Assembly (NCBI RefSeq): GCF_023555055.1
Contig: NZ_JAMJPL010000001.1
Coordinates: forward strand, 992,001-1,056,000
DNA: 64,000 bases
Source of the DNA: Marinobacter sp. ATCH36
GTDB lineage: Bacteria; Pseudomonadota; Gammaproteobacteria; Pseudomonadales; Oleiphilaceae
Direction: 5' to 3'
In this document: positions 1-64,000 of the stretch, piece after piece
Layout: each line of letters begins with the position of its first letter
Position numbering within the stretch: position 1 is the stretch's first letter
Program-made: the position numbers and the translations under genes
Notes under the pieces: model-generated
What the model saw: only the letters and a program-made list of their open reading frames with translations
What the model was told of the DNA's origin: nothing
Database searches by the model: none

Positions 1-50
1 GCCAGAGCCAGGGCCGCCCATAGGATCTTCATCGACCGAATAACGAGGAA

Positions 51-79
51 GGCAGCCCGGCAAAAAAAACCAGGCTGCC
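51..79. other. Hairpin upstream of DAHP synthase
   Basis: Seven-base arms GGCAGCC and GGCTGCC pair perfectly around a 15-nt A-rich loop. It lies just before the terminator-like hairpin at 89-124. The two stems could form parts of one structured leader RNA, or the first could be incidental. Confidence 0.4.
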
Positions 80-88
80 ACCGGACTC

Positions 89-124
89 AAAAAGCCCCGA
101 CTGGTAGCCCAGCCGGGGCTTTTT
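89..124 (+). terminator. Rho-independent terminator (possibly bidirectional)
   Basis: The stem pairs AAAAAGCCCCG with CGGGGCTTTTT and continues with CTGG/CCAG after one mismatch, closing a short loop. Runs of A and T on both sides let it act in either direction. It ends 33 nt before the DAHP synthase start codon. It therefore either ends a gene lying left of the window or is a transcriptional attenuator for the synthase. No leader peptide was found in front of it. Confidence 0.7.
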
Positions 125-157
125 AGATTCTGATACAGGGAAACGGGAATACTGACC

Positions 158-1216
158 ATGAACATGTCGCTGAATACCGAGACACCGACCGAAGCAAGCA
201 GGCAATCGCGGGAAGCGCTCGTAAGCGGGGAGACTCTGTTGCCAACGCCGGCGGAACTTCGGGCCAGCCTGCCGGTATCTGCTCCCGCGCAGGCGCAGAT
301 ACACCGGCACCGAGAAGCCATTCGTCGGGTGCTGCACGGTGAGGATTCCAGAACACTGGTGGTGATCGGTCCCTGCTCCATACACGATGAAGTCGCCGCA
401 CTGGAGTATGGTGAGAAGCTCAGGAAGCTGGCGGACGAAGTCAGTGACCGTTTCCTGATTGTCATGCGTGTCTACCTCGAGAAACCCCGGACCACCGTCG
501 GATGGAAAGGCCTGCTCTACGATCCCGAACGCAACGGTACCGGTGATCTGAACGAAGGTTTGCTGCGTTCCCGCCGCCTACTGCTGAACCTCACCGACAT
601 GGATCTGCCGCTGGCAACCGAAGCCCTTAGCCCCTTTGCCATGGATTACCTCGGCGACCTGGTGAGCTGGACCGCCATCGGCGCCCGCACTACCGAGTCC
701 CAGGTCCATCGGGAAATGGTCAGCGGCCTGCCCATGCCCACCGGCTTCAAGAACGGCACCGATGGCGGTATCGGCGTGGCCATTAATGCGATGAAATCCG
801 CAGCTCATCCCCATCACCGCTTCGGCGTCGGCAGCAATGGCGCCCCCGCCATGATCACAACGCACGGAAATCCCGATACCCACCTTGTGTTGCGAGGCGG
901 GCGCGGCCTCACCAACTATGATGCGGAAAGTGTCGGCGAAGCCATCGCAGCCTTGTCCAGCTCTGGTGTTTCATCTGCCGTTATGGTGGATTGCAGCCAT
1001 GACAATGCCCGGAAACAGGCGGGACGGCAACTGGATATAGCCAAAGAAGTGATGAATCAAAAACGTTCAGGTAATCAACGGATCGTTGGTTTGATGCTGG
1101 AAAGTTTTCTCGAAGAAGGCCGTCAGAATGACAGCGAAGACTTAATCTATGGGTGTTCGTTGACTGATCCCTGTATTAGTTGGGAGCAAACCGAAGAGTT
1201 GTTGCGTGGCCTTTGA
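158..1216 (+). CDS. 3-deoxy-7-phosphoheptulonate (DAHP) synthase, class I
   Basis: The enzyme condenses phosphoenolpyruvate and erythrose 4-phosphate in the first step of the shikimate pathway to aromatic amino acids. The 352-residue product has the class I (AroF/G/H) length and motifs: GPCSIHD near residue 70, KPRTTVGWKG near 110, ARTTESQ near 175, GFKNGTDGG near 195 and VDCSH near 275. The start at 158 has a GGGAA ribosome site 8 nt upstream; a second ATG lies two codons in. The terminator-like hairpin at 89-124 in its leader hints at attenuation. I cannot tell from sequence which amino acid, if any, inhibits this isozyme. Confidence 0.93.
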   Translation: MNMSLNTETPTEASRQSREALVSGETLLPTPAELRASLPVSAPAQAQIHRHREAIRRVLHGEDSRTLVVIGPCSIHDEVAALEYGEKLRKLADEVSDRFLIVMRVYLEKPRTTVGWKGLLYDPERNGTGDLNEGLLRSRRLLLNLTDMDLPLATEALSPFAMDYLGDLVSWTAIGARTTESQVHREMVSGLPMPTGFKNGTDGGIGVAINAMKSAAHPHHRFGVGSNGAPAMITTHGNPDTHLVLRGGRGLTNYDAESVGEAIAALSSSGVSSAVMVDCSHDNARKQAGRQLDIAKEVMNQKRSGNQRIVGLMLESFLEEGRQNDSEDLIYGCSLTDPCISWEQTEELLRGL

Positions 1217-1233
1217 GTCAAACCATGGTGCAT

Positions 1234-1344
1234 GCACCGGTCTGTAGGCTGCTTCCAGAACACGCCCGTGAATACGTCCTTGTAGGGCTCGGTCGCGCCA
1301 TCCCTGGCGCTCCACGGTTCTGGAAGCAGCCTGCAGACCGGTGC
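1234..1344. repeat. Long inverted repeat, intergenic element
   Basis: Arms of 28 nt at 1234-1261 and 1317-1344 are complementary with one mismatch (T at 1245 against C). They enclose about 55 nt that contain a smaller GCGCCATCCCTGGCGC palindrome. It fills the gap between convergent DAHP synthase and the LysE-type exporter. It has the look of a dispersed intergenic palindromic element and may double as a bidirectional terminator. No second copy was seen in this window. Confidence 0.7.
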
Positions 1345-1379
1345 CCCGGGCCTGGTCGGTTTGCCCGAAGTCGTCCAGG

Positions 1380-2036
1380 TTATTCCTTGCTCTGTATGTT
1401 TGCTTCTCCGGAAACCGTTGAAAACAGCAACTGGCCTGCAAGCAATAGCAGGACCCCGCCCATCAATCGATCAAGCCAGTAACCAAACCGGTTAAATCCC
1501 TTGCGGATCTGTGGCAGCGTGAAGAATACTGCCACTGCCATGAACCACAAGCCTGTTGCTACGGCCATGTAGATGCCGTAGGCCGTTTGAATGGCTACTG
1601 ATGTGCCCGGGCTGATGATGACTGAGAACAGAGAAACGAAAAACAGGGTGGCTTTCGGGTTCAGGGTGTTGGTGAGAAAGCCCAGGCGATAGGCCTCCAG
1701 CCCGGATTGTTGCTCTCCGTTGGCTGTCTCCACATGAACTCCGCCGGCTTTCGACCGCAGGCATTGGATGGCGATCCAGGTGAGGTACAGGGCTCCCACT
1801 ACCTTGAGGATGTTAAACAGTACCAGGGATTGCTGGATGACGAGGCCGATGCCCAGCAGAGAGTAGCCGACATGTATAAGTATGCCCGTACCAATGCCAA
1901 AGGCGGTCAGCAGGGCATTACGACGGCTCTGGCACAGGGCCTGGCGGAGCATCACGGCGAAGTCCGGGCCGGGGCTGGCAACGGCAAGGAAGTGAACGAT
2001 GGCAACGGTGAAAAACTCCGGCCAGTAGTTGTGCAT
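1380..2036 (-). CDS. LysE/RhtB family amino-acid exporter
   Basis: This 218-residue inner-membrane protein belongs to the LysE/RhtB efflux family, which exports amino acids such as lysine, threonine or homoserine lactone. The family signature [14 protein letters not shown] sits in the first membrane segment. About six hydrophobic segments follow, with the conserved NPKATLFF stretch near residue 125. Length is normal for the family. It converges on DAHP synthase across the inverted repeat and is divergent from the oxidoreductase at 2184. The substrate cannot be assigned from sequence. Confidence 0.88.
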
Positions 2037-2183
2037 GCCTGTTTGTCTCCAAAATCAGTGGGTTTAAAGCCTTATGCGTGGGGTGACACTATAGCCTTTG
2101 ACAGGAAACTGAACCATTCTCTGGATTCACCTCTATACTCAGGCAAGTGCGTAAAACCTTCAGGCAGGCCAGGAGTTGTTAAC

Positions 2184-3626
2184 GTGGACAAGCGCAAGGT
2201 AGATGTTGCAATTATAGGTGCGGGCACCGCTGGTATGGGTGCCTATCGCGCCGCAAGCAAACATACTCAAAGCGTGGTTATGATTGAGGGCGGTCCCTAC
2301 GGTACGACCTGTGCCAGGGTCGGCTGCATGCCAAGCAAGTTGTTGATTGCGGCGGCGGACAGTGCTCACCACGTGCAGAAAGCGCCGATGTTTGGTGTTC
2401 ACCCCGGTGATGTCCGCATCGATGGCAAGGCGGTGATGGAACGGATGCGTAACGAGAGGGATCGTTTCGTGAGTTTCGTAGTGGAAGCCGTTGAGGGCTT
2501 TCCGGACGAGCATCGTCTTCGCGGCCATGCCCGGTTCCTGTCACCGCACCGGATCATGGTAGGCGACAGCGTCGAGGTAGAGGCCGGGCGAGTGGTTATA
2601 GCCACGGGCTCGCGGCCGAATATTCCCGGTTTTCTCAAGGAAGCCAAGGATCGCCTGATCGTCAATGACGATGTGTTCGAGTGGCAGGACCTGCCAGAGT
2701 CAGTGGCGGTATTCGGGCCCGGTATCATTGGATTGGAGTTGGGGCAGGCGCTTAGCCGGTTGGGAGTACGGGTTCGCATGTTCGGCGTCAGTGGTGGCGT
2801 CGGTCCGCTTCAGGAAGATGCAATTCGGGAGTGTGCACTGAAGTCCTTTAACGAGGAATTTCCTCTGGATGCAGATTCCCGGGTGCGATCCGTGGAGAGG
2901 ACAGGCGAGGGTGTCAGTATCCGGTTTACGGACCCGGATCGTGGTGATGTGACGGAAACGTTTGATTACCTGTTGGCGGCCACGGGCCGACGTCCGAATG
3001 TGGACGGACTGGACATTCAGAATGCCGATGTTCCCCAGGATGACCAGGGCTCGCCCCTGTTTGATCACTACACGCTTCAATGCGGCGACAGCCACATATT
3101 CATCGCCGGCGACGCCAACAGTGATGCGCCATTACTGCACGAGGCCGCCGATGAGGGGCGCATTGCCGGCGACAACGCTGCCCGGTATCCGGACGTGCGG
3201 GCAGGCCTGCGGCGGGTTCCGTTGGGTATCGTGTTTACTGACCCGCAAATGGCCACGGTCGGCATGACCCTCAAGGAAGTCGATGAGCGTTGCAGGGGGT
3301 GTTATGCCGTCGGCGAAGTGTCGTTTGAGGGCCAGGGACGTAGCCGGGTTATCGGTGCCAATAAGGGGCTGTTGCATGTTTACGGCGAGCGGGGGAGTGG
3401 ATTGTTTCTGGGAGCAGAAATGTTTGGCCCCGCCGCAGAACATATCGGCCATCTGCTCGCCTGGGCCGTTCAAAACCGCATGACCGTCAGTGAAATGCTG
3501 GAGATGCCGTTCTATCACCCGGTCATCGAGGAAGGGCTTCGCACAGCCCTGAGGGATCTTAATCGTAACCTTGACATCGGGCCGCAGCCGGTTGAGCAAT
3601 GCCTTGATTGTGGGCCGGGTGGTTAA
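2184..3626 (+). CDS. Dihydrolipoyl dehydrogenase-like disulfide oxidoreductase
   Basis: This is a class I pyridine nucleotide-disulfide oxidoreductase of 480 residues. It has an N-terminal FAD-binding motif [10 protein letters not shown] (about residues 12-21), the redox-active pair Cys43/Cys48 in [12 protein letters not shown], a second dinucleotide fold with [10 protein letters not shown], and a C-terminal dimerisation domain ending in a YHPVIEEGL motif that keeps the active-site His and Glu. The GTG start is chosen because AGGAG lies 8 nt upstream and the protein begins right before the FAD fold; the reading frame stays open much further upstream. It is not beside a 2-oxoacid dehydrogenase, so it may be a stand-alone paralog rather than the complex E3 subunit. 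Confidence 0.88.
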
Positions 3627-3639
3627 CTGAACGTATGTT

Positions 3640-3912
3640 TTAAAAGCTCCTGGCGACGGAGCCTGATGTGCTGGCCGCCTCTCTTGCATTCTGCTGCTTG
3701 CGAGCCCATATCTTTTCATGGAAGAAATAGGCCACTGTGTTGATGGCGGGCTCAACCATGGCAATAAGGCTTCCGATCAGTATGTCGCCGGTCAACAGAT
3801 AGGCGACTGTAAACGCAACGGTGAAGTGGGTGATTGCGAAGGTGATCGTTTTCAACAGTGAGTTGTCACCTTTGGATCCGTGATTGTGAACAAACATCTT
3901 CAGGGTGCTCAT
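3640..3912 (-). CDS. DUF2061 small membrane protein
   Basis: A 90-residue protein with two predicted membrane segments separated by a short loop, followed by a basic cytoplasmic tail. The core with FAITHFTVAF and VEPAINTVAYFFHE is typical of DUF2061. The function of that family is not established. It converges on the oxidoreductase gene, with 13 nt between stops, and is divergent from dps, sharing a 223-nt AT-rich region with a Fur-like site. Confidence 0.8.
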   Translation of the reverse strand: MSTLKMFVHNHGSKGDNSLLKTITFAITHFTVAFTVAYLLTGDILIGSLIAMVEPAINTVAYFFHEKIWARKQQNAREAASTSGSVARSF

Positions 3913-3958
3913 GATCGGCTCTGCCTGCTAAGTGACTATGTGTTCATTCAACAGCAAG

Positions 3959-3973
3959 TGATAATCATTGTTA
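3959..3973. promoter_or_regulatory. Possible Fur box between DUF2061 gene and dps
   Basis: The 15-mer TGATAATCATTGTTA matches the 7-1-7 Fur consensus perfectly in the left half and at five of seven positions in the right half. It lies 47 nt upstream of the DUF2061 start and 163 nt upstream of dps. The flank is AT-rich, so a chance match is possible. Confidence 0.35.
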
Positions 3974-4071
3974 AATTAATTCTGTGGAAAAAATTAATAG
4001 TAACTGCCTATCGAAGCGGTTTTTAGTGAATCGGTTTTAGCTATAGGCAACATTGGGTAAGTAAAATTTAT

Positions 4072-4097
4072 CTATCGAACGAAACTGGTTACGATAG
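4072..4097. promoter_or_regulatory. CTATCG/CGATAG dyad in the dps promoter region
   Basis: CTATCG at 4072-4077 and CGATAG at 4092-4097 form an inverted pair 39 nt upstream of dps. CTATCGAA also occurs at 4008-4015. TACGAT at 4090-4095 could be a -10 element inside the dyad. The regulator is unknown; the spacing does not match an OxyR site cleanly. Confidence 0.3.
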
Positions 4098-4135
4098 AAG
4101 CCAGCTAAATTCAATAACTGTCAAGGAGACACGTT

Positions 4136-4609
4136 ATGAGCAAAAACTTTATCGGCCTCGATACTGAGAAGACACAGGCACTGGCGAATTCACTGAACGA
4201 TCTGCTGTCCAACTATCAGATCTTTTACATGAACGTGCGCGGCTATCACTGGAACATCAAGGGTGACAATTTCTTTGAGCTGCACGCCAAGTTTGAGGAA
4301 CTGTATGACGACCTGTTGCTCAAAATCGATGAAATTGCAGAGCGGGTTCTGACTCTGGGCCATCGTCCGGCGCATGCCTACAGCACCTACATTGAGAAGT
4401 CGGAAGTGCCTGAGCGTAAAGATGTCGCTGATGGCAAAGACGCGGTGGAGAATATCGTTGACAGCTTCGCCAAGCTCATTGGCAAGCAGCGCGAGTTGCT
4501 GCACCTCGCTGGCGATGCAGACGATGAGGGCACTGTGGCACTGATGAGTGACTATATTTCCCAGCAGGAAAAAACTGTCTGGATGTATCGCAGTTACCTG
4601 GGCCAATAA
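4136..4609 (+). CDS. dps: Dps DNA-protection / mini-ferritin protein
   Basis: Dps forms a dodecamer that oxidises and stores iron with hydrogen peroxide and shields DNA in starvation and oxidative stress. The 157-residue product carries the intersubunit ferroxidase ligands His38, His50, Asp65 and Glu69, with the same spacing as in characterised mini-ferritins. There is no long lysine-rich tail, so DNA binding may be weak. AAGGAGAC lies 6-8 nt before the ATG. A strong terminator follows at 4637. Upstream dyads and a Fur-like site fit iron or stress control, but that is inference. Confidence 0.95.
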   Translation: MSKNFIGLDTEKTQALANSLNDLLSNYQIFYMNVRGYHWNIKGDNFFELHAKFEELYDDLLLKIDEIAERVLTLGHRPAHAYSTYIEKSEVPERKDVADGKDAVENIVDSFAKLIGKQRELLHLAGDADDEGTVALMSDYISQQEKTVWMYRSYLGQ

Positions 4610-4636
4610 GCAGGGACGGCAGTAGTTGACCTGAAG

Positions 4637-4663
4637 TGGCGACCGCGAGGTCGCCATTTTTTT
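4637..4663 (+). terminator. Rho-independent terminator of dps
   Basis: Eight-base arms TGGCGACC and GGTCGCCA close a GCGA tetraloop and are followed by seven T. It starts 28 nt after the dps stop codon. Confidence 0.92.
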
Positions 4664-4779
4664 GTCTTTTTCGTGACCATTAAACAGTTCTGACTTTAAA
4701 ACGACGCAGTTTTGTCATCTCGTCTCCATAAAGTATGTCGTTGACAATCACACCTGTAACGACAGAAGAAGAGGCAGAC

Positions 4780-6483
4780 ATGAGATTTCAGAAATCACTC
4801 CTTTCAGCAGCAATTATTACCTCGGCGCTTGGCCTGACCGCCTGTGATGGCGATGACGGCAGCGACGGTAACGACGGCGTTGCTGGCACCAGCCAGTCAC
4901 TGATTGAACTGAACGTGCTTGGCACCTACGCAAGCGGGAATTTCGATGAGAGCGCTGCAGAAATTGTTGCGCACGATTCTGCCAATCAGCGTTTATTTGT
5001 GATTAATGCCAACGACTCCACTGTGGATGTTCTGGACATCCAGGATCCGGAGCAGCCAGTCAAACTGGGAACCATTGATGCCACTGCTGAAGGTGCGACT
5101 GCCAATAGTGTGGCGGTTTACGAGGATCTTGTGGCTGTAGCCATCGAAGCGGAAACCAAACAGGACAATGGCAAGGTTGTATTTTATAACAGCACGGACC
5201 TGAACAAGGTTGGCGAGGTCGAAGTGGGTGCGTTGCCGGACATGCTGACGTTCACCCGGGACGGGCAAAAACTCCTGGTGGCCAACGAAGGTGAGCCCAG
5301 CGATGATTACAGCATTGATCCGGAAGGTTCTGTCAGCATAGTTGATCTCTCCAATGGCGTAGCATCAGCTACCGTTACCACGGCCGGGTTCGCCGGATTT
5401 AACGGCCAGCAGGCTGAACTGATGGAGCAGGGGCTTCGGGTGTTTGGACCGGGCGCTACTCTGGCCCAGGACATGGAGCCTGAGTATATCGCGGTATCCA
5501 TTGACGATAAAAAAGCCTGGGTAGCCCTGCAGGAGAACAACGCGGTTGCGGAACTGGATATTGAAGCCGGTGAAATCACCGCCATTGTTCCGCTTGGTTT
5601 CAAGGATCACAGCCTGATCGGTAACGAACTGGACGCCAGTAATGATGACGACCGAATCAATATTCGCAACTGGCCGGTCAAGGGCGTTTATCAGCCTGAT
5701 GCCATTGCCAGCTATGGCTTTAACGGCAAAACCTATTACATCACTGCCAACGAGGGGGACTCCCGGGATTATGATGGCTTTAGCGAAGAGTTTCGTGTTG
5801 CCGATCTGACACTGGATGCCATGGCATTCCCCAATGCTGCGGAACTGCAGGAAGATGCCAACCTCGGCCGTCTGAATGTTACTTCCACTCTCGGATTCGG
5901 TGACTCGTGCGCCCCCAGCGACTCTGCCAATGTCGCCCTCATAGACGGCGAATATGACAAGAGTTATGTGGAGGACAACTGTGTTTACAGTGAGCTTTAT
6001 GCTTACGGTGCACGCTCGTTCTCGATCTGGTCTGAAACCGGCCAGCGTGTCTTCGACAGCGGCAGTGAATTCGAACGCATCACCGCCAGCCTGATCCCCG
6101 ACAACTTCAATGGCCAGAACGACGAGAACTCTTTCGATAACCGTTCGGACGATAAGGGGCCGGAGCCGGAGGCCGTTACTGTCGGCACCATCAATGGCCA
6201 GACCTTTGCTTTTATCGGCCTTGAGCGTGTAGGGGGCATCATGGTCTACAACGTGACCAACCCGCAGAACCCGGAGTTTGTTCAGTATCTCAACAATCGC
6301 GATTTTTCAGCTTCCCAGGCCGATGTTGAGAATGGAATGGCGGGTGATCTGGGGCCGGAAGGCTTTGCCTTCATTGCTGCCGCGGATAGCCCCAATGGCA
6401 AGCCCATGCTGGCTGTTGGCAACGAGGTCAGCGGAACCACAACGCTCTTTGGTATCGATGTAATCGAGTTGTCCGCAGAATAG
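4780..6483 (+). CDS. Choice-of-anchor I family lipoprotein
   Basis: A 567-residue exported protein of the choice-of-anchor I type, a family with beta-propeller-like repeats that is sometimes annotated as alkaline-phosphatase-like. The N-terminus has a lipoprotein signal with lipobox LTAC (Cys22), followed by an Asp/Gly-rich linker. The body includes repeated strand patterns such as RLFVINANDSTVDVLDI and KLLVANEGEPSDDY. The start at 4780 is preferred over an in-frame ATG at 4735 because it follows a purine-rich GAAGAAGAGG and begins the signal peptide. It is probably monocistronic. No catalytic residues were identified, so the enzymatic role is unknown. Confidence 0.8.
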   Translation: MRFQKSLLSAAIITSALGLTACDGDDGSDGNDGVAGTSQSLIELNVLGTYASGNFDESAAEIVAHDSANQRLFVINANDSTVDVLDIQDPEQPVKLGTIDATAEGATANSVAVYEDLVAVAIEAETKQDNGKVVFYNSTDLNKVGEVEVGALPDMLTFTRDGQKLLVANEGEPSDDYSIDPEGSVSIVDLSNGVASATVTTAGFAGFNGQQAELMEQGLRVFGPGATLAQDMEPEYIAVSIDDKKAWVALQENNAVAELDIEAGEITAIVPLGFKDHSLIGNELDASNDDDRINIRNWPVKGVYQPDAIASYGFNGKTYYITANEGDSRDYDGFSEEFRVADLTLDAMAFPNAAELQEDANLGRLNVTSTLGFGDSCAPSDSANVALIDGEYDKSYVEDNCVYSELYAYGARSFSIWSETGQRVFDSGSEFERITASLIPDNFNGQNDENSFDNRSDDKGPEPEAVTVGTINGQTFAFIGLERVGGIMVYNVTNPQNPEFVQYLNNRDFSASQADVENGMAGDLGPEGFAFIAAADSPNGKPMLAVGNEVSGTTTLFGIDVIELSAE

Positions 6484-6501
6484 GCTGACAGTTTACAGGG
6501 T

Positions 6502-6532
6502 AAACCGGAGCGGAGTTTGTACGTTCCGGTTT
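6502..6532. terminator. Hairpin between convergent genes
   Basis: Perfect 8-bp arms AAACCGGA and TCCGGTTT surround a 15-nt loop between the stops of the lipoprotein gene and the flavoprotein gene. There is no T-run, so it may be a weak or Rho-assisted bidirectional terminator. Confidence 0.45.
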
Positions 6533-7672
6533 CTACCTGGCCGGGACTGGGGGCTCGACTTCAAGTGGCGGCACCTGTTGGTGCAGAAACCACTTCTCGG
6601 TGACCACCTTGCGGGTAAACCAGTGGGATCGCATCAGGGTACTGGCCAGGGGCATTTTGACCCAGTCCGGCACCTGCCAGCCCTGATCTGGAGAAACCGC
6701 CCGGTTCCCGAAACGGTGTGCAATGGCTTCGCCGTATGGTTGCAGCGACTGGCCAGAATAGTCCTCCCGGTCACGGATGATGTCCGCTGCTATCAGTGCC
6801 GACTCAATGGCGGGCCGAATGCCTTCACCGCTTTGGGTGTAGGCCAGGCCAGCGGCATCGCCAATCAGCAATAGTCCGTCATCTGCCAGTGGTCTCTCCG
6901 CGTGGTCATAAAGCAGGTAGGCATGGCCTTTGAACCGGCCGGGCAAGTCCGACGGTATACGCCCTTCCGATTTCATTTCTTCTACAAAGGCATTCAGGTG
7001 TTCTGTGAGCTTGTGGTTGTCTTCCCGCCCAAGGCCGATATTCAGGTAGTTTCCCTTGCGGAATACCCAGGCATAACCTTTCAGGTCGCGGCAGAACCAG
7101 AGTTCGGGCGTGTCACCTCGGGCTTTGCAAGTTTTTGCCTGCTCTGGTGTCATTTCGAATTCCACTTCCTTGGCGGCGACCACGGTTTCATGGCTGCCGG
7201 GGCCATCGCCAAGCAACTTCGCAACGGGGCAGAAATGGCCTCCGGCCCCCACTATCAATGGTGCTTCCCAGGTATCGTTGACTACCCAGTTACCGTCTCT
7301 GCATACGATGGATTTGACGGGCGTTTTCAGTTGTTTCGGTGCCGTTACCCTGTCCAGCAGGTAGGCATCGAACTCGCACCGGCGGATACCATAGCTGACA
7401 ACATCGCCATGATCATTGACCACGGCGGGTTGCCCCATCATACCGATACGGAATTTCCGGATGGGTTGCAGGGTGTGCCTGGATCCATAGTCGGAGGTGT
7501 CGATATCAAGACTTTTCATGACCGCAGGTGTCACCCAGCCGGCACAGGTTTTGTCCCGGGGGAAATCCTGTTTGTCGATCACCAGAATTCGCTTGCCGCT
7601 GTCCCTGAGTGCGTGGGCCAGTGTTGATCCGGCTGGTCCGGCGCCAACAATGATCAGGTCGTAATACTCCAT
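6533..7672 (-). CDS. FAD-dependent oxidoreductase, geranylgeranyl-reductase-like
   Basis: A 379-residue flavoprotein of the geranylgeranyl reductase/FixC-like group. It has the N-terminal FAD motif IIVGAGPAGSTLAHAL (residues 7-22), a CAGWVTP motif and the second FAD contact LLLIGDAAGLAYTQSGEGI near residue 270. Relatives reduce carbon-carbon double bonds in lipids or prenyl chains. The ATG at 7672 shares one base with the TGA of the upstream methyltransferase (TGATG), so translation is probably coupled. Together the two suggest methylation followed by reduction of a fatty-acyl double bond, but this is inferred from context. A TTG one codon earlier is an unlikely start. Confidence 0.82.
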   Translation of the reverse strand: MEYYDLIIVGAGPAGSTLAHALRDSGKRILVIDKQDFPRDKTCAGWVTPAVMKSLDIDTSDYGSRHTLQPIRKFRIGMMGQPAVVNDHGDVVSYGIRRCEFDAYLLDRVTAPKQLKTPVKSIVCRDGNWVVNDTWEAPLIVGAGGHFCPVAKLLGDGPGSHETVVAAKEVEFEMTPEQAKTCKARGDTPELWFCRDLKGYAWVFRKGNYLNIGLGREDNHKLTEHLNAFVEEMKSEGRIPSDLPGRFKGHAYLLYDHAERPLADDGLLLIGDAAGLAYTQSGEGIRPAIESALIAADIIRDREDYSGQSLQPYGEAIAHRFGNRAVSPDQGWQVPDWVKMPLASTLMRSHWFTRKVVTEKWFLHQQVPPLEVEPPVPAR

Positions 7673-8994
7673 CAACGGGCCTCCGGAGCGGCAGGGAAAG
7701 TGTAGATATCCTGTCGGGTCTGAGGCAGCTCATTGTTTTCGCCGTGGGTGAACACCACCTGGAACAATTGCAGGGAGCCGGCGCGGAAAGCGGCAGTGGA
7801 GCCGGCCAGGTACATCTCCCAGGCCCTGGCAAAGTGCTCGTCGTACATCTCCGTTACCTTGTCCTTGCTGTTCCGGAACCGCTCCATCCAGTGAGACAGC
7901 GTCTGGGCGTAGTGTAAGCGCAGATTTTCTACATCCAGCACGGAGAATCCGCCATGCTCACAAATGCTCATGAATTCGGAGATACTCGGCGGATAGGCTC
8001 CCGGGAAAATGCGTTTTTCGATCCAGGCGTTCATCAACATGGGGCGATTGCGGCCAATACTGTGTAGCAGTGCCAGGCCGTTGGGTTTCAGGGAGCGACG
8101 AATGAGGTCTGAAAGCGCCTGAAAGTTTTCCTTACCCACATGCTCGAGCATGCCGATGGATACAAAAGCATCGTATTGTCCGGTGATATTGCGATAGTCG
8201 TCTTCGACGTAATCAATAAGGTGATCCAGCTGCTGGCGCTGTGCTTCTTCCCTGGCGTAGGCAAGCTGTTCCCTGGAGATATTGTAGGAATGCACTTTCA
8301 CGCCGTAGTTGCGGGCCATGTATCGGGCCAGGCCGCCCCAGCCGCAACCGGCTTCGACCACGGTCATGCCCGGCTTCAGGCGTAATTTGCGGCACACGTG
8401 CTCCAGTTTGGCCAGCTGAGCCTGCTCAAGGGTCAGGTCCTGCTTTTCGTAATAAGCGCAGGTGTACTGCATTTCTGCCTGATCCAGCCAGAGCCGGTAG
8501 AACTCATTGCCGAGGTCGTAGTGGTGGTGGATGTTCTCTTTTGCCTCGGTGACTCCGGTCGGGCGTGGATTATGGTTGCGCCACAGTGTCTCAAGCCACT
8601 TCGGCCATTTTTGCCGTGCCTTGTGCACAGAGCGATAGAGCGCCTCCATCAGATCTGTCAGATCACCATCTACCTTCAGTCGCCCGGCGCTGTATAAGTC
8701 ACCAAACGCCAGGTTAGGGTTGGTAACCAGGGTGAAAAGGGCCTTGGGGTCGGTTAGTCTCAGGGTAAATCGGGCTTCACCTTCCTCGGGCTCGATGAAT
8801 TCATCATTCCATAGCTGGAACCGAACCGGCGGTGAGCCGGCCATGCGCAAGAGCTTGGCGATAAGCCAGCGTTCATAGCTATGGGGCTCTCGATCTGCCT
8901 GCTGGTCCTCCAGGGGCAAGGTCAGAACGTGTGGCCTGTCGTCCCGATTATTATTGGTTGCAGCGGAGGTCTTCCGGGCGGTGCTTTGATTCAT
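7672..8994 (-). CDS. Cyclopropane-fatty-acid synthase-like SAM methyltransferase
   Basis: A 440-residue enzyme of the CfaS family, which transfers a methyl(ene) group from S-adenosylmethionine to unsaturated phospholipid acyl chains. An N-terminal lipid-binding-like domain (about 50-140) precedes the catalytic domain, which has the SAM motif VVEAGCGWGGLARYMA near residue 213 and SIGMLEHVG near 280. The sequence NIHHHYDLGNEFY near 160 is typical of the family. It is first in a two-gene unit with the flavoprotein. The product could be a cyclopropane, a methyl-branched or a methylene fatty acid; the coupled reductase makes a branched product worth considering. Confidence 0.88.
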   Translation of the reverse strand: MNQSTARKTSAATNNNRDDRPHVLTLPLEDQQADREPHSYERWLIAKLLRMAGSPPVRFQLWNDEFIEPEEGEARFTLRLTDPKALFTLVTNPNLAFGDLYSAGRLKVDGDLTDLMEALYRSVHKARQKWPKWLETLWRNHNPRPTGVTEAKENIHHHYDLGNEFYRLWLDQAEMQYTCAYYEKQDLTLEQAQLAKLEHVCRKLRLKPGMTVVEAGCGWGGLARYMARNYGVKVHSYNISREQLAYAREEAQRQQLDHLIDYVEDDYRNITGQYDAFVSIGMLEHVGKENFQALSDLIRRSLKPNGLALLHSIGRNRPMLMNAWIEKRIFPGAYPPSISEFMSICEHGGFSVLDVENLRLHYAQTLSHWMERFRNSKDKVTEMYDEHFARAWEMYLAGSTAAFRAGSLQLFQVVFTHGENNELPQTRQDIYTFPAAPEAR

Positions 8995-9203
8995 GGATCC
9001 ATCTCTCCCTTTTGCAGATCGTGAATCACCGGCTGTGTCGAAGCTTTTCCTGTCGACAGTGATCCAGCATCAGGGCGTGTCCCGAACTCATAACTGAGAA
9101 TCGCCTGTTTAACGTTCAGTATAGAAAACAAGCCGGGTTTGTCATATCCGGGGGGAATTATTGGTGGCTATGGCGCCGATAGAGGAGGAAGGAATGGAAG
9201 TCA

Positions 9204-9229
9204 GTACCGGGGCTGGGGCGCCCCGTTAC
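9204..9229 (-). terminator. Hairpin downstream of the TRAP permease
   Basis: Arms GTACCGGGGC and GCCCCGTTAC pair with one mismatch around a six-base loop, 12 nt past the TRAP permease stop on the minus strand. No T-run follows, so termination would be weak or Rho-assisted. Confidence 0.4.
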
Positions 9230-9240
9230 TGCAACTTGGG

Positions 9241-10536
9241 TCAGTAAGATGAACTCATGCCGAACCATTCAGGGAATATGACGATCAAGGCCAGGACCAG
9301 TACCTGCATCAATATGAACGGCAAAACCCCTTTGTAGATATCCGTGGTTTTTATCGTAGGCGGTGATACCCCTTTGAGATAGAACAGACTGAACCCGAAT
9401 GGGGGTGTCAGGAAGCTGGTCTGCAGGTTCATGGCGATCAGGATGGCAAACCAGAGCATGTTGATGCCCATTGCTTCCGCGACAGGAGCCAGAATTGGCA
9501 CAATGATGAAGGAGATTTCCACGAAGTCGATGAAGAAGCCCAGCACCAGGATGACCAGCATGGCCAGGATGATGAATCCCCATTTCTCGCCTGGAAGCTG
9601 CAGCATCCACTCTTCCAGCAGGTAGTCGCCACCGGTATAGCTGAACACCATCGAGAATGCCGTTGCACCGATCAGAATGGCGAATACCATGGCGGTCACC
9701 TTGACGGTGTCCTTGGAGGCGTCCCAGACCATCTGGAACGAGAACTGGCGGTAAATGATCGCCAGAACGACGGCGCCAACGCCACCAAGAGCCGAGGATT
9801 CGGTGGGTGTGGCAATACCGGCGAAGATGGAGCCCAGTACTATGACAATCAAAGCCAGTGGCGGAATGATGGCAAGCAGCGCCGCCATAATTTCCTTGCC
9901 ACGGGAAAGGCCGCTGTCATCAGGCATCGCGGGGGCGGTTTCGGGCTTGAAACGGGTCAGCACCAGAATATAGACGATGTACAGACTAACCAGGACTATG
10001 CCGGGTATCACTGCCGCCTTGAAAAGATCGCCTACAGGTAACCCGAGCACATCACCGAGAATGATCAGGATGATGGAAGGGGGCACGATCTGCCCCAGGG
10101 TGCCGGCGCCGCAGATGGTGCCGGTGGCAAGCCGCTTGTCGTAGTCGTGGGCGAGCATAACAGGCAGCGAAATCAGGCCCATGGCAACCACGCTGGCGCC
10201 GACCACACCGGTAGAGGCCGCAAGAAGCGCACCAACCAGAATGGTGGAAATTGCAAGCCCGCCCGGCAATCCACCAAAAAGCCGACCCATGGACGTGAGC
10301 AACTGCGCCGCCAGTTTTGTGCGCTGAAGAACCACACCCATGAAGATAAACAGCGGTACGGCCATCAGTGTGGTGTTCTGCATAACGCTCATGATGCGGT
10401 AGGGCATGAACGCGAAAAGATCCATACCTTCAGCGAAGACACCGAAGAACAGCGCAACACCACCAAAGGTAAATGCGACCGGGAAGCCCAACATCAGCAT
10501 CAGCAGGGCAACTCCGAACATAATCATGCCAATCAT
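9241..10536 (-). CDS. TRAP transporter large permease (DctM family)
   Basis: The large membrane subunit of a tripartite ATP-independent periplasmic transporter, driven by the sodium or proton gradient. It has 431 residues and about a dozen hydrophobic segments, with family motifs GFPVAFTFGG near residue 17, AASTGVVGASVVAMG near 110 and TPTESSALGGVGAV near 240. It overlaps the DctQ stop by 4 nt (ATGA), so the two are translationally coupled. It is last in the operon dctP-dctQ-dctM read on the minus strand. Confidence 0.95.
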   Translation of the reverse strand: MIGMIMFGVALLMLMLGFPVAFTFGGVALFFGVFAEGMDLFAFMPYRIMSVMQNTTLMAVPLFIFMGVVLQRTKLAAQLLTSMGRLFGGLPGGLAISTILVGALLAASTGVVGASVVAMGLISLPVMLAHDYDKRLATGTICGAGTLGQIVPPSIILIILGDVLGLPVGDLFKAAVIPGIVLVSLYIVYILVLTRFKPETAPAMPDDSGLSRGKEIMAALLAIIPPLALIVIVLGSIFAGIATPTESSALGGVGAVVLAIIYRQFSFQMVWDASKDTVKVTAMVFAILIGATAFSMVFSYTGGDYLLEEWMLQLPGEKWGFIILAMLVILVLGFFIDFVEISFIIVPILAPVAEAMGINMLWFAILIAMNLQTSFLTPPFGFSLFYLKGVSPPTIKTTDIYKGVLPFILMQVLVLALIVIFPEWFGMSSSY

Positions 10537-11078
10537 GCCAGGCCCTCCGCGCCGTGTTTAGCTTCGTAAGTCTTTTCACCTGACAGGACCCGTATTGCGA
10601 AGGTCACCATGTTGACCCCGGCGATGCCGGTGAAGACGGCAGAAATCGGTATCACGCTTTTGATCACCCAGCGGTGAGGCAAACCGCCCGGGTCGCCGCT
10701 GCCCTCTCCCATGCTGTAGGACTCAACGGCGAAATTGTAGCCATAGTTCCAGATCAGATAAGAAAAAGGAATGATAAAGAGTACAGCACCGATCATGTTG
10801 ATCCAGGCCTTGGTCTTGTCGCTCCAGCGAGCGTACAAAACATCAACCCGGACATGTCCATCGGTACGCAAGGCAAAGGGGATGCCCAGCAGGAAGACCA
10901 CCGAGTAAAGGTGCCACTCCATTTCCTGCATGCCGATTGAGACGTCGTTAAAAACGTAACGGGCGACCACGTCGAAAAACACGTTGCCCGCCATCAGTAT
11001 CATCGCGGCACAGGCCACCCAGCCGCAGAATATGGAGAGGCGGGCCAGGCCCTCATCCAGCTTGATAATCCAACGCAT
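10533..11078 (-). CDS. TRAP transporter small permease (DctQ family)
   Basis: The four-helix small membrane subunit, 181 residues, that pairs with DctM. The hydrophobic profile fits DctQ, as do the motifs VVARYVFNDVSIGMQE and GIPFALRTDGHVRVDV. It lies 101 nt downstream of the binding-protein gene across a hairpin and overlaps dctM by 4 nt. The permease pair is probably expressed at a lower level than the binding protein. Confidence 0.92.
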   Translation of the reverse strand: MRWIIKLDEGLARLSIFCGWVACAAMILMAGNVFFDVVARYVFNDVSIGMQEMEWHLYSVVFLLGIPFALRTDGHVRVDVLYARWSDKTKAWINMIGAVLFIIPFSYLIWNYGYNFAVESYSMGEGSGDPGGLPHRWVIKSVIPISAVFTGIAGVNMVTFAIRVLSGEKTYEAKHGAEGLA

Positions 11079-11131
11079 TGATTGTCCTCTGCCAGCTAAA
11101 CCAGCGATCTTACATTTGCCAGAAACGAGAA

Positions 11132-11162
11132 AGCCGGGACCACCTCAAGAGCGATCCCGGCT
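11132..11162 (-). terminator. Attenuating hairpin between TRAP binding protein and permeases
   Basis: Perfect 8-bp arms AGCCGGGA and TCCCGGCT surround a 15-nt loop and are followed on the minus strand by the T-rich TTTCTCGTTT. It sits right after the binding-protein stop and before dctQ. This would favour higher expression of the periplasmic protein than of the permeases. Confidence 0.6.
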
Positions 11163-11179
11163 CTGTCACTGCCGACAGT

Positions 11180-12256
11180 TTACTCGACTTCTGACATCGT
11201 GTTGAGGTAGGCCCGCTCTGAAATATCCGTATAGGCGCGGCTTTGCTCAAGGTATTCCGTCTGGGACTTCACGATTCGGGCCGCCTGCTCATTTTCATTG
11301 GCGGCTTCTTCGAGAAGCTTCTCGTTGGCCTCATACATGGCCTGGAAGATGTCCTGCGGGAACTGCTTGATCTGCACGTTGGGGTACTCTTCCTTGATGT
11401 TGGCCCAGGCTTCCGCGTTCGCGTGCTGGGAATGAACCAGCATATCGTAGGACGCGGTGCGCATTGCTATGCGCATGATTTCCTGCAAGTCAGCCGGGAG
11501 TTCTTCCCAGACTTTCTTGTTGACCAGGAATTGCAGTTCCGTGGCAGGCTCATGCCATCCCGTGTAGTAGTAATCAGCGATCTGCTGGAAGCCAAGGCGG
11601 AGGTCCAGTGCCGGGCCTACCCATTCAACCGCATCGATGGTGTTGCGCTCCAGCGACGTGTAGAGCTCACCCGGCGCGATGTTGGTCGGGTTGACGCCAA
11701 CTTCTGCGAACACCTCACCAGCAAAGCCTGGAATACGCATTTTCAGGCCGTCCAGATCTTCCAGCGAATTGATTTCCTTGCGAAACCAGCCGCCCATCTG
11801 GACGCCAGTGTTACCACCCGGGAAAGACAGCATGTTATGAGGTTCGTAAACCTCCTGCATCAGCTCCATGCCACCGCCGTGGTAGAACCACGCATATTGT
11901 TCCATGGCGTTCATGCCAAAGGGCATGCTGGTGAAAAACAGCGTGTTGGGAACCTTGCCTTTCCAGTAGTAGGAGGCGGAGTGCCCCATGTCGTACTGGC
12001 CGGCCTTGACCATATCAAACACACCCAGAGGGGCTTTGTGCTTGTTGGCGGAATCAATGCGAACCTTGAGCCGGCCGTCGGACATTTTCTCGACACGCTC
12101 GGCAAAGTTTTTGGTGGTGTCACCAAATATCGGGAAGTTGGGGCCCCAGGTTTCTGCCAGGCGCAGGGTGAAAGTCTCTTGAGCGAGCGCCTGTGTGGAA
12201 GCAACGGTAGTTGCTACAGCCAGCACAGCCGCGGATAGAACAGAACGGATCTTCAT
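11180..12256 (-). CDS. TRAP substrate-binding protein, TakP-like
   Basis: The periplasmic binding component, 358 residues from the chosen start. A Sec signal ends at about QALA (residue 25). The blocks GGNTGVQMGGWFRKE, MRIPGFAGEVF with its conserved Arg, and DAVEWVGPALDLRLGF resemble the TakP group, whose characterised member binds 2-oxo acids such as pyruvate together with a metal ion. Substrate is therefore a 2-oxo acid by family inference. The ATG at 12256 is preferred over 12280 because AGAAGAG precedes it and the signal peptide begins there. Confidence 0.88.
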   Translation of the reverse strand: MKIRSVLSAAVLAVATTVASTQALAQETFTLRLAETWGPNFPIFGDTTKNFAERVEKMSDGRLKVRIDSANKHKAPLGVFDMVKAGQYDMGHSASYYWKGKVPNTLFFTSMPFGMNAMEQYAWFYHGGGMELMQEVYEPHNMLSFPGGNTGVQMGGWFRKEINSLEDLDGLKMRIPGFAGEVFAEVGVNPTNIAPGELYTSLERNTIDAVEWVGPALDLRLGFQQIADYYYTGWHEPATELQFLVNKKVWEELPADLQEIMRIAMRTASYDMLVHSQHANAEAWANIKEEYPNVQIKQFPQDIFQAMYEANEKLLEEAANENEQAARIVKSQTEYLEQSRAYTDISERAYLNTMSEVE

Positions 12257-12381
12257 TGCTCTTCTAGCCTCTTTTGTCATTGTTGTATCGAGAGCCTCTC
12301 CCGTGATCGGGATGAGTAACTCTGAATTCTAGGCCAAGTTAGCAATAATCGACAGTCAACGGAATGAAAAACCGCTGTCTC

Positions 12382-12397
12382 TAAGACCTAGGTCTTA
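12382..12397. promoter_or_regulatory. Perfect 16-bp palindrome upstream of the TRAP operon
   Basis: TAAGACCTAGGTCTTA is a perfect inverted repeat 126 nt upstream of the dctP start and downstream of the radical SAM gene. It is a good candidate operator for a dimeric regulator. No regulator gene lies next to the operon, so the binder is unknown. Confidence 0.45.
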
Positions 12398-12437
12398 AGT
12401 ATTTCCGGCACTTGCACTGTGATGGTGCGGATAAGAT

Positions 12438-13508
12438 TCACAAAAGAGATATCTGCTGGCCGCCGGGTCGTCGGAACAGATCAGTGCGCAGTGGTTCGGG
12501 TTCATGGCGTCCAAGGCCAAGGTTGGCGGTTTTCCGGTTGAAGCGCTGTCTCACCAGGTCTGCATAGGGCCCCGTTCCTGTCATTCTTCTGCCCCACTGC
12601 GAGTCGTAGCTTTTGCCACCCCTGAGGTCACGGATGCGGTTCATTACCCGTTCCGCCCGATCTGGAAAATGCCGTTGCAGCCAGTCCTGAAACAGTTCAT
12701 CCAGTTCCAGTGGAAGTCGCAGCATGATCCAGCTTGCCCGCTCTGAGCCGGCGCTGGCGGCGGCTTCCAGTATGGCTTCGATCTCATGGTCGTTGATGAA
12801 CGGAATCACCGGGCCGAGAATGATGCCTGTCGGCACTCCCGCAGCGGTTAACTCGCGGATGATTTTCAGCCGTGTGGCCGGGGCAGCGGTTCTGGGTTCC
12901 ATTTTCCGCTTCAGGGAATTGTCCAGGGTCGTGAGACTGACGCGTACGGAGCAGAGCCCCTGATCCGCCAGTTCCGATAACAGGTCCAGATCTCTCAGGA
13001 TCAGGGCACCTTTGGTAATGATAGATACCGGATGGCGGTACTCAATCAGTACCTTGAGGATATCCCGGGTAATTTCCCGCTGTTTCTCCACGGGCTGGTA
13101 GGCGTCGGTATTCACGCCGAGAGCGATGGGTGATACCCGGTATCCGGGTTTGTCCAGTTCCCGGCGAAGCTGCTCTGCTGCATTGGGCTTGGCAATCAGC
13201 CGGGTTTCGAAGTCCAGCCCCGGAGACATATCCCAGTACGCATGTGTGGGCCGGGCGAAGCAATAAATGCATGCGTGCTCGCAGCCGCGATAGGGGTTTA
13301 TGGACTGATCAAAGGGTACATCGGGCGAGCGATTGCGGCTGATGATGGACCGCACCTGCTCGTTCACCACCTCGGTGGCGACAGAGTCGGGGCAGATTTC
13401 GTCGTCGGGGTCCTGATACCAGCCGTCGTCACATTGCCGGTCAGTGACGATGGGCCGGAAACGGTTGTGGGGATTGAGATGTGTGCCTCTGGTTTTCATG
13501 ACGGGCAT
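12438..13508 (-). CDS. PA0069-family radical SAM protein (SplB-like)
   Basis: A 356-residue radical SAM protein. The iron-sulfur cluster motif CEHACIYC (CxxxCxxC) lies near residues 76-83, after the block NPYRGC typical of the PA0069/spore-photoproduct-lyase-like group. A TIM-barrel core with TKGALILRDLDLL and GPVIPFINDHE follows. The gene has an almost ideal LexA box 5 nt upstream of the first ATG, so a DNA-damage role is plausible; the reaction is unknown. A second ATG at 13499 (MKTRG) could be the true start given how close the box is. It is transcribed in the same direction as the TRAP operon but is probably separate. Confidence 0.87.
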   Translation of the reverse strand: MPVMKTRGTHLNPHNRFRPIVTDRQCDDGWYQDPDDEICPDSVATEVVNEQVRSIISRNRSPDVPFDQSINPYRGCEHACIYCFARPTHAYWDMSPGLDFETRLIAKPNAAEQLRRELDKPGYRVSPIALGVNTDAYQPVEKQREITRDILKVLIEYRHPVSIITKGALILRDLDLLSELADQGLCSVRVSLTTLDNSLKRKMEPRTAAPATRLKIIRELTAAGVPTGIILGPVIPFINDHEIEAILEAAASAGSERASWIMLRLPLELDELFQDWLQRHFPDRAERVMNRIRDLRGGKSYDSQWGRRMTGTGPYADLVRQRFNRKTANLGLGRHEPEPLRTDLFRRPGGQQISLL

Positions 13509-13513
13509 CCGGA

Positions 13514-13533
13514 TACTGTTTTTATATACAGTA
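13514..13533 (-). promoter_or_regulatory. LexA (SOS) box
   Basis: TACTGTTTTTATATACAGTA matches the classical 20-bp SOS consensus at 18 positions and has the invariant CTG-N10-CAG core. It lies immediately upstream of the radical SAM gene and after the stop of the helical-bundle gene, so it should control the radical SAM gene. Confidence 0.85.
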
Positions 13534-13563
13534 CTCTGGAAGTGGCATTATTACCAGTGCTCT

Positions 13564-14028
13564 CTATACGTCGTTCATCCGGCCTATCTGGCTGGCAAGT
13601 CTCATGGCCTCGTGCTGTTCCATGGCGAGCAGCGATTCCACCAGCTCCTTCGCCTCCGGAATTTCTGCCTTGCCGGCCAGGCTTTCGTACAAGTCCATTA
13701 GCTGGTCATGGAAGTGAAACACTTCCTGCGCGATGTCGTTGAAATCGAGATTGTCGTAGTGACCGTCGCAAGTACGATGGGTTTTGATGGGCTTGTGCTC
13801 GTTGTTCAGGTAGTCATACAACCGGGTCTTCAATGCCTTCTGATCGGCCTGTTTCTCGAACTCGTCAGTGATGCGTGCCAGTTCAGACTCATGATCCGAG
13901 AGGTATCCAAGCAGAGCCCGGGCGCGCTCCTCATGATTTTTCGCGGCGCCCTCCGACAGGCATCGGGAGAGGTGAGCATGGAGCTCGCGAGCCCAGATGA
14001 TTAGGTCGTCAAAGGTTCTTATCTCCAT
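13564..14028 (-). CDS. Ferritin/rubrerythrin-like helical bundle protein, uncharacterised
   Basis: A 154-residue, almost entirely helical, acidic protein with several Glu and His residues spaced as in helical-bundle metal proteins (DHESELARI, FHFHDQLMDLYESL, AMEQHEAMRLA). I do not recognise a named family with certainty; a ferritin-like or hemerythrin-like fold is an inference. The start at 14028 is chosen because GGAG lies 7 nt upstream; the frame is open further upstream. It is divergent from the GH84 gene. The next gene downstream has its own LexA box, so the two are probably not one operon. Confidence 0.65.
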   Translation of the reverse strand: MEIRTFDDLIIWARELHAHLSRCLSEGAAKNHEERARALLGYLSDHESELARITDEFEKQADQKALKTRLYDYLNNEHKPIKTHRTCDGHYDNLDFNDIAQEVFHFHDQLMDLYESLAGKAEIPEAKELVESLLAMEQHEAMRLASQIGRMNDV

Positions 14029-14189
14029 TCGCTGTGCTCCTTCGTTGCTCGTCATTCTGGTGATTTGTTTGAAATACTGATTATGCAAGTTTAGCGGACA
14101 TTGACGCTGGTGTCCGATGACCACGGTCAAGCAATGCGCTAACCTTGGCCCTACTTTTTCTGTTTGTGAAGCCGGAAGTGAGAAAACCT

Positions 14190-15263
14190 ATGTCAGAAAC
14201 CCCTTCCCTGGGAATCATTGAAGGTTTCTATGGCCCTTTATGGAGCTGGAAGGAGCGCCGGCAGTTGGTTCAGGCTCTGGCGCCCCACGGTTATCAACAC
14301 TATTGGTATGCCCCCAAGGCAGACCCCTTTCTCCGGCGCCGCTGGAGCGAGCCGCATCCAGACTTGCAGGCAAACGAGCTGTCTGACTTTGCCCGGTTCT
14401 GTAACGAACAGGGTGTGGCATTCAGTGTTGGCCTGAGCCCGTTCGAGGTTTTCAACAACTTCAATGACGCGGCAAAAAAAGCGCTGACGGAAAAACTGGC
14501 GGCTTTTGACCGCATGGGAATCAAGGGGCTGGCGATCCTGTTTGATGACATGAAAAGCGACACGCCGGACCTGGCAGTCCGCCAGGCGGATATCATTCAC
14601 TGGGTCGCTGAGCGAAGCGGTGCCGATCAACTGACAGTGTGCCCCAGTTATTATTCCGATGACCCGGTACTGGACCGGGTGTTTGGTCAGCGCCCTGCGC
14701 ATTACCTCGAGGAGCTGGGCAAATCCCTGGACCCGTCGGTGCAGGTGTTCTGGACCGGCGAGGAAGTGTGTTCGCGGGAAATCTCACCGGGCCACTTGCG
14801 TCGTGTTGCCGGGCAGCTTGGGCGTAAGCCGGTACTGTGGGACAACTACCCGGTGAATGATGGTGACCGAATGTCCCGCCACCTCCACCTGCGGGCGTTC
14901 ACTGGCCGGCCTGCGGCTAATAGTCAATATCTTGCTGGCCATGCCATCAATCCGGCCTTGCAGCCAACGCTTACAACCATTCCCGCCATTACACTGGCCC
15001 GCTGCTATCAGTTGGGGTCGGATTACCAGTATGGCCAGGCGTTCCGCCAGGCCGCGGTAGAGTTGTTGGGGGAAGATCTCGCCCGGCAGGTGGCTGCGGA
15101 TCTTCTGGTATTGCAGGACACAGGGCTGCGCCGGATCAGTGATGAGCGCCGCCAGCAGCTAACCGAATGCTATCGCCGGTTTGATCACCCGGCAGCCACG
15201 GAAATCCTGAAGTGGCTGGCCGGGGAATACCAGGTCACTGACGAGATGGTGCAGACTCAGTAA
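14190..15263 (+). CDS. GH84-type beta-N-acetylglucosaminidase
   Basis: A 357-residue, apparently cytoplasmic glycoside hydrolase related to GH84 (O-GlcNAcase/hyaluronidase-type) enzymes. The N-terminal strand carries GIIEGFYGPLWSW (residues 8-20), the catalytic acid pair is Asp119-Asp120 in LFDDM, and VFWTGEEVCSREI and LWDNYPVND follow. No signal peptide is seen. It is shorter than eukaryotic O-GlcNAcases and is essentially only the catalytic domain. The ATG at 14190 follows GGAAGTGAG; an earlier ATG at 14145 gives a poor extension. Its 3' end overlaps fruA tail-to-tail by 29 nt. The natural substrate is unknown. Confidence 0.85.
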   Translation: MSETPSLGIIEGFYGPLWSWKERRQLVQALAPHGYQHYWYAPKADPFLRRRWSEPHPDLQANELSDFARFCNEQGVAFSVGLSPFEVFNNFNDAAKKALTEKLAAFDRMGIKGLAILFDDMKSDTPDLAVRQADIIHWVAERSGADQLTVCPSYYSDDPVLDRVFGQRPAHYLEELGKSLDPSVQVFWTGEEVCSREISPGHLRRVAGQLGRKPVLWDNYPVNDGDRMSRHLHLRAFTGRPAANSQYLAGHAINPALQPTLTTIPAITLARCYQLGSDYQYGQAFRQAAVELLGEDLARQVAADLLVLQDTGLRRISDERRQQLTECYRRFDHPAATEILKWLAGEYQVTDEMVQTQ

Positions 15264-16983
15264 CCTCGGCTTTGCCGGTCTTGATCATGGCATAGCCAAA
15301 CCCGATCACCAGTGAGCCAATGGCAATGGCGGCTATGTAGGGCAGCACTGTGCTAACGGCATTGGGTATGGCGAGGACAAACAGGCCGCCGTGGGGTGCC
15401 ATCAGCTTGACTGCAAACAGCATGGACAGGGCCCCGGTGATGGCGCCACCCACCATACACACCGGAATTACCCGCAGTGGATCCTTGGCCATAAACGGAA
15501 TCGCGCCCTCGGATATGAAACACAGCCCCAGTACAAACGACGCCCGTCCGGCCTGCCGCTCGGCTTCGGCAAACTTGGCGCGGGCGACAAAACTGGCCAC
15601 GCCCATGCCGATGGCCGGAACCATGCCGGCAGCCATAATGGCAGCCATGGGGGCCGAACCACCGCTGCCTTCCGACAGCAGGCCGACACCAAAGGTGTAG
15701 GCGGCCTTGTTCACCGGCCCGCCCAGGTCGAAGCACATCATTGCCCCCAGGATGCCCCCAAGCAGGATGGCGTTGGTGGTGCCCATGCCCTCCAGGAAAC
15801 TGGTCAGCGCGTTCATCAACGCCGCAGCAGGCTCCCCGATTACGTAGATCATGCCCAGGCCTGTCACCAGGCTGGCCAGCAGTGGGATGATCAGGATCGG
15901 TTTGAGGGATTCGATGCTTTCCGGCATCGGCAGTTTCTGGCTGATAAAGCGGGCCACATAACCAGCCAGGAAGCCGGCGATGATGCCACCGAGGAAGCCC
16001 GCGCCCAGAGTCCCGGCCAGATAGCCGCCAATCATGCCCGGCGCCAGGCCAGGCCGGTCTGCAATGGACCAGGCAATATAGCCGGCCAGCAACGGGATCA
16101 TCAGCTGGAACGCGGTTCCGCCACCAATCTGCATCAATGCCGCTGCCAGAGTGCCTTCCTCTTCAAAGGCATCAATGCCGAAAACGAACGACAGGGCAAT
16201 CAGCAGCCCACCTGCCACCACCATGGGAAGCATGAACGAAACGCCGGTAAGCAGGTGCTTGTAGGGGCCGCGCTTTTCACCACCTCCCGAGGCAGTCGAT
16301 CTCTTCTGCCCTCCCTCAACGGTGGCGTTCGTCAATGCCTCGTCGATTGTTGGCCCGGGCTTTTTCAGGGCGTTGCCAGTGGACGTGCGCCACAGCCGTT
16401 TACCCGCAAACCGGCTGGGATCCACTTCAATATCGCAGGCCAGTATTACCACGTCAGCAGCTTCGATCTCCTCGGCAGTCAAGGGATCCTGGGCGCCTAC
16501 GGAACCCTGGGTTTCCACGCGTATCTTGTGGCCCGCTGAGGTAGCCGCGCCGGAAAGGGCCTCTGCCGCCATAAAGGTGTGGGCAACACCGGTCGGGCAG
16601 GCTGTAACCGCAACAATACGTTTACCGGCGGAATCTGTTTCAGCGGGCTCCGCCTCTGATACTTCGGAGGCAACATAGGGCTCGGCCAGGTTGTCAGCCT
16701 GCTCCAGCACTCTTGCCGGATCTGGCAGAGCGGCCGTGACCGGAATCTGATGAAGGCGTTTGCCTTCATAGGCACTCAGGTCCGTCGGTGTTCCGGTTGC
16801 CGCAATCACCAGATCAGCGGAAGCGATGACGTCGTCAGAGAGAGGTGCAGGTTGCTGCTGCGGATTGCGAATATCCGTGAAGGTCTCCCAACCTTTCTGC
16901 TGCGCGGCCCGTTCCAGGGCCCGAGCCGCGAGGAAGCTGGTGGCTACGCCCTGGGGGCAGGCGGTAACGATGATGAGTTTCAT
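15235..16983 (-). CDS. fruA: PTS fructose transporter subunit EIIB'BC
   Basis: The membrane component that imports fructose and phosphorylates it to fructose 1-phosphate. The 582-residue chain has an EIIB' domain (about 1-95), a catalytic EIIB domain with Cys129 in TACPTGVAHTF, and a membrane EIIC domain from about residue 250 (GPYKHLLTGVSFMLP). The EIIB' domain also keeps a cysteine (Cys9 in TACPQGVATS), although it usually serves docking rather than catalysis. The ATG at 16983 has GGGGAGA upstream and overlaps the fruK stop by 4 nt (ATGA). It is last in fruB-fruK-fruA and overlaps the GH84 gene end by 29 nt. Confidence 0.95.
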   Translation of the reverse strand: MKLIIVTACPQGVATSFLAARALERAAQQKGWETFTDIRNPQQQPAPLSDDVIASADLVIAATGTPTDLSAYEGKRLHQIPVTAALPDPARVLEQADNLAEPYVASEVSEAEPAETDSAGKRIVAVTACPTGVAHTFMAAEALSGAATSAGHKIRVETQGSVGAQDPLTAEEIEAADVVILACDIEVDPSRFAGKRLWRTSTGNALKKPGPTIDEALTNATVEGGQKRSTASGGGEKRGPYKHLLTGVSFMLPMVVAGGLLIALSFVFGIDAFEEEGTLAAALMQIGGGTAFQLMIPLLAGYIAWSIADRPGLAPGMIGGYLAGTLGAGFLGGIIAGFLAGYVARFISQKLPMPESIESLKPILIIPLLASLVTGLGMIYVIGEPAAALMNALTSFLEGMGTTNAILLGGILGAMMCFDLGGPVNKAAYTFGVGLLSEGSGGSAPMAAIMAAGMVPAIGMGVASFVARAKFAEAERQAGRASFVLGLCFISEGAIPFMAKDPLRVIPVCMVGGAITGALSMLFAVKLMAPHGGLFVLAIPNAVSTVLPYIAAIAIGSLVIGFGYAMIKTGKAEVTESAPSRQ

Positions 16984-17945
16984 AATGGCATCTCCCCGTT
17001 GTTGTTGTGCCCGGGCCAGGGGGTGACGCGGGTTTTCTGGATCAGTTGGGTGAAGTCCGGAGCCTGCGGGTCGCCAACGCCAATATGGCGTACGCATTCC
17101 GCAGAGAGCGCAGTGGCAGTGGACAGAATCTCTTCAGGATGGTGTTTTTCAAGTAGTCCGTGGATCATCCCGGCCAGCAGTGTATCGCCGGCACAGACTG
17201 TGCTGGTGACAGGTACGGGTGGCGGCAAGGCCTGCCAGTTGCCATAGGGGGATAGCCAGAGCACGCCTTTCTCGCCCATGGAAACCACAACATTGGCAAT
17301 GCCGGTATCCTGTAATGAGCGTGCGGCTCTGGCGACGGCTTCCAGGCTAACGAGCGGTTGACCAGCCCACTCGGCCAGCTCATCCACATTGGGTTTGATA
17401 CCGTCAGGCACAGCCTGAAGCCCATCGTTCAGGGCCACGCCACTGGTGTCCAGCCAGACCGGAAGGTTGGCTGCCCGGATCATGGTGATCAGATCAGCCA
17501 GGGCGAAGGGGGGGAACCCACCAGGCAGGCTGCCGGCAATGGCAACGGCGTCGTATTCTCTCAGCGACTCGCCAAGATGGCGTTTAAGGCGGCCCAGTGC
17601 ATCGGAGGGCGCATTGAAGCCGGGGCCGTTCAGGTCCGTTACACGGCCGCCGTCTTCAGCGATCTTCACATTAATGCGATTCTGGCCGGGTACACGCACG
17701 AAACGATCTTCAAGAATTTCCGATGCAAAAAGACGTTCGAAGGGCGCTGCGTTGATTTCGCCCAGCAGCCCCGACACCGTCACGGTATGGCCAAGGCGCG
17801 ATAGCACACAGCCGAGATTGATGCCTTTGCCGGCGGCATCCAGGCGCGTTGTCCGGGAGCGGTTCACAGAACCCAGACTGACCGAGCCGGTTTCAACGTT
17901 CAGGTCCAGAGCCGGATTAAGAGTAATGGTGAGTACGCGGGCCAT
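16980..17945 (-). CDS. fruK: 1-phosphofructokinase
   Basis: This PfkB-family kinase converts fructose 1-phosphate and ATP to fructose 1,6-bisphosphate. It has 321 residues, with N-terminal TLNPALDLNVE, a substrate-binding AGKGINLGCVLSRLG near residue 38 and the C-terminal signature VCAGDTLLAGM near residue 245, where Asp is the catalytic base. The start overlaps the fruB stop by one base (TAATG) and the end overlaps fruA by 4 nt, so the three genes are tightly coupled. Confidence 0.95.
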   Translation of the reverse strand: MARVLTITLNPALDLNVETGSVSLGSVNRSRTTRLDAAGKGINLGCVLSRLGHTVTVSGLLGEINAAPFERLFASEILEDRFVRVPGQNRINVKIAEDGGRVTDLNGPGFNAPSDALGRLKRHLGESLREYDAVAIAGSLPGGFPPFALADLITMIRAANLPVWLDTSGVALNDGLQAVPDGIKPNVDELAEWAGQPLVSLEAVARAARSLQDTGIANVVVSMGEKGVLWLSPYGNWQALPPPVPVTSTVCAGDTLLAGMIHGLLEKHHPEEILSTATALSAECVRHIGVGDPQAPDFTQLIQKTRVTPWPGHNNNGEMPL

Positions 17946-20773
17946 TACAGGGCCTCCAGGGCGTCACGCACCTCGCCGGCGGTGGCCTTGCCAAGTGCAA
18001 GCGTTGCCTGGCTGCGGGCATGCTCCCGGTTTAACCCGCGAATACAGGCTTTCACCAGTGGTACCCTCCTGCTGGTCACTGACAACTCGTCCACGTCCAG
18101 GCCCAGCAATACCGGAATTGCCTGTGGGTCCGAAGCCAGCTCACCGCACACACCCACCCAGCGATGATGGGCGTGGGCAGCTTCCACCGTCATGCGGATC
18201 AATTGCAGCACCGAGGGGTGCAGGCCATCGGATTGCGCAGACAACTGGCCATGGCCACGGTCGATCGCGAGGGTGTACTGGGTCAGGTCATTGGTGCCCA
18301 CGGAGAAGAAATCCACTTCCGGCGCCAGGGTGTGGGCCAGTAGAGCGCAGGAGGGCACTTCAATCATCACGCCTACCTGCAGGCCCTGACAGGGAACTTC
18401 AGCGCGGACACGCTCAACGATGGCCTTGGCGGCGCGGAACTCTTCCAGGTCCTTGACCATGGGAAACATGATTCGCAACGGTCGGTTGTCCGCCGCGATC
18501 AGCAGGGCCCGGATCTGGGTTTCCAGGATCTCTGGCCGGGTCAGCGACAGGCGAATGCCCCGCAGTCCCAGAAAGGGATTGTCCTCGTGGGGCAGAGGCC
18601 AATAGTCCAGGGGTTTGTCACCCCCGACATCGAGGGTGCGCGCGACCAGCGGCAGGCCCTTGAGGGCGTCGAAGGCGTGGCGATATTCCGTTACCTGGGT
18701 GTCCAGATCAGGTGCTTCCGGATGTTCCATGAAAATGAACTCGGTGCGCAGCAGACCAATACCATCGGCACCTCGATCCACGGCATCCGGGGTGTGAGCG
18801 GTGTTGCCCAGGTTGGCGCATACTTCGATAGTATGGCCATCGGTGGTGGTGGCCGGTTCGTTGCGGCATTCGTGGGCCTGCGCCTGCAGACGGGCAAGCT
18901 GGTTCAGGCGGCGGTTAACCCTTTCACGGCGTTCGGGGCCGGGGTTTGGCACCAGGCAGCCACGCTCGCCGTCAACCACCAGCTCCGTGCCATCGGTGAT
19001 GGTCAGTACGCGATTGCCAGCACCGACCACAGCAGGCAGACCCAGTGCGCGAGCCAGAATGGCACTGTGGGAGGTGGCGCCGCCTCGGGCAGTCACCAGA
19101 CCGCGAACGCGCTTGGTATCGAGCCTGGCAACATCGGAAGGGCCAAGGTCATCTGCCACTAACACATAGGGCTCATCCGGGGGCGTGGGCATGGCCACAC
19201 CGCAGAGATTGGCCAGCACACGACGACCCACATCCCGAAGATCGGCTGCCCGTTCGGCAAGGAGCCGGTCTGCCAGCGCTTCCTGGGCGCGGGCAGCGGT
19301 ATCAATCGCCCGCCACCAGCCGGCTTCGGCGGAGGCGCCTTCGTTGATGGCTTCCAAGGCAGCCTGGTAGAGGTCGTCGTCCTGCAGCATCTCCACATGC
19401 ACCGACAGAATTGGCGCCACCTCACCGCCTTCGGCCTTGCGAATCAATGTTCGTAGTTGCCCATCAGCGTCGTCGATAGCCCTGCCCAGACGACTGATCT
19501 GTTCATCAGCATCACTGGCGCTTGCGGGATAATCCAGGGTGGGCTGGCGCATCACGAAGGCAGGCGCGAGCGCCAGGCCCGGAGAGGCTGCGACGGCTCG
19601 CAGGGCCTCGTCATCAGCCAGCGGTTCCGGGGCGGGTTCCGATGGCTCTGGCTGGCTCTCCTGATTGCGCAAGGGAGACACTGTTTCCCCGAGCCCTTCA
19701 GTCACGGCCTGACAAACCGCTCTCACGGCCTGCTCTGCCTCATCCCCGGTAGCAGAGACTATCAGGGTCTGACCACGGCGTGCGCCGAGACCGATAATGC
19801 GCGTGAGGCTGATGGCGGAAACGGAATTGCCGTCGCCTTCTTCCAGGCGGATGCGGATATCGGCTTTGTGCAGCCGGGCTTCCTGGACCAGTTGTTTGGC
19901 GGGACGAGCGTGAAGGCCGTGGGTGTTCAGAAGCCGCACCCGATCACTGACTGCATTGGCCTGCTCGCCCGAAAGCCGCGAGAGCACGGCATCCGCGGAC
20001 TGGCTTTCCAGCGGAATGTTCTGGGCCAGGAAGTTATCGATGCGCTCCAGCAGTTCCCGGCAGTCGTCGCCCTGTCCGGAGAGGCAGAAAACGCCCGCCA
20101 GCTCATCGGTAGGCTCTTTGGGTGTGGCCAGTGCAAGTGCCGGACGGTGGCTGCCGATGCTGTGGTGAACCAGCCAGAAGCCCTGGCCAAGACCGACGGG
20201 TGGCTGGCTGACGATTTCCTTCATGAACGCGGAGTCCACACAGCCAAGACCCTGTAGTCGGGCGGCGGCACTCATGGCCAACTCGCTAGTGGCCTTTGTG
20301 TTCACGCCAAGGCAGAGCGTCTGGGCATCACATTTCGGAACCGCGGGTTCCCTGGATAGCAGGGTGACAAGCGAGCCGGTGTCGTCAGCTTCGGCGAGTT
20401 TCCTGGAAAGGCCCGGCTTTTCCAGCACGCGGGTCAGGTGGCACAGTATATCCAGGTGTTCGTCAGACTGGGCGGCAATGGCCACCAGAACATACACGGT
20501 CGCGTTGTCGTGCCAGGTAATCCCAGCGGGAAACTGCAACACCCGAATGCCGGTATTGATAACCGCTACGCGGCTCTCCGGTGTGCCATGCGGAATGGCA
20601 ATTCCGTTTCCGAGTACGGTGGAGGATTGCTGCTCCCTTGCAAGCATGCCGGCGTGGTAATCGGGCCTGGTCCTGCCTGCTTCCTGCAGGTCCCGGCTTG
20701 CCTGTTCCAGGGCGTCCTGCCAGTCAGTGGCGGTGCAGCCCAGGCGGATATCGTTGGTTGTAAGCGTCAGCAT
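17945..20773 (-). CDS. fruB: PTS multiphosphoryl transfer protein EIIA-HPr-EI
   Basis: A three-domain fusion of 942 residues carrying the whole soluble phosphate relay for fructose import. The EIIA domain has His62 in AIPHGTPE, the HPr-like domain has His288 in THGLHARPAKQ, and the enzyme I domain has its phospho-histidine at about 569 in GGATSHSAILAR, followed by the PEP-binding barrel. A spacer region lies between EIIA and HPr. The ATG at 20773 begins a typical EIIA N-terminus; the frame extends upstream without a good start. It is divergent from fruR, with a FruR-like operator in the gap. Confidence 0.95.
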   Translation of the reverse strand: MLTLTTNDIRLGCTATDWQDALEQASRDLQEAGRTRPDYHAGMLAREQQSSTVLGNGIAIPHGTPESRVAVINTGIRVLQFPAGITWHDNATVYVLVAIAAQSDEHLDILCHLTRVLEKPGLSRKLAEADDTGSLVTLLSREPAVPKCDAQTLCLGVNTKATSELAMSAAARLQGLGCVDSAFMKEIVSQPPVGLGQGFWLVHHSIGSHRPALALATPKEPTDELAGVFCLSGQGDDCRELLERIDNFLAQNIPLESQSADAVLSRLSGEQANAVSDRVRLLNTHGLHARPAKQLVQEARLHKADIRIRLEEGDGNSVSAISLTRIIGLGARRGQTLIVSATGDEAEQAVRAVCQAVTEGLGETVSPLRNQESQPEPSEPAPEPLADDEALRAVAASPGLALAPAFVMRQPTLDYPASASDADEQISRLGRAIDDADGQLRTLIRKAEGGEVAPILSVHVEMLQDDDLYQAALEAINEGASAEAGWWRAIDTAARAQEALADRLLAERAADLRDVGRRVLANLCGVAMPTPPDEPYVLVADDLGPSDVARLDTKRVRGLVTARGGATSHSAILARALGLPAVVGAGNRVLTITDGTELVVDGERGCLVPNPGPERRERVNRRLNQLARLQAQAHECRNEPATTTDGHTIEVCANLGNTAHTPDAVDRGADGIGLLRTEFIFMEHPEAPDLDTQVTEYRHAFDALKGLPLVARTLDVGGDKPLDYWPLPHEDNPFLGLRGIRLSLTRPEILETQIRALLIAADNRPLRIMFPMVKDLEEFRAAKAIVERVRAEVPCQGLQVGVMIEVPSCALLAHTLAPEVDFFSVGTNDLTQYTLAIDRGHGQLSAQSDGLHPSVLQLIRMTVEAAHAHHRWVGVCGELASDPQAIPVLLGLDVDELSVTSRRVPLVKACIRGLNREHARSQATLALGKATAGEVRDALEAL

Positions 20774-20850
20774 TCGGTAAGGCCTCGCTTTGTTTTTGTG
20801 TGAGGCTGGCATCGACATCCGTGGGTTGTCGTTGCCAGGGAATTCGGAGT

Positions 20851-20868
20851 TGCTGAATCGTGTCAGCA
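20851..20868. promoter_or_regulatory. FruR/Cra-type operator
   Basis: The near-palindrome TGCTGAATCGTGTCAGCA contains TGAATCGTGTCA, one base away from the Cra/FruR core TGAATCGTTTCA. It lies in the divergent region, 78 nt upstream of fruB and 72 nt upstream of fruR. It is therefore placed to control fruBKA and probably fruR itself, with fructose 1-phosphate as the expected inducer. Confidence 0.8.
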
Positions 20869-20939
20869 AGCTTAGAATGAATCATGAAACAGATCTGATC
20901 AGAAATCAAGCAATCTGTGGCCAGGAGGAATTCGCCCCC

Positions 20940-21923
20940 ATGACACTTGCAGAACTCGCCCGCCTGGCAGGCGTTTCCCGAACCACGGCCAGCTATGTCA
21001 TTAATGGCCAGGGCCCGGCCCGCAGAATCAAGCAACAGACCATCGACAAGGTTCTGGAAGTCGCGCAGAATCATCATTTCCAGATTGATGCCCAGGCCGC
21101 GGCCCTCCGTGGTGGGGCAAGCCGCACCCTCGGATTTATCCTGCCGGACCTGGAAAACGCCAGTTACGCCCGCCTTGCCAAGCTGCTGGAGCAGGGCGCC
21201 CGCGCCCGGGGTTACCAGTTGTTGATCGCCGGCTCCGGGGACGATCCGGATACCGAGAAAGAACTGGCACGTTCCCTGAAAGCCAGGCGATGCGATGCCC
21301 TGATTGTCGCCAGCGCCCTGGCTCCGGATGACCCCTTCTATAAGGCATTGCAGCAGGATGACTTGCCGGTGATTGCGGTGGACCGGGCCCAGTCGCCGGG
21401 TGTGATTAATTGTGTGGTCAGTGATAATCGCAAGGGGGCGGCTGTACTGACCCGTTCCGTACTGGAGCCGGGTATTACGTCAGTGGTGTGGCTTGACGCC
21501 GTGCCGGCACTGGCGATGACCCGCGAGCGCCGCCAGGGCTTTGAAGACGTGGTGCAAAGCCGCGACGGAAACTGGGCGGTCTACAGCGGCGATCATTACG
21601 ACCGGGCGTCCGGCGCCGGCCTGATGCGGCAGGTGCTGGATGAGCAGGGCCTGCCGGATGCGCTGATTACCGCCTCCTACACCCTTCTTCAGGGCGTTCT
21701 TGACGTTCTGCTGGAGCAATCGGGAGGCTTGCCGGAGTCGCTTCGAATGGCTACCTTCGGAGATGACCGGTTGCTCGATTTCCTGCCGGTCAGGGTTCAC
21801 TCATTACCACAGAAACATCAGGCCATTGCTGAAGCAACGCTGGACCGGGCGCTGGCCGCAATCGCAGGGCAGAATGACCCGGAAACGATCGTTATCAACC
21901 GATCGCTGAAACGGCGCCGCTGA
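20940..21923 (+). CDS. fruR: LacI-family fructose operon regulator FruR
   Basis: A 327-residue LacI-family regulator. The N-terminal helix-turn-helix begins at residue 1 (MTLAELARLAGVSRTTASYVING), and a sugar-phosphate-sensing periplasmic-binding-protein fold follows (RTLGFILPDLENASYARLA). The divergent position against fruBKA identifies it as the fructose repressor/activator. The start at 20940 places the HTH at the N-terminus and follows AGGAGG; ATG codons upstream would add an unusual extension. Confidence 0.92.
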   Translation: MTLAELARLAGVSRTTASYVINGQGPARRIKQQTIDKVLEVAQNHHFQIDAQAAALRGGASRTLGFILPDLENASYARLAKLLEQGARARGYQLLIAGSGDDPDTEKELARSLKARRCDALIVASALAPDDPFYKALQQDDLPVIAVDRAQSPGVINCVVSDNRKGAAVLTRSVLEPGITSVVWLDAVPALAMTRERRQGFEDVVQSRDGNWAVYSGDHYDRASGAGLMRQVLDEQGLPDALITASYTLLQGVLDVLLEQSGGLPESLRMATFGDDRLLDFLPVRVHSLPQKHQAIAEATLDRALAAIAGQNDPETIVINRSLKRRR

Positions 21924-21945
21924 GCGGATGGCCGGGGAGAGTCCC

Positions 21946-22482
21946 ATGGCACAGGTCGAACTCAATGGAAAAACCATTGAATGCATGCGCGGTGACATTA
22001 CTCAACAGGGTGATGTCGAGGCAGTGGTCAACGCCGCAAACGCACAGCTGATGCCCGGTGGTGGTGTTGCCGGAGCGCTCCATTCAGCAGCGGGCCCCGG
22101 GCTGGCGAAGGAGTGCGGCCCCATGGCGCCGATTCGGCCCGGGGAGGCTGTTATCTCTGGCGCCCATAACCTGCCGAACCAATTCGTCATTCATTGCCTT
22201 GGCCCGGTGTACGGCGTTGATGAGCCGTCTGACCACTGGCTTGCGGAATGCTATCGCAATGCGCTGGAACTGGCTGACAGCAAAGGCATCGAGTCCATTG
22301 CCTTTCCCGCGATATCGGCTGGCGCTTTTGGCTATCCGGTGGAAGCCGCGGCCGAGGTGGCCCTGGTCACGGTAAAGCAGGTTATCACGCGGCTGGAAAA
22401 CATAAAGCGGGTACGCTTCGTGCTATTCAGTGCTTCCGATGAACAGGTCTTTTGTAGCCGCCTGTTATCGACCATTGAGTAA
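21946..22482 (+). CDS. Macrodomain protein, probable O-acetyl-ADP-ribose deacetylase
   Basis: A 178-residue stand-alone macrodomain of the YmdB/MacroD type, which binds ADP-ribose derivatives and hydrolyses O-acetyl-ADP-ribose or mono-ADP-ribose esters. The key stretches are GDITQQGDVEAVVNAANAQL, GGGVAGALHSAAG and the phosphate-binding loop PAISAGAFGYP. The ATG at 21946 follows GGGGAGA; an ATG at 21928 has no ribosome site. It begins 22 nt after fruR, so it may be co-transcribed with it, though no functional link is obvious. Confidence 0.9.
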   Translation: MAQVELNGKTIECMRGDITQQGDVEAVVNAANAQLMPGGGVAGALHSAAGPGLAKECGPMAPIRPGEAVISGAHNLPNQFVIHCLGPVYGVDEPSDHWLAECYRNALELADSKGIESIAFPAISAGAFGYPVEAAAEVALVTVKQVITRLENIKRVRFVLFSASDEQVFCSRLLSTIE

Positions 22483-22547
22483 TAAGCAGTTTTTCGGGCA
22501 GCGCCTACACTGGATAGGTTCGAATCCATCTGTCCGGGAGTGCCGTC

Positions 22548-23399
22548 TTGTCTCGATTGCGTACCTTGCTGCTGACCACCGTTGCCATGACAGCCTTCGC
22601 TGGCAACTCACTGCTTTGCCGCGCGGCGTTGCGTGATACCGATATCGACGCTGCTACGTTTACCAGTGTCCGCCTGGTGTCCGGTGCGTTAATGCTGTGG
22701 CTGTTGCTCAGCCTCCGTGGCAATCGGGCACCAATGAAACAGGGCTCCTGGGGCTCCGCACTGGCTCTGTTTGCCTATGCCGCTACCTTCTCCTACGCCT
22801 ATGGTGGTCTCTCCGCGGCCATGGGGGCCCTGCTGCTGTTCGGTGCAGTCCAGGCCACCATGATCAGTATCGGAATTATTCGTGGCGACCGCCCGCATCT
22901 TTGGCAGTGGGGCGGTTTTGTCGTCGCTTTTTCCGGTTTGGTGGGGCTGTTGCTGCCCGGCCTTACCGCGCCCCCGCTGTTCAGCTCCCTGTTGATGATC
23001 AGTGCCGGTGTCGCCTGGGGTGTGTATTCACTGCGGGCGAAAGGAGCGGGTGAGCCCACGGCCGTCACCACCGGGAACTTTATTCGCGCCGTGCCCATGG
23101 CGTTGGTGCTGAGTTTCGTGATGATGGCCAGTGCCACCATTGATGTGGCGGGGATGGGCTATGCGGTTGCCTCCGGTGCGATTGCCTCCGGCATGGGCTA
23201 CGCCATCTGGTACATGGCGCTGCCACTGCTGCAGGCGACCTCGGCGGCGACCGTTCAGCTCAGTGTACCGGTCATCGCTGCAATCGGTGGTGTATTGTTA
23301 CTGAGTGAGCCGCTGACTCTGCGCCTGGTCGTTGCCGGTATCGCCATCCTTGGCGGCATCGCTATTGTGATCCGGGCAGGGCAGAAGAAGGCAGCCTGA
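22548..23399 (+). CDS. DMT-superfamily (EamA) transporter
   Basis: A 283-residue inner-membrane protein with about ten hydrophobic segments and the two-repeat EamA layout (AFAGNSLLCRAALRD near residue 19 and SGMGYAIWYMALPLLQATSA near 215). EamA proteins export metabolites such as amino acids; the substrate here is unknown. The start is an unusual TTG at 22548, chosen because GGGAG lies 8 nt upstream. The first in-frame ATG (22587) would remove part of the first membrane helix. Confidence 0.83.
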   Translation: MSRLRTLLLTTVAMTAFAGNSLLCRAALRDTDIDAATFTSVRLVSGALMLWLLLSLRGNRAPMKQGSWGSALALFAYAATFSYAYGGLSAAMGALLLFGAVQATMISIGIIRGDRPHLWQWGGFVVAFSGLVGLLLPGLTAPPLFSSLLMISAGVAWGVYSLRAKGAGEPTAVTTGNFIRAVPMALVLSFVMMASATIDVAGMGYAVASGAIASGMGYAIWYMALPLLQATSAATVQLSVPVIAAIGGVLLLSEPLTLRLVVAGIAILGGIAIVIRAGQKKAA

Positions 23400-23419
23400 A
23401 CGCCAGGCCTGCCGGGTGC

Positions 23420-24415
23420 TCAATCACAGGAAATCTCGGCGGCGTTGCGGAACTGTTCCATTATGGCATCGCGATGGCGCTCGCTGTCCAGGTACTCCTC
23501 CGGCAGTGGCTGCAGGAAGTACAGGAAATCGCCTTTTCCCCGATGAGTCTCCAGCAGGCTGTTCAGATTGTCACCGGAGCGCCAGAACACCGGGCTGACA
23601 ACGACAACATCAAGATCCGGGCGTTTCTTTTCCAGCACCGCCACCATGCCGAGGCGATCTTCCGAATGGAAAGTGCCGGTCAGGTGAATAACCTGATGAT
23701 CAGGATTCTCCGCCAGCGCCCGGATGACCTGGTCAGCCATGGTATTGTCCCGCAGAAGCTGGGCCTTATAACTGTTCTCCAGGCGTTTGCTGTTATCGGT
23801 CTGGCCATGGCCTCCGCCAAGCGTGTCGAAGAACTTCTTGCGATAGGCGTCGGTGTCCGTGAAGGGAGCATCGGGTAACTGCTGGCGTTGCCCGGTACTG
23901 AGCGTGTCGAGATAGGCCTCTCCCGCGCGGCCGATGCATCGCACGACATCTGCCGGTGCGTTGGCGGCAATCACAGGAATATTGCGGTGTTTCGAGAATT
24001 CAATCAGGGGCCGGTAGGAGGCCTTGTAATTGGGCCATGCGTTCGCGTCTGCAATCAGCTCCTCCTCTCCTGATTGTCCGGCGAGATAGTCATCCAGTTC
24101 GGGCTGATCGGTGAGGGTAAATTGTTCCATGCTCAATATCTGCTGAGATCGTTGCTGATAAAGCGCAGACTGCACAAGTGATTGCAATAAGTGTGCGCCA
24201 TGGTGACCGTGGTACTCGCCGATAACCACCACATCCGCAGGCGCCAGCTCATCTGCCAGTTGGTTGATGGAGAGCAACCTTCCGTTGCTGTCAGCGATGA
24301 TAGAATCGTACTGGGATTGCGGCGGTACCGGGTTTGAATTGCTTTCGGGCAGTGAAGCGCAGCCTGTGAATAACAGGCAGGCGAGCATCGTGAGGGTGTT
24401 AGGATAGTTCGTCAT
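23420..24415 (-). CDS. ChaN-family lipoprotein
   Basis: A 331-residue predicted lipoprotein with lipobox LFTGC (Cys19) and a ChaN-type domain. It includes VVVIGEYHGHHGAHLLQ near residue 65, ILSMEQFTL near 93 and HLTGTFHSEDRLGM near 245. ChaN relatives have been proposed to bind haem and act in iron uptake; the His-rich motif is compatible with that. It converges on the DMT transporter with 20 nt between stops and is divergent from the SulP gene. Confidence 0.85.
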   Translation of the reverse strand: MTNYPNTLTMLACLLFTGCASLPESNSNPVPPQSQYDSIIADSNGRLLSINQLADELAPADVVVIGEYHGHHGAHLLQSLVQSALYQQRSQQILSMEQFTLTDQPELDDYLAGQSGEEELIADANAWPNYKASYRPLIEFSKHRNIPVIAANAPADVVRCIGRAGEAYLDTLSTGQRQQLPDAPFTDTDAYRKKFFDTLGGGHGQTDNSKRLENSYKAQLLRDNTMADQVIRALAENPDHQVIHLTGTFHSEDRLGMVAVLEKKRPDLDVVVVSPVFWRSGDNLNSLLETHRGKGDFLYFLQPLPEEYLDSERHRDAIMEQFRNAAEISCD

Positions 24416-24489
24416 AGTTATCTATACGATCACGAAACCCGGTTGGCTGTCAGTCTTTTGTTTTACTGGTTCATTGTTCGGGATGTGAA

Positions 24490-26223
24490 ATGCCCCACCG
24501 CGCCTATCTGTTCTCCCTCCGCCTTGCCCACGCATTCCGCGAGGCGTGTATCGATGAGCGTTATACGGCCCGGCGCCTTGGCCGTGATGTCATGGCAGGA
24601 GTTACGGTCGGGATCATTGCCATTCCACTGGCCATGGCGCTGGCCATCGCCAGTGGCGTCCCGCCCCAGTATGGGCTTTATACTGCCTTCATAGCGGGCT
24701 TTGTGATAGCGCTGACCGGTGGCAGCCGTTTCAGTATTTCCGGCCCTACCGCTGCTTTTGTCGTGATTCTCTATCCCATTGCCCAGACCTATGGCCTTGG
24801 CGGGCTGCTGCTGGCCTCGTTAATGTCCGGGGTGTTGCTGCTGGTAATGGCGTTCATGCGCCTGGGCCGGTTCATCGAATACATTCCTGAGGCGGTCACG
24901 CTTGGTTTTACCGGTGGCATAGCTGTGGTGATTGCCACCCTGCAGGTGAAGGACTTCTTCGGGCTGAGTATCGAACAGGTGCCGGAGCATTACTGGGACA
25001 AGCTGGCAGCTGTGGGTCAGGCTTTGCCGGGGCTGGATGCCATGACGACCATGGTGGCCATAGCCACACTGGCGGTCATGTTGCTGTGGCCCCGGCTGAG
25101 AACACCGGTGCCACCGCACCTGCCGGCGGTTATCGTTGGCAGCTTCCTGGCGGTGGCGCTCAATGCCAATGGAGCTGTGATAGAAACCATCGGCTCCCGG
25201 TTCAGTTACCTGCTGGCGGACGGTTCGATTGGTGCCGGCATTCCCCCTTTCCTGCCGGAATTTGCCTGGCCCTGGAACCGTCCGGACGCCAGTGGCGAGC
25301 CGCTGGGCATAAGCTGGACCATGGTTCGGGATCTGTTGCCCGCGGCTTTTGCCATCGCCATGCTCGGTGCCATCGAGTCACTGCTTTGCGCCGTGGTGCT
25401 GGATGGCATGACCGGCAAGCGCCACAGCGCCAACAGTGAACTGCTGGGGCAGGGCATCGGTAACGTCATTACGCCGTTCTTCGGTGGCATTACAGCAACT
25501 GCCGCCATTGCCCGTTCCGCTGCCAACTACCGGGCGGGGGCGGAATCGCCGGTTTCAGCCATGGTTCATGCCCTGGTGGTTCTGCTGGCCCTGGTCTCGC
25601 TGGCACCCCTGCTCGCTTATCTGCCGATGTCGGCCATGGCGGCATTGCTGATCATGGTGGCGTGGAACATGAGTGAAGCCCCGAAGTCACTTCACCTGCT
25701 GAAAACCGCCCCGCGCAGCGACATACTGGTGTTTTTGACCTGTTTTTCGCTGACGGTATTGCTGGATATGGTGATAGCCATCACCACCGGGATTTTGCTG
25801 GCGGCGGTGCTGTTTATGCGGGAAATGGCCCAGATGACCCGGGTGACAGACATTACCGACAGCAAGCGAATGGCCGGGGCCAATCTGCCCGAGGGTTGGC
25901 AGGTGTTCAAAGTCAATGGCCCGCTGTTTTTCGCCGCGGCCGACCGGGTTTTCGGGGAGCTGGCGCAACTGTCAGAAAGCGCCCGCGGCTTCATTCTGTA
26001 CATGGATGGGGTGACGATTCTGGATGCCGGTGGGCTGTCTGCACTGAACAAGCTGATCAGTACCTGTAGGGCCGATGGCACCCAGGTTGTCATTGCAGAC
26101 CTGCAATTCCAGCCGCTACGCACGCTGGCGAGAGCGGGCGTAAAACCGGAGGAAGGCGTGGTTCGGTTCTATCCGACCCTGGATGAAGCAGTGAGAGCTG
26201 AAAGCCGGCCCGCCACTACATAG
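24490..26223 (+). CDS. SulP-family anion/dicarboxylate transporter with STAS domain
   Basis: A 577-residue transporter of the SLC26/SulP family, closest in style to DauA (YchM), a C4-dicarboxylate transporter. The membrane domain begins with GVTVGIIAIPLAMALAIASG near residue 38 and has the family motif FSISGPTAAF near 80. A cytoplasmic STAS domain occupies about residues 455-565 (VFKVNGPLFFAAADRVFGEL, YMDGVTILDAGGL). Sulfate, bicarbonate or dicarboxylate are all possible. It overlaps the beta-barrel gene tail-to-tail by 8 nt. Confidence 0.88.
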   Translation: MPHRAYLFSLRLAHAFREACIDERYTARRLGRDVMAGVTVGIIAIPLAMALAIASGVPPQYGLYTAFIAGFVIALTGGSRFSISGPTAAFVVILYPIAQTYGLGGLLLASLMSGVLLLVMAFMRLGRFIEYIPEAVTLGFTGGIAVVIATLQVKDFFGLSIEQVPEHYWDKLAAVGQALPGLDAMTTMVAIATLAVMLLWPRLRTPVPPHLPAVIVGSFLAVALNANGAVIETIGSRFSYLLADGSIGAGIPPFLPEFAWPWNRPDASGEPLGISWTMVRDLLPAAFAIAMLGAIESLLCAVVLDGMTGKRHSANSELLGQGIGNVITPFFGGITATAAIARSAANYRAGAESPVSAMVHALVVLLALVSLAPLLAYLPMSAMAALLIMVAWNMSEAPKSLHLLKTAPRSDILVFLTCFSLTVLLDMVIAITTGILLAAVLFMREMAQMTRVTDITDSKRMAGANLPEGWQVFKVNGPLFFAAADRVFGELAQLSESARGFILYMDGVTILDAGGLSALNKLISTCRADGTQVVIADLQFQPLRTLARAGVKPEEGVVRFYPTLDEAVRAESRPATT

Positions 26224-27433
26224 GCCAGTGCAACTGCAGATTTCCACCACCAAAGGCGGCTTTGTGAAGGTAAAAGGTAGGAGCCAGGGTCAGAATGGCG
26301 TTTTCCTTACGGGACAGCAGAATTTCAAAAGGTAATGAAAATTTACCGGTAAAACCGTGGTGGTCTTCGTCGTCACTTTTTGAATAGGACTGCTCTATGT
26401 CCGGAACGCTCAGGTAAATCTCTGGCCGCAGGGTAACGGCCGGGGCCAGTGGCAGGCTGAAATGCCCCGACAGGGTGGGTTCACTGCGGCGCACGTCGGC
26501 GATTTCATCCAGGTTGCGCCCCGTGTACCCCTGTTCGCTGAGGTAGAAATAATGCAGTCCGACGCCGGGGCGCAGGCGGTGATTTTCATAGATGGCTTCC
26601 GCTTCAATCCCGACATGGTCGCGGCTGGTGGCTATGCTGCCAGCAAGCTCATCCAGGTCGTAATCCCGGCGGGTGTGTTCTGCGCTCAGTGTCATTCGAA
26701 GATTCCAGTAGCCGCTGCGGCGTTGATGGGTGAGCGCACCCCTGACGGTTTCATTTTCTACCACCAGGCTTTCCTCCCGACTATCGAATGTAGACGGTGG
26801 TGAATAGGTAATAGAGGCGGTGGTGACATTCTGCGGCTGTTCGCCAGGCCGGTGCCACTGGACGAAGAAGCTCTGGGCCGGGTCCACAAAGGCATCGTCG
26901 CTGCGGGTTTTGGCGTTGAAGTAGAGGTCGGGCAGTATCCAGCTGCCGTGGAGCCAGGATTCGTCGTCAAAGGTGTGCCGTCCACTGAGGTACACATCGG
27001 AACGGGATTTATCGGCAAATACATCGCCCTGCAGCCACACTTCGGTGGCATCGGTCAGTTGATGGCGAAACCCCACGAGTTGGCGATCAAAACTGCCATC
27101 AAAGTCTTCACTGCGCTGAATGTCCAGCAGGAATCCCTGCCGATCCTCGTTGAAGCCAAAGTCCTGGCGGAATCGAAAATCCAGATACAGGCGCCGGCTT
27201 CCAACGCTGCCGCCCGTTCCTCGTATGCCGTTTCCATTTGCGGAAGGCGTCGGTTCGCTATGCTCGAAAGTCAGCTCGTGTAGATAGCGTTCAACGTTGG
27301 CCACTTCCTCTGCGCCGGATACAACGGCCTGTTGGCGCCAGGGCTGTGGCAGGTGGTTGAGGTCGGTGACAGCTGCCGAGGTCGCTGGTAACAGGATAAC
27401 GATGCCGAGCACGGTCTTCAGAGTGCTGCGCAT
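26216..27433 (-). CDS. Predicted outer-membrane beta-barrel protein, uncharacterised
   Basis: A 405-residue protein with a Sec signal (ending about ATSAA) and long alternating hydrophobic strands such as RLYLDFRFRQDFGF, VWLQGDVFAD and LRPGVGLHYFYLSEQG. It ends in LHWPM rather than the usual terminal aromatic. The profile fits an outer-membrane barrel, but I do not recognise the family. The ATG at 27433 is preferred because GGGGA lies 6 nt upstream and it starts the signal; two further ATGs lie upstream (27448, 27469). It is divergent from the Castor/Pollux-type channel gene. Confidence 0.65.
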   Translation of the reverse strand: MRSTLKTVLGIVILLPATSAAVTDLNHLPQPWRQQAVVSGAEEVANVERYLHELTFEHSEPTPSANGNGIRGTGGSVGSRRLYLDFRFRQDFGFNEDRQGFLLDIQRSEDFDGSFDRQLVGFRHQLTDATEVWLQGDVFADKSRSDVYLSGRHTFDDESWLHGSWILPDLYFNAKTRSDDAFVDPAQSFFVQWHRPGEQPQNVTTASITYSPPSTFDSREESLVVENETVRGALTHQRRSGYWNLRMTLSAEHTRRDYDLDELAGSIATSRDHVGIEAEAIYENHRLRPGVGLHYFYLSEQGYTGRNLDEIADVRRSEPTLSGHFSLPLAPAVTLRPEIYLSVPDIEQSYSKSDDEDHHGFTGKFSLPFEILLSRKENAILTLAPTFYLHKAAFGGGNLQLHWPM

Positions 27434-27537
27434 GCGTTGTCCCCGCATAAGTGCCCGGTGCTGAACCATTTTGTCCTTACCTGCCGTGTTGTTTAGGCTA
27501 TGCTACTGACATTTCCGGGTTGTAACAAAGGATCGTC

Positions 27538-29484
27538 ATGCTGCCGTTTCGTTTCGTTGATCGTGTGAAATTCATTGTAGAACGCCAACTCGTCAAAGGC
27601 GCCGGTTTTCAGTTGCTGGTGGTGGGCGTCTTCATCGGGATGATTTCCCTGATTGGCGGCCTTCTGGTGATCCCGTTCGGCGGGCCATTCGAGGATGTGG
27701 GAGATGCTATCTGGTGGGCCTTCCTGCGGCTGACAGACCCGGGCTACCTGGGGGACGATGCGGGCAACTGGCAACGGCTGGTGTCCACCATCCTGACCAT
27801 CAGCGGTTACGTGGTGTTCATGGGTACCCTGGTGGCGATCCTGACCCGCTGGCTGATCGCCAAGATGTCCGACCTGGAGCGGGGGCTGACTCCCGTTACC
27901 CTTAGAAATCATGTTGTGGTGCTTGGCTGGACCAGCCAGACGCTGCCATTGCTGGGAGAGTTGCTGGGGTCTTCCGGGCGTATGCGCCGCTTCCTCGAGA
28001 AACACGAGACCAAGCGGCTGCGGCTGGTCGTCCTGTCCGAGACCGCGTCGGCAGAGCAGGTCCATGAGTTGCGCAATGAGCCCGGTATCGGTCGCCGCGC
28101 ACGCCAGATCATTCTTCGCTCCGGTGCTGCCATTCAGCCCGATGCCCTGCAGCGGGTGGCCTGCCTTGATGCAGCGGTGGTCATCGTGCCCAGTGCGGCA
28201 CACGAGGCTGGAAGCCTGGTGACATCAGATGTGGAAACCGTAAAAGCACTGTTGTCCATTGCCGCCCAGGCCCGCCATCTGGGCACAGCGCTGCCGTTCG
28301 TGGTTGCGGAGATTCAGGACATACGCAAGCACCCGGTGATCGAGCGAGCCTATCCGGGTGCCCTCGAAGTGGTCGCCGGCGATGCCACCATCAGTCGGTT
28401 GATGGTGCAGAACATTCTTCATCCCGGATTGTCGGAAATTTACAACGAGCTGCTCACCGCCGGCGCGGGCAACGAGATCTACGTTCGTGGTGGTGAAACC
28501 ATGACCGGGCTGACGCTTGCCGAAGTAGCATCGCAACGGCCGCAGGTGATCGTGCTCGGCATCCTGAAGCCTGAAGGTAGTGGCTGGGCGGTAAAGATGC
28601 CGGCCGCATCGGATACAGTGATTGATTACAGTGACCGGGTGGTCATGCTGGCCCGGGACTATGCCGAGACCGAGCCCGAGCTTAAGGCGAAACCCATGCC
28701 GGTTATTGACCGCCAGTCGCCTGTTGCCCGTCCCCCGACATTGGCTGATCGCGTCCACAGGGTGCTGGTACTGGGCTGGAATCGCCGGGTGCCAAGCCTG
28801 ATTGGAGAATTTGCCAGTTATCAGCAAATGCGGTTTGAGGTGGATGTGGTTTCCGTGGTTCCGGCGGGGGAGCGACAGCAGGAAATTGACCGCTACCTGG
28901 GAGAACAGCGGAAAGTGATTTGCCGCCATGTGGAGGCGGATTACATGGTGGAGGGTGAGCTCCGGCGGGTCGGCCCGCTGAATTATGACTCCATCCTGCT
29001 GGTCAGCAGTGACCGCCTGGCCTCGGGCGAGGAAGCCGATGCCCGTGCCATGGTGGGCTATCTGCAACTCGAGGACCTGCTCAGCGAGGGTGGGCAGCGC
29101 CCGCAGCTGATTATGGAACTGAGTGATCCGGATAACCGCCACCTGTTAACCGGGCACCAAAGTGAAATGATGATCAGTTCAATGATTGTCAGCCATGTGT
29201 TGGCACAGGTAGCGCTGCGCCGGGAGTTAAGGGTGGTGATGGATGAACTTTTCACCGTTGGCGGTGCAGAGATACAGTTCCGCGATCCTCACGACTACCC
29301 GCTTCCGGCCAGTGCTGATTTTCAGGTGTTGGAAAAAATCGTGGCCGGGGGAGGAGACGTCGCTCTGGGTCTGTGGCGCCATAATCCGGACAATCATGGC
29401 CATCACGTGACATTGAACCTTTCCCGCGATGAATATCTCGACCTGCAGCCCGGCGACAGACTGGTAGTGCTTTGTACGTCGTGA
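27538..29484 (+). CDS. Castor/Pollux (DMI1)-type ion channel
   Basis: A 648-residue protein resembling the CASTOR/POLLUX ion channels first known from plant nuclear envelopes and also found in bacteria. Two hydrophobic segments near residues 24-47 and 83-105 flank a pore-loop region, WWAFLRLTDPGYLGDDAGNW. Tandem RCK/TrkA-N-like nucleotide-binding domains follow (VVVLGWTSQTLPLLGELL near 122 and VLVLGWNRRVPSLIGEF near 412). It is probably a cation channel gated by a cytoplasmic ligand; selectivity cannot be read. It lies 10 nt from the convergent DUF1538 operon end. Confidence 0.85.
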   Translation: MLPFRFVDRVKFIVERQLVKGAGFQLLVVGVFIGMISLIGGLLVIPFGGPFEDVGDAIWWAFLRLTDPGYLGDDAGNWQRLVSTILTISGYVVFMGTLVAILTRWLIAKMSDLERGLTPVTLRNHVVVLGWTSQTLPLLGELLGSSGRMRRFLEKHETKRLRLVVLSETASAEQVHELRNEPGIGRRARQIILRSGAAIQPDALQRVACLDAAVVIVPSAAHEAGSLVTSDVETVKALLSIAAQARHLGTALPFVVAEIQDIRKHPVIERAYPGALEVVAGDATISRLMVQNILHPGLSEIYNELLTAGAGNEIYVRGGETMTGLTLAEVASQRPQVIVLGILKPEGSGWAVKMPAASDTVIDYSDRVVMLARDYAETEPELKAKPMPVIDRQSPVARPPTLADRVHRVLVLGWNRRVPSLIGEFASYQQMRFEVDVVSVVPAGERQQEIDRYLGEQRKVICRHVEADYMVEGELRRVGPLNYDSILLVSSDRLASGEEADARAMVGYLQLEDLLSEGGQRPQLIMELSDPDNRHLLTGHQSEMMISSMIVSHVLAQVALRRELRVVMDELFTVGGAEIQFRDPHDYPLPASADFQVLEKIVAGGGDVALGLWRHNPDNHGHHVTLNLSRDEYLDLQPGDRLVVLCTS

Positions 29485-29494
29485 CAGCTGGCGT

Positions 29495-30289
29495 TTATCC
29501 ACGGTTCTCCGGGTCTGATTCTGCGTGTTCCAGGCGTTTTCCGAACCACTGTCCAAGCTGTGCATAGCCCATCACGGTAATGAGCGGGAAAAGGCACGCC
29601 AGCGCAATCATCCCGAAACCGTCAAGCAGGGGATCACGCCCGGGAATTGCCGTGGCCAGGCCGATTCCCAGAGCAGCGATAATCGGGACGGTAATGGTGG
29701 ATGTAGTCACACCTCCCGTATCGAAAGCCAGGGGAACGATATAGCGGGGTGTTGTCAGAGCCTGCACAATCACGATTGCGTAGGCGCCGAGAATGAATCC
29801 CGACAGGGGCAGACCCGTAATAATTCGGAATGTGCCCAGGGTGATGCCCAGAGCCATGCCAAAGGCGACCGCCATCCGCAGCCTGAACGGGTCGATACGC
29901 CCGGCAGACACCTCATGGGCCTTGATGGACACCGCAATCAGGGCCGGTTCGGCGATCGTGGTTGCGGCGCCGATACTGAAGGCAAACAGGTAGATCCAGT
30001 AATAGTCGCTCCAGCCGCGGGTATCTGATCCGGCCAGCTCCGGCAGAAAATCCTCGGTAATCAGCTGTTCTGCCATCAGGGTTCCCAGGGGAAACAATGC
30101 CCGATCCAGACCCACCAGAAAAAGACTGAGCCCAACCCAGACAAACACGAAACCCGTCAATATCTGCGGCGCCCGGCTGAGCCTTTTACGCAAAGCCAGG
30201 AATTGAAAGCCGAATACAATCAATGCAATGGGCAGGATGTCCAGCGCGGTTCCCCCGAAATGCGCGAGAATAGAGGTTTGCTTATCCAT
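29495..30289 (-). CDS. DUF1538 membrane protein, single domain
   Basis: A 264-residue polytopic membrane protein with one DUF1538 unit: [34 protein letters not shown] and [16 protein letters not shown]. It is last in the minus-strand operon and overlaps the previous DUF1538 gene by 8 nt, so these two short proteins are translationally linked. Together they correspond to the two halves of the 495-residue protein encoded upstream. I recall a DUF1538 pair from a halophile (UmpAB) described as a cation/proton antiporter, which fits the setting but should be verified. The ATG at 30289 is preferred over the longer open frame. Confidence 0.83.
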
Positions 30290-31037
30290 AGCCGAAGCTC
30301 GCAATGCCGAATAACAGTACAAATACAATGGGCATAACAGACGAGAAGGCAATCAGTCCGAAGCCATCCAACAAGGGGCTTCTGCCCTGGATAGTGCTGG
30401 CCAGGCCAACGCCGACGGCGGTCAGCAAAGGGACAGTTATCGTGGAGGTCGTAACGCCGCCGGAATCGAAGGCAATACCCACGATCTCCGGAGGGGCAAT
30501 AACCAACAGCAGCAAGGCTATCGAGTAGAGGCCGATTACCAGCAGGTGTAGCGGCCATCCCTTGATAATGCGCAGGATGCCGACCACAACGGCAATCCCG
30601 ACGGCAACAGCCACCACCAGTCGCAGGGACAGCTGGAAGCGTTTGATGTCAATAGACTCGGTGGCTATGAGGCCGGCCTCTGCGACAGCATTGGCGGCTT
30701 TTCCTGACACCGCGAGCAAGGCGGGTTCGGCAAAGGTGGAACCAACACCCAGACAGAAACCGAACGTCAGCAAAAGCGGAGCAGAACCACGGCTGACAAA
30801 CGCCTTGGCGAGGCCCTCACCCATGGGAAACAGGCCCATCTCGAGACCTTTGATAAACAGCGTAAGGCCTGCAATGACAAAAACGAGCCCGGTGAGCAGG
30901 TCCTCCAGGTCCAGGTGATCGGGTAGTGGCTGGCGAATGACAGCCAGCTGGAAAAAAGCAACCACTAGAATGACCGGCAGCAGGTCTTTGACGCTGCTTC
31001 GGAGGCTCAAGACAAAGTTTCGGATTCTATGGGCCAT
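30282..31037 (-). CDS. DUF1538 membrane protein, single domain
   Basis: A 251-residue polytopic membrane protein with one DUF1538 unit: [35 protein letters not shown] and [16 protein letters not shown]. It lies 21 nt downstream of a PII-like gene and overlaps the next DUF1538 gene by 8 nt. The paired single-domain proteins probably assemble with each other the way the two halves of the double-domain paralog do. Confidence 0.83.
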
Positions 31038-31058
31038 AAATCATCGCCGCTCGGCCCT

Positions 31059-31412
31059 TCAGCTTCCGTCGTGAGGGACTTTCTGCGCCAGCAGGTCAAT
31101 GTGGTCCGAGAGGCCTATCGCCTGCTCGACATCCAGTACTATCGCTATGCCCGTGCTCAGGCTTTCATCCAGCTTGCCCGCCTTGCGAACAGCAGCCATC
31201 ACCGTGTCAATGCGTCGCGCTTCGACCAGAATCAGCAATACATCCCGGGGGCTGAGAATTTCCAGACCGAAAATGCCGATGGTTTTCTTCAGGCCCTGGC
31301 CCCGGGCATTGGTGATGATGGTGGCGCCGGTCGCCCCGGCGCTGCGGGAGGCATCCAGTACTTTGTCGGTCTTGTCTTCATCGACAAAGGCCATCAGCAG
31401 TTTGAAGTCCAT
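31059..31412 (-). CDS. PII-like regulatory protein
   Basis: A 117-residue protein with the ferredoxin-like layout of PII signal proteins (MDFKLLMAFVDEDKTDKVL, GATIITNARGQGL, VLLILVEARRIDTVM). The T-loop lacks the tyrosine that is uridylylated in GlnB/GlnK, so control by nitrogen status through GlnD is unlikely. PII-like proteins near transporters usually bind nucleotides and gate the partner. Here the partners are the DUF1538 proteins. Confidence 0.78.
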   Translation of the reverse strand: MDFKLLMAFVDEDKTDKVLDASRSAGATGATIITNARGQGLKKTIGIFGLEILSPRDVLLILVEARRIDTVMAAVRKAGKLDESLSTGIAIVLDVEQAIGLSDHIDLLAQKVPHDGS

Positions 31413-31448
31413 AACCTTCTCCTTTCCCTCCCCTTGCTGGGGCGTGTC

Positions 31449-31838
31449 TTACTCGACCTGTTCGAGCAGGACGGCCATGATGTCATCCATGGTCACGAAG
31501 CCCAGCAGTTCATTGTCATCAAGCACCAGAATGCGTTTGACCTTGTGGTCGGTCATAAGCCCGGCGACCTGCCGCACTCCCAGGCTTTTGCCAACGGCTA
31601 TGGCCGGTTTGGCGCAGGCGTCGTAGACATTGAGCAGGTCTATATCGCCTTCTTCCGCGACTACGGTCTTGAGCACATTGGTGTAGGTAATCAGGCCATA
31701 GGCGTCGTGGGGGTTCTGCTTTTCCACCACCAGGGATTTGACGTGGTTTTTTTTCATCAGGCTCAGCGCTTCGCGCAGCGTGGCGAAGGGTGAAACGCAG
31801 ATCACATCGGTGATCATCACATCTTTGACCAATTTCAT
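31449..31838 (-). CDS. CBS-domain pair protein
   Basis: A 129-residue protein made of two CBS motifs (VKDVMITDVICVSPFATLREAL and KRILVLDDNELLGFVTMDDI). CBS pairs bind adenine nucleotides and often regulate transporters or channels. It lies between the two PII-like genes of the DUF1538 operon, 13 nt from the upstream one, so it is a likely third cytoplasmic sensor of the same transporter set. Confidence 0.85.
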   Translation of the reverse strand: MKLVKDVMITDVICVSPFATLREALSLMKKNHVKSLVVEKQNPHDAYGLITYTNVLKTVVAEEGDIDLLNVYDACAKPAIAVGKSLGVRQVAGLMTDHKVKRILVLDDNELLGFVTMDDIMAVLLEQVE

Positions 31839-31851
31839 TGCCGTTATCTCC

Positions 31852-32202
31852 TTAAAGGCTGTCTTTCAGGTGCTGCTCGAATTTGTGGACCTGGGACATA
31901 TCAATGCCGCCCAGATGTTCAAGGGGCACCGTAAATACCACGCCCCGGGAATCGTTTTCCTTGGGCCTCAGGGTGCGCTGAATCGCCTTGAGAATTTCCA
32001 GCGACAGGCCCTTTTCCAGCACCATGAGCAGCACGCTCTGGCTGCCATCGTAAGTGAGGCCGAAAAAGGTTTTTTTGGACGTGTTGCTGATGCCGCGCCC
32101 GGACATCACGGTAATGCCCCCTGCGCCGAGCTCCCTGGCTTCATCAATGCATTCCTGTTCCTGGTCTTCAGGAACGATGGCGACAAGTGCTGAGAATTTC
32201 AT
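31852..32202 (-). CDS. PII-like regulatory protein
   Basis: A 116-residue PII-like protein (MKFSALVAIVPEDQEQECID, GAGGITVMSGRG, SVLLMVLEKGLSLEIL). It is only distantly similar to the other PII-like protein of the operon, so the two are not recent duplicates. Its ATG overlaps the stop of the double DUF1538 gene by 4 nt (ATGA) and follows AGAGAGGTG, which fixes the start at 32202. The pairing implies one PII-like sensor per transporter module. Confidence 0.78.
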   Translation of the reverse strand: MKFSALVAIVPEDQEQECIDEARELGAGGITVMSGRGISNTSKKTFFGLTYDGSQSVLLMVLEKGLSLEILKAIQRTLRPKENDSRGVVFTVPLEHLGGIDMSQVHKFEQHLKDSL

Positions 32203-33686
32203 GATTTCACCTCTCTGCGATCCGCAAGCCATTGCACGGCAATGGCGTAGGTCATGACGGTAACAATAGGAAATATGGACGCGAAGGCAATCAGCCCGAA
32301 TCCATCGATGAGTACACTGCGGCCTTCAATATTGGTGGCAAGGCCGATGCCAAGAGCGGTTACCAGTGGGACTGTTACTTCAGAGGTGGTCACACCACCC
32401 AGGTCATAGGCAAGGGCAACGATGTATCTTGGTGCCAGTGCCGTCAGCAGGATAACGACGGTGTAGCCGCCGATAATGTAGTAATGCATGGAACCACCCA
32501 CAATGATGCGATGGACGCCGATACTGATGCCAATGGCAACACCGAGCGCAACCAGCAGGCGAATCGCATTGCCATCCAGCCTTCCCGATGCCGCTTCCTC
32601 CGCCTGCTTTCCTATGGCAATCAACGCCGGTTCCGCCATGGTGGTGGCAAAGCCGATCATGAAAGCGAACAGGTAGATGAACGCAAAGTTTTCACGCCCG
32701 ATCAGCTGCTCCGCCATGCTGGTTCCAATCGGAAACAGCCCCAGTTTGAGACCCACAACAAATGCGTAGAGCCCGAAAATGACGAGCAGAAAGCCGAACA
32801 CTATTTTGGGCGGGTTAGTAAGGCCCCTGCGCAGAACCATGTATTGGAAGAACAGTATGGTGAGAATGATCGGCAGTACATCGCGGAACATCTCCGCCAG
32901 TTCCAGCAGCATTTTCAGGGGTCCGAATGCCGCGCCGGACTGATCTGACACGGCCATGTCCAGACTTGCGTCCGGCGCCGTGCCGCTGTAGACGACAACT
33001 CCGTATATCTGCACTGTGACCATTGGTACCATCACCGCGAGAGCAACCAGCCCGAAGCCATCCATCAGCGGATTGCGCCCACGAATGGACGCTGCCAGGC
33101 CGATGCCCAGGGCCGCAATCAGCGGAACGGTGACAATGTTGGTGGTCACGCCCCCCGAGTCGTAGGCAAGCCCGACGATCTCTTCCGGCGCGAACCAGGT
33201 CACGATCACCACGGTGGCGTAGCCAATGATCATGAACCAGTGCAGCGGGTAACCCATGATGGTGCGGAACACCCCCAGTGCCACCACGAAACCGACGGAG
33301 ACCGCCACCAGCAGTCGCAGTGTCAGTGCATCAATGCGGCCTCCACTGATCTCCTGAGCCTGTTGGGCCACAGCTATGAGAGCGGGTTCAGCGACAACGG
33401 CAGAGAATCCGATTGCAAATCCGAAACTGAGGAGTATGGGTAGCGAACCGCGACGTGCGAACTGGTTGGACAGGCTTTTGCCGACCGGGAAGATGCTGAG
33501 CTCCAGCCCCTGCAGGAACAGAGCCACACCGACAGCCACGATCAGCAGGCCGATGGCCATGCTGAGGGCATTTTCTGGCACCTGCTGTAAGATCGCCAGC
33601 TGGAAAAACAGCACGACCACCACGATAGGCAGCAAATTTTTCAGCGCATGCATTAAGGCGTGGCCGAACGCTTGTAGATATAACAC
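32199..33686 (-). CDS. DUF1538 membrane protein, tandem double domain
   Basis: A 495-residue polytopic membrane protein carrying two DUF1538 units. The first has [14 protein letters not shown] and YDSGGVTTNIVTVPLIAALG; the second has AEPALIAIGKQAEE and YDLGGVTTSEVTVPLVTALG. It is the first gene of the operon. The start is a GTG at 33686 with GAGG just upstream; an ATG eleven codons in is the alternative. The internal duplication, plus the separate pair at the operon end, gives four DUF1538 units in one transcript. Function is probably ion transport, by recollection of a reported DUF1538 antiporter. Confidence 0.83.
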   Translation of the reverse strand: MLYLQAFGHALMHALKNLLPIVVVVLFFQLAILQQVPENALSMAIGLLIVAVGVALFLQGLELSIFPVGKSLSNQFARRGSLPILLSFGFAIGFSAVVAEPALIAVAQQAQEISGGRIDALTLRLLVAVSVGFVVALGVFRTIMGYPLHWFMIIGYATVVIVTWFAPEEIVGLAYDSGGVTTNIVTVPLIAALGIGLAASIRGRNPLMDGFGLVALAVMVPMVTVQIYGVVVYSGTAPDASLDMAVSDQSGAAFGPLKMLLELAEMFRDVLPIILTILFFQYMVLRRGLTNPPKIVFGFLLVIFGLYAFVVGLKLGLFPIGTSMAEQLIGRENFAFIYLFAFMIGFATTMAEPALIAIGKQAEEAASGRLDGNAIRLLVALGVAIGISIGVHRIIVGGSMHYYIIGGYTVVILLTALAPRYIVALAYDLGGVTTSEVTVPLVTALGIGLATNIEGRSVLIDGFGLIAFASIFPIVTVMTYAIAVQWLADRREVKS

Positions 33687-34022
33687 CAGGACCTCTTGTG
33701 CGAAGCGGATTGGTCAGGATTGAGCATGGTCAATTTCTCAAAGAATAGCATCCGCTCGAATTGAAGGTATGATCCTGCTCAGTTTTTACTGTCATTTCAT
33801 GTCGATACCTTGCATGCAGTGGAGGCAGACAGGTGACACGACTAATATTCATTCAAAAAATGCTGAAAATAGATAATATAAATTTCAATTATAAAAACAA
33901 ACCCACTAAAGTATCCGGCAATGTCAGCGGTCTGATTATTTTTTGAACGGACGCTGGCTCGTTGAAGTAGCAATCATGCTTCCTGAAGAGCACCTCAAAC
34001 CTTAGAAGACAGGACTGAGAAC

Positions 34023-35612
34023 ATGCCATACGCAAACGACGTTGACGCCATCGCTTCCATTCTGAAGCAAAACCCCACCTGGAACGCCATCAAGCCCGAG
34101 CACGCGGCTCGCATGCGCGCCCAGAACAAATTCAGGACTGGTCTGGATATCGCCAAGTACACCGCCAAGATCATGCGCGAAGACATGGCGAACTACGATA
34201 AAGACACGTCTCAGTACACCCAGTCGCTGGGTTGCTGGCACGGTTTTATCGGCCAGCAGAAGATGATTTCCATCAAGAAGCACTTCGGCAACACCAAGCG
34301 TCGTTACCTGTACCTGTCCGGCTGGATGGTTGCCGCCCTGCGCTCCGAGTTCGGCCCGCTGCCTGACCAGTCCATGCACGAGAAAACGGCCGTCTCCAGC
34401 CTGATTGGCGAGCTGTACACCTTCCTGCGCCAGGCAGATGCATGGGAACTGAACCACCTGTTCCGTGCCCTGGAAGAAGCCCAGCAGGCTGGCGACAACG
34501 CCAAGGCTGACGAGCTGATCAAGCAGATCGACAACCACGAGACTCACGTTGTGCCGATCATTGCTGACATCGACGCCGGCTTCGGTAACGCCGAGGCGAC
34601 TTACCTGCTGGCCAAGCAGATGATTGAAGCCGGTGCCTGCTGCATCCAGATCGAGAACCAGGTGTCTGACGAGAAGCAGTGTGGTCACCAGGATGGCAAG
34701 GTAACCGTTCCCCACGCCGATTTTCTGTCCAAGATCAACGCTGTACGTCTGGCGTTCCTGGAGCTGGGTGTTGACGACGGTGTGATCGTTGCCCGTACCG
34801 ACTCCCTGGGCGCTGGCCTGACCCAGAAGATTGCCGTGACTGAAGAGCCGGGCGATCTGGGCGACCAGTACAACAGCTTCATCGACGGTGAAGTGATCGA
34901 AAAAGCCGAAGATATCAACAACGGCGACGTTGTGATCAAGCAGAAAGGCCAGCTGGTTCGTCCGAAGCGTCTGGCTTCCGGCCTGTTCCAGTTCAAGCCG
35001 GGCACTGGCGAAGACCGTGTGGTTCTGGACTGTATCACCAGCCTGCAGAACGGCGCTGACCTGCTGTGGATCGAGACTGAAAAGCCCCACGTTGGCCAGA
35101 TCGCGTCCATGGTTAATCGCATCCGCGAAGTGGTGCCCGATGCCAAGCTGGTTTACAACAACAGCCCGTCGTTCAACTGGACCCTGAACTTCCGTCAGCA
35201 GGTATTCGATGCCTGGAAGGAAGAAGGCAAGGACGTATCCGCTTACGAGCGTGCGGACCTGATGAACGCCAAGTACGACGAAACTGATCTTGGCAAGCTG
35301 GCCGATCAGTGGACAGCCAACTTCCAGCGTGACGGTGCTCGTGACGCGGGTATCTTCCACCACCTGATCACCCTGCCGACTTACCACACCGCGGCCCTGT
35401 CTACCGACAACCTGGCCAAGGGTTACTTCGGTGACGAAGGCATGCTGGCCTACGTGGCAGGCGTCCAGCGCAAGGAAATCCGCCAGGGTATTGCTACCGT
35501 GAAGCACCAGGACATGGCCGGCTCCAACATCGGCGATGACCACAAAGAGTTCTTCGCCGGTGATGCAGCCCTGAAGGCCGGTGGTAAAGACAACACCATG
35601 AACCAGTTCTAA
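34023..35612 (+). CDS. aceA: Isocitrate lyase
   Basis: This enzyme cleaves isocitrate to glyoxylate and succinate, the first step of the glyoxylate bypass needed for growth on acetate, fatty acids or alkanes. The 529-residue chain is of the long pseudomonad type. It carries the catalytic motif KQCGHQ (Cys220), the metal-binding ADIDAGFGNAE near 181 and the loop NNSPSFNW. AGGA precedes the ATG. Codon use is strongly biased, suggesting high expression. It is monocistronic, with a terminator at 35665. The 336-nt AT-rich region upstream (33687-34022) must hold its promoter, but I could not assign an operator. Confidence 0.97.
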   Translation: MPYANDVDAIASILKQNPTWNAIKPEHAARMRAQNKFRTGLDIAKYTAKIMREDMANYDKDTSQYTQSLGCWHGFIGQQKMISIKKHFGNTKRRYLYLSGWMVAALRSEFGPLPDQSMHEKTAVSSLIGELYTFLRQADAWELNHLFRALEEAQQAGDNAKADELIKQIDNHETHVVPIIADIDAGFGNAEATYLLAKQMIEAGACCIQIENQVSDEKQCGHQDGKVTVPHADFLSKINAVRLAFLELGVDDGVIVARTDSLGAGLTQKIAVTEEPGDLGDQYNSFIDGEVIEKAEDINNGDVVIKQKGQLVRPKRLASGLFQFKPGTGEDRVVLDCITSLQNGADLLWIETEKPHVGQIASMVNRIREVVPDAKLVYNNSPSFNWTLNFRQQVFDAWKEEGKDVSAYERADLMNAKYDETDLGKLADQWTANFQRDGARDAGIFHHLITLPTYHTAALSTDNLAKGYFGDEGMLAYVAGVQRKEIRQGIATVKHQDMAGSNIGDDHKEFFAGDAALKAGGKDNTMNQF

Positions 35613-35664
35613 GGATCGGCTCTGTTGTCACTGAAGCGGGCTGAGAGGCTTGCTTCAGAACCCG

Positions 35665-35697
35665 AAACCCCGCCTCGTGCGGGGTTTTGTTTTTTTT
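35665..35697 (+). terminator. Rho-independent terminator of aceA
   Basis: Arms AAACCCCGC and GCGGGGTTT close a five-base loop and run into a T-rich tail (TTTTGTTTTTTTT). It begins 53 nt past the aceA stop. Confidence 0.93.
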
Positions 35698-35770
35698 ACA
35701 TCGGCATTTCTTTCCAAGCTCCTGAAATTAAAAAATAAACGTCCCTCTGTAGGTCTTCTTCTCACCAGTT

Positions 35771-35790
35771 CTGTTTCATTCTTGAAACAG
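35771..35790. promoter_or_regulatory. Upstream dyad of cassette copy 1 (candidate activator site)
   Basis: CTGTTTCATTCTTGAAACAG has perfect 8-bp arms and a 4-nt spacer. It ends exactly 87 nt before the -24 element of the sigma-54-type promoter at 35877. The same arrangement, one arm base changed, occurs before copy 2. Enhancer-binding proteins usually bind about 80-150 nt upstream, so this is the best candidate site for the regulator at 42476-43849. Confidence 0.65.
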
Positions 35791-35876
35791 TTTGACGCCC
35801 TCGTGAACAGCCGTGGTTTTATACGATAATATTAAATTTATTTAAAAACAGTGTATTAGAGTTTGTTTTTCAATCC

Positions 35877-35892
35877 TGGCACGGGAATCGCT
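35877..35892 (+). promoter_or_regulatory. Sigma-54-type promoter of cassette copy 1
   Basis: TGGCACGGGAATCGCT fits the -24/-12 consensus TGGCACG-N4-TTGCW with one mismatch and has the invariant GG and GC separated by ten bases. It is 95 nt upstream of the first gene of the cassette and is conserved before copy 2. Confidence 0.7.
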
Positions 35893-35924
35893 GTGCTTGT
35901 CTGGCGGGTCCAATCCATGGGTTA

Positions 35925-35940
35925 CCTGAAAATGGACAGG
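35925..35940 (+). promoter_or_regulatory. Leader hairpin with GGA loop, candidate CsrA/RsmA site (copy 1)
   Basis: CCTGAAAATGGACAGG forms a CCTG/CAGG stem with AUGGA in the loop; A-T closing extends it to five pairs. Further GGA elements follow (TTGGATAGG and AAAGGGA, the latter at the ribosome site). The motif is identical before copy 2. This is the usual appearance of a CsrA/RsmA target; binding is inferred. Confidence 0.5.
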
Positions 35941-35986
35941 TTGGATAGGCCCTTCAAAAGCCATTCATGCCAAAGGGAATAACATC

Positions 35987-36898
35987 ATGAACACTAGAAA
36001 AAACTTGCTAGCGATCGCGGTTGCAATGGGCCTTGGACTGTCCGGCGCCGCCTGGGCTGATCTGGGTGGCAACGGTGGTCCAAACACCAACGCCGACCAG
36101 GCATCGGCAGCCAATAACGACCATTCCGGCAATACCGATTCCGGCAATGACAACTCCACTAATACCCAGACCAACGCCAATACCGATAGCTCCAATAATA
36201 GCCACACCAACGCTAATACCGACAATTCGGATAACAGCCACACCAACGCTAATACTGAAACCAGAACCGATCCGAAAAATTCGTACAATACGGACAATTC
36301 GACGGACAGCTCGGATCGCAGCCACACCAACGCGAACACCGAAACCAGAACCGATCCCAAGGATTCGTACAATACGGATAATTCGGACCGCAGCCACACC
36401 AACGCCAATACCGACAACTCGAATAACTCCGATAACTCGGATCGCAGCCATACCAACGCCAATACCGAAACCAGAACCGATCCCAAGGATTCGTACAATA
36501 CGGACAACTCGGATCGCAGCCATACCAACGCCAATACCGAAACCAGAACCGATCCCAAGGATTCGTACAATACGGATAACTCAGATCGCAGCCACACCAA
36601 CGCCAATTCCGACAGCTCGGACAACAGCATTGATCTGGACCTGGCTCTTGAGGTGTTCATGAACGATGCCGAGCTTCATGGCTCCGTCACCGGCACAGAA
36701 GTGAGGTACGGTGACGCTAAGGGAAGAGATAATTCCAGCACTGTTGCTCGCAACCGCAATGAAATTTCAGGCGGCTCAGCGAACTACACCGGTGTCGGAG
36801 CATTCGCTCAGAACGCAGGCAACGGCAGTGTCGTACAGGCTAACGTCAGTGTGATGTCTAATCTGAACGCTAGTGGCGGTGGTGGCGGCACCCAATAA
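35987..36898 (+). CDS. Secreted repeat-rich protein, cassette copy 1, gene 1
   Basis: A 303-residue exported protein with a Sec signal ending AAWA (residue 24). Residues 60-213 are Asn/Thr/Ser/Asp-rich repeats built on a unit that opens SHTNAN, 12 or 24 residues long, with spacers of 18 and 28. A C-terminal domain (214-303) ends in AFAQNAGNGSVVQANVSVM, which resembles the Gln/Asn spacing of curlin-type strands. I do not recognise the family. As the first and most variable gene of a sigma-54-type cassette with a peptidase and an outer-membrane barrel nearby, it is a good candidate for the structural subunit of a surface fibre or matrix protein. The start follows AAGGGAAT. Confidence 0.75.
   Translation: MNTRKNLLAIAVAMGLGLSGAAWADLGGNGGPNTNADQASAANNDHSGNTDSGNDNSTNTQTNANTDSSNNSHTNANTDNSDNSHTNANTETRTDPKNSYNTDNSTDSSDRSHTNANTETRTDPKDSYNTDNSDRSHTNANTDNSNNSDNSDRSHTNANTETRTDPKDSYNTDNSDRSHTNANTETRTDPKDSYNTDNSDRSHTNANSDSSDNSIDLDLALEVFMNDAELHGSVTGTEVRYGDAKGRDNSSTVARNRNEISGGSANYTGVGAFAQNAGNGSVVQANVSVMSNLNASGGGGGTQ
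36164..36625 (+). repeat. In-frame tandem repeats in gene 1, copy 1
   Basis: Eight units begin with (S/T)(H/Q)TNAN and alternate a 12-residue form with a longer form that adds TRTDPK(D/N)SYNTDNS. At DNA level the 36-bp and 72-bp units are nearly identical, so slippage or recombination could change their number. Confidence 0.85.
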
Positions 36899-36907
36899 GG
36901 AATCCAG

Positions 36908-36929
36908 GCCGCGCCTTAATGGGTGCGGC
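36908..36929 (+). promoter_or_regulatory. Intercistronic hairpin, copy 1
   Basis: GCCGCGCC pairs with GGTGCGGC (one G-U pair) around six bases, 9 nt after the gene 1 stop. Copy 2 has the same stem as GCCGCACC/GGTGCGGC, a change that keeps pairing. It may stabilise the upstream message or reduce read-through, keeping gene 1 above genes 2-4. Confidence 0.5.
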
Positions 36930-36952
36930 CCGGTTATTCCGGGAGAACTGCC

Positions 36953-37303
36953 ATGGGTCGCGTTATCAGATGGAAACTGAAGGCTGCCTTGTTAGCGTTA
37001 ATGTTCGTGGCAACGGGGTTTGTGTCCGCCGAGGAGTGGATGGATGCCGCACCGATGTCGGCGGATCAGCTGGCGGACTCTAGTGGTCGCCAGGGAATCC
37101 CGATGCAGTGGCAGATTAACGATAACCAGCAGAATGCGAATGTGTCCGACAACCTGCTGTCGGGAAATGTTGTCACAGGTGATAACAGTATTTCCGACAA
37201 CGCGTTCGGCAACATGAGCGGAGTTGCCACGGTTATCCAGAACACCGGTAACCAGGTGGTCATTCAGGACAGTACCCAGATCAATATACTGCTTAATCAC
37301 TGA
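36953..37303 (+). CDS. Small secreted protein, cassette copy 1, gene 2
   Basis: A 116-residue exported protein with a Sec signal ending near FVSA (residue 26). The mature part is Asn/Gln-rich (QWQINDNQQNANVSDNLL, NSISDNAFGNM) and ends in VIQNTGNQVVIQDSTQINIL. That C-terminal pattern recurs in gene 4 and more loosely in gene 1. The spacing of Gln and Asn suggests stacked beta-strands, as in curlin or nucleator proteins, but no known family was recognised. The ATG at 36953 follows GGGAG by 7 nt. It is identical to the protein at 39817. Confidence 0.75.
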   Translation: MGRVIRWKLKAALLALMFVATGFVSAEEWMDAAPMSADQLADSSGRQGIPMQWQINDNQQNANVSDNLLSGNVVTGDNSISDNAFGNMSGVATVIQNTGNQVVIQDSTQINILLNH

Positions 37304-37315
37304 CGGAGGTGGGCC

Positions 37316-38008
37316 ATGACCAGGAAGGTTCTTGTTGCAATCTGCGCGAGTACCGGGCTGCTATGGTCCACCGCTTTTGCAGGCTCGGTCATGTTGCCGG
37401 GTATTGGCGGTGATGTGCGGGTACAGGTGAACAGTTTCGAGAACCGGCGCTTTGACAGTGTCATGCGCCAACAATACGACTTCAGTTGCGGCTCCGCCGC
37501 GATTGCTTCGTTGTTGTCCTTTCATTACGAAGACGAGGTATCAGAGCACGATGTCTTCGTCGAGATGCTCTCGCTGGCGGACGAGCAGAAAGTACGCCAG
37601 GACGGTTTCTCAATGCTTGATATGAAGCGCTATCTTGAGGCCAGGGGGTATCAGGCCGACGGTTTTCGCATGCCGTTGACCGGGCTGAAGGAAAAAGTGC
37701 GCTTACCCATGATTGTGTTGCTGAACATTGATGGATTCCGGCATTTCGTCCTGATCAAGGGGATCAGTGACGATGAGGTCCTGGTGGGGGACCCGGCGCG
37801 GGGGCTGAAGGTTTTTTCCTACCGACAATTCAGCGAGTACTGGAACGGTACCGCCTTTATTATCCGCAGCCATCTAAAACAGGGTCGGGACGGATTTCTC
37901 GGCGACGGACACTGGCCGCAGGTAGCCAGGGCGCCGATACAGAAAGGCCTGGGCGGTCCTTCACTCGGGCACACATTGCCCTACTGGCCCTCCTCAAGGG
38001 AATGGTGA
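37316..38008 (+). CDS. C39-like cysteine peptidase, cassette copy 1, gene 3
   Basis: A 230-residue exported protein with a signal ending TAFA and a C39-type papain-like fold. The catalytic Cys58 lies in QQYDFSCGSAAIASLL, His143 in GFRHFVLIKG and Asp159 in VLVGDPARG; a Gln just before the Cys fits the oxyanion hole. Unlike bacteriocin exporters it has no ABC transporter domain. The same kind of stand-alone C39 protein (FapD) occurs in Fap amyloid operons, where it is needed for fibre secretion. Its likely substrates are the neighbouring secreted proteins. The start has GGAGG upstream; the stop overlaps gene 4 as TGATG. Confidence 0.85.
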   Translation: MTRKVLVAICASTGLLWSTAFAGSVMLPGIGGDVRVQVNSFENRRFDSVMRQQYDFSCGSAAIASLLSFHYEDEVSEHDVFVEMLSLADEQKVRQDGFSMLDMKRYLEARGYQADGFRMPLTGLKEKVRLPMIVLLNIDGFRHFVLIKGISDDEVLVGDPARGLKVFSYRQFSEYWNGTAFIIRSHLKQGRDGFLGDGHWPQVARAPIQKGLGGPSLGHTLPYWPSSREW

Positions 38009-38505
38009 TGATCATGATGGTCCGGATGCCAGCCATAGCGTTACTGGTTGTTTCATGTGCAGTGGTGTCGCCATCTGTCCAGGCAGAGCTGACGCTGGGT
38101 GTTGAGCCCCTGAGTGACCCGGAGCTGTCAGAGTATCGGGGCGGCTTCCTGATGGATAATCTGGAGATCAGCATTGGTCTGGAGCAGATTGTTGGTATCA
38201 ACGGTGACACCCTGGTGGTCAACCGCCTGACCATTCCCAATCTCAATCAGGCGGTCAACGGCGGTCTGGTGGACCATCAAATGGACACAGTACTCGAGGT
38301 TATTAGCGCAAACCGCAGCGGCGGCGCGCGGGTGTCCAGTAATATGGCGGGGCCTGGCGGCTGGATGACGGTGATTCAGAACAACCTCGACAGCACGGTG
38401 ATACAGAATATGCACCAGCTGAATATCGAGCTGAACAATCTGGGTGCCGGAAATCAGTTCCCGGCACGGTTCAGTGATCAGTTGGTGCAGTTGCTTGGCC
38501 GCTAA
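38008..38505 (+). CDS. Small secreted protein, cassette copy 1, gene 4
   Basis: A 165-residue exported protein with a signal ending SVQA (residue 26). The mature part has SEYRGGFLMDNLEISIGLEQ, then a C-terminal segment, MTVIQNNLDSTVIQNMHQLN, that mirrors the end of gene 2. No named family was recognised. The start at 38008 is preferred over 38002 because AAGGG is then 7 nt away and it forms a TGATG junction with the peptidase stop. It is identical to the protein at 40872. Confidence 0.75.
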   Translation: MIMMVRMPAIALLVVSCAVVSPSVQAELTLGVEPLSDPELSEYRGGFLMDNLEISIGLEQIVGINGDTLVVNRLTIPNLNQAVNGGLVDHQMDTVLEVISANRSGGARVSSNMAGPGGWMTVIQNNLDSTVIQNMHQLNIELNNLGAGNQFPARFSDQLVQLLGR

Positions 38506-38643
38506 GTTATCTGCAGTTCCTCCCTAGTGATTGTGTTCGGGCCTCCTGAATATTCAGTGGTTGCTTTTTTACACTGCTGTTTTTGGCTATGTGTCTGAAT
38601 GAACGACGTAAATGCCCGGTTTGTTCGGAAGATGAGTGCGGCA

Positions 38644-38663
38644 CTGTTTCATTTGTGGAACAG
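38644..38663. promoter_or_regulatory. Upstream dyad of cassette copy 2
   Basis: CTGTTTCATTTGTGGAACAG keeps the 8-4-8 layout of copy 1, with one arm mismatch, and again ends 87 nt before a -24 element. The surrounding sequence has diverged, so conservation of both motif and spacing points to function. Confidence 0.65.
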
Positions 38664-38749
38664 TTTATTCTGCTTCTATTCTCTGTTATATCTTGGCTAT
38701 CGAATGATTATCTTTATATTTCAGTATGTTATAAAATAAAATTTTGACT

Positions 38750-38765
38750 TGGCACGCGAATCGCT
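38750..38765 (+). promoter_or_regulatory. Sigma-54-type promoter of cassette copy 2
   Basis: TGGCACGCGAATCGCT again shows the GG-N10-GC core and differs from the copy 1 element at one position, in the N4 spacer. It lies 99 nt upstream of gene 1 of copy 2. Confidence 0.7.
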
Positions 38766-38797
38766 ACTTTCTTTTGGCGGGTCCGAACCATGGATTA

Positions 38798-38813
38798 CCT
38801 GAAAATGGACAGG
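38798..38813 (+). promoter_or_regulatory. Leader hairpin with GGA loop, candidate CsrA/RsmA site (copy 2)
   Basis: The 16-base hairpin CCTGAAAATGGACAGG is unchanged from copy 1 although the leader around it has substitutions and small insertions. The following TTGGATAGG and the AAGGGA ribosome site are also conserved. Confidence 0.5.
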
Positions 38814-38863
38814 TTGGATAGGCCCCCTCAAAAAAAGCCAATCATGCCAAAGGGAATAACATC

Positions 38864-39757
38864 ATGAACACTAGAAAAAACTTGCTAGCGATCGCGGTTG
38901 CAATGGGCCTTGGACTGTCCGGCGCCGCCTGGGCTAATCTGGGTGGGGATGGTGATCCAAACACCAACGCCAATGACCAATCAGCAGCCAACAACGACAA
39001 TTCCGGCAATACCAATTCCGGAAACAATAACTCCACTAATGACCACACAAACGCTAATACCGACACTTCGGATAATAGCCACACCAACGCCAATACCGAT
39101 AGTTCGAATAATAGTCACACCAACGCTAATACTGAAACCAGAACCGATCCGAAAAATTCGTACAATACGGACAATTCGACGGACAGCTCGGATCGCAGCC
39201 ACACCAACGCGAACACCGAAACCAGAACCGATCCCAAGAATTCGTACAATACGGACAACTCGGATCGCAGCCATACCAACGCCAATTCCGACAGCTCGGA
39301 TAATTCCGATAATTCGGATCGCAGCCACACCAACGCGAACACCGAAACCAGAACCGATCCTAAAAATTCGTACAATACGGACAGCTCGGATCGCAGCCAC
39401 ACCAACGCGAACACCGAAACCAGAACCGATCCCAAGGATTCGTACAATACGGACAACTCGGATCGAAGCCACACCAACGCCAATACCGACAGCTCGGACA
39501 ACAGCATTGATCTGGACCTGTCTCTTGAGGTGTTCATGAACGATGCTGAGCTTCATGGCTCCGTCAGCGGCACAGAAGTGAGGTACGGTGACGCTAAAGG
39601 AAGAGATGATTCCAGCACTGTTGCTCGCAACCGCAATGAAATTTCAGGCGGCTCAGCGAACTACACCGGTGTCGGAGCATTCGCCCAGAACGCAGGCAAC
39701 GGCAGCGTCACACAGGCGAATGTCAGTGTGATGTCTAACCTGTCCGCAGGTAACTGA
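38864..39757 (+). CDS. Secreted repeat-rich protein, cassette copy 2, gene 1
   Basis: A 297-residue paralog of the protein at 35987, with the same signal peptide, the same order and phase of eight repeats (residues 60-213) and the same C-terminal domain. Substitutions are scattered through the mature part, and the last residues differ (SAGN in place of the glycine-rich tail). The intact frame and the conserved promoter show it is a functional second subunit rather than a decaying copy. Function is inferred as for copy 1. Confidence 0.75.
   Translation: MNTRKNLLAIAVAMGLGLSGAAWANLGGDGDPNTNANDQSAANNDNSGNTNSGNNNSTNDHTNANTDTSDNSHTNANTDSSNNSHTNANTETRTDPKNSYNTDNSTDSSDRSHTNANTETRTDPKNSYNTDNSDRSHTNANSDSSDNSDNSDRSHTNANTETRTDPKNSYNTDSSDRSHTNANTETRTDPKDSYNTDNSDRSHTNANTDSSDNSIDLDLSLEVFMNDAELHGSVSGTEVRYGDAKGRDDSSTVARNRNEISGGSANYTGVGAFAQNAGNGSVTQANVSVMSNLSAGN
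39041..39502 (+). repeat. In-frame tandem repeats in gene 1, copy 2
   Basis: The same eight-unit array as copy 1, and the same length, with base changes mostly swapping Asp/Asn and Ser/Thr. Unit number has not changed since duplication. Confidence 0.85.
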
Positions 39758-39766
39758 GGAAGCCGT

Positions 39767-39793
39767 GCCGCACCCGCTAGTACCAGGTGCGGC
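39767..39793 (+). promoter_or_regulatory. Intercistronic hairpin, copy 2
   Basis: GCCGCACC pairs perfectly with GGTGCGGC across an 11-nt loop, 9 nt after the gene 1 stop. The left arm and loop differ from copy 1 but pairing is kept. Confidence 0.5.
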
Positions 39794-39816
39794 CCGGTTA
39801 TTCCGGGAGAACTGCC

Positions 39817-40167
39817 ATGGGTCGCGTTATCAGATGGAAACTGAAGGCTGCCTTGTTAGCGTTAATGTTCGTGGCAACGGGGTTTGTGTCCGCCGAGGAG
39901 TGGATGGATGCCGCACCGATGTCGGCGGATCAGCTGGCGGACTCTAGTGGTCGCCAGGGAATCCCGATGCAGTGGCAGATTAACGATAACCAGCAGAATG
40001 CGAATGTGTCCGACAACCTGCTGTCGGGAAATGTTGTCACAGGTGATAACAGTATTTCCGACAACGCGTTCGGCAACATGAGCGGAGTTGCCACGGTTAT
40101 CCAGAACACCGGTAACCAGGTGGTCATTCAGGACAGTACCCAGATCAATATACTGCTTAATCACTGA
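39817..40167 (+). CDS. Small secreted protein, cassette copy 2, gene 2
   Basis: Identical in sequence to the 116-residue protein at 36953, with the same ribosome site and signal peptide. Its C-terminal VIQNTGNQVVIQ segment is discussed there. Two intact, identical copies suggest either recent duplication or gene conversion. Confidence 0.75.
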   Translation: MGRVIRWKLKAALLALMFVATGFVSAEEWMDAAPMSADQLADSSGRQGIPMQWQINDNQQNANVSDNLLSGNVVTGDNSISDNAFGNMSGVATVIQNTGNQVVIQDSTQINILLNH

Positions 40168-40179
40168 CGGAGGTGGGCC

Positions 40180-40872
40180 ATGACCAGGAAGGTTCTTGTT
40201 GCAATCTGCGCGAGTACCGGGCTGCTATGGTCCACCGCTTTTGCAGGCTCGGTCATGTTGCCGGGTATTGGCGGTGATGTGCGGGTACAGGTGAACAGTT
40301 TCGAGAACCGGCGCTTTGACAGTGTCATGCGCCAACAATACGACTTCAGTTGCGGCTCCGCCGCGATTGCTTCGTTGTTGTCCTTTCATTACGAAGACGA
40401 GGTATCAGAGCACGATGTCTTCGTCGAGATGCTCTCGCTGGCGGACGAGCAGAAAGTACGCCAGGACGGTTTCTCAATGCTTGATATGAAGCGCTATCTT
40501 GAGGCCAGGGGGTATCAGGCCGACGGTTTTCGCATGCCGTTGACCGGGCTGAAGGAAAAAGTGCGCTTACCCATGATTGTGTTGCTGAACATTGATGGAT
40601 TCCGGCATTTCGTCCTGATCAAGGGGATCAGTGACGATGAGGTCCTGGTGGGGGACCCGGCGCGGGGGCTGAAGGTTTTTTCCTACCGACAATTCAGCGA
40701 GTACTGGAACGGTACCGCCTTTATTATCCGCAGCCATCTAAAACAGGGTCGGGACGGATTTCTCGGCGACGGACACTGGCCGCAGGTAGCCAGGGCGCCG
40801 ATACAGAAAGGCCTGGGCGGTCCTTCACTCGGGCACACATTGCCCTACTGGCCCTCCTCAAGGGAATGGTGA
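40180..40872 (+). CDS. C39-like cysteine peptidase, cassette copy 2, gene 3
   Basis: Identical to the 230-residue peptidase at 37316, with Cys58, His143 and Asp159 intact. Because the enzyme is identical while the gene 1 proteins differ, one specificity must serve both gene 1 variants, if they are its substrates. Confidence 0.85.
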   Translation: MTRKVLVAICASTGLLWSTAFAGSVMLPGIGGDVRVQVNSFENRRFDSVMRQQYDFSCGSAAIASLLSFHYEDEVSEHDVFVEMLSLADEQKVRQDGFSMLDMKRYLEARGYQADGFRMPLTGLKEKVRLPMIVLLNIDGFRHFVLIKGISDDEVLVGDPARGLKVFSYRQFSEYWNGTAFIIRSHLKQGRDGFLGDGHWPQVARAPIQKGLGGPSLGHTLPYWPSSREW

Positions 40873-41369
40873 TGATCATGATGGTCCGGATGCCAGCCAT
40901 AGCGTTACTGGTTGTTTCATGTGCAGTGGTGTCGCCATCTGTCCAGGCAGAGCTGACGCTGGGTGTTGAGCCCCTGAGTGACCCGGAGCTGTCAGAGTAT
41001 CGGGGCGGCTTCCTGATGGATAATCTGGAGATCAGCATTGGTCTGGAGCAGATTGTTGGTATCAACGGTGACACCCTGGTGGTCAACCGCCTGACCATTC
41101 CCAATCTCAATCAGGCGGTCAACGGCGGTCTGGTGGACCATCAAATGGACACAGTACTCGAGGTTATTAGCGCAAACCGCAGCGGCGGCGCGCGGGTGTC
41201 CAGTAATATGGCGGGGCCTGGCGGCTGGATGACGGTGATTCAGAACAACCTCGACAGCACGGTGATACAGAATATGCACCAGCTGAATATCGAGCTGAAC
41301 AATCTGGGTGCCGGAAATCAGTTCCCGGCACGGTTCAGTGATCAGTTGGTGCAGTTGCTTGGCCGCTGA
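40872..41369 (+). CDS. Small secreted protein, cassette copy 2, gene 4
   Basis: Identical to the 165-residue protein at 38008 apart from the stop codon (TGA in place of TAA). It ends 18 nt before the convergent outer-membrane barrel gene, and no clear terminator separates them. Confidence 0.75.
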   Translation: MIMMVRMPAIALLVVSCAVVSPSVQAELTLGVEPLSDPELSEYRGGFLMDNLEISIGLEQIVGINGDTLVVNRLTIPNLNQAVNGGLVDHQMDTVLEVISANRSGGARVSSNMAGPGGWMTVIQNNLDSTVIQNMHQLNIELNNLGAGNQFPARFSDQLVQLLGR

Positions 41370-41387
41370 GTTATCTGCACTTTCTCC

Positions 41388-42464
41388 CTAAAGACTGATC
41401 GGAAGCTTGAGCGTAATTTCACTGTTGGGTGCATTTTCCGTTACGCCCACACTCACCGTCAGGCTCAGCGATGTGGACCGGCTCAGACGCTGGGACAAGC
41501 CGAACGACAGTGACCCGATCTGAATGCGATCGAAGTTGGATGCAAAAAGATCGTTATTTCTCTCGAACGTTGTCTTGCGGATGACCGAGTGATCATAGCC
41601 CAGGCTAAAGGACGTGCGGTCGTTGAACGCAAACCCCATTCCGAAGCCGAAACGCACGATGTCACCTGGATCAACGGTGCCGCCATTTTCGAAGCCTTGC
41701 TCCTCTTTGAGAGTCCATACATAACTCAGGTTTCCGAACAGCACGGCCGGATCGGTTGGGTAGATGAAGGAGAGACCGGGCTCAAACGCCCAGAAGCCGG
41801 AACCGGTCGGCCGGTTCTCCAGCTCAATGCCAATCGGGTTGCCCTGATTATCCCGGATGATTCTCTGGTCAACGTCGTAGGGGCCTTCGCCGGTTGGTGC
41901 TTTCACCCTCAGCCCGCCAATAACGTAAGGCCAGCCACCCAAGCCATCAGTTAACTGGTAACGAAACGAAAGTTCAACATCACCAAGGCCCTCGCCCGAG
42001 GACTCGCGCAGCGTATCCACTGGTGTGCCCTGAAATACCTCGCGCTCTCTGAGGTCCTCGTTAATGCTCAGATAGGGTACGCGAACTGCCGCTTCGAGCT
42101 TGCTTGTGAAGCCGTATTTCAGCGACATTGCGCCGACGAAAATATCACGCTGGATCTCCGAAATATTGATCAGCCCGATGAGCAGGGCAGGAATCACTGT
42201 GTAACCTTCTATTGCGACCGCTGTTGAATTGCTGTGGGCATGGGAGAATGAGGGTTCTATGGTAAACCGGCCCGGCCGGGTAACAATGCCCCGGTCCGAG
42301 GTAATGGATGCAATGTCGGTAGCCGGATCATGCCCATCTTCCGGCGCTGTTATCGACGTGCCACCCGCAGATGACGTGGCTTCCCTGTCCGCCTGTGCGG
42401 CTTCGATGAGTGTTGGCGTTGCTACCGCTAGTACAGGCACAAGCCAGAACATTTTTGCAGCCAT
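41388..42464 (-). CDS. Predicted outer-membrane beta-barrel protein linked to the cassettes
   Basis: A 358-residue protein with a Sec signal (ending EAAQA) and a short linker, then about a dozen amphipathic strands (FTIEPSFSHAHSN, LEAAVRVPYLSI, VELSFRYQL, YVIGGLRVKAPTG), ending in LKLPISL. The profile resembles MetA-pathway/transporter-type barrels. It lies 11 nt downstream of the regulator gene, so the two form an operon facing the cassettes. By analogy with FapF in Fap systems it could be the outer-membrane exit pore for the secreted proteins; that is inference. AAGGAG precedes the ATG. Confidence 0.75.
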   Translation of the reverse strand: MAAKMFWLVPVLAVATPTLIEAAQADREATSSAGGTSITAPEDGHDPATDIASITSDRGIVTRPGRFTIEPSFSHAHSNSTAVAIEGYTVIPALLIGLINISEIQRDIFVGAMSLKYGFTSKLEAAVRVPYLSINEDLREREVFQGTPVDTLRESSGEGLGDVELSFRYQLTDGLGGWPYVIGGLRVKAPTGEGPYDVDQRIIRDNQGNPIGIELENRPTGSGFWAFEPGLSFIYPTDPAVLFGNLSYVWTLKEEQGFENGGTVDPGDIVRFGFGMGFAFNDRTSFSLGYDHSVIRKTTFERNNDLFASNFDRIQIGSLSFGLSQRLSRSTSLSLTVSVGVTENAPNSEITLKLPISL

Positions 42465-42475
42465 GGAGATCTCCT

Positions 42476-43849
42476 TTAATCACTCTTTGAATGCGAGACG
42501 GACGTTTTGTGGGGAACCTGATGCTTGTCCATCAGCCGGTAAAACGACACTCTCGAAATGTTCAGCAATCGTGCTGCAGCGGAAATATTATTCTGCGCCA
42601 GCGCCAGGCTTACAGAGATCGCCTGCCGATCCGCCTGGGAGCGGAAGGCATCCAGCGATAGCTCCTGGGTCCGGCTCTGAGTGTTCGCCGGTGTCTGTCC
42701 AAAACCCATATCGACCGGTTCAATGACCTGGCCCTCCCCGAGCAGTAAAGCCTGCCGCAGTCGGTTCTGGAGCTCTCTGAGATTACCCGGCCAGGGATGT
42801 TCGGCGAGGCAGATCGTTGTACTGTCTGCCAGACGTTTGGGCGCAGACGTCGGCGTTGCCGACAGTAGGCGGTTTGCCAGCATAAGGACATCTTCTCTGC
42901 GCTCCCGCAGCGGTGGCAGCAGCACGTGCAGGCTGCCAAGCCGGTAAAAGACATCACTGCGAAAACGGCCTGAAGCCACCAACTGTTCCAGAGGGCTGGT
43001 GCTGGTTGCGATTAACCGGGCGTCCACCTTTATGGTGTGGCTGCCACCGATACGTTCGACCTGGCCTTCCTGAAGAAAACGCAGAATAGAGGACTGTTGC
43101 TCGGGGTTGAGCTCATCAACACCGACGAGAAGTAGCGTGCCACCGTGGGCAGATTCGATTCTGCCCTTCTGTGCCGTCATGGCATGCGTGAACGAGCCTT
43201 TTTCGTGCCCGAACAGTTCGTTCTGGGTCAGGGAAGGGGGCAGGGCAGCACAATTGACAACAACCAGGGGTTTATTTTTGCGTGGGGAATTGTTGTGAAT
43301 GTATTTGGCAGCCGCTTCTTTGCCAGTGCCGTTTTCACCGAAGATCAGCACAGGCTCTTCGGTGTGTGCGAACCGGCCAAGAAGACCCCTTGTCTGTCTG
43401 ATAGCCGGAGATTCGCCTTCCAGGGCAATATCATGGTAGCTCAGCGGTTTGGCACGGGAAGCTTTTGCCTGGAGTTCAGACATCCCCCACAGATGGCCAA
43501 GTATCCCGTTAAGCCGCTCAGGCTGAATCGGCAAGGTGTGATAATCCACGCAGTACCCGTTGATAAACCCGTACACGTCCGGGTCGTCAATCTGGCCAGG
43601 CTCAAGAATGGCAATCCAGTGCCTGACCCGGAGCGCCTCCAACCAATGACCTGCCTTGGCCAGCTGGTTCTCGGAGAGCGAGCCGAGATCCACTACACCA
43701 ACCCAGAAGCCGTCACCGGGAATATCGCGTAGCCGTAGTTCGGTACCAATGGCTACGGGAAATAATCGCCATTCCTTTAGCCCGATAGCGTGCGTTGCAA
43801 TACCGGAGTGTTCCGCCGACAGCCAGACGAGCGGTCTTTTTTCCTCCAT
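42476..43849 (-). CDS. Enhancer-binding-protein-like regulator, VpsR-like, with altered AAA+ motifs
   Basis: A 457-residue regulator with an N-terminal receiver-like domain (about 1-130), an AAA+ domain (about 140-370) and a Fis-type helix-turn-helix (NNISAAARLLNISRVSFYRL). Walker A is intact (GENGTGKE, 171-178) and the arginine-finger region FRSDVFYRL is present. GAFTGA is replaced by GSFTHA (218-223), and the Walker B Asp-Glu is replaced by Val-Gly (242-243). VpsR of Vibrio, a biofilm regulator, is likewise known to lack a canonical GAFTGA. It probably controls the cassettes, although their promoters look sigma-54-dependent. AAGGAG lies 7 nt before the ATG. Confidence 0.85.
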   Translation of the reverse strand: MEEKRPLVWLSAEHSGIATHAIGLKEWRLFPVAIGTELRLRDIPGDGFWVGVVDLGSLSENQLAKAGHWLEALRVRHWIAILEPGQIDDPDVYGFINGYCVDYHTLPIQPERLNGILGHLWGMSELQAKASRAKPLSYHDIALEGESPAIRQTRGLLGRFAHTEEPVLIFGENGTGKEAAAKYIHNNSPRKNKPLVVVNCAALPPSLTQNELFGHEKGSFTHAMTAQKGRIESAHGGTLLLVGVDELNPEQQSSILRFLQEGQVERIGGSHTIKVDARLIATSTSPLEQLVASGRFRSDVFYRLGSLHVLLPPLRERREDVLMLANRLLSATPTSAPKRLADSTTICLAEHPWPGNLRELQNRLRQALLLGEGQVIEPVDMGFGQTPANTQSRTQELSLDAFRSQADRQAISVSLALAQNNISAAARLLNISRVSFYRLMDKHQVPHKTSVSHSKSD

Positions 43850-43979
43850 GGCGACTCTCCTTGAGTTCGTGTCTGGAAAACGGACTGCTAAGCATTTTAG
43901 AAACTCTGCTAAGGCTGGAACGGCTTGATCCAGTCACTGCCCTGTGACCGCCAACGGCTGGGTTAACAGGCGGGAATTC

Positions 43980-43999
43980 ATCTGAATTGTTATTCAGAT
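43980..43999. promoter_or_regulatory. 8-4-8 dyad upstream of the regulator gene
   Basis: ATCTGAATTGTTATTCAGAT has perfect 8-bp arms and a 4-nt spacer, 131 nt upstream of the regulator ATG and 94 nt from the end of the thioesterase gene. It has the same geometry as the cassette dyads but a different sequence. Direct repeats of CTGCTAAG at 43885-43892 and 43906-43913, two helical turns apart, lie nearer the gene. Confidence 0.4.
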
Positions 44000-44092
44000 T
44001 GTGTGCCAGTTTTAATACTTGCGTTGGTTTCAGAAGGTTAGAAAATGAGAACTCTGTCGCAGAATGCTCTCTGTAAAATTTGCCGACACAAT

Positions 44093-44584
44093 TCAGCGCT
44101 CGTTCAGCTTATTGCGGGTTGCAAGGCGGCCCTTTCGGCGGATTTCTGCGTTCAGGAATCGCCGCTTCTGGTCTTCCGTTTCCGGTTTCACCCCAGGCAC
44201 ATCGATGGGCTTGTCGTTCTCATCCAATGCAACAAAGGTGAAAAACGCGGAGAGTATATGTCGGCACTCACCGGTGTAGCTGTTTTCAGCTTCAACCCGT
44301 GCGCCGATTTCCATGGATGACCCCCAACTGCGGTTGAGGGCAAGGCTGAACAGCAAAGTGTCATTGCCTTTGGCGGGCGCGCGGAAGTGAATGGAATCCA
44401 CTGCCGCTGTAACGCAGACATGGCCGGAGTGCCTTTCTGCAACCACCAGTGCCAGGCGATCACACTTGGCCATGATCATTCCACCAAACACCGTCTGGTG
44501 GGAGTTCATGTCATTCGGGAACACCTTGTAGACATGTTTGTCGATGGCGGATGCGGAAACCGGTCTGGCAGGTCTGGGTGGCAT
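44093..44584 (-). CDS. Acyl-CoA thioesterase, hotdog fold
   Basis: A 163-residue single-hotdog thioesterase of the YciA/BACH type, which hydrolyses acyl-CoA to free acid and CoA. The conserved stretch FPNDMNSHQTVFGGMIMAKCD carries the catalytic Asn/Asp region and the helix, and VDSIHFRAPAKGND follows. The ATG at 44584 is chosen because AGGAG lies 7 nt upstream; the frame extends further without a ribosome site. It is divergent from the SLC13 gene. Confidence 0.9.
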   Translation of the reverse strand: MPPRPARPVSASAIDKHVYKVFPNDMNSHQTVFGGMIMAKCDRLALVVAERHSGHVCVTAAVDSIHFRAPAKGNDTLLFSLALNRSWGSSMEIGARVEAENSYTGECRHILSAFFTFVALDENDKPIDVPGVKPETEDQKRRFLNAEIRRKGRLATRNKLNER

Positions 44585-44707
44585 TGGTTTTTCTCCTCTT
44601 GCTGGATATATCGCTACTATACCGCCCAGGGGCTCTGTATAAAGCGTCAAGATCAGGTATGTTGCCATTAAGATTAGTTGCCAAGTGAAATAACGGGGGA
44701 GGCAGGG

Positions 44708-46519
44708 TTGAGTACAGATCAGGGAATCGTATTTGCAGTACTGGCAGCTACGCTGGCGCTGTTCGTCTGGAACAGGTTGCGGTTTGATGTGGTTGCCATG
44801 CTGGCACTGCTGGCGATCGCTATCGCCGGGCTACTTCCCACCGAAGATCTGTTTGCGGGGTTCGGACACCCCGCTGTGATAACAGTGGCGGCCGTGCTCG
44901 TGGTCAGCCAGGGCCTGGTGAACGGCGGCGTGGTGGATAATATCGCGCAGTTGCTGGGTAAGGTGGGCCACCGGCCGACACTGCAGATTCTGACCCTGAC
45001 CGGTGTGGTAGCGCTGTGTTCGGGGTTCATCAACAACGTGGGCGCTCTGGCACTGTTGATGCCCGTGGCCGTGTGGATGTCCCGGGAGGCAGGGCGCTCA
45101 CCGTCGCTGCTGCTGATGCCACTGGCTTTTGGTTCGCTTCTCGGCGGCACCATGACACTGATCGGTACACCGCCCAACATCATCATTGCCAGCTATCGGG
45201 AAGGGGCGAGCTCGTTCGGGTTGTTTGATTTTGCGCCGGTCGGTGCTGCCATAACCATCGCTGGCATTGCCTTTATCACCCTGGTGGGATGGCGGTTGAC
45301 ACCGAAGCGTGGCAGCGACAGCGGGGAGGACGACAAACTTTTCAGTGTTGGCGACTATCTGACAGAATTGAAGGTACCTGAAGGTTCGTCCTACGCTGGC
45401 GCCACCCTGCATAACCTGCTGTCGGACAGCAGTGAGGACAAAGACGTCGTCGTATTGGCGCTGATCCGCGACGATAAGCGCCATCTGGCGCCCTCAACCT
45501 TCCAGGTATTGAAAGAAAACGATCTGTTGCTGGTGGAGTCGGATACCGAGAGCCTGCAGACGTTCCTCGATAAAACCGGGCTGGAGCTGGGTAGCCAGGA
45601 AGAAGCCGCTGATACCGACGAGGATGAGAAATCCCGGAAAAACCGGAAAAAAGAGCTGAATGAAGGTGAAGTGCAACTGACCGAGGCGGTTATTACGCCT
45701 GATTCGTCTCTCGTTGGGCAGACCGCCAATCGTCTCAACCTGCGGGAGCGCCATGGGTTGAATATTGTCGCCGTTGCCAGGCAGGGGCAGCGGTTGAAGC
45801 GCCGCCTGGGGGATATTCACTTCAATGCCGGTGATATTCTGTTGGTCCAGGGCTTTGAGGATTCGTTAACCAGTACACTTTCCAGCCTGGGGTGCCTTCC
45901 TCTGGCGGAGCGGGGGCTGCGCCTTGGATCTCCCCGCAAGACCTTGCTGGCGGCGGGCATTTTCCTGGTCAGTATCCTGGCCATTGTCAGTGGCTGGCTG
46001 TCAGCGCCAGTTGCGCTGGTTGCCGCTGCTGTTGCCATGGTACTGAGCAAACTGATTGACGCTCCCGGTGCCTATAAGGCCATAGACTGGTCGGTGATTG
46101 TTTTGCTGGCGGCAATGATTCCGGTGGGCCAGGCACTGGAAACCACCGGAGGCGCGGAACTGATTGCCGGCCAGATGCTGGCGGTTGGTGGAGGCCTGGC
46201 CCCGGCCGCGGTCCTGGCCATGGTGTTGGTAGGCACCATGTTGTTGTCGAATGTAGTCAATAATGCAGCAGCAGCCATTCTGGTGGCGCCTATTGCCCTG
46301 AGCCTTTCCGCAGAGTTGGGGATGGCTTCCGATGCGGTGTTGATGGCGGTTGCGGTGGGCGCATCCTGTGCATTCCTGACGCCCATAGGCCACCAATCCA
46401 ACGCCTTGGTGATGGAACCTGGTGGTTATCAGTTCGGTGATTACTGGAAACTGGGTCTGCCACTGTCAATTCTGGTAACCATTGTCGCAGTGCCAATGAT
46501 TCTGTTGGTATGGGGGTAG
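44708..46519 (+). CDS. SLC13-family permease with two RCK_C (TrkA-C) domains
   Basis: A 603-residue transporter of the divalent anion:sodium symporter group. An N-terminal membrane half carries SGFINNVGALALLMPVA and GTPPNIIIASYREG. Two cytoplasmic TrkA-C-like domains (about 215-300 and 320-400) follow, then a second membrane half with LLSNVVNNAAAAILVAPIA. The acidic linker (EEAADTDEDEKSRK) lies between the TrkA-C domains. The start is a TTG at 44708, right after GGGGAGG; no ATG is near. Sulfate, dicarboxylate or another anion is possible. Confidence 0.87.
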   Translation: MSTDQGIVFAVLAATLALFVWNRLRFDVVAMLALLAIAIAGLLPTEDLFAGFGHPAVITVAAVLVVSQGLVNGGVVDNIAQLLGKVGHRPTLQILTLTGVVALCSGFINNVGALALLMPVAVWMSREAGRSPSLLLMPLAFGSLLGGTMTLIGTPPNIIIASYREGASSFGLFDFAPVGAAITIAGIAFITLVGWRLTPKRGSDSGEDDKLFSVGDYLTELKVPEGSSYAGATLHNLLSDSSEDKDVVVLALIRDDKRHLAPSTFQVLKENDLLLVESDTESLQTFLDKTGLELGSQEEAADTDEDEKSRKNRKKELNEGEVQLTEAVITPDSSLVGQTANRLNLRERHGLNIVAVARQGQRLKRRLGDIHFNAGDILLVQGFEDSLTSTLSSLGCLPLAERGLRLGSPRKTLLAAGIFLVSILAIVSGWLSAPVALVAAAVAMVLSKLIDAPGAYKAIDWSVIVLLAAMIPVGQALETTGGAELIAGQMLAVGGGLAPAAVLAMVLVGTMLLSNVVNNAAAAILVAPIALSLSAELGMASDAVLMAVAVGASCAFLTPIGHQSNALVMEPGGYQFGDYWKLGLPLSILVTIVAVPMILLVWG

Positions 46520-46576
46520 TGTTTTCACTAGTATTTGAGAGCGGTGAAATTCAAGACGTATCCGGAGAATAATAGC

Positions 46577-47920
46577 GTGGAAAAGGCAACCCTGTTGGCA
46601 GAACTGGAAACCGCCCGACAAAGAACCCGGGCGCTGATCACCTCATTGCCGGAGGAGCAGCTTGATGTGCCCTATCATCCCGGGGTCAACCCACCGCTGT
46701 GGGAAATGGGGCATGCCGCTTTTTTCTACGAGGTGTTCGTGTTCAACCTGCTGGATGGCACGCCCAGTTATAATCCGGCCATGGACGACCTCTGGGATTC
46801 ATTCCATGTGGACCACCGGGACCGCTGGTGCCGGGAACTGTTTCCCGGGCGGGAAGATACCCTGGCCTATTTCGATACCATCTACGAACGTATGGCCGAG
46901 CGCATCCGGAGTAAGCCTCTGACGGACGGATATCTGTACCTTTACCGCTACGCCGTTTTCCACCAAAACATGCACATCGAGTCCCTGATCTGGTGTCGTC
47001 AGACTGTCGGTTATCCGCCTGCTCCGGATTACACCGACGACCGCGTGGCGCCCGGTGACCGGATCGAGGGCGATGTGCTGATTCCGGCCGGCCGATGGCG
47101 GATTGGGATGCCCGGTGAATCTGATGATTTCGCAACGACCGACTTCGCGTTCGACAACGAGAAGCCAGGGTTCGAGGTGGAGCTGGAGTCGTTCACCATT
47201 TCCCGGCTGCCGGTGTCTAACCTGGAGTTTATGGCATTTGTGGAAGATGGCGGGTATCAACGACCGGATCTCTGGTCGTTTGGCGGACGCAAATGGCTGC
47301 AGACAGAGACCGATGTCTCGCTGGTTCACGGCAGCCCCGAGCCCGTGCTGCGAACCCCGAAGCACCCGTTGTACTGGCGCTGGCATGATGACCAATGGCA
47401 GGAGCGGTTTTTCGATCAGTGGCGACCACTGAATCCCCACGCACCGATTTGCCACATCAGCTATTGGGAAGCGGAGGCCTGGTGCCATTGGGCAGGCCGG
47501 CGTTTGCCGACAGAATACGAATGGGAGGTGGCTGCATTGGGCAACCGGGCAGGAGATGGCTTCAGACGCTTCCCCTGGGGAAACGACCCGGTCGGCCCTG
47601 CACATGCGGATATGGGGGGGCGTGCGATGGCACAGTACCCGGTATGGGACTTCCCCGCCGGCGACAGTCCGTTCGGTTGCCGCCAGATGATCGGAGGTGT
47701 GTGGGAGTGGACCAGCAGCCAGTTTTTCCCCTATGACGGTTTCCGGATTGATGTGTACCCATTTATGTCGACGTTGCAGTTCGGGGATCACAAAGTCACC
47801 CGCGGCGGCAGTTGCGCCACATCCCCAAATCTTATCCGTGGAACATACCGCCAGGCCTATCTGGCGCAGAGAAATGATGTCTATACTGGGTTCCGCACCT
47901 GCGCGCTCCCGAAAACGTGA
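46577..47920 (+). CDS. ovoA: 5-histidylcysteine sulfoxide synthase (N-terminal half of OvoA)
   Basis: This iron enzyme couples cysteine to histidine oxidatively in ovothiol biosynthesis. The 447-residue chain has a DinB-like domain with the iron ligands His46 and His129-x3-His133-x-Glu135 (HQNMHIE), followed by a formylglycine-generating-enzyme-like domain (ISYWEAEAWCHWAGRRLPTE, GGVWEWTSSQF). In typical OvoA a methyltransferase is fused at the C-terminus; here it is the next gene, 24 nt away. The neighbour favours OvoA over the ergothioneine enzyme EgtB. The GTG at 46577 follows GGAG; an upstream open stretch lacks a ribosome site. Confidence 0.88.
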   Translation: MEKATLLAELETARQRTRALITSLPEEQLDVPYHPGVNPPLWEMGHAAFFYEVFVFNLLDGTPSYNPAMDDLWDSFHVDHRDRWCRELFPGREDTLAYFDTIYERMAERIRSKPLTDGYLYLYRYAVFHQNMHIESLIWCRQTVGYPPAPDYTDDRVAPGDRIEGDVLIPAGRWRIGMPGESDDFATTDFAFDNEKPGFEVELESFTISRLPVSNLEFMAFVEDGGYQRPDLWSFGGRKWLQTETDVSLVHGSPEPVLRTPKHPLYWRWHDDQWQERFFDQWRPLNPHAPICHISYWEAEAWCHWAGRRLPTEYEWEVAALGNRAGDGFRRFPWGNDPVGPAHADMGGRAMAQYPVWDFPAGDSPFGCRQMIGGVWEWTSSQFFPYDGFRIDVYPFMSTLQFGDHKVTRGGSCATSPNLIRGTYRQAYLAQRNDVYTGFRTCALPKT

Positions 47921-47944
47921 CCGGATAATCGCTGAGGATCAGCC

Positions 47945-48688
47945 ATGAATGTCTACGAAACCGACGAACTGCTTGGCCAGTATCTGGGATTCCATTTTGG
48001 AGAGAGCTACTTTGGGGTGGGCAATTACCCGGCCCGCTGTGCCGGAATCTGCCAGGAACTGATGGCGGGCCGCGACAAACGTAAAGCGCTGGACCTGGGC
48101 TGTGCGGTTGGTCGTACCACATTCGAACTTGGCAGGGTTTTTGAGCAGGTTGTGGGTGTGGATCTGTCGAAAAGCTTTGTGGATGCGGCGCACAATCTCA
48201 AGCAGGACGGGGAAATCGATTATTTTCGCCGCGACGAAGGCGAACTGGGAACGCGAGTCACCGTCAGCCTCGACGAACTTGGTCTGGCGAGAGCTGCCGA
48301 ACGGGTATCCTTTACCACCGGTGATGCCTGTCAGCTGGGGGAGGAGCACCGGGACTACGACCTGATATTCGCTGGCAACCTGATTGACAGGCTGCAGGAT
48401 CCGGGGCTGTTTCTGGGTGATATCCATCGGCGCCTTGCCGATGGCGGCACACTGGTGATCAGCTCGCCCTACACCCTGATGGAAGAATTCACACCCCGGG
48501 CCAACTGGATTGGCGGATTCGAGCGTAACGGCCAGCAGCGCACGGTACTGGACGGACTGCGGGAAGTCCTGTCCCACCACTTTGAAGAACTTCAGCCGCC
48601 ACAGGACGTGCCCTTCGTTATTCGCGAAACCCGCCGGAAGTTCCAGCATACCATTGCCGAGCTCAGTGCCTGGCGCCGGGTTCGCTGA
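47945..48688 (+). CDS. 4-mercaptohistidine N1-methyltransferase (C-terminal half of OvoA)
   Basis: A 247-residue SAM-dependent methyltransferase matching the OvoA C-terminal domain, which methylates 4-thiohistidine to make ovothiol A. It begins YETDELLGQYLGFHFGESYF, carries the SAM motif ALDLGCAVGRTTFEL near residue 48, and has IFAGNLIDRL and SSPYTLMEEFTPRANWIGGF. GAGGA precedes the ATG. It forms an operon with the sulfoxide synthase gene, so a normally fused two-step enzyme is split here. Confidence 0.88.
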   Translation: MNVYETDELLGQYLGFHFGESYFGVGNYPARCAGICQELMAGRDKRKALDLGCAVGRTTFELGRVFEQVVGVDLSKSFVDAAHNLKQDGEIDYFRRDEGELGTRVTVSLDELGLARAAERVSFTTGDACQLGEEHRDYDLIFAGNLIDRLQDPGLFLGDIHRRLADGGTLVISSPYTLMEEFTPRANWIGGFERNGQQRTVLDGLREVLSHHFEELQPPQDVPFVIRETRRKFQHTIAELSAWRRVR

Positions 48689-48697
48689 AGCCCCTGA

Positions 48698-49339
48698 TCA
48701 GTCCGTTCGGGTAAAAAAGGCGGTCTGGGTGGGATGGCCGGCATCCGGTACATACTCACCAATGCCGCCGAAACGGACGTCGTAGCCATTGCGATCCGCG
48801 ACGCCTCGCGCCCAGCGCTGGAACTTGATCCGGTCCCATTCGAACTTGTGGTCTTCCTCGCGGAATTCTCCCGGTGCCAGATCAAACAACGGATTGTATT
48901 CCCGGTTGGGTGTGGTCATGAACAGGCAGCCAGGGCGATACTCCCCGAACACCGCGCGCTCCACCTGCGACAGTTGTTCCGGCCGCACGTGTTCAATGGT
49001 TTCCACCATGGCGGCAGCCTCAAAACCGGCCAGTGCTGGATTGCTTTCGGCGTAGGAGCCGCGGATAAGTCGTATCCGGGGCAGCTCCTCGGCAAGATAC
49101 GGCGCCAGGATCGAGCGGGCCTGCTGCAGCGACAGCCCGGAATCCTCCAGGCCGATTACGTCCTCAAACTGTTCGTCAGCCAATAACCGATACAGCAGCG
49201 AGCCGGAGCCGCAGCCCAGGTCCAGCACCCGGCGCGCACCGGTTGCCCTGAGTTTCCGGTACACGAAATCCAGGCGCTCCTCGTGTAACGAGGTCATCTG
49301 GGTCATCATGCCGTTATCGGGATCTCTGGTATTGTGCAT
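48698..49339 (-). CDS. Hen1-type RNA 2'-O-methyltransferase domain protein
   Basis: A 213-residue SAM-dependent methyltransferase with Hen1 hallmarks. The SAM motif VLDLGCGSGSLLYRLL lies near residue 38. The metal-binding set is Glu113, Glu116 and His117 (ETIEHV) and His164 (DHKFEWDR), and TTPNREYNPLF lies between them. Hen1 methylates the 2'-OH of RNA 3' ends. Bacterial Hen1 is usually a longer protein paired with the Pnkp end-healing ligase; neither the extra domain nor Pnkp is present here. Its start shares one base with the stop of the antiporter gene (TGATG), so the two are co-translated. Confidence 0.8.
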   Translation of the reverse strand: MHNTRDPDNGMMTQMTSLHEERLDFVYRKLRATGARRVLDLGCGSGSLLYRLLADEQFEDVIGLEDSGLSLQQARSILAPYLAEELPRIRLIRGSYAESNPALAGFEAAAMVETIEHVRPEQLSQVERAVFGEYRPGCLFMTTPNREYNPLFDLAPGEFREEDHKFEWDRIKFQRWARGVADRNGYDVRFGGIGEYVPDAGHPTQTAFFTRTD

Positions 49340-50910
49340 CAGGCTGTTCCTGCAGTTTTTGAAGGCACGGCAGTCTGGTAATCCTTCAGGTGGCTGGCCA
49401 GGGCTACGCCGGTTTCGCTCATGGTCAGATAGGTGTCGTCGGCACCAGCGTCGCAGATTTTCTTCGCTTCGTCGGCGTACATCGTATGCGCCACGATATA
49501 GCCTTTAAAGCCCTTTTTACGCAGCATTCGTGCGGCAATCAGTTTACCCTCGAGTTCGTTCATGGCAAGTATGACCGCTTCCACGGAAGGCATGTCCAGA
49601 CCCTGCCAGAAGGTGGTGTCTTCGGCATCAGCGTAGACGACGTTGCGGCCTGCTTTCTGATGCCCGCCGGCTTTAACAGGGTCGGAATCCAGCCCCATCA
49701 GGTCCGGTTCGGACTTCTTCAGCCAGTCGTAAGCGGCGGTGCCGGCACGGCCCATGCCCATCACCAGAACCCGGGTATTGCCCAGGGAAACGGGCTGCTC
49801 GTCCGGGTGGTGCTTGTGGCTTTCAAAGCCTACCAGAGTGCCGGACCAGCGCTCGTAAAGGGCATGGGAAAAGCGGTTCAATGGTGCCGAGATCACAAAC
49901 GACAGGGCAACGGTGATGGCCAGGGGTACCAGCCATTCCGGCAGGGCGACGCTGGCCACGATCAACCCGAATTCGCTGTAGTTGGTCAGCGACAGGGCAC
50001 TGAGAAAGCCGCTGCGTGCGCGCAGCCGGAACAGCAGCAACAGGAAGAAGAACAGCAACCCTTTCAATGGCAGAACCACGGCGGCCACTACCGCGAAGAT
50101 CAGCGCCTGGCCGTCAGGCAACCCGCCAATGCCGATCTGTAAAAAGAAGCCCACCAGAAACACTTCTTTCACGCTCCAGAGTGATTCGGATAGCTCCTTG
50201 GCACGGGGATGGCTGGCCAGCATGGCACCGAACACCAGGGCGCCGAGTTCAGAACTCAGCCCCACGGATTCAAAGCCCAGTCCGCCAACCACCAGCGCCA
50301 GCAACAGCCCCAGCAGGATCAGCAGTTCATCGTGGCCACTGGCGTCCATCAGTTTGAACAGCACCGGCCGCAGCAGCGGCAGGCCAAAGACAATCAGTGC
50401 CCACTGGGACGGTGCCTGGCCCGCTGCCAGGCTCATTACCAAAAGCGCAATCAGATCCTGCATGATCAGGATGCCGATGGCGACGCGACCGTGGAATGCT
50501 TTTAACTCCCGCTTGGTTTCCAGCACTTTCGCTGCCAGAACCGTACTGGAAAAAGACAGCGCAACGGCCAGCAGGAAAGCCGTTTGCCATTCCAGATCCA
50601 TCAGCAAATAGATCCCGGGGGTGAATACCAGGCAGGTGATGCCAAAATGCAGCAGACTGCCGCCGATGACCTCGGGGCTGATGATCGATCGCACCTTGAG
50701 CTTGAGACCAACCGTAAACAGCAGCAACAGAACGCCCAGGTGGGCGATGTGCTGGAGTGCATCGGTGGCTTCAATGGCAATGTCTGTAGTGGCAGCCAGG
50801 CCACTGAGCACAAAGCCGGCGGCCAGGTAGCCAACGAGGGGCGGTAGGCCAATGGCCTTGACCAGCAGGCCAAGGCCGAAAGCAAAAGAGATCCAGATTG
50901 CTTCGGGCAT
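49339..50910 (-). CDS. CPA2-family cation:proton antiporter with TrkA-N domain
   Basis: A 523-residue protein with a Kef/YbaL-like membrane domain (about 1-360; IGLPPLVGYLAAGFVLSG, ALSFSSTVLAAKVLETK, GILIMQDLIALLV) and a cytoplasmic TrkA-N/RCK domain (VLVMGMGRAGTAAYDWL, DAEDTTFWQGLDMPSVEAVI). The family exchanges K+ or Na+ for H+, and NAD(H) or thiol adducts often gate it. It is the upstream partner of the Hen1-type gene (TGATG junction) and follows the hydrolase gene on the same strand. Confidence 0.9.
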   Translation of the reverse strand: MPEAIWISFAFGLGLLVKAIGLPPLVGYLAAGFVLSGLAATTDIAIEATDALQHIAHLGVLLLLFTVGLKLKVRSIISPEVIGGSLLHFGITCLVFTPGIYLLMDLEWQTAFLLAVALSFSSTVLAAKVLETKRELKAFHGRVAIGILIMQDLIALLVMSLAAGQAPSQWALIVFGLPLLRPVLFKLMDASGHDELLILLGLLLALVVGGLGFESVGLSSELGALVFGAMLASHPRAKELSESLWSVKEVFLVGFFLQIGIGGLPDGQALIFAVVAAVVLPLKGLLFFFLLLLFRLRARSGFLSALSLTNYSEFGLIVASVALPEWLVPLAITVALSFVISAPLNRFSHALYERWSGTLVGFESHKHHPDEQPVSLGNTRVLVMGMGRAGTAAYDWLKKSEPDLMGLDSDPVKAGGHQKAGRNVVYADAEDTTFWQGLDMPSVEAVILAMNELEGKLIAARMLRKKGFKGYIVAHTMYADEAKKICDAGADDTYLTMSETGVALASHLKDYQTAVPSKTAGTA

Positions 50911-50922
50911 GGGGGGTTACAT

Positions 50923-50958
50923 CACGGTAGCTGAATATTTTTGCCTAAGGCTACCGTG
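50923..50958 (-). other. Hairpin between hydrolase and antiporter genes
   Basis: Perfect 9-bp arms CACGGTAGC and GCTACCGTG enclose 18 nt. One arm includes the hydrolase stop codon, and the other is 13 nt from the antiporter start. No T-run follows, so it may be a Rho-assisted terminator or an mRNA-processing signal. Confidence 0.4.
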
Positions 50959-51886
50959 TTTCGGCCAGAAACTCACGGAACAGCTGTGCGGATTCTACCG
51001 GTACTTCCACCATCGGTGCATGGCCGACGCCCTCCAGCAGTACTTTGCGGGCATCCGGAATCCGCTCAACAAATACTTCGGCATTGCGATAGTTGATCAC
51101 CCTGTCCTCCAGTCCCCAGATGATCAGCACAGGGGCCTGAATACCGGTGATGGTGTTGCGGAAGTGTGGCTCGTAACCGGTATCGCGAATAGCGGCAAAG
51201 ATCACTTCATTAACGTTCTGATTGGCAATAGCCTTTTCTTCCATCACATCGTAAATCGGCCAGGGGACGAAGGGCTTTTTCTCCAGTGCAAAATCAATCA
51301 AACGCCTGAAATCCCCTTCTTTAGACGGAATCAGCGGGTTGTCACCGTCCATGACCAGGTTCACCAGTTCGCTGTCGAATTCAAAAATGCCGGCGGGATC
51401 AAACAGTACGGCAGTTTTTATCTGATCGGGGTACGTGGCTGCGTACAGAGCGGTGATTGCACCACCCATGGAGTTGCCCATCATATGGGCCTGGTCGATA
51501 TTGAGTGCGGCCAGAATCTTCGACACATGGCTGACCTGGTCTTTAAACCGGTATCCCAGATCCAGCTCCTTGCTGCTGTCGCCATGGCCGGGTAAATCGA
51601 GGGCAAACACATTGAACTCGTCGGTCAGCTCCTTTGCCAACCGGGTCCAGTTGTCCTTGTTGGCGCCAAAGCCGTGAATGAGCACGAGGGTATCGCCGTC
51701 AACCGGTTCGGTATTGCTCAGGTACGCGATGGTCATGCCGTCAACACGAACCGAGGATTCTTCCAGCCCCGCACCGGAGCGTTCCCAGCTGATGGCATTG
51801 TCATAAAGGGTATGACGAGAGCAGGCTGAAATAAGCAGCGTGCTGATCAGTAGCGTGATCAGAGTGACAGTGGGGCTGGCTCTCAT
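50951..51886 (-). CDS. Alpha/beta-hydrolase lipoprotein
   Basis: A 311-residue lipase/esterase-like hydrolase with a lipoprotein signal (lipobox ISAC, Cys22). The oxyanion region is LIHGFGANKDNW, the nucleophile elbow GNSMGG, the acid Asp lies in WGLEDRVINYRN, and the His in GVGHAPMVEVP. It probably acts at the envelope on an ester substrate that is not identifiable. The ATG at 51886 starts the lipoprotein signal, so the upstream open frame is not coding. A terminator reading the same way lies just upstream at 51949-51976. Confidence 0.85.
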   Translation of the reverse strand: MRASPTVTLITLLISTLLISACSRHTLYDNAISWERSGAGLEESSVRVDGMTIAYLSNTEPVDGDTLVLIHGFGANKDNWTRLAKELTDEFNVFALDLPGHGDSSKELDLGYRFKDQVSHVSKILAALNIDQAHMMGNSMGGAITALYAATYPDQIKTAVLFDPAGIFEFDSELVNLVMDGDNPLIPSKEGDFRRLIDFALEKKPFVPWPIYDVMEEKAIANQNVNEVIFAAIRDTGYEPHFRNTITGIQAPVLIIWGLEDRVINYRNAEVFVERIPDARKVLLEGVGHAPMVEVPVESAQLFREFLAETR

Positions 51887-51948
51887 TCGGGGGCGGCTCC
51901 TGCGGCAGGGTTTCAAACGACCGTTTGCGGAAGCACTTACACTACCCC

Positions 51949-51976
51949 AAAAAAAGACCCGGTCAAGGATCGGGTC
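51949..51976 (-). terminator. Orphan minus-strand terminator
   Basis: Read on the minus strand, GACCCG pairs with CGGGTC around nine bases and runs straight into seven T. No minus-strand protein gene lies between here and the piuA start at 52193. It must therefore end a short RNA or attenuate the hydrolase leader. Confidence 0.8.
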
Positions 51977-52040
51977 GAAGGAGTACTGAGTTAACCCATC
52001 TTCAGATAGATTGCGCACACTTAAACATCCACTAATTCAA
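51949..52040 (-). ncRNA. Candidate Fur-controlled small RNA
   Basis: The stretch between the Fur box at 52049-52067 and the terminator at 51949-51976 could encode a minus-strand RNA of about 80-95 nt. It has no reading frame and ends in a strong terminator, as Hfq-binding small RNAs do. A -10-like TAATTT lies at its upstream end on the minus strand. The position, divergent from an iron-receptor gene, recalls RyhB/PrrF-type iron RNAs. I did not find sequence identity to any of them, and the 5' end is a guess. Confidence 0.45.
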
Positions 52041-52048
52041 ATTACAAC

Positions 52049-52067
52049 AATAATGATAACCAGTTTC
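52049..52067. promoter_or_regulatory. Fur box upstream of piuA
   Basis: The 19-mer AATAATGATAACCAGTTTC matches the Fur consensus GATAATGATAATCATTATC at 15 positions. It lies 126 nt upstream of piuA and just behind the candidate minus-strand small RNA, so one Fur dimer could repress both directions when iron is abundant. Confidence 0.7.
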
Positions 52068-52192
52068 ATTTACATTAAGTTTGTTTTAGACTCCGCACTC
52101 GAGGACGGGTTCTCATACTGCCCGCACCCTTTCGATAAGGTAGCTGGCTCGAGAAGATGTTTTTTGTGATTCAGAATAAAGGATATTGATTT

Positions 52193-54538
52193 ATGAAACT
52201 TTCGAAGCGAAAAGCGCTCCCGGAGGCGATTCAGGCTCAGAACGCGGCTCATTCAACCGTGTTGCGTGGGCCCGCTGCGTTGACGGTCGGCGCTTGTTTT
52301 ATGGCCGCCGCGAGCTTCTCTGCTCAGGCTCAATCAGACGATGAGAACTCAGTGCGTGAGCTGGACACCCTGTCCGTAACCGGTTTCCGGGGGGAAGCGG
52401 TTGACAGCATCAAGTACCAGAGAAATCTTCAGGAAACACCGCGGATTATCACGGTGCTGCCCAGTGATCTGCTTGAAGAGCAGAATGTCACCGAACTGCG
52501 CGATGCGCTGCGAAACGTTTCAGGCGTCAGCCTGCAGGCGGGTGAGGGCAACCCTCCCGGCGGTGACCAACTGAAAATCCGTGGTTTTAACGCCCGTGAC
52601 GACATTAACGTCGACGGTTCCCGGGACCTGGGTAACTATTTCCGTGACCCTTTCTATGTTCAGCAGATTGAAGTCATCAAGGGCCCGAACTCGTCCTTCT
52701 CTGGCCGTGGTTCTGCGGGCGGCACGATCAACTTCGTCACCAAAAAACCCATGATGGAAGACCGCAACCGCGTCGAGTTGTCTGTGGGAACGGATGAGCT
52801 GCTGCGCACCACCGCAGACCTTAATCGACGGATCGATGGCAACAGTGCCGTGCGTTTCAACATGATGACCAACAGTGAAAACGCTCCAGGCCGGGATGAA
52901 GTCAACTCTGAGCGCCACGGCTTTTTCGGCTCCTATGTCTGGGGTCTGCAGGGCGATACCCAGGTGGAAGTGGACTACCTCCACACGCGCCAGAATAACC
53001 TCGAAGACAAGGGCCTACCCTTTGACCGGGCAGGCTTCACCGGTGACACAGCAGATTTGACCGAAAACGGCGGCGAAAGGACTCCGGGCGGCCAGCGAGC
53101 ACCCGACGGCTATTACACCGGCGAACTTCCTCCCGGCATTGATTACAGTAATTTTTATGGTCACAAAGATGACTACCAGGACATTGACGTTGATCAGCTG
53201 GGCCTGGCGGTCGAGCACAGCTTCAATTCAGATTTGGCGTTGCGTAACCAGTTGCGGGTAAGCCGGGTCTTGAACGACTCGATCACTTCTTCCCCCCGTC
53301 TGGTTGTGCCGGAAGATGCCTGGGGCACTGGTGACTGGTCGCAGGTTCAGGTGCGCGGTGATCTCAAACCCCGGGATCAGAAAGACATGTCCTATTTCAA
53401 CACAACCGATCTGCTTGTCTCCTTTGACACCGGTGGGCTAGAACACGACCTGGTGTTGGGCGCCGAGCTTGGCTACGTGGACATCGAAAACAAGCGGCGG
53501 CCCGATGTAAAAGGGACACCGAAAGCGCTATATGATCCGGAAATTCTCGTTCGTCCTGCGGCGCCTTATGACGGATCCCGCCATCGTCTTGAATCAGAGC
53601 AATTTGGCGTCTATGCCCTGGACACCATTGCTCTGTCTCCTCAATGGGATCTGCACGGCGGTGTGCGCTGGGACTACGTTAAGTCAACCGCCACGGATTA
53701 TGGTTATGTCGACCCCATCGGACCAGTCTCACGCACTGACAGAGAGGTCAGCGGTAACCTGGGGCTGGTGTACAAGCCAACCCAGAACGCGTCATTTTAC
53801 GCTTCTGTCGGTAGCGCATTTGATGTGACTGGAACCTTCGATCGAGGCCTTGTGCAGCTCGCCGGCGGTGGGTCCGCTGTGGGCGGCGGTCGCGAGGACA
53901 TCATTGACGAGGACGCTTTCAACACCGATCCGGAAAAAACCATCGCCTACGAGCTGGGTGCCAAGGTCAGCGTTGCCGATAACCTGTTGGTTAGCGCGGC
54001 GATCTTCCGTACTGATAAAACCAATGCCCGTACACCGGCCATTGGTCAGGGTGACCAGCTGGACGTACTCGACGGCGAACAGCGGGTCGAGGGTTTCGAG
54101 ATCGGTGCATCGGGCAGTATTACGCCGGATTGGGAACTTTACACAAGCTATACTTTCCTGGATTCAGAAGTAATCAAGTCCAACAACCCTTGGGAAGAAG
54201 GCTCTCGTTTGGGTGGCACTCCGGAGCATACATTTAACGCCTGGACAACCTATGATCTGTCTGCACAATGGAGTGTGGGCGGCGGCATGGAGTACGTGGA
54301 CGATCAGGTTTACAATGCGAATGCTAAGCCAGGAGGTCGACGTCGTCAGATCGAGATAGACAGCTACTCCGTGTTTCACGCGTCGACGACCTATCGCTTT
54401 AACCAAGATCTTCAGGTCCGGCTCAACGCCTTCAACTTGGCCGACAAGGAGTACATCTCCCAGGCCGCCGAAGGTGGTGCTCAGGGTATTCCCGGACCCG
54501 GTCGTCATCTGATTGCAACCATGCGTTACGATTTTTAA
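52193..54538 (+). CDS. piuA: TonB-dependent siderophore receptor, PiuA-like
   Basis: A 781-residue outer-membrane receptor for ferric, probably catecholate-type, siderophores. It has an extended signal ending SAQA (near residue 46), a TonB-box region ELDTLSVTGFRG, a plug domain (about 75-190; SDLLEEQNVTELRDALRNVSG, GPNSSFSGRGSAGGTINFVTK) and a 22-strand barrel ending in MRYDF with terminal Phe. The next gene is a PiuC-type dioxygenase, the usual partner of PiuA/Fiu receptors. A Fur box lies upstream, fitting iron repression. Confidence 0.92.
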   Translation: MKLSKRKALPEAIQAQNAAHSTVLRGPAALTVGACFMAAASFSAQAQSDDENSVRELDTLSVTGFRGEAVDSIKYQRNLQETPRIITVLPSDLLEEQNVTELRDALRNVSGVSLQAGEGNPPGGDQLKIRGFNARDDINVDGSRDLGNYFRDPFYVQQIEVIKGPNSSFSGRGSAGGTINFVTKKPMMEDRNRVELSVGTDELLRTTADLNRRIDGNSAVRFNMMTNSENAPGRDEVNSERHGFFGSYVWGLQGDTQVEVDYLHTRQNNLEDKGLPFDRAGFTGDTADLTENGGERTPGGQRAPDGYYTGELPPGIDYSNFYGHKDDYQDIDVDQLGLAVEHSFNSDLALRNQLRVSRVLNDSITSSPRLVVPEDAWGTGDWSQVQVRGDLKPRDQKDMSYFNTTDLLVSFDTGGLEHDLVLGAELGYVDIENKRRPDVKGTPKALYDPEILVRPAAPYDGSRHRLESEQFGVYALDTIALSPQWDLHGGVRWDYVKSTATDYGYVDPIGPVSRTDREVSGNLGLVYKPTQNASFYASVGSAFDVTGTFDRGLVQLAGGGSAVGGGREDIIDEDAFNTDPEKTIAYELGAKVSVADNLLVSAAIFRTDKTNARTPAIGQGDQLDVLDGEQRVEGFEIGASGSITPDWELYTSYTFLDSEVIKSNNPWEEGSRLGGTPEHTFNAWTTYDLSAQWSVGGGMEYVDDQVYNANAKPGGRRRQIEIDSYSVFHASTTYRFNQDLQVRLNAFNLADKEYISQAAEGGAQGIPGPGRHLIATMRYDF

Positions 54539-54569
54539 TCGAGCGTGATACAGGAGCAACATCCTAAAA

Positions 54570-55250
54570 ATGATTGTCAGTTTCGATAACGTTCTGACAT
54601 CGGACGAGCTGGCGGCGATTCGCCGCCAGCTTTCTTACGCCGACTGGGAACGTGGAATCAGTGCCGGCCCACAGGCCAGGCTTGTTAAAAAAAATCTTCA
54701 GATTCCCGAAAATTCCGATGTTTTGCGGGATTTACGAGTCATTATAATGCGAGCGCTCAATCGTACCCCGGAGGTAATGAGTGCGCTTCTGCCTTTCAAG
54801 ATTATCCCACCCAATTTCAATCGCTACACCGTTGATGACAGTCACTACGGTAAGCATATAGATGGCACTCTCCGCCCTTTGCCGGATGGCAGTTACCTGC
54901 GTACGGATGTGTCCGCAACCCTGTTCCTGTCAGAACCGGATGAGTATGACGGCGGGGAGCTGAAAATCACCGACACCTTTGGCGAACAGAGGGTCAAACT
55001 GGCTGCAGGCAGCCTGATTGCCTACCCATCAGGATCTCTGCATGAGGTCACTCCCGTGACCCGGGGTGAGCGTCTCGGTTGTTACATGTTCATGCAGAGT
55101 CTTGTGCGGGACGCGGAGAAACGTCGCCTGCTTTATGAAATGGATAATGCCCTGCGTCGGCTGCGTGCAACGCAGGGGGAGGACCAGGCAGAGCTTGTGC
55201 AGTTGACTGGTACTTACAACAATCTGGTAAGACTTTGGTCAGAGTGTTGA
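54570..55250 (+). CDS. piuC: Fe(II)/2-oxoglutarate-dependent dioxygenase PiuC
   Basis: A 226-residue PKHD-type hydroxylase. The iron ligands are His and Asp in HYGKHIDGTLR near residue 96 and the distal His in GSLHEVTPVTRGER near 157, with the Arg that binds 2-oxoglutarate a few residues later. It lies 31 nt after piuA and is presumably co-transcribed under Fur. Its substrate is unknown; a role in handling the imported siderophore has been suggested for the family. Confidence 0.92.
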   Translation: MIVSFDNVLTSDELAAIRRQLSYADWERGISAGPQARLVKKNLQIPENSDVLRDLRVIIMRALNRTPEVMSALLPFKIIPPNFNRYTVDDSHYGKHIDGTLRPLPDGSYLRTDVSATLFLSEPDEYDGGELKITDTFGEQRVKLAAGSLIAYPSGSLHEVTPVTRGERLGCYMFMQSLVRDAEKRRLLYEMDNALRRLRATQGEDQAELVQLTGTYNNLVRLWSEC

Positions 55251-55331
55251 CGCGCAACCGGTAAAACCGTTCGACAGGTTGTGCTGTTTGATTGGTCCAT
55301 AATGCAATAAAGCTGGTAAACGGAGAGCTCT

Positions 55332-55763
55332 GTGGAACGAGATGACTTTGGCATTCTGTACTCTATCACTACCCGGTGGATGGACAATGATGTCTATGGG
55401 CATGTGAACAACGTGACCTACTATTCCTATTTTGACACCACCATCAACCGATACCTGATTGAGGCTGGCGGGCTGGATATCAATAATGCGCCGGTGGTTG
55501 GGTACGTGGTCAGTTCCAGTTGTCAGTTCAAAAAACCGGTGGCGTATCCAGACGCGCTGGATGCCGGGCTCAGGGTGATAAAGATTGGCAACAGCTCGGT
55601 GACCTACGAACTAGGCCTTTTCAAAACCGGTGATACCGAGCCGGTTGCAGTTGGGCAGGTTGTCCACGTGTTTGTTGACCGGGAACAGGATTGCGCTGTC
55701 GCGATTCCGCAAACGATTCGTGCGGCGCTCGAGCGCATCCTGGTTTCCGATTTCAGACACTAG
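55332..55763 (+). CDS. Acyl-CoA thioesterase, 4HBT family
   Basis: A 143-residue hotdog thioesterase of the 4-hydroxybenzoyl-CoA thioesterase type. The signature RWMDNDVYGHVNNVTYYSYFD near residue 15 carries the catalytic Asp. The start is a GTG at 55332 with GGAGA upstream. It lies 81 nt downstream of piuC and overlaps purD tail-to-tail by 11 nt. The acyl substrate is unknown. Confidence 0.88.
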   Translation: MERDDFGILYSITTRWMDNDVYGHVNNVTYYSYFDTTINRYLIEAGGLDINNAPVVGYVVSSSCQFKKPVAYPDALDAGLRVIKIGNSSVTYELGLFKTGDTEPVAVGQVVHVFVDREQDCAVAIPQTIRAALERILVSDFRH

Positions 55764-57048
55764 CCGAGTTTTCCCGGGCAATGGCCCGGTAAGCAATATC
55801 CTTGCGACAGAAACTGCCGTCCCAATGGATTTGTGCGGCGAGTTTGTAGGCGCGCTGCTGGGCTTCGGTGACGCATTGCCCGAGGGCAGTGGCACAAAGT
55901 ACGCGTCCGCCGTTGGTGGTTACTTGTTCACCGTTGAGGCGGGTTCCGGCATGGAACACTTTCTCACCACTGGTTTCTGCCTCAGGCAGCCCTGAAATGA
56001 CATCCCCTTTGTTGTAGCTGCCGGGGTAGCCGCCCGCAGCGAGGACTATGCCCACGGCTGGACGATCGTCCCAGTCTGAGCTGCACTTGTCCAGTTTGCC
56101 GTCGATTGCTGCCTGGCAGAGTTCGACCAGGTCCGATTTCATTCGCAGCATGATGGGCTGGGTTTCCGGGTCCCCGAAGCGACAGTTGAATTCAATAACC
56201 TTGGGCGATCCCGCTGCGTCTATCATCAGGCCGGCGTAGAGAAAGCCCTTATAGGGATAGCCTTCCGCAGCCATGCCCCGAACGGTAGGGTATATAACCT
56301 CTTCCATGATGCGGTCGTGGATGTCGGCTGTCACCACTGGGGCCGGGGAGTAGGCCCCCATGCCACCGGTATTGGGGCCGGTGTCGCCATCGCCGACACG
56401 CTTGTGATCCTGTGAGGTGGCCATGGGTAGAACGTGCTCTCCATCCACCATTACGATGAAGCTGGCTTCCTCGCCTTCCAGAAACTCCTCGATGACAACG
56501 CGGTTGCCCGCATCACCAAAGGCATTGCCCGCCAGCATGTCGCGAATGGCATCTTCTGCCTCTGCCAGTGTCATGGCAACGATGACGCCCTTGCCAGCAG
56601 CAAGACCATCAGCCTTCACCACGATGGGCGCACCCTGAGTGCGCACATAGGCCAGTGCCTGGTCGACATCGGTGAAATTGGCGTAGGCGGCGGTAGGGAT
56701 GTTGTGACGGTCCAGAAAATCCTTGGTGAACGCTTTGGAGCCTTCCAGTTGCGCAGCTCCGGCGCTGGGCCCGAACACCCGCAGGTCGCGTTTTTCAAAC
56801 AGGTCTACAATACCGGCTACCAGCGGCGCCTCCGGTCCGACAATGGTCAGGCCCACGTTGTTGGCAGCGGCGAAGTCGGCCAGGCCTTTGAGGTCCATCA
56901 CGTCAATGTTGATGTTTTCCAGGCCCGGTTCCCGGGCAGTGCCGGCGTTGCCGGGTGCGACAAATACCCGATCTGCGACAGAGGATTGGGCGGCTTTCCA
57001 GGCGAGGGCGTGTTCGCGGCCGCCAGAGCCTATAACCAGAATGTTCAT
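55753..57048 (-). CDS. purD: Phosphoribosylamine-glycine ligase
   Basis: This purine-pathway enzyme joins phosphoribosylamine and glycine with ATP. The 431-residue chain opens MNILVIGSGGREHALAWK, has ATP-grasp motifs (VVKADGLAAGKGVIVA, GGMGAYSPAPVV) and a C-terminal domain with VLAAGGYPGSYNKGD. The ATG at 57048 follows GGGAGAAAA and is preferred over the longer open frame. It lies 13 nt downstream of purH, as in the pseudomonad purHD operon. Confidence 0.96.
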   Translation of the reverse strand: MNILVIGSGGREHALAWKAAQSSVADRVFVAPGNAGTAREPGLENINIDVMDLKGLADFAAANNVGLTIVGPEAPLVAGIVDLFEKRDLRVFGPSAGAAQLEGSKAFTKDFLDRHNIPTAAYANFTDVDQALAYVRTQGAPIVVKADGLAAGKGVIVAMTLAEAEDAIRDMLAGNAFGDAGNRVVIEEFLEGEEASFIVMVDGEHVLPMATSQDHKRVGDGDTGPNTGGMGAYSPAPVVTADIHDRIMEEVIYPTVRGMAAEGYPYKGFLYAGLMIDAAGSPKVIEFNCRFGDPETQPIMLRMKSDLVELCQAAIDGKLDKCSSDWDDRPAVGIVLAAGGYPGSYNKGDVISGLPEAETSGEKVFHAGTRLNGEQVTTNGGRVLCATALGQCVTEAQQRAYKLAAQIHWDGSFCRKDIAYRAIARENSASV

Positions 57049-57061
57049 AGTTTTCTCCCAA

Positions 57062-58642
57062 TCAATGTCTGAAATGCCGCATCCCGGTGAATACCATGGC
57101 AATACCATGCTCATTGGCGGCGTCGATCACTTCCTGGTCGCGCATGGAGCCGCCGGGCTGGATCACGGCGGTAATGCCTGCTGCAGCGGCGGCATCAATG
57201 CCATCCCGGAACGGGAAGAAAGCATCCGAAGCCATGACCGAGCCCTTCACTTCCAGGCCCTCGTCAGCGGCCTTGATGCCGGCGATTCTGGCGCTGTAGA
57301 CCCGGCTCATCTGGCCGGCACCAACGCCAATCGTACGTCCTGCCCTGGCATAGACAATGGCGTTGGATTTGACGTACTTGGCCACTTCCCAGGCGAACAG
57401 CAGGTCGTTGAGCTCCTGCTCGGACGGCTGGCGGTCGGTCACCACCTTGACATCTTCCATGGCGACCATGCCCAGGTCGCGATCCTGTACCAGCAGACCA
57501 CCGGTAACGCGCTTGTAGTCCAGAGATTTAGCACGCTCGCCGTCAAATTCGCCGCAGGCAAGCAGACGGACGTTCTTCTTGGCGGCCACCAGTTCGACGG
57601 CTTCGGCAGCAATGGTCGGGGCGATGATGACTTCCACAAACTGACGGTCGATGATGGCTTTTGCGGTTTCCGCGTCCAGCTCCCGGTTGAAGGCAATGAT
57701 GCCCCCGAAGGCCGATGTGGGGTCGGTGGCAAAGGCCAGGTCATAGGCCTGCCGGATATCCGCACCAATGGCCACACCGCAGGGATTGGCGTGTTTGACA
57801 ATAACGCAGGCCGGGTCGGCGAAAGGCTTTACACACTCCAGTGCAGCGTCGGTGTCAGCGACATTGTTGAAGGACAGTTCCTTGCCCTGTATCTGTTTGG
57901 CGGTGGCGATACAGGCTTCCCGCGGATACCGTTCGGTATAGAAGGCAGCACGCTGATGTGGGTTCTCGCCGTAGCGCATGTCCTGAACCTTCACAAACTG
58001 GTTGTTGAAGGTGCGGGGGAAGTCCGCGTTGTCGTTGTCTGCAGTGCGACCTCCCAGGTAGTTGGCGATGGCACCATCGTAGCCAGCTGTGTGCTCAAAC
58101 GCCTTCACGGCAAGGTCGAAGCGGGTTTTGTGGGTCAGCTGGCCATCAGTGTCGTCCAGCTCTTGGAGCACCCGTCTGTAATCCGCCGTGTTAACGACAA
58201 TGGCAACGTCGTTATGATTTTTTGCAGCGGCACGAACCATGGTGGGGCCGCCAATATCAATGTTTTCGATCGCCGTTTCCAGATCGCAGTCCGGTTTGGC
58301 GACGGTTTCCTCGAAGGGGTAAAGGTTAACAACCACCATATCGATGGGATCAATGCTGTGCTCTGCCATCACTGCGTCGTCGGTACCGCGACGCCCCAGG
58401 ATGCCGCCGTGAATTTTCGGGTGCAGAGTCTTTACGCGACCATCCATCATCTCGGGGAAGCCGGTGTGATCACTGACTTCGGTGACCGGAACCTGGTTTT
58501 CCTTCAATAACCGGAAAGTGCCACCGGTAGAGAGCAATTCGATGCCGCGATCAGTCAGCGCGCGGCCGAACTCAACGATACCGGTTTTATCAGACACGCT
58601 TATCAGCGCGCGACGAACGGGGGTATTAGCCTGATTTGCCAT
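57062..58642 (-). CDS. purH: Bifunctional AICAR formyltransferase/IMP cyclohydrolase
   Basis: This enzyme performs the last two steps of IMP synthesis. The 526-residue protein has an N-terminal MGS-like cyclohydrolase domain ([28 protein letters not shown]) and a C-terminal transformylase domain ([29 protein letters not shown]). It is second to last in the run dusB-fis-purH-purD, 85 nt downstream of fis. Confidence 0.97.
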
Positions 58643-58677
58643 GGGTCACTTATTTCTGCTGGGTATGAACGAATGAA

Positions 58678-58704
58678 GGCCTCGCGAATGTTGTCCGGGA
58701 GGCC
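58678..58704 (-). other. Hairpin between fis and purH
   Basis: GGCCTC and GAGGCC pair across 15 nt, 23 nt after the fis stop on the minus strand. It is not followed by a clear T-run. It may partially separate dusB-fis from purHD transcription. Confidence 0.35.
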
Positions 58705-58727
58705 CTCGTTTCAATCGGGTAGCTGGA

Positions 58728-59045
58728 TTATAGCAGACCGTACTGTTTTAGTTTCTTGCGCAGGGTGCCGCGATTGAGACCCAGCATGGTCGACGCCTTG
58801 GTCTGGTTGTTGCGGGTGTACTTCATTACCTGCTCCAGCAGCGGGGCCTCCACTTCGGACAAAACCAGTTGATAGACCTCGGTCACCGGGGCGCCATCAA
58901 GCTGGGCAAAATAGTTTTTCAGGGCAACTTCCACGCTGTCACGCAGGGTAACGGTGTTGCCGCTGCTGTTCACCGTCTGCAACTGATGAATGTCATCGTT
59001 GGCGGGTGCGGTCAGGTTGTCATTAGCCAAAGTTTCAGCGGTCAT
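58728..59045 (-). CDS. fis: Nucleoid protein Fis
   Basis: A 105-residue Fis protein, a DNA-bending regulator of rRNA promoters, recombination and nucleoid shape. The C-terminal helix-turn-helix [20 protein letters not shown] is highly conserved, and the dimer core [12 protein letters not shown] precedes it. The ATG overlaps the dusB stop by 4 nt (ATGA), the conserved dusB-fis junction of gammaproteobacteria. Confidence 0.96.
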
Positions 59046-60040
59046 GCTGCGAATACCTCTCCATTTCGTAAGCCTGCAAAGTACTGTTGAATACTGTCTT
59101 TCTGCTCCAGCGCGCAGTCAATGGCGTTGAAGCGTTTGCGGAATCGTTTGTCTTCGTCATGGGACTGGAGGTACCAGCCCACATGTTTTCTTGCGATGCG
59201 CACACCCATGGTCTCGCCATAAAAGGCATGCAACGCATCAAGGTGCTCACTGAGCACCTGTTCCACTTCGTCCACCGGCGGTTCCGAAAGATGCTTGCCG
59301 GTTTCCAGAAAATGCAGGATTTCCCGGAAAATCCAGGGGCGGCCCTGAGCACCGCGACCAATCAGTAATCCATCCGCGCCGGTGTGGCTCAGAACATGTT
59401 TTGCCTGTTCCGGCGATGTAATATCACCGTTGGCAAAGACCGGAATGCCAACCCGGGATTTCACCTCGGCGATGGTGTCGTACTCCGCCTCGCCCTTATA
59501 GGCATCGGCACGGGTGCGACCGTGTACAGCCAGTGCCTGTATTCCAGCATCCTCGGCCATACGTGCAATCAGCGGGGCGTTCCGGTGTTCCCGGTCCCAT
59601 CCCGTGCGCATTTTGAGGGTTACCGGGATATCCACCGCAGCCACAACAGCTTTCAAAATCTCCCGGACCAGCGCTTCATCCTTCATCAGCGCCGAGCCGG
59701 CGGCCTTGTTGCATACCTTCTTGGCCGGGCAGCCCATGTTGATATCAATGATCTGGGCGCCGAATTCAGCGTTGAGCCTGGCGGCATTGGCCAGCATGTC
59801 TGGATCACCGCCGGCTATCTGAACAGACCTGGGCTCGGGCTCACCCTGGTGATTCATTCGTGTCTGTGACTTGCGTGTGTTCCAGTGTCTGCTGTCCGCA
59901 ATGACCATTTCAGACACGGCCAGTCCCGCGCCCATACGCCGACAAAGCAGGCGAAAAGGACGATCGGTTACACCAGCCATGGGCGCAACGATCAGCGGAT
60001 TGGGCAAAGTGTACGGCCCGATTTTTGCCGTTGGCAGCAT
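59042..60040 (-). CDS. dusB: tRNA-dihydrouridine synthase B
   Basis: This flavoenzyme reduces uridine to dihydrouridine in the tRNA D-loop. The 332-residue chain has the FMN barrel motif [30 protein letters not shown] with the catalytic Cys, and [10 protein letters not shown]. The ATG at 60040 matches the usual DusB N-terminus; an in-frame GTG at 60058 would add six residues and has no ribosome site. It is translationally coupled to fis. Confidence 0.94.
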
Positions 60041-60256
60041 GATCTGAGTCCGTGTCACAGCGGGTTAAGCGAACGTCGGGTCTGAACGGTTGCTCAATAA
60101 GTAACCGATCCTGATCCGAAGGGCGGTAATGATACCGCCGGGAGAGATGCTATTGAAGGGGCGAGGTCATGAAAAAGTTGATTATTTTTCGTTCTGTCTG
60201 GTTGACTTTCAGGCAATTCGATGGGGGTCGCCACAATTTTGCAAGTAAGGACTTGC

Positions 60257-61477
60257 CTACTCCTGGTTGGCGCGGAAGGCAATGTTATAGTTCACGGCAT
60301 CTCTGCCCGGGTCACGAATATTAATGACAATCCTGACCGGAGTGTCCGTTGGCATGGCTTCCATTTCCTGACCTTCACCAGCGAGATACTCATTCGGTGT
60401 GAAGATGCTTTGGGCAACCACATCGCCATTCAGGTTGGAAAAGGTCAGGGCAATGGCGGGAAACGGTTGCTCGAACGCCGCCCGGTTGATGATGACGGCG
60501 TCGACCACTAACTGGCTACGGTTTTCGGGGTTGGTTCTTACCACAAGCTTGCGGCTCTGGATGGCGTCCACATTCACCAGTGGCTTCAACTCGCAGCCGG
60601 CGATTTCACAGCCTTTCTCATAGAAAGGGCGTAGCTCTGGTATCGAAGACAGGCGGTCAAACTGAAACCAGGTAACCTGTGCCACCAGTACGCCGATGAG
60701 TGCCAGTACGACCAGGGTCCAGAGAGTTGTTCTGAGGCGGGTGCCACCGCTGCCGGCAACAGCAACGGGCTCCCTGCGGAGATCGGTGTAAGGGGAGCTC
60801 GCCGTCATGGGTTCGTCGTCAACTGACGACGACCGGGGCTGGTCAACATAGAACCCTTCCGGTTCGTCTGCGGACTCAAGGCTCAGGTCCTCCCGCTGTG
60901 CTGGCTGCCCGTTGCTCGTCTGTGACGGTGCCTCTTCATCGGAGGTGTCTTCAGGTTGTGGCACATCAGCCTCGGGTTCATCCAGCTGGAGTGGCTTGGG
61001 AGGCTCTTCTTCGACAGGCTCCGGCTTGCGTGTTGGCGTGTCGTCGTCCGACAGCATTGCCTCAGCCCAGCTTTCGTCTATGTTTTCCTTGTTTTCGTCA
61101 TCTTCGGTTTCAAAGCTGCTGCTACCGCGCTCGTCTACCGTACGGAAGCTGTCGCTCAGTTCGTCGTCGGAAAACGTCAGTTTGGTGCCTGCGTAAGGGC
61201 CTTCAGCCGCATCTTCCTCTGGGTTGTCGGCAAAAATCAGGTCATCATCCGATGAAAACCTGTGCTCAGAGGATTTGTCCTGGTTCTCGCGCGCGGACCC
61301 GTCCCGCGGGGTTTTGCCGCCGTCGGCGGTGCCTGATATCTGATGCTCCACTGCATTGAATACAGCCATGCAATTGCCACAACGTACCTTTCCTCCGGCT
61401 ACACTAAGCTGGGCATCGGTCACCCGAAAGCGGGTTTCGCATTTCGGGCATCGTGTCTGCAAGCTGCTCTGGGTCAT
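60257..61477 (-). CDS. Zinc-ribbon and DUF3426 domain protein
   Basis: A 406-residue protein with an N-terminal MJ0042-type zinc ribbon (CPKCETRFRVTDAQL and CGNC near residues 10-36), a long acidic low-complexity linker (about 50-240), one membrane segment (LWTLVVLALIGVLVAQVTWF) and a periplasmic DUF3426 domain. It sits between prmA and dusB, its usual place in Pseudomonas relatives. Function is unknown. The 216-nt gap before dusB (60041-60256) carries a GCAAGT/ACTTGC hairpin right at the stop codon and otherwise nothing I can name. Confidence 0.85.
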   Translation of the reverse strand: MTQSSLQTRCPKCETRFRVTDAQLSVAGGKVRCGNCMAVFNAVEHQISGTADGGKTPRDGSARENQDKSSEHRFSSDDDLIFADNPEEDAAEGPYAGTKLTFSDDELSDSFRTVDERGSSSFETEDDENKENIDESWAEAMLSDDDTPTRKPEPVEEEPPKPLQLDEPEADVPQPEDTSDEEAPSQTSNGQPAQREDLSLESADEPEGFYVDQPRSSSVDDEPMTASSPYTDLRREPVAVAGSGGTRLRTTLWTLVVLALIGVLVAQVTWFQFDRLSSIPELRPFYEKGCEIAGCELKPLVNVDAIQSRKLVVRTNPENRSQLVVDAVIINRAAFEQPFPAIALTFSNLNGDVVAQSIFTPNEYLAGEGQEMEAMPTDTPVRIVINIRDPGRDAVNYNIAFRANQE

Positions 61478-61539
61478 GCTTCATTCCTGTAAGCGACATC
61501 GCTAGGAGTCACGGAGTTTAGTAGGTTCAGCCGTGTCCG

Positions 61540-62436
61540 TCACCTGTCGTTGCGTCGTCCTGTGAGTCGTATCCACTCTTCGCGCTGTTCCGGTTCGTCC
61601 ATGATGAACCAGGGCTCATAGGCCTCCATGACTTCGCGAGCCTGGTTGGATAGTATTCCGGATAACACGATATCGCCGCCTGGTTTCACCTTTGCTGCCA
61701 GCCTGGGGGCAAGTCCGATCAAGGGCTGGGCAAGGATATTGGCCAGCATGATGTCAGCCTTTGTGTCGGGCTCATCGCCGGGTAGAAACAGATCGAGCAG
61801 GTCTTCTTCAACCTTGTTGCGGCGCGCGTTTTCCCGGCTCGCTTCCAGTGCCTGGGGGTCGGTATCAACGCCGATCACATGATCCGCCCCCAGCAACAGG
61901 GCCGCGAGGCCGAGAATGCCCGAGCCGCAGCCGTAGTCGATCACCTGGTGTGACTCCACATCCTGGCCATCGAGCCATTCCAGGCACAGGGCTGTGGTGG
62001 GGTGGGTGCCGGTGCCAAAAGCCAGCCCCGGATCCAGCAGCAGGTTGGCCGCGTGCGGATCGGGAGCGTCGTGCCAGCTGGGCACGATCCACAGCCGCTC
62101 GCCAAAACGGAGTGGCTTGAAGTCTTCCATCCACTCGCGTTCCCAGTCCTTGTCTTCCACCAGGGTAACGTCGATATCTGGCAGGGACTGCTGTGTCTGC
62201 TGGTGCCAGGCATCCTGAACCGCAGCGCAAAGTTCCTCAATGTCCCGTTCCGAGCTGAACAGACCGGTCACGCTGGTCTGGTGCCAGAGCGGTGTCGTAC
62301 CGGGGTCGGGCTCATACAGTGGCTGGTCGGCGGCATCTTCCATGGAGACGGCTTCAGCACCCATCTCCATAAGCAGGTCCTCAAGCTGATCCGCATTGTC
62401 GGGATCAGCCGGGATCTGTAATTGTATCCAGGGCAT
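61540..62436 (-). CDS. prmA: Ribosomal protein L11 methyltransferase
   Basis: This enzyme trimethylates several amino groups of ribosomal protein L11. The 298-residue chain has an N-terminal L11-recognition domain (MPWIQLQIPADPDNADQLED) and a SAM domain with LAFGTGTHPTTALCLEWL and VIDYGCGSGILGLAALLLGA, plus the NILAQPLI motif. It lies 38 nt downstream of accC in the conserved accBC-prmA order. Confidence 0.96.
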   Translation of the reverse strand: MPWIQLQIPADPDNADQLEDLLMEMGAEAVSMEDAADQPLYEPDPGTTPLWHQTSVTGLFSSERDIEELCAAVQDAWHQQTQQSLPDIDVTLVEDKDWEREWMEDFKPLRFGERLWIVPSWHDAPDPHAANLLLDPGLAFGTGTHPTTALCLEWLDGQDVESHQVIDYGCGSGILGLAALLLGADHVIGVDTDPQALEASRENARRNKVEEDLLDLFLPGDEPDTKADIMLANILAQPLIGLAPRLAAKVKPGGDIVLSGILSNQAREVMEAYEPWFIMDEPEQREEWIRLTGRRNDR

Positions 62437-62474
62437 GTTGGTGTCCTGTTCGGTAGACGGATCAGCTGTACAGG

Positions 62475-63821
62475 TCAGTCCCGTATCAGTTTTTCCAGAT
62501 AATGAATGGTGAAGTCTACCTGTTTGAAACCGCCATCGCGTACCAGTTTCCGGTGCAGGGCCTGATTGGTCTTGATGCCCTCGACCAGAAGTTCGTCCAG
62601 GGCGTTCTTCATGCGGCGACGGGCTATTTCGCGATCATCGCCCCAGGTGATCAGTTTGGCCACCATGGAATCGTAGAACGGCGGCACCGTGTAGCCGCTG
62701 TAGAGGTGCGAGTCAACTCGTATGCCGTTGCCGCCGGGCGCATGAAAATGCTTGACCGTGCCGGGGCTGGGCACAAAGGTTTTCGGGTCTTCGGCGTTGA
62801 TGCGGCATTCCAGGGCATGGCCCGAAATCTTGATATCGTCCTGGGTATATTGCAGGGGCAGACCGCTGGCAATACGGAGCTGCTCGCGCACGATGTCCAC
62901 ACCAGTGACCATCTCGGACACCGGATGTTCCACCTGTACCCGGGTGTTCATCTCTATGAAGTAGAAGGCACCATCCTGATAGAGGAACTCGAACGTGCCC
63001 GCTCCGACATAGCCGATTTTCTTGCAGGCGTCGACACAGGCCTTCAGGGCGATTTCACGGGCTTCCGGGTCAATGTTTGGTGCGGGGGCTTCTTCCAGCA
63101 CCTTCTGGTGCCGGCGCTGCATGGAGCAGTCCCGGTCGCCCAGGTGGATTACATTGCCGTGGGTGTCCGCCAGTACCTGAACCTCCACATGGCGGGGGCG
63201 TTCAAGGTACTTTTCCAGATAAACCGTGGCATCGCCAAAGGTGTTCTTGGCTTCACTCTGGGTAATCTGCACGCTTTTCAGCAGCGCCGCCTCGGAGTGG
63301 ACTACCTGCATGCCGCGGCCTCCGCCGCCGGATGCCGCCTTGATGATTACCGGGTAGCCGATTCGTTTGGCGACTTCCAGAGTGCGCGCATCGTCGTCGG
63401 TAATCGGGCCATCGGAACCAGGAACGGTGGGAACGCCGGCTTCGATCATCGAGTTGATGGCAGAAACCTTGTTGCCCATAAGGCGAATGGTTTCAGCCCT
63501 GGGACCGATGAACCGGAAACCGCTTTTTTCCACCTGCTCGGCAAAATCCGCGTTTTCCGCTAGGAAACCATAACCGGGATGGATGCCGACAGAGTCTGTG
63601 ACTTCCGCAGCGCTGATAATTGCCGGGATGTTCAGGTAGCTTTCAGTGGCGTTATTGGGGCCTATACAGACGGACTCGTCCGCCAGGCGCACATGCATCA
63701 GCTCGCGGTCTATCTGCGAATGGACGGCCACGGTCTTGATTCCCAGCTCCTTGCAGGCTCGCAGGATGCGCAGGGCGATCTCGCCGCGGTTTGCGATCAG
63801 AACTTTTTCTAACATAGCCAT
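62475..63821 (-). CDS. accC: Acetyl-CoA carboxylase biotin carboxylase subunit
   Basis: This subunit carboxylates the biotin on AccB using ATP and bicarbonate, the first step of fatty-acid synthesis. The 448-residue chain opens [20 protein letters not shown], has the ATP-grasp glycine loop [17 protein letters not shown] and the active-site block [20 protein letters not shown]. The ATG at 63821 has GGTGA 7 nt upstream; the ATG two codons later (63815) gives the more usual N-terminus and is an equal candidate. It lies 16 nt downstream of accB. Confidence 0.96.
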
Positions 63822-63837
63822 GAGGGTATCACCGGGT

Positions 63838-64000
63838 TCAGGAAATGATGATCAGTGGCTGGTCGAACTCGACCGGCTGCCCGTTTTCTACCAGAATCTC
63901 GGTAACGGTGCCGCTCTTGTCCGTCTCGATCTGGTTCATCATTTTCATGGCTTCCACGATGCACACCACATCACCAGCCTTCACTGATTGTCCCACTTCC
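63838..64000 (-). CDS. accB: Biotin carboxyl carrier protein of acetyl-CoA carboxylase (partial)
   Basis: Only the last 53 codons lie inside the window; the gene continues past the right edge. The fragment is the biotinyl domain with the biotinylated lysine in [10 protein letters not shown], preceded by GDVVCIV, and it ends in [10 protein letters not shown]. It is the first gene of accB-accC-prmA read on the minus strand. Confidence 0.95.

Follow-up and report, generated by a model that had tools for sequence, protein, structure and literature searches.

Locus Organization and Regulation

The window, a 64,000-nucleotide stretch of the genome of Marinobacter sp. ATCH36, contains two tandem four-gene units (35987-38505 and 38864-41369 by ORF calls), opposite which an operon on the minus strand encodes a FapF-type barrel and a sigma-54-activator-like regulator. 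An earlier sequence-only reading had described two such units facing a barrel/regulator operon, and its ORFs were confirmed. The features, in window coordinates, are as follows.

35772-35789, no strand: candidate site for the regulator ahead of unit 1, an inverted repeat (TGTTTCA-N4-TGAAACA)
35877-35891, plus strand: promoter-like site of unit 1, -24/-12 (sigma-54) type
35987-36898, plus strand: gene 1, unit 1; 303 aa, predicted signal peptide, variable repeats, conserved C-terminal module
36923 (alternative start 36953)-37303, plus strand: gene 2, unit 1; small protein with predicted signal peptide
37055-37090, plus strand: gene 2 leader, unit 1, MSADQLADSSGR
37316-38008, plus strand: gene 3, unit 1; FapD-type C39 peptidase with Q52, C58, H143 and D159
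38002-38505, plus strand: gene 4, unit 1; FapE-like N-terminal region
38110-38145, plus strand: gene 4 leader, unit 1, LSDPELSEYRGG, followed by F
38645-38662, no strand: inverted repeat upstream of unit 2
38750-38764, plus strand: -24/-12 promoter-like site of unit 2
38864-39757, plus strand: gene 1, unit 2; 297 aa
39787-40167, plus strand: gene 2, unit 2; protein identical to the unit 1 copy, leader at 39919-39954
40180-40872, plus strand: C39 peptidase, unit 2; protein identical to the unit 1 copy
40866-41369, plus strand: gene 4, unit 2; protein identical to the unit 1 copy, leader at 40974-41009
41388-42464, minus strand: FapF-type outer-membrane barrel
42476-43849, minus strand: regulator resembling enhancer-binding proteins, with a VpsR domain; GAFTGA and the Walker-B acidic pair are altered

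Unit 1 (35877-38526) aligns with unit 2 (38750-41390) at 95.4%. The copies are exactly identical over 1582 bp (36922-38503), covering most of genes 2-4, and diverge in the promoter and gene 1 (11/76, 36/300, and 31/261 positions in ungapped stretches); their similarity is therefore not by chance. Among the genomes examined, only the present one has the tandem copy.

Similar -24/-12 sites occur in 18 of the 20 intact genus relatives, mostly about -111 from the gene 1 start, and 14 of the 20 also have a similar inverted repeat ahead of gene 1. Domain searches of the regulator identified a sigma-54 activator domain and VpsR, and its position matches that of BrfA beside fap in Pseudomonas fluorescens, although the ATPase motifs of the Marinobacter protein are degenerate, with changes in the Walker-B acidic pair and GAFTGA.

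Export Components Homologous to Fap

The gene 3 product matches Pfam PF03412 (68.8 bits) and, as previously proposed, is a stand-alone C39 peptidase with an intact Cys-His-Asp set; it is a free protein carrying its own predicted signal peptide, and Q52, C58, H143, and D159 are identical in 50/50 aligned peptidases. With 151.8 bits against the NCBIfam FapD model it falls under the equivalog cut-off of 330 and is a FapD homologue with all four catalytic residues. Among solved proteins it is most closely related to 6mpz (E 1.5e-7), a double-glycine-motif protease domain that PMC8277102 describes in complex with a leader peptide.

The barrel scores 31.5 bits with PF13557 and 151.6 bits with the FapF equivalog model, for which 700 are required. 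All four of its matches at E<=1 among PDB sequences are FapF, including crystal structures (E 3.5e-34), and Foldseek with the barrel model (pLDDT 62) returned FapF chains at ranks 1-18. Named barrel homologues exist for M. nauticus. Gene 4 aligns with FapE by hhalign (94.9%) across 63 N-terminal columns, the remainder being different, and scores 21.4 of the 250 bits required by the NCBIfam FapE model; its structure model (pLDDT 48) was too poor for use. The hhalign values for gene 2 were 38% with FapB and 18% with FapE.

By sequence comparison, the relation of this machinery to Fap goes beyond analogy, the peptidase being homologous to FapD, the barrel to FapF, and the gene 4 N-terminal region to FapE. 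The sequence-only reading had termed the system Fap-analogous; Fap-like export and main subunits not recognizable as Fap are retained from it, but because three parts are homologous, "analogous" understates the relation.

A Double-Glycine-Type Leader behind the Predicted Sec Signal

The consensus of double-glycine leaders is L-12, E-8, L-7, a hydrophobic residue at -4, G-2, and G-1. Behind the predicted Sec signal of gene 4 lies a leader that conforms to L-12, E-8, L-7, and GG, with L, V, I, or M at -12, L or M at -7, and G at -2 and -1 in 42/42 proteins, and E at -8 in 28/42. It ends in RGG in all 42 and the same leader in FapE ends in [RH]G[RK] in 25/25, counts that are not selection-free, as the rows of both were gathered with profiles including the leader. 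A position-based test at 26 loci outside the motif framing is free of this profile selection: the motif was present in 27/89 secreted ORFs beside the peptidase versus 2/271 other secreted ORFs (0.4 per round in shuffles; p 3.7e-16).

The gene 2 leader is looser, being strict in 9/21 proteins outside Marinobacter. In two of these misses the wrong ORF had been taken for gene 2, whose true version ends in RGT and RGM, and locus L135 shows no gene 2 leader. The motif was found in 0/48 FapB and 0/48 FapC model rows (overlapping sets) and in 0/23 Marinobacter gene 1 proteins, and a regular expression for another leader type gave no matches beside more distant C39 loci. Separately, LSDxD...SG-like stretches were noticed by eye in FapA of some loci; Rouse et al. 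detected FapA peptides throughout its sequence (PMC5557850).

It is conceivable that the leader stays uncut and serves the peptidase or the barrel as a signal for docking, targeting, or gating, the peptidase cutting another protein (e.g., the N-terminal linker of the barrel) or acting partly as a chaperone. The R or K at -1 of every FapE leader would suit such a role, FapF is another cleavage target considered by Rouse et al. (PMC5557850), and in two barrels (loci L135 and L088) the motif occurs within the first 170 residues; 41/43 barrels are without it, however, and the GG fixed in all gene 4 proteins would not be needed for docking alone. Moreover, FapD with its active cysteine replaced by alanine fails to support FapC secretion (PMC5557850), and we consider an uncut leader unlikely. 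We predict instead that this conserved double-glycine-type tag on two presumably secreted proteins, gene 4 and gene 2, is the cut site of the peptidase. Charge complementarity between the peptidase and the leader -1 residue was considered and rejected: at the residues by which the two groups of peptidases differ, no simple match in charge to the -1 residue is seen (D115 here, R in Fap).

Gene 1 and the Relationship to Fap

Gene 1 likely encodes the main subunit. The SHTNAN repeats, on which the earlier reading had the subunits built, are not what is conserved in gene 1: genus relatives have a different, DNS-rich repeat in the middle of gene 1 and the conserved core is a C-terminal stretch. Domain and family profile searches placed gene 1 in no known non-fibre family; NCBIfam matches to lipase and MAP_0585 were discarded as low-complexity and far under cut-off. 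The minimal Fap repeat expression (GX4NX3GX6N, taken from PMC3792158) matched 44/44 FapB/FapC-model control rows, but 0/22 Marinobacter and 0/16 other gene 1 proteins, in which the expression thus detected no accepted amyloid repeat. Gene 1 was accordingly rejected as a plain FapC homologue, hhalign also giving 3.9% with FapC. One iteration, though, brings 10 FapB proteins (18-66 bits) into the matches of the gene 1 profile, and against the FapB profile the multi-module gene 1 proteins of loci L130 and L132 reach 144-172 bits. It is possible from these profiles that the gene 1 and FapB subunit modules have a distant common origin, biased composition being an alternative.

Of 37 genus genomes, 22 have the peptidase, gene 4, and the barrel together. 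Lack of co-conservation, named in advance as a refutation of the earlier reading, was not borne out: among the 58 genomes searched, the same 22 carry all three, counting the close-type peptidase. The same gene plan is present in Photobacterium and in 18/370 class genomes, about as common in this sample as Fap itself (14), and two genomes (G087 and G141) contain both systems. In the peptidase tree the system (23 rows; 100/99) and Fap (24 rows; 100/97) form separate, strongly supported groups. Judged from these comparisons, it is a sister lineage of Fap and widespread; the open-licence literature searched yielded no description of it or of the FapE leader.

The cassette could alternatively be a divergent operon of the Fap family proper, with gene 1 as FapC or FapB, as the homology of its peptidase, barrel, regulator, and gene 4 N-terminus to Fap parts and the gene 1/FapB profile matches would allow. 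This is already disfavoured, and in our view quite improbable, given the separate peptidase groups, the missing Fap repeat, the low FapC alignment, and the coexistence of both systems. That the cassette exports a bacteriocin-like product or small proteins in soluble form, and no fibre, is highly improbable: double-glycine leaders with C39 are typical of bacteriocin export (PMC10233263) and genes 2 and 4 are small, but an ABC transporter was not found among the cassette genes, barrel and regulator are Fap-type, and profile searches detected long N/S/G-rich gene 1 proteins in 10/15 class loci.

Proposed Mechanism

We propose, with a probability of roughly 0.6, that this sister system of Fap builds a surface fibre, which is itself likely, and that a periplasmic C39 peptidase removes the leader from gene 4 (and from gene 2), letting subunits leave through the barrel. 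Subunits would cross the inner membrane by Sec, and signal peptidase would leave the leader (LxDxELxxxRGG) at the new N-terminus or close to it, where the FapD-type peptidase would bind it and cut after GG. Processed gene 4 would then open or load the barrel, through which gene 1 would pass as main subunit, joined by genes 2 and 4 as minor subunits, into a putatively amyloid fibre. Expression would start from the -24/-12 promoters under the BrfA-like regulator.

Several points speak against this mechanism, among them the looser gene 2 leaders, the missing charge match, and gene 1 having no accepted amyloid repeat. The FapE leader ends in R/K, not G, and Fap may be cut elsewhere or its leader only recognized. 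In mass spectra reported by Rouse et al. (PMC5557850), N-terminal peptides of FapE are missing, which favours the mechanism, but the gap of about 70 residues would exceed removal of the leader only.

FapD is required for amyloid export, and PMC5557850 and PMC6173800 report its substrate as undetermined and Fap proteins as having no canonical C39 sites. The related peptidase here adjoins gene 4, whose double-glycine leader looks canonical; at the homologous position FapE has the same leader with the last residue changed, reducing the question of the substrate to a simple cleavage test. If the predicted cleavage holds, it would bear on the FapD substrate in Fap itself. More tentatively, with odds just short of even, Fap and its sister may be two branches of one "Sec plus double-glycine" pathway, in which signal peptidase uncovers a second leader on a dedicated licensing subunit (FapE or gene 4, gene 2 being another carrier). 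A C39 peptidase in the periplasm would read this leader, which has GG in the sister and G-R/K in Fap, and its cutting would switch a FapF-type barrel on for fibre export.

Comparison with Known Systems

Like Fap of Pseudomonas (FapA-F and BrfA; Fap side from PMC9207406 and PMC5557850), the system combines a FapD-type C39 peptidase, a FapF-type barrel, a FapE-like N-terminal region with leader, an activator-like regulator adjoining the barrel, and a -24/-12-like promoter. Unlike in Fap, gene 1 is without the Fap repeat, the leader ends in GG rather than G-R/K, the peptidase falls in a separate clade, and the barrel is convergent to the subunit genes and, here, N-terminally shorter. According to a 2013 survey (PMC3792158), FapA is often absent from Fap itself; the survey set many FapD/FapF hits aside as non-specific, belonging to "two larger protein families".

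The Fil "putative pilus system" (FilB and FilC of NCBIfam) likewise has a C39 peptidase and a FapF-like barrel, but its models score below those of Fap, with 105.6 bits for FilB (475 required) versus 151.8 for FapD and 51.7 for FilC (630 required) versus 151.6 for FapF, and genes 1, 2, and 4 match none of the NCBIfam Fil models. With the leader peptidases of bacteriocin ABC exporters (PCAT, LahT, and ComA) the system shares the C39 domain with its catalytic residues and the leader spacing. In contrast to those, C39 is here a free protein that has its own predicted signal peptide; the leader comes after a Sec signal and would therefore be read in the periplasm.

Organization and duplication of the cassette

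Inspection of open reading frames (ORFs) and catalytic residues bore out the sequence-only reading of two tandem four-gene units, each with a stand-alone C39 peptidase, facing a barrel and a regulator.

Features of the cassette (window coordinates; units from ORF inspection)
35772: inverted repeat upstream of unit 1
35877: -24/-12-like site, unit 1
35987-38505, +: unit 1, four genes
38645: inverted repeat upstream of unit 2
38750: -24/-12-like site, unit 2
38864-41369, +: unit 2, four genes, head-to-tail with unit 1
41388-42464, -: outer-membrane barrel, after the regulator, facing the units
42476-43849, -: regulator, upstream of the barrel, facing the units
Gene 1: repeat protein, 303 aa (unit 1) or 297 aa (unit 2), predicted signal peptide
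Gene 2: small protein, predicted signal peptide
Gene 3: stand-alone C39 peptidase with Q52, C58, H143 and D159
Gene 4: 167-aa protein, start overlapping gene 3

The units share 95.4% alignment identity, with an exact identity of 1582 bp within genes 2-4 (36922-38503 and 39786-41367) and a divergence of ~12-15% (ungapped stretches) in the promoter and gene 1. This looks like an older duplication in which genes 2-4 were later homogenised by gene conversion; alternatively, the 1582-bp identity may be an assembly effect. Two consecutive FapB-C-D-E sets make a true Fap locus (L083, genome G141) tandem as well, and two gene-1-like genes occur in L120 and the Photobacterium loci.

Homology to Fap

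Among sequences of solved structures, the barrel matched at E<=1 only four FapF sequences (5o67, 5o65, 5o68; best E 3.5e-34), and FapF chains took ranks 1-18 with its structure model, itself moderate (pLDDT 62, pTM 0.62). The peptidase scored 151.8 bits against NCBIfam FapD (equivalog cut-off 330) and the barrel 151.6 bits against FapF (cut-off 700), both below threshold. Gene 4, whose nearest named relatives are nearly all from Marinobacter, aligned at its N-terminus with FapE (63 columns; hhalign 94.9%). In a tree of 58 C39 peptidases, the window-type (sister) system formed one branch (23 rows, 100/99) and Fap another (24 rows, 100/97). Judged by the sequence and structure comparisons, the machinery is homologous to that of Fap. 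The earlier proposal of a Fap-analogous system with unrelated subunits was thus right about the likeness, but mere analogy gives way to homology of barrel, peptidase and gene-4 N-terminus.

Distribution

We surveyed 58 genomes (this one and relatives, 37 of them within the genus). An identical set of 22 genomes, every one from the genus, carried both the close-type peptidase and gene 4; the barrel was present in these 22 plus G015, which holds a broken barrel piece only. Two units are present in ATCH36 and one intact-looking unit in 20 others; the last, L052, is a decayed remnant (8386-10116, where barrel and C39 are shortened and genes 1 and 2 survive as fragments). No second peptidase was found in the fetched stretches of 18 named loci (15 Marinobacter, 3 Photobacterium). 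Of the stretches examined in the 21 relatives, 20 contain isocitrate lyase and 17 an SLC13-type transporter.

Outside the genus, a phylum search with FapF gave six loci with the gene 2 - peptidase - gene 4 plan and a barrel. A class sample of 370 genomes yielded 15 loci with this plan: barrel and gene 2 lay in 15/15 stretches, a gene-1 match in 10 and a regulator in eight. In total, the class sample holds the sister system in 18 genomes (these 15, ATCH36, G332 and G087) and Fap in 14; both occur together in G087 and, outside this sample, in G141.

ATCH36 also has a further C39-barrel pair, more distantly related and standing on its own (L054 7762-9631; C24 ~185.8-187.6 kb); similar C39 matches occur in most genus genomes searched. 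The stretches that follow the signal peptides of two ATCH36 DUF6160 proteins, MDDSMMGNVTGQAG (L200 1501-2436) and ISDETMGEVTGQAF (L201 757-1638), resemble a GQ variant of the leader described below; as a guess, the stand-alone pair might have these proteins as its substrates. In L061, a small ORF between C39 and barrel (8945-9340) has a leader-like LSEQEMMETEGA behind its signal peptide, and another C39-barrel locus, in genus relative G003 (L055 ~9771-12542), encodes large secreted proteins with other leader-like stretches (LNSQDLDRITAAG).

Regulation

The -24/-12-like site was found in 18 of the 20 intact relatives and the inverted repeat in 14; the site at -332 in L049 reflects a misplaced gene-1 start. 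In P. fluorescens PF07, fapA-E is described as having a -24/-12 promoter dependent on RpoN and on BrfA, the adjacent reverse gene (PMC9207406), and BrfA is reported to sense c-di-GMP (PMC13101488). In all 22 aligned Marinobacter regulators (window 42476-43849 and L033-L053) the Walker-B D-E pair is gone and GAFTGA is altered, although the -24/-12-like promoters there are conserved. LDE is kept in 31/31 regulators from Fap or sister stretches elsewhere. The cassette regulator was the weakest of 14 sigma-54-activator matches in ATCH36.

A leader beside the peptidase

In 21/21 Marinobacter and 21/21 other proteins, gene 4 has a 12-residue leader ending RGG (LSDPELSEYRGG before F in the window), which lies no more than ~45 residues past its predicted signal peptide. 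The same element occupies the corresponding position in 25/25 FapE proteins, where it ends [RH]G[RK] and is followed by Y or F. These 42 and 25 proteins were drawn with leader-containing profiles and so offer less independent evidence than the position test below. Gene 2 has a form ending SG[RK] before QG in 21/21 Marinobacter proteins. Elsewhere the strict leader was found in 9/21, endings RAK, RAR, RGM, RGQ and RGT being common, and no leader form was found in gene 2 of L135. In Photobacterium, gene 2 (LSDSSMYETRGG) and gene 4 (MTQSEMSAIRGG) both end GG.

We derived the motif from Marinobacter and the initial Fap and sister loci, then applied it to 26 others whose C39 scored at least 210 bits. 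Among secreted-looking ORFs, it was present in 27/89 beside the peptidase versus 2/271 others (p 3.7e-16), one of the latter two lying in the fap locus of L140; shuffled sequences gave 0.4 matches per round. The script recovered it in 23/26 loci. In L146 and L149 it is visible by eye, overlooked by the start and signal-peptide heuristics, and in the third, L129, gene 4 has MRDNELGQIRGG. Among 27 loci with a more distant or truncated C39, the script recovered the motif in L167 only, itself fap-like. It was absent from FapB-model and FapC-model rows (0/48 each, overlapping sets), Marinobacter gene 1 (0/23) and 41/43 barrels. The two barrels with it in the N-terminal region (L135 3712-4905, L088 9085-10500) fit the older idea of the barrel as a possible peptidase target. 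Six apparent gene-1 matches proved to be gene-2 ORFs.

Proposed mechanism

We commit to a mechanism whose observed basis is these parts and their conservation only, the steps themselves being proposed. Subunits would be exported by Sec, exposing the leader; the periplasmic C39 would cut after GG, and leader processing would license the barrel for export of gene 1, genes 2 and 4 serving as minor subunits. The main rival is that the leader is recognised without cutting. Counted against our mechanism are the R/K at -1 in FapE, a stretch missing from FapE that is longer than the leader, the loose gene-2 leaders, and the peptidase, in which charge complementarity was sought and none found. In the account of Rouse et al. 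(2017; PMC5557850), a cysteine-changed FapD did not support FapC secretion, and no peptides were seen from the first ~70 FapE residues. There, canonical C39 sequences, quoted in a different consensus form from ours, are reported absent from Fap proteins, and the FapD target is called unclear, FapE being favoured given its GG/GA motifs; a 2018 review likewise describes the substrate as undetermined (PMC6173800). FapE was thus already a suspect; the present additions are the particular leader, the GG ending it has in the sister system and the finding that a second protein bears it too. A search of open-licence papers found no report of the leader. The cleavage predicted for the sister system is directly testable.

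Subunits and comparison with known systems

Genes 1, 2 and 4 matched no Pfam family at E<=1, in agreement with the earlier remark that the subunit families were not recognised. No homology of gene 1 to FapC was seen by hhalign (3.9%), and the minimal Fap repeat was found in 0/22 Marinobacter gene-1 proteins (control FapB/FapC-model rows, 44/44). An iterated gene-1 profile drew 26 further matches; the repeat was present in 10, all FapB proteins, and in none of the 16 true gene-1 rows. L130 and L132 encode multi-module gene-1 proteins, which scored 144-172 bits with the FapB profile; given these scores and the cross-match, the subunit module may have a distant common origin.

The cassette is real, conserved and Fap-homologous, yet fails the Fap subunit test, the window-type gene 1 being without the Fap repeat, unlike FapB/FapC-model rows. 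Double-glycine bacteriocin leaders are spaced L-12, E-8, L-7, hydrophobic -4 and GG, and the gene-4-type leader has matching spacing.
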